From Desulfobacterium sp. (GTDB lineage: Bacteria; Desulfobacterota; Desulfobacteria; Desulfobacterales; Desulfobacteraceae), in contig JAQYWC010000063.1 of the NCBI GenBank assembly GCA_030145245.1, positions 1-36,200 of the forward strand: a stretch of 36,200 bases of DNA, in the 5' to 3' direction. Positions 1-36,200 of the stretch are shown piece by piece. Position numbers and translations under genes: made by a program. Below the pieces are notes generated by a model. The model searched no databases, was not told the DNA's origin, and saw nothing but the letters and a program-made list of their open reading frames with translations. Numbering within the stretch: position 1 is the first letter of the stretch; every line of letters starts with the position of its first letter.

Positions 1-529
1 CGGACCTGACTTTTACCTACGCTAGCGTGAGAGGTAAATCGAAAATTGTTGTAAGAACTGGATTTAATTTTCTCGGGGAGTTCATCCGAATTTGACGCTT
101 AAATTGAGCAAAAAACTGTCTTGACATTGGGGTCCACTATATGCCTCCATCGATTTACTAGCATATCCACTCCTTCCTTTACTGATATTCGGCAGAGCGC
201 TCTATAGGACGGGACGTTACTTCTTGTCAAGAAAAGTATGAAATGTCATTAAAAAAACCGGTTTTTTATCCCCCAGGATCGGTCTGTCTGGATATATCGT
301 TTGATTTTTGAGGTGCTATAGAGGTAATATGCACTTCAATGGGCTCCTTTCTTTGATTTTTTTCATTTAGAGGTAGGCAATATACATCACAGTGAGGAAA
401 CCCCATCATTTTTTTAAATTTCAGCCTGTTATTCTTTTTGCAAAAAAAACAATATTTAACCCCGGAAATTGTATAAATAATTTTGACAATTTCCCCAATT
501 CCGGGAATTGAAATGGTCAAGGGGAAGGG
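1..529. other. Gene-poor leader region
   Basis: No convincing gene is seen here. It holds an imperfect inverted repeat at 12-38 (arms TTTACCT and AGGTAAA around a GCTAGC core), a perfect 16-bp palindrome at 252-267 (six A, CCGG, six T), and a nested inverted repeat at 483-520 just before the next gene. The only open frame of note (266-520, minus) lacks a ribosome binding site and any recognisable feature. Base composition is more AT-rich than in the genes to the right. Confidence 0.5.
483..520. promoter_or_regulatory. Nested inverted repeat before the solute-binding gene
   Basis: The outer arms TTGACAATTTC (483-493) and GAAATGGTCAA (510-520) pair with one mismatch. They enclose a second palindrome, CAATTCCGGGAATTG (496-510). 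The element ends just before the GGGGAAGGG ribosome binding site of the gene starting at 530. It could be an operator or an RNA hairpin that affects translation. The symmetry is read directly; the function is inferred. Confidence 0.45.
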
Positions 530-1294
530 ATGAAACTAAACAAAAATACAGGTTATGGCCTATTTATTACATGTGTTGTAATTATTTCAATGGCCTGGCA
601 ATTCGTCTGTCCGTTACACGCAACCGAATATAAAATTATGACCGAGGAATTAAGACCTTTCGGATATCTTGAAGATAACCAAATAAAGGGACTGTGTGTC
701 GAGATCGTTCGGGAAGTGCTGAAAATAGTAGATCATCCGGATAAAATTGTCATTTATCCATGGAAGCGGGCCTATCACGACATCCAGCATAATCCCAACC
801 TGATTTTATTCTCCATGGGTAGAAACGAAGCCCGGGAATCCCTGTTTAAATGGGTTGGACCATTGGTTGCCAATACTACCTATTTTTATAAAAGACGGGG
901 TTCGGCCATTCATATCCGATCTCTGAAGGATGCCCGTCTTGTAAAACGTATTTCGGTTCGGGAAAATTATTTTACGCATACGCTCTTGAAAGCCAGGGGG
1001 TTTAATAACTTCGAGTTGACCCGGGACGAAATTCTGGATCTTCGAAAACTCGACCTGGGGCGGGTAGATTTGATTGCTCAGGGCGAATTGAGCCTGAAAA
1101 GTATGTGCGCTAAGGCTGGTGTAGATTATCAAAACATTGAAAATACGGGCGTTAAGCTTTTTGATTCAAAATTGTATATGGCTTTTTCAAAAGACACCCC
1201 CCTTGCAGAGATTGAAAAATGGCAAAAAGCCCTGGAAGCTGTTAAACAAAAACCGGTCTTTAGAATAATAATTAATAAATACATTGGTTCCTAA
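530..1294 (+). CDS. Periplasmic solute-binding protein, family 3 type
   Basis: A 254-residue protein with an N-terminal hydrophobic signal segment (about residues 9-31, ending near LHATEYK) and an overall layout like the small amino-acid-type periplasmic binding proteins (SBP_bac_3). The supporting features are the early ELRPFGYLEDNQIKGLCVEI segment, a WKRAY segment after the first strand-helix unit, and a C-terminal stretch on the pattern AFSKDTPLAEIEKW. These short stand-alone proteins are common in Desulfobacterota and are often not linked to ABC permeases; none is seen here. The start is supported by GGGGAAGGG directly upstream. The ligand is unknown. It could act as a periplasmic sensor or an orphan binding protein. 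Confidence 0.75.
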   Translation: MKLNKNTGYGLFITCVVIISMAWQFVCPLHATEYKIMTEELRPFGYLEDNQIKGLCVEIVREVLKIVDHPDKIVIYPWKRAYHDIQHNPNLILFSMGRNEARESLFKWVGPLVANTTYFYKRRGSAIHIRSLKDARLVKRISVRENYFTHTLLKARGFNNFELTRDEILDLRKLDLGRVDLIAQGELSLKSMCAKAGVDYQNIENTGVKLFDSKLYMAFSKDTPLAEIEKWQKALEAVKQKPVFRIIINKYIGS

Positions 1295-1419
1295 CCTGCC
1301 CAAAGCCAAATTCATGGCTAATTTTCCTCCTTTGACAACTACCTTTTATATTGATTTTGTATTTTTTTTTATATATAAGAAAACCTCTTTTTTTATATAA
1401 GACCCAAGGAGATAATCCC

Positions 1420-4400
1420 ATGTTCAGAGCAATCCTATCCATGATCATAAGCATTCAGCTGTTTGTCGGCACAGCGTTTGCCTTTGATCTTGAAAAGGCA
1501 AAAGAAGACTACAGCGGTGCCATTTTTAAGGTGGCCTCCATCAAAGAGATTTTTTATGAAAACGCACCGGCCATTGCTATCAGCTTTACCGTGCCAGTTG
1601 ACAAGGAGCGAATGGAAGATCGCCATCTGACCCTTTCAGGGGGGACCTCCGATCACTGGATCCTCAGCGAGGATCATATCCGGGTGATATTTCCCTTTGT
1701 CACACCCGAAGTCAAATATACGGTAAGGGTTTCCAACCTGGTCCAGGACATCAACGGTCAACGACTCAAGTACCCCCAGACCAAAAAACTCACGACGAGT
1801 AAGTTGTCTCCATCCGTGAATTTTACCTCAAGCGGCCATATCATCAGCTACTCCAGCCCCAAACATCTGCCTGTGACCACCCTGAATGTGGATGAGGTCA
1901 CCATTGATTTTTTCAGGATCGATGCCCACAAGATTCCGGGTATGACGAGCAGCCTCGTTACCAACGGCAAGGACAGCTATTATACGCTGAACCGCCTGAA
2001 AAAGTGCGGCAAGCTCGTCCATACCGGACGGTTTGAACTGAAACCCAGGAAAAATCAGCGTACGGATTACAATATCGACCTTACGGAAATTGACGCCCTG
2101 AAAGCGCCGGGGGCCTATGTGGCCGTGATGTCCGAACCCGGCGACTACCAGTACGAATATGAACACGCCTTTTTCATGCAGACCGATATCGGGCTCCATG
2201 TGCGCAGGTACAAAGACAGTTTTGACGTCTACACCCAGGAGATATCCTCGGGTTCACCACTGGAAAACGTCCGGGTGGATGTCACGGACAGCAAAGGGAA
2301 GATCATTGACCAGGGGGAGTCCGACGCCCTCGGCCGGGTCTCTTTCATGATCAAATCCGGTCAGCACCATCTGATCGCCACACTTGGGGATCAGATGTCC
2401 GTCCTTCCCCTGAACCGCAATGCCCTTGACATCTCCGGCCTTAAAAACGCCGTGACCGTCCACGGGGAATACCAGATATACGCCTGGGGACCACGGGAAC
2501 TTTACCGGCCCGGTGAACTTTTGCAGGCCGACATGCTGGTCCGGGATTTTGACGGCAAACTTCCCGCCCGCCTTCCCCTGGCCTATACCCTTTACAAACC
2601 CGACGGCAGTAAGGCCACCGCAGGTCAGCTCCAGCCTTCGGACACCGGCTTTTACCAGTTTTCCTACCAGACCGCCGCCGCCAGCCAGACCGGAGAGTAC
2701 AGCCTGAGACTCACCTTTGCCGATACCAACAGTGTCCGGTATGCCGTCAAGGTAGAGGAATTTCTGCCGGAACGTCTGGACCTGGTCCTGTTTGACGGCC
2801 AAAGGGAGATCCAGCCGGCCCTTGTGGCACCGCCAAAGGTGACGGTTCCGGTTCAGTCCAATTACCTTTACGGGGCACCGGCCTCGGCAAACAAGGTGGA
2901 CGGTTTTGTGACGGCCGCCGTGGAATCCCACCCGTTCAAGGAACACCCTACCTTTTTCTTTGGGGATCTCCAGGAAGAGATGGATGTCCAGCGCCGGGAT
3001 TTTAAAGTGATAAACCTTGATAAAGAGGGTGCCGGAACCCTGACCATGGAAAACGAATGGTCGGACCTGAAATCGCCGGTCAGGCTCCGGGTCAATGCCA
3101 GCGTGTACGAAACCGGCGGCCGGCCGGTCACCCGGTCCACCCGGCTTACCCTGCTCAACGGTGAGCGGTTTATCGGCATCGAGCCCCAGTTCGAGGGGAA
3201 ACCGGATTCTGAAACCACCGTGGACATCAAGGTGGGATATGCAGACAGGGAAGGCCTGTGGCAGGCCGGTAAAGATCTCCAGGTCACTTTGATTCGCCAG
3301 GACCGGAACTGGTACTGGCGCCATACGGACAGCCGGGGCTGGCACTGGGCCTGGAGCCCAACCCCGGTGACCGTGTTTTCCAAATCCATTTCCACCCAGG
3401 CCGGAAACACCACTGCGGTAAGCCTGCCCCTTAAATGGGGAAGATACCGGGTGGAGGTCACCGACGGTACGACCCAAACCACGTATGACTTTAAAACGTC
3501 CTGGTCCTGGTGGGATAACGCCGGAACCGGCAGTTCCCGGAAACCGGATCAGGTGAGCCTGGGGTTTGACAAAAAATCCTACATCCCCGGAGACACGTCC
3601 AGGCTCAGGGTCACACCTCCCCAGGACGGACTGGCCCTGGTCACGGTGGAGAGTTCGGAAAGGGTTTATTACACCGCCTACATGAAGGTAAGCTCCGAAG
3701 GCACGGTGGTTGAAATTCCAACCGAATCCACCTGGAACCGCCATGATCTCTATGCCTCGGTGATGGTGATTCGTCCCGGGGATATGAAAACCACCCCTGT
3801 GCCTTCCCGGGCCTTTGGTATGGTTCATCTGCCCCTGAAGAGGGAACATGTACGGCTGGGAGTCGCCATTGACGCTCCGGACAATGTTCAGCCCAACCGG
3901 CCCGTGACCGCAACCGTCCGTGTAACCGGAGAGGGAACTCCCCTGCCCGCCAACACCCGGGTGGTGGTTGCCCTGACGGATGTGGGAGTATTGAACATCA
4001 CCCGGTTCAGGACCCCGGACGGCGAAAGCTATTTTTTCGCCCCCCGCCGGTATGATGTGGATCTGTTTGACAATTACGGCCAGATCATCGATAACCTGGG
4101 CCCTGGAACCGCCCGCCAGCGGTTTGGCGGCGGCTTTACCGATTCCGGTGACGAGCTTGCCCGGGGCGGCGATAAACCCAAATCCGACGTGGGCATTCTA
4201 TCTTTCTTTTCCGAACCGCTTCCGGTGGATGAAAACGGAAATGTGACAGTAAGTTTCGATCTCCCTGGCTTCAACGGCAAGGTGCGGTGGATGGTCATGG
4301 CCTTTTCCGACGAACAGTTCGGAAGCACGGACAAGGATACCCTGGTGGCCGATAAAGTCGTCACCCAGCTTGCCATGCCAAGGTTCCTGGCCCGGGGGGA

Positions 4401-6285
4401 CAATTCAACCATTGCCCTTGATCTCCGGAATATGAGCGGCACGGCACGGGAGGTGAACCTTGCCCTGACCATTGGCGGCGTCCTTTCTTCCAGTTCGGAT
4501 TCAAAAAATCTCACCCTGGAAGACCAGGAAAAAATCACCCTGCGGTACCCCATCCGGGCCATTGACAGTTCAGGCCAGGGCGAGATCGTTCTGCACCTGA
4601 CCGGCGAGGGTGAAACAGCTGAAGACACCATCGACATCACCCGGACATGGCGGATCGGGGTGCGATCGCCCTACCCTTCCGTAACCCGGAAGACCGTTGC
4701 TGCCATTGAGCCCGGAACCCTTTGGAAACCGGTACTTCAAACAGATGACCTTGTTCCGGAAAGCGTCCGGTTGCAGATGAACATTTCCAACCGTCCGCCC
4801 ATTGATTTTGCAGGTCACTTTGAATACCTGCTCCACTACCCCTACGGCTGCCTGGAACAATCCACCAGTTCCGGATTCCCGTGGGTGCTGGCATCCCCGG
4901 ACCGCCTTGGGGAATTGAACCTTGGGAGCCGGGTGGAAAAGCGGTTTAACCGCCCATATGATGACGAATTCAGAACGATCCAGGTGAAGAAAGCCGTGGC
5001 CCGGGTACTGGATTGCCAGAAATCCAACGGCAGCTTCGGGCTGTGGTCCTCGGACAGCCCTGAAGACAATTGGCTTACGGTTTACGCCACCGAGTTTCTC
5101 CACGATGCCGCCAAAATCGGCGTAGCCGTGGATAAGTCCGCCCTCCAGCGGGCGGACAAACGGCTGCGTAAATACCTCAAGGGCAATACCGGCCGCGCCA
5201 GTCGCTGGAGTGATGACCCGGATCATTACACCTTTGCCTTCCGAAGCTATGCCGGGTATGTGCTCTCCCGCAGCGGTACCGCCCGTCTGGAATATCTGCG
5301 CCGCCTTTCTGCCGAATTTGAAGGAAAAACCGATGATGACGGACTCAGCTGGATGTACATGGCCGCAGCCTTTAAGATGGCCGGTGACAGTGCAAATGCG
5401 GACACCGCCTACAAAAAGGCCCTTTTGGAACGGCAGCGGCCCGGACACCGGTATTACGGGGAGTATGGATCCGGCGTGCGGGATCTTGCCAGAATGACCG
5501 AACTTTCCATGGACCAGGGGTTTAATGATAATTCCGTATTGATCCGGGATTTGGGCGAGGCTGTCAAGGACCGCACCTGGCTTTCCACCCAGGAGCGCAT
5601 CTGCCTTTTCCGCACTGCTGTCCTTGTTAACCACCCCAAGGAGGATGCCTGGACAGCTGGTCTGATCACGGACAAGGGCACCCAGTCCCTCAAGGTAAGT
5701 ACCGGTTTTAATTCCCTGTTTGATCTTCCCATGTTCCTGGGTCTCCAGGGTATCAAGGCCGGTACTGAAACCCTGTATGCCAACGTCAGCCTGGTTGGGG
5801 ATCCCATTGCGCTACCCCAGCCTGTTTCCAACGGGATGACCATTACCCGGCGGTTCTACGACCTGGACGGCCATGAAAAGCCCCTGGACACGTTGAAATC
5901 CGGTGACCTGGCCCTGATCGGCCTCACGGTGGAAAGCGACCGGCGAACCCCGGACGGCCTGGTGGTGGATCTGCTTTGTGCCGGACTTGAGATCGAGAAC
6001 CAGAACCTGGGGCTTGCGAGTGTCAATATGGATGAAATCCACCTGGACAACAGCACCGTTGGTGAGATCCGGAACAAGGACGCCGTCAGCCACGAAGAGT
6101 TCCGGGACGACCGGTATGTGGCGGCGATCTCCCTTAGAAAGAATACCCCGGTACGGCTTTTTTACCTGGTGCGTGCCGTCACCCCGGGCGTCTACAACAT
6201 GCCCGGCAGTTATGCGGAAGACATGTACCGTCCCTATCGCCATGCCATGGGCGCTAATCTTCCCACCATGACTGTGACCGAATAG
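1420..6285 (+). CDS. yfhM: Bacterial alpha-2-macroglobulin (YfhM-type protease trap)
   Basis: A 1621-residue periplasmic alpha-2-macroglobulin, close in size to the roughly 1650-residue enterobacterial YfhM. In this family the protein is cleaved in a bait region, changes shape and traps the protease through a thioester. The thioester motif is present as GCLEQ (reactive Cys1144), followed by the helical thioester domain (about 1150-1400) and a C-terminal receptor-like region. The N-terminal half contains repeated beta-sandwich MG domains. The start at 1420 was chosen because CAAGGAGATAATCCC precedes it and it opens a signal peptide (MFRAILSMII..., cleavage near TAFA). An upstream in-frame TTG gives an AT-rich extension with no support. 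Unlike E. coli YfhM there is no lipobox Cys, so it may be soluble. It is followed 5 bp later by pbpC, the usual partner: the trap is thought to protect the envelope while PBP1c repairs peptidoglycan. Confidence 0.95.
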   Translation: MFRAILSMIISIQLFVGTAFAFDLEKAKEDYSGAIFKVASIKEIFYENAPAIAISFTVPVDKERMEDRHLTLSGGTSDHWILSEDHIRVIFPFVTPEVKYTVRVSNLVQDINGQRLKYPQTKKLTTSKLSPSVNFTSSGHIISYSSPKHLPVTTLNVDEVTIDFFRIDAHKIPGMTSSLVTNGKDSYYTLNRLKKCGKLVHTGRFELKPRKNQRTDYNIDLTEIDALKAPGAYVAVMSEPGDYQYEYEHAFFMQTDIGLHVRRYKDSFDVYTQEISSGSPLENVRVDVTDSKGKIIDQGESDALGRVSFMIKSGQHHLIATLGDQMSVLPLNRNALDISGLKNAVTVHGEYQIYAWGPRELYRPGELLQADMLVRDFDGKLPARLPLAYTLYKPDGSKATAGQLQPSDTGFYQFSYQTAAASQTGEYSLRLTFADTNSVRYAVKVEEFLPERLDLVLFDGQREIQPALVAPPKVTVPVQSNYLYGAPASANKVDGFVTAAVESHPFKEHPTFFFGDLQEEMDVQRRDFKVINLDKEGAGTLTMENEWSDLKSPVRLRVNASVYETGGRPVTRSTRLTLLNGERFIGIEPQFEGKPDSETTVDIKVGYADREGLWQAGKDLQVTLIRQDRNWYWRHTDSRGWHWAWSPTPVTVFSKSISTQAGNTTAVSLPLKWGRYRVEVTDGTTQTTYDFKTSWSWWDNAGTGSSRKPDQVSLGFDKKSYIPGDTSRLRVTPPQDGLALVTVESSERVYYTAYMKVSSEGTVVEIPTESTWNRHDLYASVMVIRPGDMKTTPVPSRAFGMVHLPLKREHVRLGVAIDAPDNVQPNRPVTATVRVTGEGTPLPANTRVVVALTDVGVLNITRFRTPDGESYFFAPRRYDVDLFDNYGQIIDNLGPGTARQRFGGGFTDSGDELARGGDKPKSDVGILSFFSEPLPVDENGNVTVSFDLPGFNGKVRWMVMAFSDEQFGSTDKDTLVADKVVTQLAMPRFLARGDNSTIALDLRNMSGTAREVNLALTIGGVLSSSSDSKNLTLEDQEKITLRYPIRAIDSSGQGEIVLHLTGEGETAEDTIDITRTWRIGVRSPYPSVTRKTVAAIEPGTLWKPVLQTDDLVPESVRLQMNISNRPPIDFAGHFEYLLHYPYGCLEQSTSSGFPWVLASPDRLGELNLGSRVEKRFNRPYDDEFRTIQVKKAVARVLDCQKSNGSFGLWSSDSPEDNWLTVYATEFLHDAAKIGVAVDKSALQRADKRLRKYLKGNTGRASRWSDDPDHYTFAFRSYAGYVLSRSGTARLEYLRRLSAEFEGKTDDDGLSWMYMAAAFKMAGDSANADTAYKKALLERQRPGHRYYGEYGSGVRDLARMTELSMDQGFNDNSVLIRDLGEAVKDRTWLSTQERICLFRTAVLVNHPKEDAWTAGLITDKGTQSLKVSTGFNSLFDLPMFLGLQGIKAGTETLYANVSLVGDPIALPQPVSNGMTITRRFYDLDGHEKPLDTLKSGDLALIGLTVESDRRTPDGLVVDLLCAGLEIENQNLGLASVNMDEIHLDNSTVGEIRNKDAVSHEEFRDDRYVAAISLRKNTPVRLFYLVRAVTPGVYNMPGSYAEDMYRPYRHAMGANLPTMTVTE

Positions 6286-6290
6286 AAACC

Positions 6291-8624
6291 ATGGCAGAAA
6301 ACAAGCCGGGGGCCTTGGCAGCCCCTTTACCCAATGCCCCTGGCTTGATCATCCTTGCCTTGGTTCTCCTGATTGCCGGGGCCCTGGCTGTGGATCGGCT
6401 CTATCCCATGGACCTGGCCCCCCGGACCCGGACCCGGGTCATTCTTGCTGAAAATGCCGTTCCACTGCGGGCCTTTCCCGATGAAAAGGGGATCTGGCGC
6501 TATCCTGTCACCCTGGATCAGGTGTCCCCGCTCTATATTGACGCGCTCCTGGGATATGAGGACAGGTGGTTTTACCTTCATCCGGGGATCAATCCCTTTT
6601 CCATGGTGCGGGCGGCCTGGCAATGGATCGAAAACGGGACAATCATCTCCGGCGGATCCACCCTCACCATGCAGGTGGCCCGTTTGCGGCGGCCCGTTCC
6701 CCGAACCATTCCGGGAAAGATCTTACAGATATTTGCCGCGTTGCAGCTGGAGTGGCACTATGGCAAGGACGAGATTCTGACCTATTACCTTAACCACGCT
6801 CCCTTCGGAGGCACCTTCGAAGGGGTGCAGGCAGCGTGCTATGCCTATTTCGACCATGGCGCAAGCGAACTCACCCACGCCCAGGCAGCCCTCCTGGCTG
6901 TCATGCCCCAGTCCCCCAGCCGGTTCAGGCCGGACCGCTATCCGGATGCCGCAGAATCCGCCCGGAACAAATGCCTTGACCGCCTCCTGAAACTGGGTGT
7001 CTGGACCCTGCCCGTGGTGGAAGAGGCAAAGCAGGAACATGTGATCGCCTGGGCCGTTGAACGGCCCATGACAGCGCCCCTTTTCTCCCGCCGCCTGAAC
7101 CGGGAGGCCCCCGAAGGAATGGGCCGGGTGGAGACCCACATGGACATATTTCTCCAGGAAGCCATGGAGCAGCTGGTGCAGGATTATGTGGCCGGGCTGC
7201 CGCCCCATGTTTCCGCAGCGGTCGTGGCCATGGAAAACCGGACCGGCGGGGTTAAAGCCTATGTGGGGTCCGGGGATTTCCTGAACCTGGAACGGTTCGG
7301 ACATGTGGATATGGTAAAGGCCCTGCGATCCCCCGGGTCCACGGTAAAACCCTTTATCTACGGCATGGCCCTGGACCAGGGACTCATCTGTTCCCAGAGC
7401 CTGCTCATGGATGTACCCATTGACTTTAACGATTACCGTCCGGTGAATTTCCACCGCAGTTTCAGCGGGCCTGTCTCCTGCGCATCGGCCCTGGCCAAAT
7501 CCCTGAACCTTCCGGCCGTGCAGGTGATGGATCATCTGGGGCCCCGTTATTTTTATGCGGCAATGGTCAACAGCGGTTTCCGGATCAAACTTCCCCCCGG
7601 TGCCGGCCCCAATCTCTCCATGGCTCTGGGTGGGTTTTCCACCAGCCTGGAAGATTTACTGGGTGTTTTTTCCAGCCTGGGCCGGGGCGGCAAAACCGTG
7701 AAGCCCCGCCTCACCCAGGATGCCCCCCTGGAGGAGTCTGATCTCCTTTCCGAGGGTGCTGCATGGATCATCCAGGATATGCTGATCCCAAAAAAAGGGG
7801 GCCAGTTCAGAGATGCTGACCGGCAGTTTGCCGTTAAAACCGGTACAAGCTATGGCTTCAGGGATGCCTGGGCCCTGGGCGTGGACCGGGAATACACCGT
7901 TGGTGTGTGGGTGGGACGCCCGGACGGCACCCCGGTTCCCGGCCATTACGGCGGACAGACAGCTACGCCTCTCCTGAACCTCGCCTTTCAGATGTTGCCC
8001 CGCCACGATGGCCGGGTTCCAAGGCCCGCCTCCGTAACCCGGGGAACCATATGCTGGCCCGAAGGAAAGGAGATCTCTTCTAAAGCCGCCTGTGCCAACT
8101 CCAGACCGGCCTGGCTCCTGGACCGGACCGCTCCCCCCACCCTCACCGCCACCCGGGAAGACCCGGGGCCGGCCGTGACCACCCTTACCATACGGACGAC
8201 ACCGGACGGACACTATCGCATTCCCCACGGCTGTGCCACAAACCTGCCCGTTGTTTCAACCCGGCTGACCCTCTGGCCCGTGGCCCTGGAAAGCTTTATC
8301 CCTCCGGCCTGGAGAAGGAAAAATATTATCCCCCCCCTGGATCCGGTGTGTTCGGCAACAGGACAAATTTCCATTGAGGAGCCCGTCAGGATTCAAGGCC
8401 TCGAGAACAAGGCGGTGATCATTAAAAAAGATGAAACCCGTGACTATCCCGGCATTGAACTCAGGGTGATGGGGGGCAATGGTCCCTGGTACTGGTTTGA
8501 AAATACCGTTTTGACGGGGCAAGGGCAACGCCATCTGTTTCATCCCAAACATCCGGGTCGCTACCAGATCCTTGTGGTTGACCAGAGCGGCGCCATGGAC
8601 CGGATATCCGTGGAGCTGTTTTAA
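6291..8624 (+). CDS. pbpC: Penicillin-binding protein 1C, bifunctional
   Basis: A 777-residue inner-membrane peptidoglycan synthase. A membrane anchor lies at about residues 18-36. The glycosyltransferase family 51 domain follows, with catalytic Glu in YEDRWF (Glu90) and GGSTLTMQ at 121-128. The transpeptidase domain shows the three classic motifs: SxxK at Ser350-Lys353 (SPGSTVKPF), SLN at 404-406 and KTGTS at 516-520. The last 100 residues or so match the small C-terminal beta domain (BiPBP_C) found in PBP1C and not in PBP1A/1B. It lies 5 bp after the alpha-2-macroglobulin stop codon, so the two are surely co-transcribed, as in the widespread yfhM-pbpC pair. The 3' end converges on the activator gene starting at 8651 with only 26 bp between. 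Confidence 0.95.
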   Translation: MAENKPGALAAPLPNAPGLIILALVLLIAGALAVDRLYPMDLAPRTRTRVILAENAVPLRAFPDEKGIWRYPVTLDQVSPLYIDALLGYEDRWFYLHPGINPFSMVRAAWQWIENGTIISGGSTLTMQVARLRRPVPRTIPGKILQIFAALQLEWHYGKDEILTYYLNHAPFGGTFEGVQAACYAYFDHGASELTHAQAALLAVMPQSPSRFRPDRYPDAAESARNKCLDRLLKLGVWTLPVVEEAKQEHVIAWAVERPMTAPLFSRRLNREAPEGMGRVETHMDIFLQEAMEQLVQDYVAGLPPHVSAAVVAMENRTGGVKAYVGSGDFLNLERFGHVDMVKALRSPGSTVKPFIYGMALDQGLICSQSLLMDVPIDFNDYRPVNFHRSFSGPVSCASALAKSLNLPAVQVMDHLGPRYFYAAMVNSGFRIKLPPGAGPNLSMALGGFSTSLEDLLGVFSSLGRGGKTVKPRLTQDAPLEESDLLSEGAAWIIQDMLIPKKGGQFRDADRQFAVKTGTSYGFRDAWALGVDREYTVGVWVGRPDGTPVPGHYGGQTATPLLNLAFQMLPRHDGRVPRPASVTRGTICWPEGKEISSKAACANSRPAWLLDRTAPPTLTATREDPGPAVTTLTIRTTPDGHYRIPHGCATNLPVVSTRLTLWPVALESFIPPAWRRKNIIPPLDPVCSATGQISIEEPVRIQGLENKAVIIKKDETRDYPGIELRVMGGNGPWYWFENTVLTGQGQRHLFHPKHPGRYQILVVDQSGAMDRISVELF

Positions 8625-8650
8625 ACGTCCGCTCCCTTATCCCTGTCAGG

Positions 8651-10054
8651 TTAATTGTCCATCATTTTGTACAGATGCATTTTCTTATAGAGCAGGGCCC
8701 GGGATATGCCAAGCACCCTGGCTGCTTCCGAGCGATTGTTGTTTGCAGAGATCAGCGCCTGGCTGATCGCTTTCCGCTCGGTTATGGCAACCAGGGAATG
8801 TAAATCCTGTTTGCCGTCCGGTTCTGATTTAGCGGGGGCACCTTGTCCCAACAGAATCGTCCGGACAGGCTCTTGTGTTATCTCTTCCTGGGGAACAAGG
8901 ATCATGAGCCGTTCCAGGATATTGCGCAATTCCCGGATATTTCCCGGCCAGTGGTACCCTTTCAGTACGTTGACAGCGCCATGGTCCAGCTGCTTATGGT
9001 AGATGCCGTATTCTTTCTTTAATTGCTCCCAGATAAAACGGATCAGTTCAGGAATGTCCGACCGACGCTCCCGGAGGGGAGAAATATAGATGGGAATCAC
9101 ATTAAGCCTGTAGAACAGATCCTTCCTGAATTTTCCCTGGGCCACAAGTTGTTCAAGATTTCTATTTGTGGCAGCGATGATGCGCACATCAATGTCGTAT
9201 CTCTTTTCTCCACCCACCTTGTCGATCTCTTTTTCCTGGATGGCCCGCAGCATCTTAGCCTGCACGTTAAACGGCATATCACCTATTTCATCAAGAAAAA
9301 TTGTTCCTGTGTCCGCAAGCTCGAATTTGCCTTTCTTTCCGCCTTTTTTAGCGTCCGTAAAAGCGCCTTCCTCATACCCGAACAGTTCTGACTCAAACAG
9401 ACTTTCCTGGATGGCTGAACAATTGAGCATGACAAAAGGCCCGGTACACCGGGAACTCATATTATGGATGCTCTGGGCAAAGACCTCCTTGCCAACCCCG
9501 CTCTCCCCAAGCAGCAAAACGGTTGCCTGGGAGGCGGACGCCCTGATCGCCATGTTTTTTGTTTCAAGACTTGCCTCGGAAAACGCCACCATGGTTTTAA
9601 AGGTGTACCGGGTATCAGGATTTTTTGCTTCCGGTTTCCTGAGTTTCTTTTCAAGCTTCAGGATCTTCCGGGTCAGGCCTTTTATCGTCTCCGTATCCTG
9701 GAACCTGATTTTACCAACGACACCGATGCATCTGTTATCAACCATCAGCGGAACCCTGGAAACAATATATTCATGCCCGCCGATGGTCTGGATCTCATTT
9801 ATTTCGGCGGCACTGGTTTGGGTGACAATATGCATCCGGGTGTTTTCCATGATCTCGGTTACGTGCCTGCCCTCCGCGTCATTCTTTGAAATGCCGTGGA
9901 TCTTCTCAAAGCTTTTATTTACATAGACAATGATTCCATCCCGGTTCATGACCATCAAACCTTCGGCGGAAATATCCAGAATCTTTTCAAATGTTTCTTT
10001 TGTTCTAAAAATATCGGTTAGCACAGGCTGTTTTACCCCGTTCACATGTTTCAT
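8651..10054 (-). CDS. Sigma-54 activator with PAS domain, likely regulator of hpdBCA
   Basis: A 467-residue bacterial enhancer-binding protein. A PAS domain (about 20-125) with the typical [19 protein letters not shown] opening is followed by a short coiled linker (about 127-142) and the AAA+ domain. That domain has Walker A GESGVGKE at 183-190, Walker B FLDEIGD at 253-259 and the R-finger region near 290-330. A Fis-type helix-turn-helix occupies about 424-462 ([21 protein letters not shown]). The sigma-54 contact loop reads GAFTDA (230-235) instead of GAFTGA, a single Gly-to-Asp change. It is transcribed away from hpdB, and the shared 430-bp gap holds a 34-bp palindrome and a -24/-12 promoter. 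This is the normal layout for a dedicated activator, here presumably responding to an aromatic ligand through PAS. There is no receiver domain, so control is probably by direct sensing. Confidence 0.92.
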
Positions 10055-10180
10055 TTTTCAGAGGCTTTTAATTCCAGGCAATCTGTTCTGAAGCTCCTGA
10101 AATCCCAACCTGCAGTGAAAGGGGGTAATACCAGACGGATCCTTCAAAAGCAACCCGAAACAAAGGCTCTGAACGGCTTT

Positions 10181-10214
10181 GTCTCCATACGTGACACCTG
10201 TCACGCATGGAGAC
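10181..10214. promoter_or_regulatory. 34-bp palindrome, likely activator (enhancer) site
   Basis: The left half GTCTCCATACGTGACAC and the right half CTGTCACGCATGGAGAC are reverse complements at 15 of 17 positions. The site lies about 190 bp upstream of the predicted sigma-54 promoter of hpdB, a normal distance for an enhancer-binding protein. A related half site (GTCACGATGGAG) recurs at 10271-10282. The symmetry is seen directly; binding by the adjacent Fis-type activator is inferred. Confidence 0.7.
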
Positions 10215-10373
10215 ACCCCCCTGTATACTCCCTGAAAACCGCAATCAGCCGACCTATCTTCCCGTGGGGTGTCACGATGGAGTTCACCTTACCATGGGGA
10301 CGGCAAGTATAATCCATGGTGTGAAGTAAAAATCACCTTACATTCCAGGCCTTTAGGAATTGTCAGCTTGTGG

Positions 10374-10389
10374 TGGCACGAATCGTGTT
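10374..10389 (+). promoter_or_regulatory. Sigma-54 (-24/-12) promoter of hpdBCA
   Basis: TGGCACGAATCGTGTT matches the consensus TGGCACG-N4-TTGCW perfectly in the -24 half. In the -12 half it has GTGT in place of TTGC. The initiation site should lie near 10400, giving a leader of about 85 bases before hpdB. The weak -12 element is the main doubt. The divergent sigma-54 activator supports the call. Confidence 0.62.
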
Positions 10390-10484
10390 ACAGGGCTCAC
10401 TTGAGTAATCAGGCGTGGAGGCTTATTTGAAGCCGACATTATTATCAGCACCCAATATTATCAAAGCTGAAGGAGGTAATTCAG

Positions 10485-13199
10485 ATGGCAAAAACGTTGA
10501 AATCCGTTCTGGCGGATGCGGGAATTCCCATGGATTTTGAGTCCGGCGGGCAGGCACCGGAAACATTGACAGACCGTGAAATTACAAGGGAACCACACCC
10601 CCGGGTTCAGAAGCTGAAAGATATTTTCATGGAATCTCTTTCCTCGGCAAGCAATGAGTTTCCCTACTGGTATACCCGTGAATATATGCTGCACGACAGC
10701 GAGGTTCCGGTTATCAGGCGTGCAAAAGCGCTTAAATCCGCATTTTCCCATTCCACGCCGGTGATCTTTCCCGGCGAGCTTCTGACCATGCGCAAGGCGC
10801 CTTATGTCCGTGGTTCTTTTCCCATGCCCTGGCTCTCCGAAGGATTTTACATGGCAAAGGAGGACGAGTTCTACCAGGAAGCTTTGAAACGCGGTTCCGC
10901 ATCCGTTGACGAGCATTCAAAATTCGGCCAGGGCGGCGGCAACGTCCCCCAAAGCTTTGGTAAAGTGATCTCCATAGCCGGAAAATTCGGCATCCGCCAG
11001 GAGGAGGTTCCCGCTCTTTTGAAGCTTGCCAAGCTCTGGTTTGGAAAGTCCGTTGACGACCTGGGCAACAAATATGAACAGATGGTTCCAGGTTATGAAA
11101 CCAAAGAAAAGATAATGCGTAATATCGTATGCATGTTTGATTCAGGCTTTACCCTGCCCCAGGGGCGTGAAGTGATAAATTACTATTATCCCCTTGAATA
11201 TGGTTTCGACGGCATCATCAAAATTGCAAAGGAGATGAAGGCTAAGGTCGCAGGCCGGGCCGACGGGGACGGAATGGTCGGCATGAACCGGCTGTACAAC
11301 TATGAAGCGGTTATACATGTTATTGAAGGGGTGCAGAACTGGATTCTCAATTATGCAAAGGAAGCGGCAAGGCTGGAAGCGCTTGAAACCTGCGCCCGGC
11401 AGAAAAAAGAGTACAGGGAGATGGCTGAAAGACTTGAGTGGATCGCCCATAATCCCCCAAGAACCTTTATCGAAGCATTTCAGATGATTGAAACCGTGCA
11501 TATTGCTGCCCTTAATGAAGATGCCATTTCCGGTCTGGCTCCGGGAAGAATCGGCCAGGTGCTTTACCCCTACTTTGAGCAGGATATCGCAGCAGGCCGT
11601 ATTACGGAAGATGAAGTGATTGAGCTTCTCGAGCTTGACCGGGTATACAAAACATCCATCGACTGTTTTGCTTCAGTCGGTGTTGTGGGTGGCGTACTTT
11701 CCGGCAATACCTTTAACACGGTTTCCATCGGCGGCCTTGACAAAAACGGCAGATCCGCTGTCAACAGGCTCGAATATCTTATCCTTGAGGCGGGTGCAAC
11801 AAACGCCATGCCCCAGTCCACCCTTGCTTTGCTCTATGATGAAAAACTTCCCGAAGATTTCCTCATGCTTGCCATGGAAGTGATCAAGACAGGCGCGGGA
11901 TACCCGGCTTTCATGAACACCCCCATCGCACAGGAATTTCTTGTAAACCAGTATGGGCATGAAGGCATGGACAGTGAAGAAGCACGTGCCTGGGCCATAG
12001 GAGGATGTCTTGAGACCTCTCCATGTACATGGAAACCCCTTCATTTGAACGGCAGGGAATACTGGATCCCGGGCGGCGCAGGACAGCCCACGAGTGTCGG
12101 AGTTCACTTTGTGTCCATGCCCAAGGTGCTTGAGCTTACCCTGTTCAACGGCATCGATCAGAACACCGGGGAAAAGGTTTACGAACCCCATAACAGATCC
12201 CTTGACACCTATGAAGCGCTTGAGGAACAGTTTAAAAAATACTGGAAGGAAACGGTCGGAGTACTCACCCTTACGAACAATATCCAGCACGACATCTGGC
12301 GAAAGAACAATATGGCCATTTTCAGTTCTCTCCTTAAACCGGACTGCCTTGACAACGGCCATCTGATCAATGAACTGGGATATCGTTATAACGCCACATT
12401 CAACGTTGAAAGTACGGGGACGATAACGTTTGTAAACTCCATGGCAGCCCTTAAAAAAATGGTTTACGAGGACCGGGAATTGAATCTTGAGGAGATGAAG
12501 ACCGCACTGAAGGAGAATTTCGGATTCAGGGACGCCCATGAAATTAACTCCTTTTCCCTTGCCGACCAGGAAAAAAGAGACGACAGCGACAACCGGTGGG
12601 ACAAACTTCATTTTAAAGCCCTCCAGTCCCCCAAATACGGTAACGACGATCACTATGCGGACAGCATTCTCCTTGAATGGGAAAATTTCTTCTGCCCTGA
12701 TTGCAAAAATTATGAATCCCTCTATGGACACACCATGTATCCATGCCAGATATCCGTATCCACCCACGGTGCAATGGGATCGGCCACAATCGCCTCCCCG
12801 GACGGCAGACTCTCGGGAACCACATTTGCAGATGCGTCCCTGTCCGCCTATCCCGGAACCGATAAAAACGGTCCGTTTGCTTTGCTCAATTCCGCGACGG
12901 TCTGGGATCACTCCATGTCCCAGAATTGCCAGCTTAACATCAAGGTTCACCCGTCCGCCATCAATGGGCATGAAGGCGCAAAAAAGCTGCTTGATCTGAC
13001 CCGGGCCTACATGAGGAAAGGCGGATTCCATATTCAGTACAACATTGTGGATTCCAAGGTGCTGAAAGCGGCCCAGGAACATCCCGAAAACTACCGTGAT
13101 CTCATGGTCAGGGTTGCGGGTTTTACCCAGTACTGGGTGGAAATAGGCAAGGGTGTACAGGATGAACTGATCGCAAGAACCGAATATGAAGGAGTATAG
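10485..13199 (+). CDS. hpdB: 4-hydroxyphenylacetate decarboxylase, glycyl-radical subunit
   Basis: A 904-residue glycyl-radical enzyme that would decarboxylate 4-hydroxyphenylacetate to p-cresol. The length fits clostridial HpdB (about 900) and is longer than benzylsuccinate synthase. The sequence resembles the clostridial enzyme, as I recall it, along its whole length. Catalytic positions match with a constant offset of +5 from the Clostridium scatologenes enzyme: Ser349, thiyl Cys508 and Glu510 (GGCLETSP), His541 (GVHF), Glu642 (FNVES) and radical Gly879 (RVAGFTQYW). The residues said to contact the phenol group (His and Glu642) are kept, favouring a hydroxylated substrate over phenylacetate. 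The start has a strong AAGGAGG eight bases upstream. It is followed by the small subunit (4 bp gap) and the activase. Related decarboxylases act on indoleacetate or phenylacetate, so substrate certainty is moderate; family certainty is high. Confidence 0.9.
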   Translation: MAKTLKSVLADAGIPMDFESGGQAPETLTDREITREPHPRVQKLKDIFMESLSSASNEFPYWYTREYMLHDSEVPVIRRAKALKSAFSHSTPVIFPGELLTMRKAPYVRGSFPMPWLSEGFYMAKEDEFYQEALKRGSASVDEHSKFGQGGGNVPQSFGKVISIAGKFGIRQEEVPALLKLAKLWFGKSVDDLGNKYEQMVPGYETKEKIMRNIVCMFDSGFTLPQGREVINYYYPLEYGFDGIIKIAKEMKAKVAGRADGDGMVGMNRLYNYEAVIHVIEGVQNWILNYAKEAARLEALETCARQKKEYREMAERLEWIAHNPPRTFIEAFQMIETVHIAALNEDAISGLAPGRIGQVLYPYFEQDIAAGRITEDEVIELLELDRVYKTSIDCFASVGVVGGVLSGNTFNTVSIGGLDKNGRSAVNRLEYLILEAGATNAMPQSTLALLYDEKLPEDFLMLAMEVIKTGAGYPAFMNTPIAQEFLVNQYGHEGMDSEEARAWAIGGCLETSPCTWKPLHLNGREYWIPGGAGQPTSVGVHFVSMPKVLELTLFNGIDQNTGEKVYEPHNRSLDTYEALEEQFKKYWKETVGVLTLTNNIQHDIWRKNNMAIFSSLLKPDCLDNGHLINELGYRYNATFNVESTGTITFVNSMAALKKMVYEDRELNLEEMKTALKENFGFRDAHEINSFSLADQEKRDDSDNRWDKLHFKALQSPKYGNDDHYADSILLEWENFFCPDCKNYESLYGHTMYPCQISVSTHGAMGSATIASPDGRLSGTTFADASLSAYPGTDKNGPFALLNSATVWDHSMSQNCQLNIKVHPSAINGHEGAKKLLDLTRAYMRKGGFHIQYNIVDSKVLKAAQEHPENYRDLMVRVAGFTQYWVEIGKGVQDELIARTEYEGV

Positions 13200-13203
13200 A
13201 GGA

Positions 13204-13467
13204 ATGGAAAAACTAACCTATAGAGACACGCGTAATTATGCACCCATTGATGTGACAAAAGGGATGGATCTTCTCACCAGGGAGATTGTCATGGCGGATG
13301 CCGAAGCCCCGGAAGGGTACGAACCCATACCCAAGTGCAAGCTTTGCACCAATTTTACTGGGACCGATACCTTCATGGGAACCTGCGAAGCATCCATGAA
13401 TGAGCCCAAATTCATAGCTTACCCGGACATGGTCGCCACCACCTGTGAAATGTACCAAGCGATGTAA
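13204..13467 (+). CDS. hpdC: 4-hydroxyphenylacetate decarboxylase small Fe-S subunit, one cluster only
   Basis: An 87-residue protein homologous to the HpdC small subunit of hydroxyphenylacetate decarboxylase. The alignment anchors are IDVTKGMDLLTREI, PKCKLCTNF and the C-terminal TTCEMYQAM. It has exactly four cysteines (45, 48, 61, 81), enough for the C-terminal [4Fe-4S] cluster. The clostridial protein carries a second, N-terminal cluster with three more cysteines and a histidine. Here those positions are Thr, Ala, Asp and Ala, so the N-terminal cluster cannot form. The start at 13204 is preferred to the in-frame ATG at 13186, which lies inside the hpdB end and lacks its own ribosome site; GGAG lies nine bases before 13204. 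In the family this subunit binds the large subunit and is thought to help regulate or protect the radical. Confidence 0.88.
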   Translation: MEKLTYRDTRNYAPIDVTKGMDLLTREIVMADAEAPEGYEPIPKCKLCTNFTGTDTFMGTCEASMNEPKFIAYPDMVATTCEMYQAM

Positions 13468-13490
13468 ACCATGTAAGAATTGCATAATAA

Positions 13491-13518
13491 GCCCGGGCGT
13501 GGGAAACACGCCCCGGGC
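13491..13518 (+). terminator. GC-rich hairpin between hpdC and hpdA
   Basis: The arms GCCCGGGCGTG (13491-13501) and CACGCCCCGGGC (13507-13518) pair with a single bulged base across the loop GGAAA. No T-run follows, so it is probably not a full terminator. It is more likely an mRNA processing or attenuation hairpin that lowers activase expression relative to hpdBC or protects the hpdBC 3' end. Confidence 0.6.
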
Positions 13519-13542
13519 GTTTCCGGCTTTAAGGTAAAACAG

Positions 13543-14523
13543 ATGCAAGACCCAATCTTAAAATCAAACAGGTGTGATACGGTTGGCGCTGGTGAACTCC
13601 AGGGGCTGATCTTCGACATACAGGGACATTCCGTGCATGACGGGCCAGGCACAAGGACCACCGTGTTCATGAACGGCTGTCCCCTGAATTGCATCTGGTG
13701 CTGTAACCCCGAAGGATTGTTTCGCAGCCAGGTCATCATGTACAAGGAGAGCAAATGCGTATGCTGCGGCAACTGCATAAAACGCTGCCCCCATGGTGCT
13801 GTTTCAATTACAAGTGAAGGTAAGCTCTCTTTTAACAGGCTTTTTTGTGATGTCTGCCAAACCCATGAATGCCTGGACACCTGTTACCATGGAGGGATAG
13901 AGTTAATCGGCAAAATTTATACGCCGGATCAATTGATGCGGATATTCCAGCGTGACCGTCAGTTCTGGGGGCCCGGTGGTGGCGTTACATTCAGCGGTGG
14001 TGAACCCTTGATACAGCATGCGTTTGTTCTTGAAATGCTGAAAAGATGCAAAAAAGCCTACCTGCATACCTGCGTGGAGACAACATCCTGTTTGTCCACA
14101 GACCATTACATGACCCTTATGCAATATGTGGATTGGGTGTTCACGGATCTCAAACACATGGACAGTGAAAAGCACAGGGAACTGACAGGCGTGGGCAATG
14201 CGCTTATCTTGAAAAACATTGAAACATTAGCCAGACAAGCGAATTGGGACGGATTTATCGTGCCCCGCATACCCATTATTCCTGATCTGAATGATTCGGA
14301 TGGGAATATCGGAGCCACAGCCGACTTTGTGAAATCCATCGGCCTGGAAGTGATCAATGTGCTTCCTTTCCACAGGTTTGGCGAGTCCAAATACCGCCAG
14401 ATCGGAAAATTTTATCGTTTTGCCGAACAAAAACCACCTTTAACGGAAAAGATGCAGCATATTAAAGAGGTAGTTGAAAACCGGGGCCTTGTTTGTTTTA
14501 TAGGGTCCGACACACCATTTTAG
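13543..14523 (+). CDS. hpdA: Glycyl-radical enzyme activase (radical SAM) for HpdB
   Basis: A 326-residue activating enzyme that would generate the Gly879 radical on HpdB using S-adenosylmethionine. The radical SAM motif CxxxCxxC is Cys46, Cys50 and Cys53 in NGCPLNCIWCCNPEG. A two-cluster ferredoxin insert follows (Cys72/75/78/82 and Cys102/105/110/114), as in the activases of HpdB, BssA and glycerol dehydratase. SAM-binding GGE is present in FSGGEPL. The start at 13543 (MQDPILKSN) has AAGGTAAAACAG upstream. An earlier in-frame ATG at 13480 would run through the GC-rich hairpin and gives an odd, low-complexity extension, so I reject it. It is the last gene of the hpd operon and ends just before a shared hairpin at 14531-14556. 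Confidence 0.92.
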   Translation: MQDPILKSNRCDTVGAGELQGLIFDIQGHSVHDGPGTRTTVFMNGCPLNCIWCCNPEGLFRSQVIMYKESKCVCCGNCIKRCPHGAVSITSEGKLSFNRLFCDVCQTHECLDTCYHGGIELIGKIYTPDQLMRIFQRDRQFWGPGGGVTFSGGEPLIQHAFVLEMLKRCKKAYLHTCVETTSCLSTDHYMTLMQYVDWVFTDLKHMDSEKHRELTGVGNALILKNIETLARQANWDGFIVPRIPIIPDLNDSDGNIGATADFVKSIGLEVINVLPFHRFGESKYRQIGKFYRFAEQKPPLTEKMQHIKEVVENRGLVCFIGSDTPF

Positions 14524-14530
14524 CTTCTTA

Positions 14531-14556
14531 CCGGGGGGCGGGTTTAAGCCCCCCGG
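14531..14556. terminator. Hairpin between convergent hpdA and DUF3592 gene
   Basis: The perfect nine-base arms CCGGGGGGC (14531-14539) and GCCCCCCGG (14548-14556) surround an eight-base loop. It sits in the 42-bp gap between two convergent genes, so it can end transcription from both sides. No clear T-run follows on either strand, so termination strength is uncertain. Confidence 0.6.
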
Positions 14557-14565
14557 GCCGGCTCC

Positions 14566-15414
14566 TTAGAAGAACTGTACAATCAACCAGAAAACGAATC
14601 CGGTGATAACGGCAAACGGAACCAGGCAGGCCGGTAAAACGTTCCTAAGGGGGGTGGGTGCAATTCCGGCGGGAAAACCCGACAGCTTAACGGGAAGGGA
14701 ATCCATCAGTACGATGGTTTTAGGGCTCTTTTCAAGATAAAGCAGATATTCTTTTTCATCATCTTCAAGCGCCTGGGTAAACCGGGTCCGGGTCGACGCT
14801 TCAATCTCCTCTCCGGATTTGGTCCGGAACCGAAACGTCATCCGGTAGACCGTATCATCATTCACCGACACATTTGTTTCATGTTTACCGATCAATTTCC
14901 CCTGGGTCAGGAGTCCATACTTGAGAAGCTTTATCGCCTTAAGTGATTTTTTCAATGATACCCCAACAAGACAAAGCCCGACCAAGGGGAAAATGGCAAT
15001 AAAAAGCACTCCGGGTCCGAACATTTTACGCTTCATCCCTTTGATCCGGGAATATTGCGGTTTTCCTTCGGGATATTCCACCGTAACCGTGGTGCCGGGA
15101 TCACGGACATATCCCAATGAATACGACACGCCAACATGGTAAAATCCATTTTCGGCGGTAAACTTATAATCATTGGCAAAAATATCCTCATCCCCCTCGG
15201 AACCGTTTGTGTTGTAGGAATCCATTATGATTCCCTGAACTTCCACCGTATGACCCTTTTGGAACAACAGCTGGGAAAAATCCCCATTCATTGCAAACGC
15301 ACAAAAACAAACCATTCCAAAACCGAAAAAAAACAAACCCAATTGGGTAAGAAGATTCCCGAACAGCATGGAACATTGTGTTGATAATGGGATTTTCCTG
15401 ATTGCCGTTTTCAT
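14566..15414 (-). CDS. DUF3592 membrane protein
   Basis: A 282-residue protein with hydrophobic segments at about residues 18-40, 133-152 and 262-281. Between the first two lies a DUF3592-like extracytoplasmic domain (HTVEVQGIIMDS..., then PGTTVTVEYPEGKPQYSRI). A second, similar beta-rich domain follows at about 165-235 (GLLTQGKLIGKHE...TYRMTFRFRT), so the fold seems duplicated. The start has GAAGGAG seven bases upstream. No function is known for the family. It is a single gene pointing toward the hpd operon and has no clear partner. Confidence 0.72.
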   Translation of the reverse strand: MKTAIRKIPLSTQCSMLFGNLLTQLGLFFFGFGMVCFCAFAMNGDFSQLLFQKGHTVEVQGIIMDSYNTNGSEGDEDIFANDYKFTAENGFYHVGVSYSLGYVRDPGTTVTVEYPEGKPQYSRIKGMKRKMFGPGVLFIAIFPLVGLCLVGVSLKKSLKAIKLLKYGLLTQGKLIGKHETNVSVNDDTVYRMTFRFRTKSGEEIEASTRTRFTQALEDDEKEYLLYLEKSPKTIVLMDSLPVKLSGFPAGIAPTPLRNVLPACLVPFAVITGFVFWLIVQFF

Positions 15415-15565
15415 CTGTTAACTCCTTCTTTACTTTTGTACATATTTTTTTTACATGACACCTGTACATCATTTTCTTTTGAGCGTGGGAGCATACCCTT
15501 TTACTCTTTGAGCTTCAAGGCAAAATGGGGCCAAATCAGCCAAGGTATATTTTTTAAAATCCATC

Positions 15566-16006
15566 ATGTTGTTCAAGGAGATGGAAAATACGCTGAACGT
15601 TGTGAACCAGTGCCACTTGCTGGGCTTTCTCTATGGCGAACAGGAGAATATTGAGGCCGCAACAAAAATCCTTACCGAGTCCCTCACCTTTAGTGAGAAA
15701 ATGAAAAGCCTGCCCGGCATCGCTTACAGCCACTCGGCCCTTGGGACCTTTTACGCAAAGCAGGGCAATGATGACATGGCAGACACCCATTACAAAAAGG
15801 CATTTACCCTTTTCAAGAAGCTCGGTCAAAAAAGAGATATGGGATATTGCCTCTTCAACCAGGGCGTAATCCGAAAAAAGGCCGGACAGCTTGAAGCCAC
15901 CCGAACCCTGTGGAAAAAGGCGTCCGCTCTTTTCCAGGAACTTCATATGAATAAATTGGCGGAAAGAGTTCAAGACCGGCTGAATATGCTACCCTCGAAA
16001 CATTAA
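15566..16006 (+). CDS. Short TPR protein, possibly a remnant
   Basis: A 146-residue all-helical protein with three tetratricopeptide repeats at about residues 13-46, 53-86 and 93-126 (consensus blocks LGTFYAKQGNDDMADTHYKKA and QGVIRKKAGQLEATRTLWKKA). It resembles the C-terminal end of longer TPR proteins. The start is uncertain: the first ATG has no good ribosome site, while an in-frame ATG at 15581 has AAGGAG touching it. With no signal peptide and no second domain it may be a truncated gene. TPR units bind other proteins; the partner is unknown. Confidence 0.55.
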   Translation: MLFKEMENTLNVVNQCHLLGFLYGEQENIEAATKILTESLTFSEKMKSLPGIAYSHSALGTFYAKQGNDDMADTHYKKAFTLFKKLGQKRDMGYCLFNQGVIRKKAGQLEATRTLWKKASALFQELHMNKLAERVQDRLNMLPSKH

Positions 16007-16398
16007 CCCCTGGATGCAATATTTTTTCGACCTGAATCGCATTTGATGCTATTATAACCAAATCGTTGATCCTGATTTATCTTTATGCAAACTTTCAAGG
16101 CATGATACTCACGCTGTAATCACAGCCCCCTGGCATGACTCTCCTTTGGTCACAATCAGGCAGATTAAAGGCCGTGGTTCGGACAATCAGTTCATTGTTA
16201 AGCTCCTAAGATTACAACACAAAGGAGGCCGCAATGGTTCGATCATTTGTCTTTACATTAATAATACTCATTAGATAAAGACGTTGAGGTTATTTTTTCA
16301 CTTTCCAACTTTTTTATTATGGAAGCAAAAGATAGTTAGAAGAGACCCTGTATGGTTATGGCAGTACAAACCAGACACAGCTTTTGGGGAGGTGAACC
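16007..16398. other. 392-bp gap with a short leader-like frame
   Basis: No normal gene is seen. The one item of note is a 14-codon frame at 16234-16278 (MVRSFVFTLIILIR) that has a very strong AAAGGAGG ribosome site. The rest is AT-rich with no clear promoter or terminator. Confidence 0.45.
16234..16278 (+). CDS. 14-codon hydrophobic leader-like ORF
   Basis: ATG to TAA with AAAGGAGG seven bases upstream, encoding MVRSFVFTLIILIR. The ribosome site is stronger than that of most genes nearby. It looks like the first part of a signal peptide. It may be a leader peptide, the start of a decayed membrane or secreted protein, or chance. It ends 120 bp before the next gene. Confidence 0.25.
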   Translation: MVRSFVFTLIILIR

Positions 16399-17382
16399 AT
16401 GTTCAAAATGCGTTACGTTGCAATTGTTCTCTCATTGTTTCTAATCTCCTGCGGTCATTATGGGAGAGGCATCCCTGGAAAAGCGGGCAGCTGGCGTGTT
16501 CACGTTGGGCCTGCAGGTAACGAGTTCCATGCCCCCCCACCTGAAAAGAAGAAAAGCCTTGAACAGATCACGGTGGAAATGAAGGAACAGCTTGGGCCGT
16601 ACCGGGCAAAATTCAATATTGCAACCCAGATAGAAAAGCTTTGTAAAACGCCCGCCCGGGCGGATGGCGGTTACCGCTTTGTTGTCCTTGGCGACAGCCG
16701 TTCCAATCGGGATCTCTGGTTCAGCATGGTCAGGCACATTGATCAGCTTGATCCCAAACCTGCATTTGTAATCAATACCGGTGACATTGTTCGCCATGGA
16801 TATACGAAGGAGTACCTTGAATACTACATCCCGCCACTGCTGGAGACCGATATCCCATATTTTGTTGCCATTGGAAATCATGATCACGGGACCGACGGAG
16901 GTGCGGTTGAGTACCAATATCTCTTTGGTGAAAATGCGCTAAATTACTTTTTTGACTACGGCAAAACCCGATATGTTTTCTTTGATAACGTTACCCATGT
17001 GAATTCCCATAAAGAGACACTGGAATGGCTTGATTCCGTGTTGAAAAAGACTCCCGAAGGCTTCCACAGGATCGTGGCCGCCCACCAGCCGGTTGCGACC
17101 ATTAAAAAGTGGGCGTACCATTCCTGGGACAGGGGGTACTCACAGTTGTTTGTTGAACTCATGGAGAAGTATTTAGTTGACCATGTATTTTTCGGCCATA
17201 TCCATGCCTATTCAACCATGACCCTTGACGGAATCCCGTATACCATATCCGGCGGTGGCGGCGCCGGCTTGCACCATCGTTTCGGCCCCCTTGGCAATGT
17301 CCACCACTATATTATTTGCGATGTCATGGCTGATGGATCCATGAAACAAAAAGTTGTGCGTTTCTACAGGGATGATTCCTGA
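16399..17382 (+). CDS. Lipoprotein metallophosphoesterase
   Basis: A 327-residue calcineurin-like phosphoesterase. The signal peptide ends in the lipobox LISC (lipid-attached Cys18). The metal-binding motifs appear in order: GDSRS (98-102), NTGDI (126-130), GNHDH (159-163), AAHQPV and FGHIHAYS. The first motif is GDSR rather than DxH, as in a subset of these enzymes. It should sit on the periplasmic side of a membrane and cleave a phosphoester whose identity cannot be told. The start has GGGGAGGTGAACC directly before it. The Cache-PAS sensor gene starts 37 bp downstream on the same strand, so the two may be co-transcribed. Confidence 0.88.
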   Translation: MFKMRYVAIVLSLFLISCGHYGRGIPGKAGSWRVHVGPAGNEFHAPPPEKKKSLEQITVEMKEQLGPYRAKFNIATQIEKLCKTPARADGGYRFVVLGDSRSNRDLWFSMVRHIDQLDPKPAFVINTGDIVRHGYTKEYLEYYIPPLLETDIPYFVAIGNHDHGTDGGAVEYQYLFGENALNYFFDYGKTRYVFFDNVTHVNSHKETLEWLDSVLKKTPEGFHRIVAAHQPVATIKKWAYHSWDRGYSQLFVELMEKYLVDHVFFGHIHAYSTMTLDGIPYTISGGGGAGLHHRFGPLGNVHHYIICDVMADGSMKQKVVRFYRDDS

Positions 17383-17419
17383 CTAAACTCTATGGCAAAT
17401 CAGGCTGGAGCTTTAAAAC

Positions 17420-18796
17420 ATGTTCAATTCAGGGAAAGCCCATACATCTACCCGATTAATAAAAACTAAAATAATTCTCACAGGATTGTTATTGGGAATT
17501 GTTTTTATAATGCTGTCCGTTAATCTGGCAAATCAATATATGAAAAAGATTGAGGAACAAAGGTTAACCCATTTAAAGCAAATGGTACAGATTGCTATAA
17601 ATTCAATTGAGCCGGTACTTGCCAGGTATCGATCCGGAGAGCTGGGAAAAGAAGAAACCCTGGAAAAGGTTCGAAACCTTGTGCGAAGCATGACATATAG
17701 TGACCATATAGGGGACAATTACATTTTCATGGGTGCTTACAACGGAATAATGCTCGTCCAGCCGTCTGATACAGAAAATGAAATGACAAACCAGTGGGAC
17801 TTACAGGATGATTCAGGCCTTTATATTATTCGGGGACTTGTAAAAGCGGTCCAGGAGAATAAGGATGGAGGTTATCTCACCTATCATTACCACACTATGG
17901 ATTCCTCTATCCCCGAAGAAAAGATATCATATGTTATTGGCATACCGGAGTTGGAACATTTTATCGGCACAGGTAAATATATGGGAGATATCCGTAAGTA
18001 TCAACACACTTACCTGTTCAGAATCATCGGCTTGAACGTCGCTATACTTGTTTTGCTGGTACTGCTGATCATGTTTTCTTTACGGGAAATACAAACCAAA
18101 AACCGGATTCTCCAGAATGAGATAGAATTACGCAGTCAGACTGAGAAGGAGTTGATAAAACACCGCAACAAGCTTGAAGAATTAGTAGAAGAACAGACAA
18201 AAAAGATAAGAGATAATGAAGTCAGATATCACAAATTGTATGAGAACGCCAATGACGCAATTTTTATTATGAAAGACACCCTGTTCATTGACTGTAATCA
18301 AAAAACATTGGAGATATTCGGCTGTGAGAACAGCCAGATCATCAACCGCACTCCCATGGATTTTTCACCGGAACTGCAACCGGACGGGCGCACTTCCCAG
18401 GAAAAAGCTATGGAAAAGATCAAACTGGCCCTTGAGAACAAACCCCAGTTTTTCGAATGGCGACACTGTCGCTATGATGGAAATATATTTGAGGCAGAGA
18501 TTTCATTAAACAGGATAGATATAGGCGGCGAAAGAATTCTCCAGGCAATTGTAAGGGACGTTACCGACCGGAAACTGTTAATAACAGAGCTTCAAGAAGC
18601 CCTTGAAAATATAAACACCCTGAAAGGCTTGTTGCCTATCTGTGCCAACTGCAAAAAAATCCGTGATGATAAGGGGTATTGGAACCAGATAGAAGGATAT
18701 ATCCAAACCCACTCTGATGCAGTATTCAGCCATGGGATTTGTCCGGAATGCGCGAAAAAGCTTTATGGGAATCAGGACTGGTATAAGAAGAAATAA
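17420..18796 (+). CDS. Cache-PAS membrane sensor with C-terminal CxxC...CxxC module
   Basis: A 458-residue protein. TM1 is at about 15-36 and a periplasmic single Cache domain spans about 40-195 ([17 protein letters not shown] and [11 protein letters not shown] are typical). TM2 lies at about 199-219, a coiled coil at 222-265 and a PAS domain at about 268-385, closing with VRDVTDRK. The tail has no kinase, cyclase or methyl-accepting domain. Instead it carries [16 protein letters not shown] and [13 protein letters not shown], with Cys408, 411, 441 and 444 likely binding zinc. I recall this tail as frequent after PAS or receiver domains in Desulfobacterota, but it has no named function. The output route is therefore unknown. 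The ribosome site is weak (TGGAG 11 bases before the ATG). Confidence 0.82.
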
Positions 18797-18811
18797 CCGA
18801 TGCGGGGTAAT

Positions 18812-19177
18812 ATGGACCTTTCGTTTCCATTTGTAATGTTTTTAGTTTTTGTTGCCGCATTTGTTTTTTGTTGGTATGTGTCGCCATACAGGGTTGAAAC
18901 ACCATCCTGGTTCCAGAGGGTGGTCGCCATATCGTGGATTGTATTCAGGCGACTGGTTTCAGTCGCAGGTTTACTTTTCATTCTCCTGTGTACGTATATT
19001 TTATGGGATTCTGAAACCACTTATTCGAACAAAGTTTTTGGAACCCTTGCTCTGCTTTTTATGTTTTTATATACCATTTATTTTGGAATAGTTGGACTGG
19101 CGATGCATCACACGGTAACAGTGAGTGATATTACACTGTATAAGGAAATCAAAAAGAAGTATGGACTGAAATGGTAG
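18812..19177 (+). CDS. Small membrane protein, unknown
   Basis: A 121-residue protein with three predicted membrane segments (FVMFLVFVAAFVFCWYV, LVSVAGLLFILLCTYIL, LALLFMFLYTIYFGIVGL) and a short charged C-terminus (KEIKKKYGLKW). I do not recognise the family. The start at 18812 is favoured by GGGG five bases upstream. An in-frame ATG at 18800 would add four residues and lies closer to the sensor gene stop (18796). It is probably co-transcribed with the sensor. Confidence 0.6.
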   Translation: MDLSFPFVMFLVFVAAFVFCWYVSPYRVETPSWFQRVVAISWIVFRRLVSVAGLLFILLCTYILWDSETTYSNKVFGTLALLFMFLYTIYFGIVGLAMHHTVTVSDITLYKEIKKKYGLKW

Positions 19178-19231
19178 TAGGATTAGGATATCAGGTACAT
19201 TACTACGTTCGGTTTTAAAAGGATGACAGAT

Positions 19232-19723
19232 ATGAAGATCAGATATTGTTCAGGATTGTTTGCAATGGCCGTTTCAGTCATTATTTTTCTGGCCCCACTC
19301 CCCCTGACCGCCGGTGAAGGGGCCGGGTTGTCCAAAGGACAGACCGTTTATGTGCCGGCCTATTCCCATATATACCACGGCAATAAGGAAAGCCCATTTT
19401 TGCTGGCGGTGACACTCAGCATCAGAAATATTGACCCGGAACAGCAGGTTAAGATTACAGAGGTTAATTTTTACGACACCCAGGGAAAGCTTCTGAAAAA
19501 GTACCTGGACAAACCCATTTCCCTAAAACCGTTGGAATCAATCCGGTACATTGTGCCCCAAAAAGAAAAAACCGGGGGCTCCGGTGCCAGCTTCATCGTT
19601 GAATGGAAATCTGCAAAAGAGGTCAACCCGCCCATCATTGAATCGGTAATGATCGGTACCCAGTCGACCCAGGGGATCTCTTTCACCTCCAGGGGGCAGG
19701 CGATTGCAAAACCACATGAGTAA
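19232..19723 (+). CDS. DUF3124 exported protein
   Basis: A 163-residue protein with a signal peptide (MKIRYCSGLFAMAVSVIIF... cleavage near LTAGEG) and a DUF3124 domain over nearly all the rest (GQTVYVPAYSHIYHGNKE, then RNIDPEQQVKITEVNFYDT and ending IGTQSTQGISFTSRGQAI). The family is periplasmic and of unknown function. The start at 19232 is chosen because AAAAGG lies nine bases upstream; the ATG at 19223 abuts the ribosome site. It lies 100 bp before pspA on the same strand, which hints at a link with envelope stress. Confidence 0.75.
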   Translation: MKIRYCSGLFAMAVSVIIFLAPLPLTAGEGAGLSKGQTVYVPAYSHIYHGNKESPFLLAVTLSIRNIDPEQQVKITEVNFYDTQGKLLKKYLDKPISLKPLESIRYIVPQKEKTGGSGASFIVEWKSAKEVNPPIIESVMIGTQSTQGISFTSRGQAIAKPHE

Positions 19724-19823
19724 ATAATTTTATTTTTGAGCTCCCCCCGGGTACGACCCAAGGCCAGGATATTGTATATAACCACAATAAACCTTACCAA
19801 CAATAAAAAATAGGGAGACAAAC

Positions 19824-20510
19824 ATGAAAGAGAAACTAATCAGCCGTGTGGGCCGGATTATCAGTGGCAGTGTTCATTCCCTGATCGATTCACTGGAAAA
19901 TGCAGCACCTGAAACAGTCTTATCGGAATCCATCCGGGAAATTGAATCTGCAATTGATGATCTTCGAAATGAGTTGGGACGAATGGTTGCCAAAAATCAT
20001 CTTGCCGGTTCAAAGCTCAGGGAAGAGAATAAAAAACACGGGGATCTGGGTGAAAAAATAGAGCTTGCCGTCAGGGAAAACCGGGATGACCTTGCTGAAG
20101 CCGCCATTGCCAGGCAATTTGATATTGAGGCGCAAATTCCCATCCTTGAAGCCACGATTGAGGATTGTAACAACCAGGAAAAAGAGCTTGAAAATTATAT
20201 CAATGCGCTACAGGCGAAAAAACGGGAAATGAAGGAGGAGCTTCTCCAGTTTCGGAACATGGTGAAAGAGGCCGACGCTCCTATGGGGAGGGAACCCTCT
20301 TCTGAAAGGTCTGATACGGTTGAACGTAAGGTATCCAAAGCTGAATCAGCATTTGAAAGGGTGATTGAGAACACAACAGGTATTCCCGGGCAGAACCTGA
20401 CATCTGAAAGAAAATCAGCCGCTCAGCTGGCAGAACTGGAAGAGATCGCCAGGCAGAATAAGATCCGGGAAAGATTATCTGAAATCAAAGGGGATGCCAA
20501 AGCAAAATGA
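19824..20510 (+). CDS. pspA: PspA/IM30-family membrane-remodelling protein
   Basis: A 228-residue, almost wholly helical coiled-coil protein of the phage-shock-protein A / Vipp1 (ESCRT-III-like) family. The N-terminal helix (KEKLISRVGRIISGSVHSLID) would insert in membranes. The long hairpin helices run to about residue 150 (NPAxxVxxxIRE-like segment APETVLSESIREIES). The family binds damaged inner membrane and forms rods that limit proton leakage. GGGAGACAAAC precedes the start. The stop overlaps the next start by 4 bp (ATGA), so it is tightly coupled to the YqiJ-YqiK pair. No PspF gene is in this window. Confidence 0.9.
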   Translation: MKEKLISRVGRIISGSVHSLIDSLENAAPETVLSESIREIESAIDDLRNELGRMVAKNHLAGSKLREENKKHGDLGEKIELAVRENRDDLAEAAIARQFDIEAQIPILEATIEDCNNQEKELENYINALQAKKREMKEELLQFRNMVKEADAPMGREPSSERSDTVERKVSKAESAFERVIENTTGIPGQNLTSERKSAAQLAELEEIARQNKIRERLSEIKGDAKAK

Positions 20511-21172
20511 TTGAATTCATGCTCCAGGGCCAGAATTTCCCCTTCATGGTCTCATTGACCGTTATGATCATGATTGCCTGTCTGGAAGGTGTCACCACCA
20601 TGATCGGCATGGGGCTTTCAAGTATGATAGAGTCCTTCATGCCGGATATTGATCTGTATCCGGACCATCCGGATATTTCAACAACAGGGATATTAACCAA
20701 AGCATTTGGCTGGGTACGCATGGGCCAGGTACCGTTTTTAATCATCCTTATCGTTTTTCTTACGGTTTTTGGCCTTGCAGGGCTATTGATCCAATCCGTG
20801 TCCATGAAAATCACAGGTCATCTTTTGCCCGGCATTATTGCTTCCGGTATAACACTCCCTTTGACATTGCCCCTTGTCAGGGCCATTACCGGTGTGATCG
20901 GAAGGATCATGCCAAAGGACGAAACCGAAGCGGTTACAGAAAAAAGCTTTATCGGGCGGGTGGCGGTTATCACCCTTGGCAAAGCCTCCAAAAACAACCC
21001 TGCCCAGGCCAAGTTAAGGGATAAATTCGGAACCACCCACTATGTGATGGTTGAACCGGATATGGAAGATGAAGCGTTTCAGCAGGGAGATCAGGTCTTG
21101 ATCGTAAGCCAGACAAGTTCCGGATACAAAGCGATTCAAAATCCGCTGGCAGCGTTACAGGATATTGAATAA
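20507..21172 (+). CDS. yqiJ: YqiJ-like membrane protein with OB fold (NfeD group)
   Basis: A 221-residue protein with three membrane segments (about 12-30, 74-98, 105-130) followed by a cytosolic OB-fold-like domain (about 145-215: FIGRVAVITLGKASKN, HYVMVEPD, FQQGDQVLIVSQTSSGYKAI). This layout is that of YqiJ, the partner of the flotillin YqiK. The ATG overlaps the pspA stop. In other bacteria NfeD-type proteins assemble with flotillins in membrane microdomains. The role here is inferred from that. Confidence 0.85.
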   Translation: MIEFMLQGQNFPFMVSLTVMIMIACLEGVTTMIGMGLSSMIESFMPDIDLYPDHPDISTTGILTKAFGWVRMGQVPFLIILIVFLTVFGLAGLLIQSVSMKITGHLLPGIIASGITLPLTLPLVRAITGVIGRIMPKDETEAVTEKSFIGRVAVITLGKASKNNPAQAKLRDKFGTTHYVMVEPDMEDEAFQQGDQVLIVSQTSSGYKAIQNPLAALQDIE

Positions 21173-21216
21173 AACTGTGGGACAAACGAAAACAATGGTT
21201 TAAAAGGGAGGACAAG

Positions 21217-22968
21217 ATGCAAAACATGATGGATATACTAATCATTGCCGGTGTCATTCTCATCGCCCTGATCGCAATGGTATTAATTTTTGCGAAATTG
21301 TACAAACGGGCAACCAAGGAAGTTTCATTTGTCAGAACCGGTTTTGGCGGGCAAAAGGTGATAATGAATGCCGGGGCCATGGTTTTACCGGTTTTCCATG
21401 AAATCATCCCCGTGAACATGAACACCCTCCGGCTTGAAGTCCAGCGAAATAATGAACAGGCATTGATCACCAGGGACCGCATGCGGGTTGATGTGGCCGC
21501 AGAATTTTACGTCCGGGCCAAACCCACGGAAGAGGCCATTGCAAGTGCGGCCCAGACCCTGGGACTTAAAACAATGAATCCGGAAGAGCTCAAAGAGCTG
21601 GTGGAGGGTAAATTTGTAGATGCATTACGGGCCGTGGCAGCTGAGATGGCCATGGAAGAACTCCATGAGCAACGGGTTGATTTTGTGCAAAAGGTGCAGC
21701 AGGTTGTCACGGAAGACCTGTTGAAAAATGGTCTTGAGCTTGAAACCGTGTCACTGACAGGATTGGACCAGACAAATAAAAGCCATTTTAATCCGGACAA
21801 TGCATTTGATGCTGAAGGTTTGACAAAACTGACTGAGAAGATAGAAGAACGACGGAAAAAAAGAAATGACATTGAGCAGGATACGGAAGTTGCCATCGCC
21901 ACTAAAAATCTTGAAGCGGAACGCCAGAAACTTGAAATCATAAAAGAAGAAGAGTATGCGAAATTAAAACAGGAAAGAGAGATTGAGATCCGGCGTGCGG
22001 CTCAAATGTCCGAGATTGCACAAGAACAGGCTGAAAAGAAGCGGGAAGCGGAACAAGCCCAGATTGACGCTCAAAAGAATGTGGATATGTCAAGCATCCT
22101 GGCGGAAAGGTCGGTTGAAGAGGAACGCATCGATAAAGACAAATTGTTAAAGGAAAAAGATATCTTAAAAGACAGGGCCATTGAAAGTTCGGAAATTGAG
22201 AAAAAGAAAACCCTGGAACTTGCTGAACAGGACCGGGCAATTGCCATTGCCGAAAAATCAAAAGCCCAGTCTGAAGCAAAAGCTGAAGCCGATCGCGCCC
22301 TCTCCATCGCCGTGAAAGAGGAAGAGGCTGTTAAAACGGTACGGGAGACGGAAATTGCCGAACGTGCCAAGGCCGTTGAACTGGTTAAAGCCAGGGAGAA
22401 TGCGGAACGGGATGCCATTAAAATTAAAATTGCCGCTGAAGCAGATAAGACATCTGCAATGGATCAGGCAGAAGCCGTAAGAACAATTGCCAACGCAGAG
22501 GCCGACAAGTTGCGAATTAAGGCCCAGGGTGAGGCAGAGGCTGAAATTCTTAAGGCTGAAGCTGCTGAGAAGCGCTATGCCGTTGATGCTGAAGGCCAAA
22601 GGGCAATCAATGAGTCCGATAATATTCTGTCGGACCAGCAGATCGCCATGCAGGTCCGAACAACTCTGATCAAGCATCTGCCCGGGATTATAAAGGAAAG
22701 TGTCAAGCCAATGGAGAATATCGACGGAATTAAGATAATTCACGTGGATGGCCTGGCAGGCGGCAATAATAACAATATCCCCGTGGATAGCGAACACACG
22801 GTTCAAAGCGCCAGCAGCCTTTCAGATCAGCTTGTAAACAGTGCCCTTCGATACAGGGGCCAGGCACCGCTGATTGATTCATTGATGGCGGAGATTGGAC
22901 TAAAAGCCGGCGATATCAATGGCCTCACATCCGGATTAAAAGAGCAGGATGTCAAGGAACCCGAATAA
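21217..22968 (+). CDS. yqiK: YqiK-type flotillin
   Basis: A 583-residue band-7/PHB protein. A single N-terminal membrane anchor (about 5-27) precedes the PHB domain (about 30-210: FVRTGFGGQKVIMNAGAMVLPV, RDRMRVDVAAEFYV). A very long Glu/Ala/Lys-rich coiled coil then runs to about residue 475, typical of flotillins, and a C-terminal tail (LPGIIKESVKPMENIDGIKII) matches the oligomerisation segment. AAAAGGGAGGACAAG supports the start. With pspA and yqiJ it forms a three-gene unit, likely for membrane organisation under stress. Confidence 0.93.
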   Translation: MQNMMDILIIAGVILIALIAMVLIFAKLYKRATKEVSFVRTGFGGQKVIMNAGAMVLPVFHEIIPVNMNTLRLEVQRNNEQALITRDRMRVDVAAEFYVRAKPTEEAIASAAQTLGLKTMNPEELKELVEGKFVDALRAVAAEMAMEELHEQRVDFVQKVQQVVTEDLLKNGLELETVSLTGLDQTNKSHFNPDNAFDAEGLTKLTEKIEERRKKRNDIEQDTEVAIATKNLEAERQKLEIIKEEEYAKLKQEREIEIRRAAQMSEIAQEQAEKKREAEQAQIDAQKNVDMSSILAERSVEEERIDKDKLLKEKDILKDRAIESSEIEKKKTLELAEQDRAIAIAEKSKAQSEAKAEADRALSIAVKEEEAVKTVRETEIAERAKAVELVKARENAERDAIKIKIAAEADKTSAMDQAEAVRTIANAEADKLRIKAQGEAEAEILKAEAAEKRYAVDAEGQRAINESDNILSDQQIAMQVRTTLIKHLPGIIKESVKPMENIDGIKIIHVDGLAGGNNNNIPVDSEHTVQSASSLSDQLVNSALRYRGQAPLIDSLMAEIGLKAGDINGLTSGLKEQDVKEPE

Positions 22969-23107
22969 TTCAAAAGAACCGGAGGAAGCAGAAGCCAGGC
23001 ACCACCAGTTCCCCTGAAAAAACAGGACAAATTGCCGGTGTTTTTGCAGACGGGGTGACCAGGGATTTGAAACAGGTCCATGGAGCCTCTGAAAAAGGAA
23101 AAAGTTT

Positions 23108-24142
23108 ATGTTTAGTTTTAAAAATGATTACAGTGAAGGTGGTCACCCCAATATCTTAAATGCACTACTGAAAAAGAACCTAACGCAAGAAGAAGGCTAC
23201 GGCCTGGATCAGCATACACAAAACGCTATTTCAAGCATCAGACGTCAGGTTGGAGCCTCGGAAGCTGATGTGCACTTGATTCCCGGAGGTACTCAAACCA
23301 ACCTCATCGCTATCAGTGCTTTTCTGCGGCCCCACGAAGCATGCATCGCAGCCACCACCGGCCACATTGCAACCCATGAAACAGGTGCCATTGAAGCAAC
23401 GGGGCATAAACTGCTTAATGTGAATACCATTGATGGTAAACTGACGCCGGAGTTGATTGAACCTGTCCTTATTGACCATCATTTTGAGCACATGGTGAAG
23501 CCCAAACTGGTTTACATTTCCAACCCCACGGAATTAGGAACCGTTTATTCAAAGGCTGAGCTGCAAAACCTGCATGATTATTGCCGGACGAAAAACCTGA
23601 TATTTTATGCGGATGGAGCCCGTTTGGGAGCCGCCCTTATGAGCAAAAATGCCGATGTAACCCTCAGGGACATGTATTCTCTTACGGATGCCTTCTATAT
23701 CGGTGGCACCAAAATCGGGGCATTGCTTGGAGAAGCACTGGTTCTTAGAAATGCCGATTTAAAAGAAGAGTACCGATATCTGATCAAACAAAGGGGGGGA
23801 CTGCTTGCAAAAGGAAGAGTATTAGGTATCCAGTTTGAAGAACTCTTCAGGGACAACCTTTATTTTGATCTTGCATTGCATGGAAATGATATGGCCCAGC
23901 ATATTGCAACCGAGTTGGAAAAAACAGGATGTACATTTTGGATCGATTCCCCCACCAATCAGATTTTTCCTGTTATGGAAAACAGTGTCATTGAGGAACT
24001 GTCGAATCAATTCCAATTTTATATCTGGGCCAAAATGGACGAAAACCGCTCGGCCGTTCGTCTGGTCACCTCTTGGGCAACGCCCCGGGAAGCCGTCGAA
24101 AGCTTTATTCAGGCATACAAAAAGATAGTTATACGCAATTAA
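23108..24142 (+). CDS. Threonine-aldolase / beta-eliminating lyase family PLP enzyme
   Basis: A 344-residue fold-type I PLP enzyme of the low-specificity threonine aldolase group. Key sites are GGTQTNLIAI (60-69, phosphate binding), HIATHETGA (86-94), YADGARLGAAL (Asp169 for the PLP nitrogen) and the lysine in FYIGGTKIGALLGEA (Lys202, Schiff base). The family cleaves L-threonine or allo-threonine to glycine and acetaldehyde; close relatives act on other beta-hydroxy amino acids. AAGGAAAAAGTTT precedes the start. A 139-bp gap separates it from the flotillin gene. Its end overlaps the end of hdrB on the other strand by 14 bp. Confidence 0.85.
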   Translation: MFSFKNDYSEGGHPNILNALLKKNLTQEEGYGLDQHTQNAISSIRRQVGASEADVHLIPGGTQTNLIAISAFLRPHEACIAATTGHIATHETGAIEATGHKLLNVNTIDGKLTPELIEPVLIDHHFEHMVKPKLVYISNPTELGTVYSKAELQNLHDYCRTKNLIFYADGARLGAALMSKNADVTLRDMYSLTDAFYIGGTKIGALLGEALVLRNADLKEEYRYLIKQRGGLLAKGRVLGIQFEELFRDNLYFDLALHGNDMAQHIATELEKTGCTFWIDSPTNQIFPVMENSVIEELSNQFQFYIWAKMDENRSAVRLVTSWATPREAVESFIQAYKKIVIRN

Positions 24143-25031
24143 CTTTCAGAGACAAAATTGATATAAGTTTTTCCTTTAAGGCCGGTGTCAGTGCAAGGTT
24201 TTTATCAAGCTTGACTTCGCTGGGGTCAAGGCCCAGTGCAAGGCCCATGAGCTGGGGCAGATATAGGACTGAAATGGCAAGGTCGGTTCCGGCATCCCTT
24301 GAGATCCCTTTCTGGAACCCCTCCAGGTTGAGCTGGCACATGGGGCAGACCGTTACAATGGCGTCGGCTCCCCTGGCATCCATGAGGATCTTTTGGACCA
24401 GCTTTTTCGCGGTTTCGGGCTTTGTGCTCATGTTGGAAGCCCCGCAGCACCGGGCTGCCATCTCCCACCCGATAACTTCAGCGCCGCAGGCCTTAATCAA
24501 ACCCTCCATGGACGTGGGGGCCTCCGGGTCGTCAAAGACGGCATAGGGCCTCAGACACTGGCATCCGTAATAGGGCGCGATCTTAAGCCCTGTGAGGGGC
24601 CGGGTGGTGTTTTCAAGGAGGGTGTCAGGGGTGATGTCGTTGACAAGGATGTCCAGGAGATGCCGCACACCGGGTGGGTTGTTGATGGCGAGATTTTCCT
24701 CCCCAAGGATGGTATCCAGGTTTTTCGCAAGTTCCGGGTCCTCCCTGCGCTCCATCTCCACCTTTTTAAGGTTCAGGTAACAGGCGCTGCAGGGCACAAG
24801 GATATCCGAAGACGGGTCCATGCGTTCGGCCAGGGCAAGGTTCCTCGCCCCCAGGGCGGAACCAAGAAGAGAGCTTACCGCCTCGACGGCTGTGGCGCCG
24901 CAGCAGTTCCAGTCGTTGATCTCGGTGAGCGTAATCCCGAGGCGCTCCATTACAGCCCTTGTGGACAAATCGTACTCCATTGCCGAACCTGACAGGGAGC
25001 AGCCAGGAAAATAGGAATAGGTATGGTTCAT
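24129..25031 (-). CDS. hdrB: HdrB, heterodisulfide reductase catalytic subunit
   Basis: A 300-residue protein with two CCG domains, each with the full ligand set for a non-cubane [4Fe-4S] cluster: Cys11, Cys43-Cys44, Cys81, Cys84, then Cys157, Cys195-Cys196, Cys229, Cys232. These agree with the pattern known from the methanogen HdrB structure, so it is probably catalytically competent. In sulfate reducers the disulfide substrate is not CoM-S-S-CoB; DsrC-type or other disulfides are proposed. Its start overlaps the hdrC stop by 4 bp (ATGA). It is the last gene of the long minus-strand redox operon, and its end overlaps the convergent aldolase gene. Confidence 0.93.
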   Translation of the reverse strand: MNHTYSYFPGCSLSGSAMEYDLSTRAVMERLGITLTEINDWNCCGATAVEAVSSLLGSALGARNLALAERMDPSSDILVPCSACYLNLKKVEMERREDPELAKNLDTILGEENLAINNPPGVRHLLDILVNDITPDTLLENTTRPLTGLKIAPYYGCQCLRPYAVFDDPEAPTSMEGLIKACGAEVIGWEMAARCCGASNMSTKPETAKKLVQKILMDARGADAIVTVCPMCQLNLEGFQKGISRDAGTDLAISVLYLPQLMGLALGLDPSEVKLDKNLALTPALKEKLISILSLKVNCV

Positions 25032-25555
25032 AATCCCTCCTCGATCTCGGCCACCTTTTTAAAGAGCCTGTCCAGGTTTCCAGTCCCGGGTTTTGCGGGC
25101 AGTTCAAAGGCCACCTTGTTTTTTCTCATCATCTGCATGCCAAGGGAAACAAAGGAAAGGGGAAGCAGCGGGTTTTTCATGGAAAGGAAGTAGAGGGCCA
25201 TGAACTCCCCTTCCCTCACCCGGCCGTGGCGGCGGACACTCTCCATGAAACTCTTGTAGAACCGGGTGCTCTTCCTGTACTTTGCAAGATCGCTCTTTGC
25301 GGCAATGGCCTTGAGCTTTGCCATGGCAGCGGTCAAAGGCAGTCCCCTGGGGCATCTGAGGGTGCAAAGATAACAGGAGGAACAGAGGGTAAAGGTCTGG
25401 CTGTCAAAAATCGCCTCGTTCCGGTCCATGAGCACCATGCGCCACAGCTTCCTCGGCACAAGATCCATGTCAACCTCATTGGGACAGGAGGCTGTGCAGG
25501 TTCCGCACTGGATACAGGGATTGAGCATTTCTTTTAACTTTATCATTTCATCCAT
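25028..25555 (-). CDS. hdrC: HdrC, heterodisulfide reductase ferredoxin-like subunit
   Basis: A 175-residue protein with two [4Fe-4S] motifs: Cys14/17/20/24 (NPCIQCGTCTASCPN) and Cys58/61/64/68 (TLCSSCYLCTLRCPRG). The helical remainder matches HdrC. It passes electrons between HdrA and HdrB. It starts 9 bp after the hdrA stop and overlaps hdrB by 4 bp. Confidence 0.93.
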   Translation of the reverse strand: MDEMIKLKEMLNPCIQCGTCTASCPNEVDMDLVPRKLWRMVLMDRNEAIFDSQTFTLCSSCYLCTLRCPRGLPLTAAMAKLKAIAAKSDLAKYRKSTRFYKSFMESVRRHGRVREGEFMALYFLSMKNPLLPLSFVSLGMQMMRKNKVAFELPAKPGTGNLDRLFKKVAEIEEGL

Positions 25556-25564
25556 GAAGTCACC

Positions 25565-28500
25565 TTAAATTGCAGCATCGATGATCTCGAGCATCTGCTG
25601 GTCCAGATAATTGTTCACAAACGCGGCGCTGTTGGTGCAGACAGCGGCACAGGAACCGCACCCCTGGCAGGCCACAGGATCGATGCGGATTTTACCGGCA
25701 TCCGGATCAAGGGTCCTTGCACCATAAACGCAGGACCCGATGCATCTTTCACACAGGATGCAGAGACTATGCTTGATTCCTGCGGTGACAAGGGAGACGC
25801 CGGCAGGCCTGCTGCTGATCAGGCGCACGGCTCCCATGGCGGCAGCCCTGGCTGAGGCCATGCTCTCCTTTGTATCCCTTGGTCCCAGGGCAAGGCCACA
25901 GGCAAACACCCCTCCGTTGACAGCGTCCACGGGTCTCCATTTGGAATCCGCCTCCTTGAAGAAGCTGTAGTCGTCCACCCCGGCATCAAACAGGGCGGCC
26001 AGGGATTGAATTGCTGAAGGAAGAATGCCCGTGGCAAGAACCACAAGATCCGACCGTATCTCCATGGTCCGGTTCAGGATGGGTTCATGCACCTTAACCA
26101 CGGGCCCGTCCGTGCCTGAAATGACTTGGGGCTTTTGCTCCAGGCTGTACCGGATGAAGATCACCCCCCTCTCCCTTGCCTCCTTGAAATAGATCTCGGA
26201 AAACCCGTAGGACATCATCTCCCGGTAGAGCACATACACGCCAAGGTCCGGGTTGATACGTTTCATTTCAAGGGCGTGCTTCAGGGAGGATTTGCAGCAG
26301 ATCCTGCTGCAGTACTCCCGGGTGTCGCACCTTGAGTCCACGCACTGGATCATCACAACCACGTTCATGTCCCCAGGATCCATTGTCCCGGCCTTAAGCG
26401 CCTGTTCCACTTCCAGGTTTGTCTTGACGGCGTCGCTTGTGCCGTAACCATAGGCGGTTGTTTCAGCCTCCCTTCCTCCGGTGGCCAGGATCACCGCTCC
26501 GTGCCCGATTCTTTTGCTGTCGTTCCCTCCAACTTTAAAAGTCGTGGTATAATTCCCGGGCCCTCCCCTTGAGTCCTCAACAACGGCGTTGGTAAAGACC
26601 CGGATGCCCGGATGGTTCTCCACCTGTTGGCAGGTATTGTCCAGGAGCCGGCCGAAATCGTATCCGGTGATATCTTTATCAAGCCAGACAAGGTTGCCGC
26701 CAAGCCGGGGTTCCTTTTCCACAATAACAGCCTCAAACCCGCTGTCTGCAACGGAAAGGGCCGCGGTCATACCTCCCAGCCCCCCTCCCACCACCAACAC
26801 CTTCGGCACCATGGTAGAGGCCATGGAGTTGAGCCTGTCTGCGTACCGAATCCTGGCAAGGCCCATCTTCACTGTGGAAGCAAGGGGTTCCCCTTTTCCT
26901 ATATCTGCGAAATCGATATAAGCGGGATCAAGATCCATGGCTTTGGAGATGGCAGCCTTTTTATCAAGAAAGAGCTGGGGGGAACAGGCAAGAACCAGAA
27001 TGCGGTTGAACGGTTTTCCGGCCAGGGCTTCAAGCATTCCGTCCCACCCTTCCCTGGTGCAGATCCGGTCCATCGCCATGATCCCGGAAACATGGACGTC
27101 GTTTGCTCCTATGGATTTGACTTGCGGTTCAATATCCGGACCATTGGGACATTGGCAGAGAACCACACCGATATCGGGTACCTGGGTTGATACATCGCGA
27201 AAACCATTCAGGGGCTCTGTCTCTTCATCAGTGATTTTTTTTGCGCCATGGATCACCTTCAGGGCCATGGCAGATGCCGAGGAGGAGTGGATCACGGATT
27301 CGCCTATATCCTTCAATCCTGAGGCTGAACCTGCAGCAAACACACCGGTATTGTCGCCCACCCCGGACAGGGGCGCCTCGAAAAACCCCAGGGGATTGAG
27401 ACCGATGCCGGTGATTTTGGCAAGATCTTTGACGCTTTTTCCCGGCCGCTGCCCCAGAGAAAGGACCACCATATCGAACGCCTCATCCTCCCGAACACCT
27501 GAATCGCCGGTGATGTAAAGCCAGAGGCCCCCTGTGTTGCGATCATGGCGAACCGAATGGGGGCGCGCCCTTTTCAGGATCACGCCATACTTGTTCTCTG
27601 CCCGCCTGCGATAGGCCTCGAACTCCTTGCTGAAACACCGCATGTCCATATAATAGATAACGGTTTCAATGGTTCCCCCGGAGCGTTTTCTCACAAGAAC
27701 CGCCTCCTTCAAGGCGATCATGCAGCAGACCGAAGAGCAGGCCGGGAACTCCAGATCCCTTGATCCCACACACTGGATCCAGGCCATGCGGCTTGGCACC
27801 CTGCCGTCCGACGGCCGTTCTAGTGATCCTTTAAAGGGGCCTGTCCCGCTTAAAATCCGCTCAAGCTCAATGTTGGAGACCACATCCTTGAGTTCCTTAT
27901 ACCCAAAGGTGTTGATCCCAGTGGTTGGATCATAATAGTCAATACCGCAGGCCAGCACCACCGCCCCCACATCCATCTCCACAAGGGTTCGGGGTATCTT
28001 TAACTCCAGCCTGCCGTCACCCGGAAGATAGATGGCGCCAAAGGGGCAGACCGTTTCGCACTCCCCGCAAAGGGTGCAGTGATCCATGTCGATGGTGTAG
28101 ATGTTGGGAATGGCGTGGGGAACGGGCAGGTGAACGGCCTTTGTTGTGGAAAGGCCCTGGTTAAAGGGATCAGGAATGGTTACGGGACACACCTCCGAAC
28201 ATCTGTTGCATCCGGTGCACAGGTTGGGATCGATGATGCAGGGCTCGGTCTCAAGGGTCACCCTGTATTTGCCTGGTTCGCCCTCAAGCCCCTTCAGGGA
28301 TGTTGAGAGCATAAGGTCGATCCCCCCATGGACAAGGCCTTTCCTGAGGCATGCCTGGAGGCAGGTGTCCCTGTCTGCCATGGGGAGCATCCGGCACATG
28401 CCGCAGCCGTCCGAGGGAAACTGATATTCCAGCTTGGAAAGCACCCCTCCCATGTGGGGGGCTGCGTCGATCAAGGTCACGTCACAGCCGGTTTCCGCAA

Positions 28501-28570
28501 GATCCAGAGCTGACCTGATCCCGCTGATGCCGGCGCCAACCACCAATGCTCTTCCCTGTTTCTCCCCCAT
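25565..28570 (-). CDS. hdrA: Double HdrA: two FAD modules in one chain
   Basis: A 1001-residue protein made of two HdrA-like units. The first has FAD-binding LVVGAGISG (9-17), two ferredoxin motifs (Cys118/121/124/128; 165/168/171/175) and an HdrA core to about 450, but no HdrA N-terminal domain. The HdrA N-terminal-like domain appears in the middle (about 465-580, DIGVVLCQCPNG to LACSPQLF). It is followed by a second FAD site (LVVGGGLGGM, about 592-601) and a C-terminal pair of [4Fe-4S] motifs (Cys937/940/943/947; 968/971/974/978). Start 28570 is chosen for the GGGAGGG upstream; an in-frame ATG at 28597 lacks a ribosome site. HdrA carries the bifurcating flavin in known Hdr complexes. It lies between the FdhB-like gene and hdrC. 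Confidence 0.9.
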   Translation of the reverse strand: MGEKQGRALVVGAGISGIRSALDLAETGCDVTLIDAAPHMGGVLSKLEYQFPSDGCGMCRMLPMADRDTCLQACLRKGLVHGGIDLMLSTSLKGLEGEPGKYRVTLETEPCIIDPNLCTGCNRCSEVCPVTIPDPFNQGLSTTKAVHLPVPHAIPNIYTIDMDHCTLCGECETVCPFGAIYLPGDGRLELKIPRTLVEMDVGAVVLACGIDYYDPTTGINTFGYKELKDVVSNIELERILSGTGPFKGSLERPSDGRVPSRMAWIQCVGSRDLEFPACSSVCCMIALKEAVLVRKRSGGTIETVIYYMDMRCFSKEFEAYRRRAENKYGVILKRARPHSVRHDRNTGGLWLYITGDSGVREDEAFDMVVLSLGQRPGKSVKDLAKITGIGLNPLGFFEAPLSGVGDNTGVFAAGSASGLKDIGESVIHSSSASAMALKVIHGAKKITDEETEPLNGFRDVSTQVPDIGVVLCQCPNGPDIEPQVKSIGANDVHVSGIMAMDRICTREGWDGMLEALAGKPFNRILVLACSPQLFLDKKAAISKAMDLDPAYIDFADIGKGEPLASTVKMGLARIRYADRLNSMASTMVPKVLVVGGGLGGMTAALSVADSGFEAVIVEKEPRLGGNLVWLDKDITGYDFGRLLDNTCQQVENHPGIRVFTNAVVEDSRGGPGNYTTTFKVGGNDSKRIGHGAVILATGGREAETTAYGYGTSDAVKTNLEVEQALKAGTMDPGDMNVVVMIQCVDSRCDTREYCSRICCKSSLKHALEMKRINPDLGVYVLYREMMSYGFSEIYFKEARERGVIFIRYSLEQKPQVISGTDGPVVKVHEPILNRTMEIRSDLVVLATGILPSAIQSLAALFDAGVDDYSFFKEADSKWRPVDAVNGGVFACGLALGPRDTKESMASARAAAMGAVRLISSRPAGVSLVTAGIKHSLCILCERCIGSCVYGARTLDPDAGKIRIDPVACQGCGSCAAVCTNSAAFVNNYLDQQMLEIIDAAI

Positions 28571-28599
28571 AAGCCCTCCCAGGCCATAAAAAGCCATTA

Positions 28600-29727
28600 C
28601 TATATACCAGTGACATCCTGGAACTCATCTTCAAAAAACACGGACAAGGGAAACGGATCGTCCATGCTCTTGCCCGGCACATAACCGAACCCCTCCTGGG
28701 CACCCTTTCCCACGGCCGTGAACAGCTCGGCCAACCTGATGTCGTTGGGGCAGGCGTTGGAGCACTGGCCGCACCCCACACAGGAGAGTCCCATGTGGAT
28801 CATCCGGGTCAGATGGAAAAACACCGTATCCATGGGCATGCGAAGGGTTCCCTTATCCTTTGCCCAGGATGCATATTGAAACGGCTCGTAATCAAAGACG
28901 TCGGTGTTGAACACACACTCCCGGCAAAAGCAGACCGGGCATGCGACCCGGCAGTTGTAACAGTTGACACAGGAGGCAAGATAGTTCCCAAGCCCCTCCA
29001 TGGTTGCCGTCTCCCGGGCAAGATCCTCAAACACCTTTTTCCCGGCCTCTTTTTTCCGTTGGATCACGGCCCTGACCGTATCCGCCCGTGTCCCGGGAAG
29101 CGGTTTGGGCTCAAATGCCAGACCTGTGATGATCTCCCTGCCCCGGTCCGTACCTGCAAACACCCCTATGGATCCGGGATCGTGGTCAAGGAGGGTGATG
29201 CAGATGTCGGCATTTTCCGGGAACGGTGCTGCGCAGATTCTGCAGGAGGTCGCAAGCCGGTCTTCGGTTTCATCGTCAAACTTTGATTCCAGGCGCTGCT
29301 CCATGAACCCACGGTTTTTTGCTTTACCTTCGGTTGCTGCCTGGTTGTATTCCCGGTTGGGCCAGGCCCCGGCACAGTCAAAAGAGATGGTGATCAGATT
29401 GTCCATGGTGGCCTGCTTGATCTTCACAAGTTCCACCAGGGCCCTCAGCTCACACGGCCGCAGCACGGCTGCCATGGTTTCGTTGGAATGTTTCTTGGTG
29501 AGCTTTGACACAAGCTTTGCCGAATTCAGTGGAAAACAGGGGGCAAAGGGATCTGCCCTTTGAAGCTCCCCGGGATCTGAAACAAGGGTCGGCATCAGCA
29601 CATGGGTGGTGGTGTGGCGGACGGGAACGAGCATTGAGCTGACGCTGCTTGTTTCAAACACGGAGGTCAAAAGCTTTTTCACACTGTCAAGCAGGTCGGT
29701 TCCACGGATCTCATAGGTCTCTTCCAT
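28600..29727 (-). CDS. FdhB/FrhB-like Fe-S flavoprotein subunit
   Basis: A 375-residue protein resembling the beta subunits of F420-reducing hydrogenase and formate dehydrogenase in its middle (AAVLRPCELRALVELVKIKQ, then ISFDCAG). The Cys-rich parts are CRIC (162-165), CVNCYNCRVACPVCFCREC (253-271) and a C-terminal ferredoxin motif Cys316/319/322/326 (CVGCGQCSNACPN). Such proteins usually bind FAD and pass electrons between a ferredoxin or F420 site and the Hdr core. No catalytic formate dehydrogenase or hydrogenase subunit accompanies it. It ends 29 bp before the preferred hdrA start (28570), and is 86 bp after mvhD. Which electron carrier it meets is unknown; ferredoxin is the simplest guess. 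Confidence 0.8.
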   Translation of the reverse strand: MEETYEIRGTDLLDSVKKLLTSVFETSSVSSMLVPVRHTTTHVLMPTLVSDPGELQRADPFAPCFPLNSAKLVSKLTKKHSNETMAAVLRPCELRALVELVKIKQATMDNLITISFDCAGAWPNREYNQAATEGKAKNRGFMEQRLESKFDDETEDRLATSCRICAAPFPENADICITLLDHDPGSIGVFAGTDRGREIITGLAFEPKPLPGTRADTVRAVIQRKKEAGKKVFEDLARETATMEGLGNYLASCVNCYNCRVACPVCFCRECVFNTDVFDYEPFQYASWAKDKGTLRMPMDTVFFHLTRMIHMGLSCVGCGQCSNACPNDIRLAELFTAVGKGAQEGFGYVPGKSMDDPFPLSVFFEDEFQDVTGI

Positions 29728-29813
29728 CGGGTTCCCCCTGGCCTGGACAAGCCAGAACCAAAATAGTTTTCTTATTCTCTTGCCAAAATAACGCGAAAAT
29801 CAAAGCCAATACG

Positions 29814-30236
29814 CTAAATTACCAGTTTCATATCGGAGACAGCAGGTCCAAGCGCCTTGATCTCAGCCACCATGGCATGGATCACCTTGGCAAATTCAAT
29901 GCCGTCGCTGGCACCGATCCAGGTGAGCCGCAACCGCTCCCTGTCGATGCCGAATCTTCCCAGTATCCCATGGAGCAGCCGGACCCTGCGCCTGGCCTTG
30001 TAGTTGCCGTTGATGTAGTGGCAATCCCCTGGGTGGCAGCCGCTCACCAGCACGGCATCGGCCCCGGACAAAAATGCCTTGACCACATATTTCGGGTCCA
30101 CCATGCCCGTGCACATCACCCGTATCAGCCTCACATTGGGAGGGTACTTCTGCCGGCTGGTTCCGGCAAGATCTGCGGCAGTATAGGTGCACCAGTTACA
30201 GACAAATGCGATGATCGTGGGTTCGAAATTATCCAT
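29814..30236 (-). CDS. mvhD: MvhD/FlpD-type [2Fe-2S] electron-transfer subunit
   Basis: A 140-residue protein of the hydrogenase delta-subunit family. Conserved cysteines lie in FVCNWCTYTAAD (13, 16), RVMCTGMVDP (42) and SGCHPGDCHY (67, 72). In known complexes MvhD connects the electron-donating module (hydrogenase, formate dehydrogenase or NADH oxidoreductase) to HdrA. The start at 30236 is set by AAGGAGGAGAGGG immediately upstream. An in-frame ATG at 30299 would begin inside the inserted repeat and is unlikely. Confidence 0.92.
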   Translation of the reverse strand: MDNFEPTIIAFVCNWCTYTAADLAGTSRQKYPPNVRLIRVMCTGMVDPKYVVKAFLSGADAVLVSGCHPGDCHYINGNYKARRRVRLLHGILGRFGIDRERLRLTWIGASDGIEFAKVIHAMVAEIKALGPAVSDMKLVI

Positions 30237-30261
30237 CCCTCTCCTCCTTGGGTTTTCTTCG

Positions 30262-30340
30262 TTTGGGGTCAGGCTTAGCTTATTTTCACTAAACCCCAAA
30301 AAATGAGTTATTAAACTAATAAGCTAAGCCTGCCCCCGGT
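30262..30340. repeat. Short inverted-repeat element (REP/MITE-like) in the hdr operon
   Basis: The arms at 30265-30284 (GGGGTCAGGCTTAGCTTATT) and 30318-30337 (its reverse complement with one mismatch) enclose 33 bp. A second pairing, TTTGGGGT (30262-30269) with ACCCCAAA (30293-30300), is possible inside. The same arm recurs at 36166-36185. Such GGGGTCAGGC palindromes resemble the short repeats moved by REP-associated (Y1) transposases. Its right arm overlaps the end of the HdrA-GltD gene and supplies the TAG stop. Confidence 0.78.
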
Positions 30341-33300
30341 CTGTGATACCCAAACGGTTGACGCTGTCCAGCACTCCGGAAAGTTCCGCAAACAGCTGTT
30401 TTTCATTGAAGTGCCTCACCTGGGCGGCGCCGCTGGGGCAAAATCCCGAACAGGAGCCGCAACCCTTGCAGAGCGCCTCATTGACCACAGATACCCCCCG
30501 GCGCTCATCAAAACCAATGGCGGTGTAGGGGCAGAGCCCGATGCAGGTTTTGCACCCTGCACAGATGTCCGGATCGATAAAAGAAACAGTGGAGGAGACC
30601 GTGACATCCCCCCGGCAGGCCAGCTGGAGTGACTTTGCCGCAGCCCCGGACGCCTGGGCCACGGTGTCCGGGATATCCCTGGGTCCCTGGCAGGCCCCGG
30701 CGATGAACACCCCGTCCGTTGCAGTGCTCAAGGGTCCAAGCTTGGGATGCTCCTCAAGGAAGAACCCGTCTGCTCCCTGGTTGATGCCCAGGATCCTTCC
30801 CACATCCCTGGCATCCTTTCTCGCCTCCATGGCCGTACAGAGCACCACCATATCCACGGGAACACGAATCCGCTCCCCCAAAAGGGTGTCTTCGGCAAGG
30901 ACCATGAGTTTGCCCTCTTCGTTCACGGATTCGGGCCTGTCCGTGATCTCCGCCACCTTGCCCCGGATAAAAACGGTACCTTCCTTCTGGCACTTGGCGT
31001 AAAACTCCTCATACCCCTTCCCAAAACAGCGCATGTCGATATAAAAATTGTATACCAGGGCGTCATGGCCCGCCTTTTCATGGACCAGGTGCCCGTATTT
31101 CAGGGCATACATGCAGCAGACCCTGGAGCAGTACTCATGATAATTCACGTCCCTGCTGCCGATACAGTGGAGGATGGCCACGCTTTTGGGCGTCCGTGTG
31201 AGGTTGCCTTCATGGTCCCGGATGAGGATCTTACCGCCAGTGGGACCCGTGGCGTTGCTCAACCGCTCGAACTCAAGGTTGGTGAACACGTTGGGATATC
31301 GCCCGTAACCGTACTGCTTCATGGGCGAAGGGTCCATGGGATCAAACCCCGTTGCCGTGATGATGCTCCCCACCTTGATCTCGACCACCTCGTCCGCCAT
31401 GGCGTGGTCCACGGCCCCCGGCTGGCAGGCATCCACGCAGAGCCTGCATTCGCAGCACCCGCCGCAGTTGATGCACCGCTCTGCCTCCTTTTGTGCCCAT
31501 TCTTCGGAAAGTCCATTGTCCACCTCGTCAAAGCAATTTTTCCGGGTATCGGAGTCAAGAAAAAGAGGTTCAGCCCGTGGCAGAATTTCGGGATTGTCCG
31601 GCAGGGGCGAAAAGTCCTTCCCTCGTTCAACAACAGGGGACGTTTCTATGGTAGCGTCCCCCAACAGGTATTGCGCCATGGCATGAACCACCCGGTGGCC
31701 CGCTGCCACGGCCTCGATCACGGTTGCGGGCCCTGTGACCGCATCCCCTGCTGAAAAGACCCCGGGAATACTCGTCTCCATGGTCTGAAGGTCGACCTTC
31801 ACCGTTCCCCGGGAGGTGAGCGCAAAGGTCTCTTCCATTCCCCTGAGATCCAGGCCCTGGCCGATGGCGGTGACAATCATATCGCAATCAACCGTGAACC
31901 CGCTGTTCTCCATTGGCACAGGCCTGCGCCTTCCGCTCTTGTCCGGGGGACCGAGCTGGTTTTTCAGGCAATCTATGGCCGTAACCCTTCCCTGGGAAAC
32001 CATCACCCGGATGGGGGTGGCAAGGGTGATAAATTCGATTCCCTCCTCCATGGCTCCCTTGATCTCCTCTTTGTCCGCCGGCATTTCTGCTTCTGATCTG
32101 CGGTAAAGGACAATCACCTTTTGGGCGCCCAGCCTCACCGCCACCCGGGCGGCATCCATGGCAACGTTTCCCCCGCCGACCACAACAACGGTTTTCCCAG
32201 TCTTATCCTTCTGTCCGCTGTTGACGGTTCTCAGGAAATCAACGGCATCAATCACGCCAATGCTGTCTTCGTTTTCAATGCCAAGCCTTACGGGCAGATG
32301 GGTGCCAAGGCCCAGAAAGACGGCATCAAACCCGTCTAATTTAAGGCTTGCTATGGAAAAATCCCGGCCCAGGACCTTGTTGGTCTCAAGCCCGATGCCG
32401 ATGCTTAATATGTGGTCGATCTCCCGATCAAGGACCAGAGGGGGCAGCCGGTAATCCGGGATGCCCCACCTCAGCATGCCGCCTGGCTTCTCCCTGGCTT
32501 CAAACAGGGTCACCTTGAATCCCTTTTGCCTGAGATAGTAGGCAACGGTCAATCCGGCGGGACCGGATCCCACCACTGCGACCCGCTGTTCTTTCTCTTC
32601 CTCCACGGCCACTGGAACCTTTGAGAGATCGCCTCTGTCCGCAGCAACCCGTTTCAGGTCCCGGATGCTGACAGCCGAGTCCACCAGGGCCCGCCGGCAC
32701 TCGTTCTCGCAGGGATGGGGACAAACCCTGCCAAGGACGCCGGGCAAGGGAAGCCTCTCCATGATGAGATTCAGGGCCTGCTGATAGTTTCCAATTTTCA
32801 CCATCTGCACATAGCCCTGGACATTGGTTCCGGCGGGACAGGCGGTTCTGCACGGTGGGATTGCCCGTTTGTCAATGGCAAAGGTGATGGGAACGGCCTG
32901 GGGAAACGACCGGTAGATCGCCTTTCGCGACAAAAGGCCCACATCCCAGGCGCTTGGCATGGATACCGGACAGACAGATGAGCACTCGGAACAGCCCGTA
33001 CACTTTTCGTTCACGTACCGGGCCTGTTTTCTGACTCTGACCGTGTAGTTGCCGATATAGCCTGAGACCTCCTCGATCCGGCTCAAAGTCATGAGCTCAA
33101 TATTGGGATTCTGGGCGGTCTCCACCATCTTGGGCGTGCCGATGCAGGCGGCACAGTCCAGGGTGGGAAAAGTCTTGTCGAACTGGAGCATGTGGCCCCC
33201 GATGGTGGTATCCTTTTCCACAAGATATGCCTTTAACCCGGCGTTGCCGATGTCGATGGCCGCCTGCATCCCTGCAATGCCGCCGCCCACAACCAGAATG

Positions 33301-33728
33301 TCGGGATTGATGGGAACCTTTCTCGATTCAAGGGCCTGGTGAAAGTTGACCCGGTTAAGGGCGGCGGCACTCAGGGTCATTGCCTTGAGGGTGGCACTGT
33401 CCCTGTCGTCCGTGACCCAGGAGACCTGCTCCCTGACCGAGGCCATCTGGAAATTGTAGGGATTCATGCCCGCCCGCAGACAGGTGCTCTGGAAGGTCTT
33501 CTCATGGAGCCTGGGCGAGCAGGAGGCAACGACCACCCGGTTAAGGCCGAACTCCTTGATATCCTTCTCGATGAGCTCCTGGCCGGGATCGGAACACATG
33601 AACTTGTAGTCCCTTGCCACCACCACGTTATTGATGGACCGGGCATAGTCGGCAACCTCGTCCACCCGCACCATTCCAGCAATGTTGATTCCGCAATGAC
33701 AGACATAGAATCCGGTTCTGATGGCCAT
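30324..33728 (-). CDS. HdrA with an inserted GltD-type NAD(P)H oxidoreductase domain
   Basis: A 1134-residue fusion. Residues 1-140 are the HdrA N-terminal domain (GFYVCHCGINIAGM, VVVASCSPRLHEKTF). An HdrA FAD site lies at 145-153 (LVVGGGIAG), with one [4Fe-4S] motif at Cys243/246/249/253. At about 290 a complete GltD-like module begins: cysteines 293, 297, 336, 340, 344, a second FAD site (VAVVGSGPAGL, 383-393) and an NAD(P) site (VVVVGGGNVAMDAAR, 514-528, then YRRSEAEMP). It ends near 695. HdrA then resumes (a Cys-rich stretch at 752-768, core to about 1045) and closes with two ferredoxin motifs (Cys1056/1059/1062/1066; 1087/1090/1093/1097). The insertion gives the complex its own NAD(P)H site. 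GGGAGGGTAAC precedes the start, 1 bp after the receiver gene. The last three codons and stop lie in a repeat element, so the tail may be altered. Confidence 0.9.
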   Translation of the reverse strand: MAIRTGFYVCHCGINIAGMVRVDEVADYARSINNVVVARDYKFMCSDPGQELIEKDIKEFGLNRVVVASCSPRLHEKTFQSTCLRAGMNPYNFQMASVREQVSWVTDDRDSATLKAMTLSAAALNRVNFHQALESRKVPINPDILVVGGGIAGMQAAIDIGNAGLKAYLVEKDTTIGGHMLQFDKTFPTLDCAACIGTPKMVETAQNPNIELMTLSRIEEVSGYIGNYTVRVRKQARYVNEKCTGCSECSSVCPVSMPSAWDVGLLSRKAIYRSFPQAVPITFAIDKRAIPPCRTACPAGTNVQGYVQMVKIGNYQQALNLIMERLPLPGVLGRVCPHPCENECRRALVDSAVSIRDLKRVAADRGDLSKVPVAVEEEKEQRVAVVGSGPAGLTVAYYLRQKGFKVTLFEAREKPGGMLRWGIPDYRLPPLVLDREIDHILSIGIGLETNKVLGRDFSIASLKLDGFDAVFLGLGTHLPVRLGIENEDSIGVIDAVDFLRTVNSGQKDKTGKTVVVVGGGNVAMDAARVAVRLGAQKVIVLYRRSEAEMPADKEEIKGAMEEGIEFITLATPIRVMVSQGRVTAIDCLKNQLGPPDKSGRRRPVPMENSGFTVDCDMIVTAIGQGLDLRGMEETFALTSRGTVKVDLQTMETSIPGVFSAGDAVTGPATVIEAVAAGHRVVHAMAQYLLGDATIETSPVVERGKDFSPLPDNPEILPRAEPLFLDSDTRKNCFDEVDNGLSEEWAQKEAERCINCGGCCECRLCVDACQPGAVDHAMADEVVEIKVGSIITATGFDPMDPSPMKQYGYGRYPNVFTNLEFERLSNATGPTGGKILIRDHEGNLTRTPKSVAILHCIGSRDVNYHEYCSRVCCMYALKYGHLVHEKAGHDALVYNFYIDMRCFGKGYEEFYAKCQKEGTVFIRGKVAEITDRPESVNEEGKLMVLAEDTLLGERIRVPVDMVVLCTAMEARKDARDVGRILGINQGADGFFLEEHPKLGPLSTATDGVFIAGACQGPRDIPDTVAQASGAAAKSLQLACRGDVTVSSTVSFIDPDICAGCKTCIGLCPYTAIGFDERRGVSVVNEALCKGCGSCSGFCPSGAAQVRHFNEKQLFAELSGVLDSVNRLGITDRGQA

Positions 33729-33729
33729 G

Positions 33730-34137
33730 TTACCCTCCCCGTTTGGTATCTGTGGAACCGGTTGGCCGGTTCAGGGTGTTGATAAGATAGAGAAGCTCGT
33801 CCTCCTGAAGGGGTTTCTCCAGAAAAGGAAGACGGGAAGGCTCTTTCAGCCCGTTGTGGGCATGGATGAGCCTGTTGCGGAAAAAAATCGATTTCAACGG
33901 AATCGGGGAGATAAAAATCACCGGCGGCGTGATATCGCAACCGCAGAATGAGAGCGCCCCCTCTTCCGGAAGCATGGCATCCACGATCATCAGATCGGGA
34001 CAGCAGGATTGCTTCTTACAGGTTCCGTCCTCCACCCCCCTGGCACAGTGGACGATAAATCCGTGGTTTGTCAAAAGAGTCCTCAGGAAAGCCCTTGTTT
34101 CCGGCTCCTGGTCGACGATAAGAATGGAACATGCCAT
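33730..34137 (-). CDS. Cys-rich receiver-domain protein
   Basis: A 135-residue stand-alone response-regulator receiver. It keeps the phospho-acceptor (Asp53 in MIVDAMLP), the switch Ser77 (IFISP) and Lys108 (FLEKPL). The acidic pair at the start is VDQE, so one Asp is replaced by Gln10, which may weaken magnesium binding. It has seven cysteines (3, 31, 40, 45, 46, 65, 67), unusual for a receiver. It is the first gene after the predicted sigma-54 promoter and ends 1 bp before the HdrA-GltD start. No histidine kinase is in the window. It may modulate the complex or the activator, perhaps by redox; this is inference. Confidence 0.75.
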   Translation of the reverse strand: MACSILIVDQEPETRAFLRTLLTNHGFIVHCARGVEDGTCKKQSCCPDLMIVDAMLPEEGALSFCGCDITPPVIFISPIPLKSIFFRNRLIHAHNGLKEPSRLPFLEKPLQEDELLYLINTLNRPTGSTDTKRGG

Positions 34138-34422
34138 GGCTCCGTCTCCCTGTGGATAAAGGTTTTTCGTGGCCGGCTTTGTTCTCTATATGACAATCAG
34201 AGCACTATCCATGCCAAGGCCTGGGAATAGGAGACGATTATCGCCAAGCACCCTGGTTTCCGGTGCTATGGCAAGGGGGGAGGATCTACAGGAGGGGCCG
34301 GACAAATGAACCGCAATCATAAACTACTGAAACATCCATGCAACATATCAGGAAGAGAAAGCTTAAGACAGGTTTGTTTTAGGATCGTAAATGTTGCGCA
34401 ACATCCATGCAACCATGTTGCA
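34138..34422. other. Control region of the hdr operon
   Basis: The 285 bp between the activator gene and the receiver gene hold no gene. They contain a good minus-strand sigma-54 promoter (34201-34216) and, further upstream in the direction of transcription, a cluster of repeats (34331-34423). This is what a sigma-54 operon driven by the adjacent activator should look like. Confidence 0.7.
34201..34216 (-). promoter_or_regulatory. Sigma-54 (-24/-12) promoter of the hdr operon
   Basis: On the minus strand it reads TGGCATGGATAGTGCT against the consensus TGGCACG-N4-TTGCW. Both the GG at -24 and the GC at -12 are present at the right spacing. Initiation would be near 34190, about 50 bases before the receiver gene start at 34137. 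Confidence 0.75.
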
Positions 34423-34423
34423 T
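34331..34423. promoter_or_regulatory. Cluster of palindromes and direct repeats, likely enhancer sites
   Basis: Two perfect palindromes occur: ATGTTGCGCAACAT at 34391-34404 and ATGCAACCATGTTGCAT at 34407-34423. The 14-mer AACATCCATGCAAC is present twice, at 34331-34344 and 34400-34413. They lie about 115-220 bp upstream of the sigma-54 promoter, next to the 3' end of the activator gene, which is the expected place for its binding sites. Confidence 0.72.
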
Positions 34424-36132
34424 CACTCTGCAATCCCGTATTTTCGCATCTTTCGCCACAGGGTTGTCCTGTCCATATTGAGCATTATCGCTGTTTTTTT
34501 CCTGTGCCAGGAATTGCTGACAAGGACTTCGAGGATGCGTTGCCGCTCAAGCGCGGTTTCCGGATTTTCCATCTCCCCGGCCTGGGATTCACTTTGGGAT
34601 GAGGAGCGGTCAAGGAGGTAGGCAGGCAGGTGGCAGGGGCTGATCACATCCTCCTGGCAGAGGATGATGGCGTGTTCGATGATGTTCTCAAGCTCCCGGA
34701 TATTCCCCGGATACCGGTAGTTCAGCAGAATCTTCATGGAGGCTTCGGAAATATCAGGGAACGGCTTCTTGATGATGCCGGCCTGTTTTCTCATGAGGTG
34801 GCGGATCAAAAGGGGAAGGTCTCCCCTGCGCCGGCAAAGCGGGGGAAGCTCAATCCTGAGCACGTTGAGCCGGTAAAAAAGGTCTTCCCGGAACAGCTTT
34901 TTTTCAACCAGGGCTTCAAGTTTTCTGTTGGTGGCGGAGATGATTCTTACGTCCACCTTTTTCGTCTTCCTGCTGCCCAGGGGATAAAACTCCCGGTCCT
35001 CCAGCACCCGGAGGAGCTTTGCCTGGAGGGACAGGGGAAGATCCCCGATCTCATCAAGAAAGATGGTGCCGGTGTGGGCCTCGCTGAACCGGCCCGGTTT
35101 GTCCCTGTCCGCCCCGGTAAATGCCCCCCGTATGTATCCGAAAATTTCAGACTCAAGCAGGTTGTCCGGAATGGCCGCACAGTTCACCTTGACAAAGGGT
35201 TTCTTGCTCCGGTTGCTCTCGGAATGGATGATCTTGGCCAGAAGATCCTTGCCCGTGCCCGTGGAACCTTCGATGAGCAGGGTGGATTCGGTCTTGGCCA
35301 CCACCCTGACCATGTCGAATATCTTCTGCATCAGGGGATCCTTGCCGATCATGTGGTGAAACCGGTACTTTCCGGTGATGGCCCGGTCCAGCTGGTGGGC
35401 CAGGGTCATGTCCTGGAAGGCGGCAAGGGCGCCGATGATCCTGCCGTGATCGTTCAAAAGCGGGATATAATCTCCGCTCACCGGGATGCTTTCCCCCTGG
35501 TAACTGAGCAGATCCCCCCGTATGGCTGTGGCCGGCACCTTGTTACTCAACACCTGCCTGAGCACCCCGCAGGTTTTCTTTACCTGCCCTGCAAAGAGGG
35601 TGGCGCAATCCTTTCCAAGAAGCTTCATCCGGCTGAACCCGGATATCTTTTCCGCCGCCCGGTTAAAAAAGGTGATCAGCCCGTTTCTGTTGACGGTGAA
35701 GATGCCCATGTTCAGGCTGTCCAGAATGATCTTGAGGCTCTGCTCCTCATAGTGGATCCGGCTGACAAGCTCGCTGTAGGGAGAGTGGTCCTGGAGCACG
35801 GTGACGCACCCCTGCACCCTGCCCCGGCCGTCGAGAAGCGGGGCACCCACCCGGGTCACCCGGTGTTTTTCGTCCATTTCGTCCAGGAATTCAATGTCCA
35901 TGTCCCTGACATCAAGGGTTTCCGGATCATGGAACGGACAGGTGGAAAAACAGGGAATTCCGCAGAAGATCTCCTGGCAGTCGCCGTCAAGGATCTCCTG
36001 GTCTTCAAGGCCGATGAGAATCCCTGCGCTTTTGTTGAATTGCCGTATTTTCCGGTCAGCGTCGATGAGAAGGACACCGATGTTGAAATGATCCAGAATC
36101 TTGAGCCATTGATCGTAGAGAATGAGATCCAT
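34423..36132 (-). CDS. Sigma-54 activator with two PAS domains, likely regulator of the hdr operon
   Basis: A 569-residue enhancer-binding protein. PAS1 (about 10-115) contains a Cys cluster C52-x4-C57-x3-C61-x3-C65 (CQEIFCGIPCFSTC) that could bind a metal cluster or sense redox. PAS2 lies at about 130-245. The AAA+ domain has Walker A GSTGTGKD (289-296), the canonical GAFTGA loop (336-341) and Walker B FLDEIGD (358-364). The Fis-type helix-turn-helix is at about 530-566. The start has CAGGAG upstream. It precedes the receiver and hdr genes on the same strand with a 285-bp control region between, so it probably activates them. A repeat arm lies 33 bp before its start. Confidence 0.92.
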   Translation of the reverse strand: MDLILYDQWLKILDHFNIGVLLIDADRKIRQFNKSAGILIGLEDQEILDGDCQEIFCGIPCFSTCPFHDPETLDVRDMDIEFLDEMDEKHRVTRVGAPLLDGRGRVQGCVTVLQDHSPYSELVSRIHYEEQSLKIILDSLNMGIFTVNRNGLITFFNRAAEKISGFSRMKLLGKDCATLFAGQVKKTCGVLRQVLSNKVPATAIRGDLLSYQGESIPVSGDYIPLLNDHGRIIGALAAFQDMTLAHQLDRAITGKYRFHHMIGKDPLMQKIFDMVRVVAKTESTLLIEGSTGTGKDLLAKIIHSESNRSKKPFVKVNCAAIPDNLLESEIFGYIRGAFTGADRDKPGRFSEAHTGTIFLDEIGDLPLSLQAKLLRVLEDREFYPLGSRKTKKVDVRIISATNRKLEALVEKKLFREDLFYRLNVLRIELPPLCRRRGDLPLLIRHLMRKQAGIIKKPFPDISEASMKILLNYRYPGNIRELENIIEHAIILCQEDVISPCHLPAYLLDRSSSQSESQAGEMENPETALERQRILEVLVSNSWHRKKTAIMLNMDRTTLWRKMRKYGIAE

Positions 36133-36165
36133 AACCGCTCCTGAAATATTCCTATTTTCCGGATG

Positions 36166-36185
36166 GGGGTCAGGCTTAGCTTATT
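36166..36185. repeat. Single arm of the same inverted-repeat element, at window edge
   Basis: GGGGTCAGGCTTAGCTTATT is identical to the left arm at 30265-30284. The rest of the element, if present, would lie beyond the right edge of the window. It sits upstream of the activator gene, so two copies bracket the regulator, receiver and HdrA-GltD genes. Confidence 0.7.
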
Positions 36186-36200
36186 GCGCTTTTTTTCTAA

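Follow-up and report, generated by a model that had tools for sequence, protein, structure and literature searches.

The hdrL (hdrA-gltD) gene of Desulfobacterium sp. (30324..33728, minus strand) encodes a protein of 1134 aa in which HdrA sequence flanks a complete GltD module inside the inserted ferredoxin domain, an architecture that is the definition of HdrL, or type III HdrA. Our preferred reading, to which we give a probability of about 0.5, is that in HdrL the outlet through which HdrA serves ferredoxin has been connected to NADP(H), and that its complex would work reversibly between NADP(H), ferredoxin and a disulfide or menaquinone. The DNA analyzed was positions 1-36,200 of the forward strand of contig JAQYWC010000063.1, and this whole stretch is referred to here as the window.

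HdrL has three parts, all encoded on the minus strand. The HdrA N part (residues 1-286; 32871..33728) holds the N-terminal FeS domain (C10, C12, C45, C70), a FAD Rossmann motif at 146-157, C195, which corresponds to Cys197 of the solved HdrA, and, at C243-C253, the first cluster motif of the inserted ferredoxin domain. The GltD/NfnB/StnC-type module (residues 287-755; 31464..32870) contains C293, C297, C336, C340, C344, K359, a FAD motif at 385-394, an NAD(P) motif at 516-536 and YRR at 542-544. The HdrA C part (residues 756-1134; 30327..31463) has the second inserted-ferredoxin motif (C758, C761, C764, C768), E821/K877, which are equivalent to E356/K409 of bifurcating HdrA, and the C-terminal dicluster ferredoxin. 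A sequence-only reading of this DNA had placed the FAD and NAD(P) sites correctly. It had also put the module in the place of the second HdrA ferredoxin motif, which is in fact not replaced and follows the insert.

With NCBIfam models, HdrL was matched best at residues 4-298 by HdrA2 (769 bits, below the model cut-off of 1100), at 749-1129 by HdrA (590.6 bits, below the cut-off of 1400) and at 286-789 by the GltD-like PRK12771 (543.6 bits, cut-off 516). A phmmer comparison with the solved HdrA 5odc_A paired residues 4-288 with 5-291 and residues 758-1120 with 293-650. The insert of about 469 residues splits HdrA residues that are nearly adjacent (5odc_A 291/293), inside the inserted domain that reduces ferredoxin, and residues 290-762 match the GltD-type chains of NfnABC (9bov_A) and StnC (8oh5_C). 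The AlphaFold model of HdrL had a pLDDT of 88.2 and a TM score of 0.89 (by target length) to 5odc_A; in this predicted structure the HdrA fold around the insert is retained. The GltD-like module inside HdrA, as first read from the sequence, was confirmed.

All 74 related loci in which the three parts were ordered alike within 1.6 kb lacked an in-frame stop (L020, L051 and L116 reach a contig end, and a few copies are identical pairs). A frameshift and an assembly or chance fusion were rejected as explanations, since the 74 extracted copies are uninterrupted, the FAD and FeS residues are kept in the 73 intact copies (that of the window included) and the AlphaFold model aligns to 5odc_A. Residues were counted in 73 of 75 copies (the 74 extracted and the HdrL of the window, a few identical pairs among them, with L051 and L116 left out). 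The cluster cysteines around the insert were present in 73/73 copies, except for C755 (72/73) and C759 (57/73). E821/K877 was also kept in 73/73, and conserved bifurcation residues are not in themselves proof of bifurcation. The Ala of GxGxxA in the NAD(P) motif was found in 72/73 copies and each Arg of YRR in 69/73; the FAD and NAD(P) sites, whose loss in close homologs had been named as counterevidence, are thus kept. YRR is found in the NADPH-binding StnC (PMC10482914), and LE replaces RR in 3/79 short and 1/14 long GltD modules. Since the Moorella relative uses NADH and some modules have LE, cofactor choice varies.

The gene stands in a tight row, (REC)-hdrL-mvhD-fdhB-like-tandem hdrA-hdrC-hdrB, on the minus strand throughout, with the hdrA, hdrB, hdrC, mvhD and FdhB-like neighbors as previously described. 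Directly downstream is mvhD (29814..30299; probable start 30236, giving 140 aa, which matches many relatives), encoding a [2Fe-2S] adaptor of the FlpD family. The fdhB-like gene (28600..29727) encodes an FrhB/FdhB domain with 4Fe-4S motifs, and its best solved relatives are methanogen FdhB proteins (best two about 1e-30). The tandem hdrA (HdrA2x; 25565..28597, 1010 aa) is of the kind that PMC12054007 calls "type II". Its first half is without the N-terminal FeS domain, but the counterpart of Cys197, the two motifs of the inserted ferredoxin domain and E246/K297 are all there; the second half has the N-terminal-domain cysteines and no Cys197 equivalent. Among 35 tandem HdrAs (34 uninterrupted ORFs and that of the window), E246/K297 was kept in 35/35, C130, a ligand of the first ferredoxin motif, was Cys in only 21/35, and in the second half the Lys was kept in 22/35 and the Glu in 21/35. 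Given this variability, it is less sure that the tandem HdrA serves ferredoxin or that it has a second bifurcating site. The row ends with hdrC (25028..25555) and, overlapping it by 4 bases, hdrB (24129..25031), which encodes two CCG domains.

Upstream of hdrL, also on the minus strand, are a stand-alone receiver-like gene (33730..34137; PF00072 at 29.4 bits, slightly below the cut-off of 30.2) and a gene for a PAS and sigma-54 activator (34423..36132), a possible regulator. A similar activator gene was found no more than 7 kb upstream in 17/56 fused loci listed, many of which have short flanks. We make no claim for a sigma-54 promoter-like site before the receiver gene (34201-34216, minus strand), as the pattern was not above chance: it had 24 matches, and 23/100 shuffles reached 24.

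No gene similar to the FdhA genes of the same genome was found anywhere in the 36,200-nt window, and no hydrogenase subunit was found among the eight genes scanned (24129-36132). The sequence-only reading, which had noted the lack of both, called the complex self-contained. This holds in that the row has no hydrogenase or FdhA gene of its own, but many relatives have an additional membrane subunit of the QmoC-HdrD type (HdrF), and in others MvhAG, a [NiFe] hydrogenase, is present; the NAD(P)H module can therefore not be taken simply as a hydrogenase substitute. With these variations, the neighborhood is kept. In 10 loci named as other phyla, HdrL lies beside MvhD-MvhG-MvhA, an arrangement equal to the Hdr-Mvh set of methanogens except that HdrL takes the place of HdrA. 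HdrA-GltD is frequent, with a match at E <= 1e-230 in 103/395 sampled genomes of the phylum. The HdrA is GltD-free in 10/10 Desulfovibrio-like loci that retain MvhD-FdhB-HdrA2x-HdrC-HdrB; it keeps the ferredoxin-motif cysteines examined and nests among GltD-bearing HdrAs. NuoE/NuoF-GltD/NuoG-like pieces were seen at the GltD site in two or three genomes (including L078 and L062). The partner tandem HdrA carries a receiver domain inside its ferredoxin domain in 25 loci, and histidine kinase genes lay near it in 6/6 such loci checked; Desulfospira and Desulfamplus have tandem HdrAs of this receiver-bearing form.

The GltD tree conflicts with the tree of the surrounding HdrA in AU tests, with the N and C parts as controls and groups picked after the trees were seen, and the module has therefore been exchanged. 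The trees omit duplicate records of host-genome loci, the truncated L051 and L116, L103 (by choice) and any unit that had no N part or fell short of the fill threshold. One tree kept 188/224 units, L013 standing for the tandem HdrA of the window, and the comparison of the two data sets used the 71 copies common to both, L062 being left out. In the GltD tree, short HdrL is not cleanly separated from long HdrL, and long branches meet. Fitted exchange borders lie near the module ends for the HdrL of the window (294-817) and, on the left side only, for L050 (296-697) and L014 (283-671); those of L018/L020 are broad (205-1005), so sharp borders are not supported by every copy. Presence or absence of GltD requires at least 7 changes, 5 of them forced by starred branches, a number that depends on the sampling of 41 GltD-free HdrAs (10 from one search, 30 loci from another and 1 copy of the host genome). 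In the tandem "long" HdrL, the cassette, which is exchanged between lineages and absent in Desulfovibrio-like genomes, appears to be a separate insertion.

These comparisons of sequences suggest that the GltD module behaves as a plug-in: lineages swap it, lose it or elaborate on it, and the other genes of the set change little. More tentatively, and with somewhat less than even confidence, the inserted ferredoxin domain of HdrA could be a general plug-in port, open to a GltD cassette, to a NuoE/NuoF-GltD/NuoG-like set and, in the tandem HdrA partner, to a receiver domain that can be phosphorylated. Evolution would then give the low-potential branch NADP(H) or NADH as its address in place of ferredoxin, and place it under the control of a phospho-signal, with the rest of the complex untouched.

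In our preferred reading, NADP(H) would bind the GltD module and exchange a hydride with its FAD. Single electrons would then pass from this FAD through the GltD 4Fe-4S clusters to the pair of clusters in HdrL's inserted ferredoxin domain; these clusters would form the branch of the HdrA FAD (E821/K877) that carries low-potential electrons. MvhD and the FdhB-like subunit would provide the mid-potential connection, with the tandem HdrA and HdrC/HdrB as its probable targets; in many relatives the mid-potential side would be HdrF and the quinone pool. The tandem HdrA, with its uninterrupted inserted ferredoxin domain, could still serve ferredoxin. Such a complex would link NADP(H), ferredoxin and a DsrC-type disulfide (or menaquinone) with one another, bifurcating or confurcating electrons at a flavin in either direction. 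The genome carries dsrA and two DsrC genes, and the host is probably a sulfate-reducing bacterium. An NAD(P)H-linked and probably bifurcating or confurcating Hdr complex, as had been suggested, is supported. In favor of the wiring to NADP(H) are the position of the insert with its conserved cluster cysteines, E821/K877, Lys359 and YRR, as well as the GltD-free Desulfovibrio-like sets, the MvhAG loci, the Nuo-like pieces and the NADH activity reported for the Moorella relative.

The GltD flavin looks like a non-bifurcating electron wire of the StnC kind, since Lys359, kept in 73/73 copies, is as in StnC and not Glu as in NfnB. Lys359 lies at the place of K170 in StnC, whose FAD is described as a non-bifurcating NADPH wire (PMC10482914). 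Lys359 is not special to HdrL, because 7/12 stand-alone GltD copies carry Lys too; the host genome's NfnAB-like pair (L009), located elsewhere, has Glu. It is very improbable that the GltD flavin itself bifurcates as in Nfn, giving two bifurcating flavins per chain. The conserved Arg427 (73/73), equivalent to NfnB R201, would fit such a role, but StnC keeps the equivalent Arg and is reported not to bifurcate at that FAD (PMC10482914), and the hdrL cluster has no NfnA-like gene. All four FAD sites predicted earlier, and the FdhB-like subunit, are present, but the GltD flavin does not stand as a further bifurcating site. A possible but doubtful alternative takes NAD(P)H as mid-potential donor: the HdrL flavin would bifurcate the electrons that GltD supplies, one branch leading to the HdrB disulfide and the other through the tandem HdrA to ferredoxin, a scheme already put forward for FlxABCD-HdrABC. 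The ferredoxin motifs kept by the tandem HdrA of the window agree with this, as does a proposal for archaeal type III HdrA in which NADH either gives or takes up the electrons (PMC12054007). GltD, however, is located on the branch of the solved HdrA that delivers low-potential electrons and not at the MvhD entry, which MvhAG already serves in the 10 loci mentioned above.

The distribution of FdhA bears on both this alternative and another, improbable one, in which formate is the real donor, FdhB recruits FdhA in trans and GltD is a secondary outlet. A tblastn search with the host genome's four FdhA proteins found no FdhA in 23/24 FdhB-type loci, the sole exception, L019, having a 25% match some 8 kb upstream; this favors NAD(P)H as donor and argues against formate. 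Formate would accord with the closeness of the fdhB-like gene to methanogen FdhB, with the four FdhA genes over cut-off elsewhere in the genome and with the order fdhB then fdhA in D. autotrophicum loci V and VI (PMC2702500), but at least one of these FdhA genes (C30) already has FdhB-like and HdrA neighbors of its own. An F420-linked FdhB was rejected for this genome (99.6% complete), in which CofD had no match, making F420 an unlikely partner; among the controls, 6/14 genomes had matches, 3 over cut-off.

HdrL is a known yet little-studied electron-splitting subunit. HdrA-GltD is frequent in the phylum, yet in the literature consulted we met a reported activity only for the Moorella relative (PMC9430772). 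Since a much-alike gene set exists with GltD (YRR or LE), without it and with an NADH-dehydrogenase-like set at that site, these variants amount to a natural experiment on the choice of low-potential partner by a bifurcating flavin, and the replacement of ferredoxin in HdrA complexes of sulfate reducers becomes a directly testable question.

In the literature searched, we did not meet four of our findings: the GltD exchange, the GltD-free Desulfovibrio-like sets, the Nuo-like pieces and the receiver-bearing tandem HdrA. The HdrA-GltD kind itself is already known from D. autotrophicum HdrL (2009), ANME-1 (2022), Moorella HdrA and archaeal type III HdrA (2025). The sequence-only reading had supposed, rightly, that it may be known from other sulfate reducers, and that the exact gene set could be under-described, which as a kind it is not: the 2009 paper on D. 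autotrophicum HRM2 describes HdrL1-3 and includes HdrL with mvhD, fdhB, hdrA4, hdrB and hdrC (PMC2702500). Locus VIII there has tandem hdrL/hdrA4 with fdhB, hdrB and hdrC, so D. autotrophicum apparently shares the gene set of the window, a likeness that rests on a figure legend (PMC2702500, Fig. 4). HdrL1 and HdrL3 are described as selenoproteins (PMC2702500), whereas the HdrL of the window has no in-frame stop. In ANME-1 HdrA9-11, an NfnB/GltD domain interrupts the inserted ferredoxin domain as in HdrL (PMC9012536), and archaeal type III HdrA is described with GltD inside that domain and with separate insertions (PMC12054007); the gene sets of both differ from that of HdrL here. Nine archaeal type III sequences have GXGXXG, read as NAD-preferring (PMC12054007), whereas GXGXXA together with YRR is found in the HdrL of the window and in most bacterial copies. 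In the Moorella thermoacetica HdrCBA-MvhD-MetVF complex, GltD interrupts the TrxR-like domain of HdrA, and NADH oxidation is reported; NADH:benzyl viologen activity was 190 U/mg, compared to 0.5 for the GltD-free Sporomusa HdrA in a different preparation (PMC9430772). This Moorella HdrA, of 1487 aa and the tandem type (PMC9430772), is likened by description to the long HdrL of the host genome (C75), which adjoins MvhD and MetV/MetF-like genes, and not to the 1134-aa FdhB-associated type. The GltD module of HdrL has 38% identity to StnC 8oh5_C, with which it shares the Lys at a cluster-ligand position, and 44% to NfnABC 9bov_A; in StnC and NfnABC, GltD is fused to NuoG-type parts and not to HdrA. 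In FlxABCD-HdrABC, which we liken to HdrL by description and not by sequence, NADH is brought by separate Flx subunits, and to our knowledge there is no GltD inside its HdrA. Like the complex proposed here, FlxABCD-HdrABC is described as NADH-linked and hydrogenase-free, and it belongs to sulfate reducers (cited in PMC10553843).

The model search gave HdrL (30324-33728, minus strand, 1134 aa) the domain order HdrA-GltD-HdrA. The HdrA models matched best at residues 4-298 and 749-1129, both under their own cut-offs, and the GltD-like model PRK12771 matched 286-789, over its cut-off. The two HdrA parts aligned to residues 5-291 and 293-650 of the solved HdrA 5odc_A and, therefore, the GltD module sits between near-adjacent HdrA residues, directly ahead of the inserted ferredoxin domain's second cluster motif. 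These matches and the alignment confirm the sequence-only reading of a GltD module within HdrA, with HdrA resuming behind it. That reading also had the site right, but the second motif, which it took to be displaced, is kept downstream of the insert. Structure prediction of the fusion, which it had proposed as a check, agreed: the AlphaFold model (pLDDT 88.2, pTM 0.78) matched 5odc_A over 1125 aligned columns, with a TM of 0.89 by target length. The module is nearest to NfnABC (9bov_A, 44%) and StnC (8oh5_C, 38%). HdrL is a real, conserved protein of known kind.

Residues were counted in 73 intact window-type copies. The cluster cysteines are present in 73/73, except C755 (72/73) and C759 (57/73), and C195 (equivalent to Cys197 of 5odc_A), E821, K877, Lys359 and Arg427 are each found in 73/73. 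In the GxGxxA motif, Ala523 is kept in 72/73 (one unread) and Gly520 in 69/73. Arg543 and Arg544 are kept in 69/73 each and so, judged by Ala523 and these two arginines, close homologues have not lost the FAD and NAD(P) sites on which the sequence-only reading relied. Counted on the alignment, Lys359 and Arg427 correspond to StnC K170 and R239; NADPH binds at the FAD site of StnC, which is reported to be non-bifurcating (passages of PMC10482914). In a wider set, YRR is present in 74/79 short modules (3 with CLE or SLE, 1 unread, 1 deleted) and 13/14 long modules. An RR pair binds the 2'-phosphate, while an acidic residue favours NAD. Since RR is kept, the sequence argues for NADP(H) as the HdrL cofactor. 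GxGxxA plus YRR differs from the GXGXXG of archaeal type III HdrA, taken as NAD-preferring in passages of PMC12054007. The functional model, in which the HdrL ferredoxin outlet would be wired to NADP(H), appears plausible. Counting against a simple picture, Lys is also found at 359 in 7/12 stand-alone GltD copies, C130 of tandem HdrA is Cys in only 21/35 rows, and its second half has Lys in 22/35 and Glu in 21/35.

In the window, closely spaced minus-strand genes stand in the order PAS/sigma-54 activator, receiver-like gene, hdrL, mvhD, fdhB-like gene, tandem hdrA, hdrC and hdrB. The FdhB-like protein comes closest to the FdhB of methanogens, and the tandem HdrA belongs to "type II"; its first half has the Cys197 equivalent and no N-terminal FeS domain, and its second half is the reverse, like the complementarity described for fused or heterodimeric HdrA in passages of PMC9012536. 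In the organism's own genome, which is 99.6% complete, dsrA and two DsrC are present and no CofD was found, and the four FdhA that passed the cut-off all lie away from the hdrL locus. The genome also has an HdrA-like ORF bearing GltD beside 2-oxoacid oxidoreductase genes (C82:1548-3479, locus L095). Elsewhere in the window of this dsrA-bearing organism, a glycyl radical enzyme at 10485-13199(+) scored over the cut-off of the model for 4-hydroxyphenylacetate decarboxylase, a p-cresol-forming enzyme, and a nearby activase-like gene at 13480-14523(+) fell just under its own model's cut-off. At 1351-8624(+), a bacterial alpha-2-macroglobulin adjoins a penicillin-binding protein (transglycosylase/transpeptidase).

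One scan of genome contigs supplied 463 relatives, of which the best 79 loci were compared. Among these, a search for the same domain order and neighbourhood, also proposed earlier, found MvhD-FdhB-tandem HdrA kept in 24/28 fused-copy loci whose downstream flank reached 6.5 kb or more. Upstream, 18 of the 24 have HdrF or its QmoC-like part, and downstream, 16 have HdrC-HdrB, with one or both in all 24. FdhA similar to the own genome's four was not found in 23/24; in the exception, L019, a match of 25% lies about 8 kb upstream. Many Desulfobacterota, at L018, L037 and other loci, carry a ~770-aa HdrF-like fusion of QmoC and HdrC/HdrB directly upstream of hdrL (composition shown for L018), which suggests a possible link to the quinone pool. 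Also among the best 79 of 463, HdrL-MvhD-MvhG-MvhA occurs at ten loci assigned by name to other phyla, 8/10 of them behind HdrC-HdrB (gene families checked for L054, hydrogenase match also for L060). In all 10 Desulfovibrio-like loci of this set (Desulfovibrio, Pseudodesulfovibrio, Solidesulfovibrio, Desulfomicrobium and unnamed deltaproteobacteria), MvhD-FdhB-tandem HdrA-HdrC-HdrB is kept beside an HdrA without GltD. HdrA-GltD matched at E <= 1e-230 in 103 of 395 sampled genomes of the phylum: 19 have the window type (one at a contig end) and 93 the longer type, recognised by a match starting only from residue 108-155, with 9 having both. Long copies examined are tandem HdrAs with GltD in the first half. 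In four of them (L093, L094, L128, L129), the codon of half 1 that corresponds exactly to Cys197 is an in-frame TGA, so the trans-ligand of the N-terminal cluster may be a selenocysteine there.

The HdrA and GltD parts of HdrL have different histories, which points to exchange of the module. In a tree of the HdrA parts alone, the window copy groups with 16 others, and in a tree of the GltD part alone it joins a different set. In AU tests on 71 shared copies, each data set rejects the grouping of the other: p-AU is 2.9e-8 for the GltD grouping on HdrA data and 1.5e-62 for the HdrA grouping on GltD data. As controls, the N part and the C part, each taken alone, returned the HdrA grouping with supports of 94.8 and 82.5, below the level counted as well supported, and rejected the GltD grouping (4.3e-11 and 4.5e-8). 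Informative sites place the window switch points at residues 294 and 817; inside, 33/50 sites are GltD-group-like and outside, 87/101 are HdrA-group-like. Borders are blurrier in other copies and broad in L018/L020.

In a tree that combines 72 fused with 41 GltD-free HdrAs, GltD presence changes at least 7 times, 5 of them forced by well-supported branches. The 13 Desulfovibrio-like GltD-free HdrAs share a branch with six fused copies (98, well supported) inside a clade of 56 fused copies and these 13 (100, well supported). Because of this nesting, GltD loss in the Desulfovibrio-like group is the simplest reading, and repeated gain is possible instead. Insertion in the long type looks separate from that in the short type since the first half of long copies falls together with the first half of tandem HdrAs (96, well supported). 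The intermixing of short and long modules in the GltD tree sits awkwardly with separate insertion.

Nuo-type pieces were found at the GltD site of HdrA. At L078 (3141-9489), three consecutive ORFs encode HdrA(1-264) plus NuoE-like, NuoF plus GltD, and NuoG-like 2Fe-2S/4Fe-4S plus HdrA(761-1120), followed by MvhD-FdhB-tandem HdrA-HdrC-HdrB. L062 (4342-11047) has an HdrA-N ORF without NuoE, a NuoF-GltD ORF and a NuoG-like plus HdrA-C ORF; at L058 (511-2289), this last part was seen. Both also have an ordinary HdrL.

Tandem HdrA carries an insert as well. Among the matches listed, 25 loci have ~150 extra residues in the inserted ferredoxin domain of the first half, immediately behind its second cluster motif (L037:15043-18453, L018:7798-11268, L050:15264-18917 and 22 more). 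A model scan of two inserts identified a CheY-like receiver (PF00072, 8.8e-30 and 3.8e-31). The isolates Desulfospira joergensenii and Desulfamplus magnetovallimortis have this form, and the Desulfospira protein model (whole-model mean pLDDT 81.5) alternates beta and alpha at 191-309. The acid residues, phospho-Asp, Thr and Lys are kept in 15/15 receivers outside the Desulfovibrio-like loci; the 10 Desulfovibrio-like receivers are mostly degenerate (phospho-Asp 3/10, Thr 1/10). Ten large unlabelled neighbouring genes from nine loci were scanned, and a histidine-kinase-type (HATPase_c) gene lies beside the cluster in 8/9, including 6/6 receiver-bearing loci scanned (L031:19566-21839, L034:17434-20935, L037:18474-19622, L038:13088-14599, L040:18608-20896, L042:20033-22348). 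L027 (20885-23164) and L070 (15756-18053) have the kinase gene and a tandem HdrA without receiver, and L046 had no HATPase_c gene among the neighbours scanned. The kinase-type genes encode HAMP/PAS/HATPase_c or receiver plus HATPase_c, and the neighbouring kinase could possibly donate phosphate to the receiver. The window tandem HdrA has no receiver. L013, a near relative of it, forms a pair with receiver-bearing L050 (99, well supported) inside a receiver-bearing group supported at 83, so the window copy has likely lost it. A receiver inside HdrA was not met in the titles, abstract openings and passages searched.

HdrL is known from D. autotrophicum, and PMC2702500 considered it seemingly unique to that species. 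This is outdated, since our scan finds HdrL loci elsewhere. The gene set, which the sequence-only reading thought possibly under-described, was apparently pictured in 2009, judging from a figure legend. In the passages searched, the name HdrL recurs (PMC12142623), type III HdrA is described (PMC12054007), ANME-1 HdrA9-11 are interrupted by NfnB (PMC9012536), and exchange of the GltD module is not mentioned. What is new is the modular history of the HdrA ferredoxin port. At C75 of the own genome, a long HdrL alongside MvhD, MetV- and MetF-like genes resembles the Moorella complex, whose HdrA is described in passages of PMC9430772 and which uses NADH, with ferredoxin reported as not used (passages of PMC13391211).
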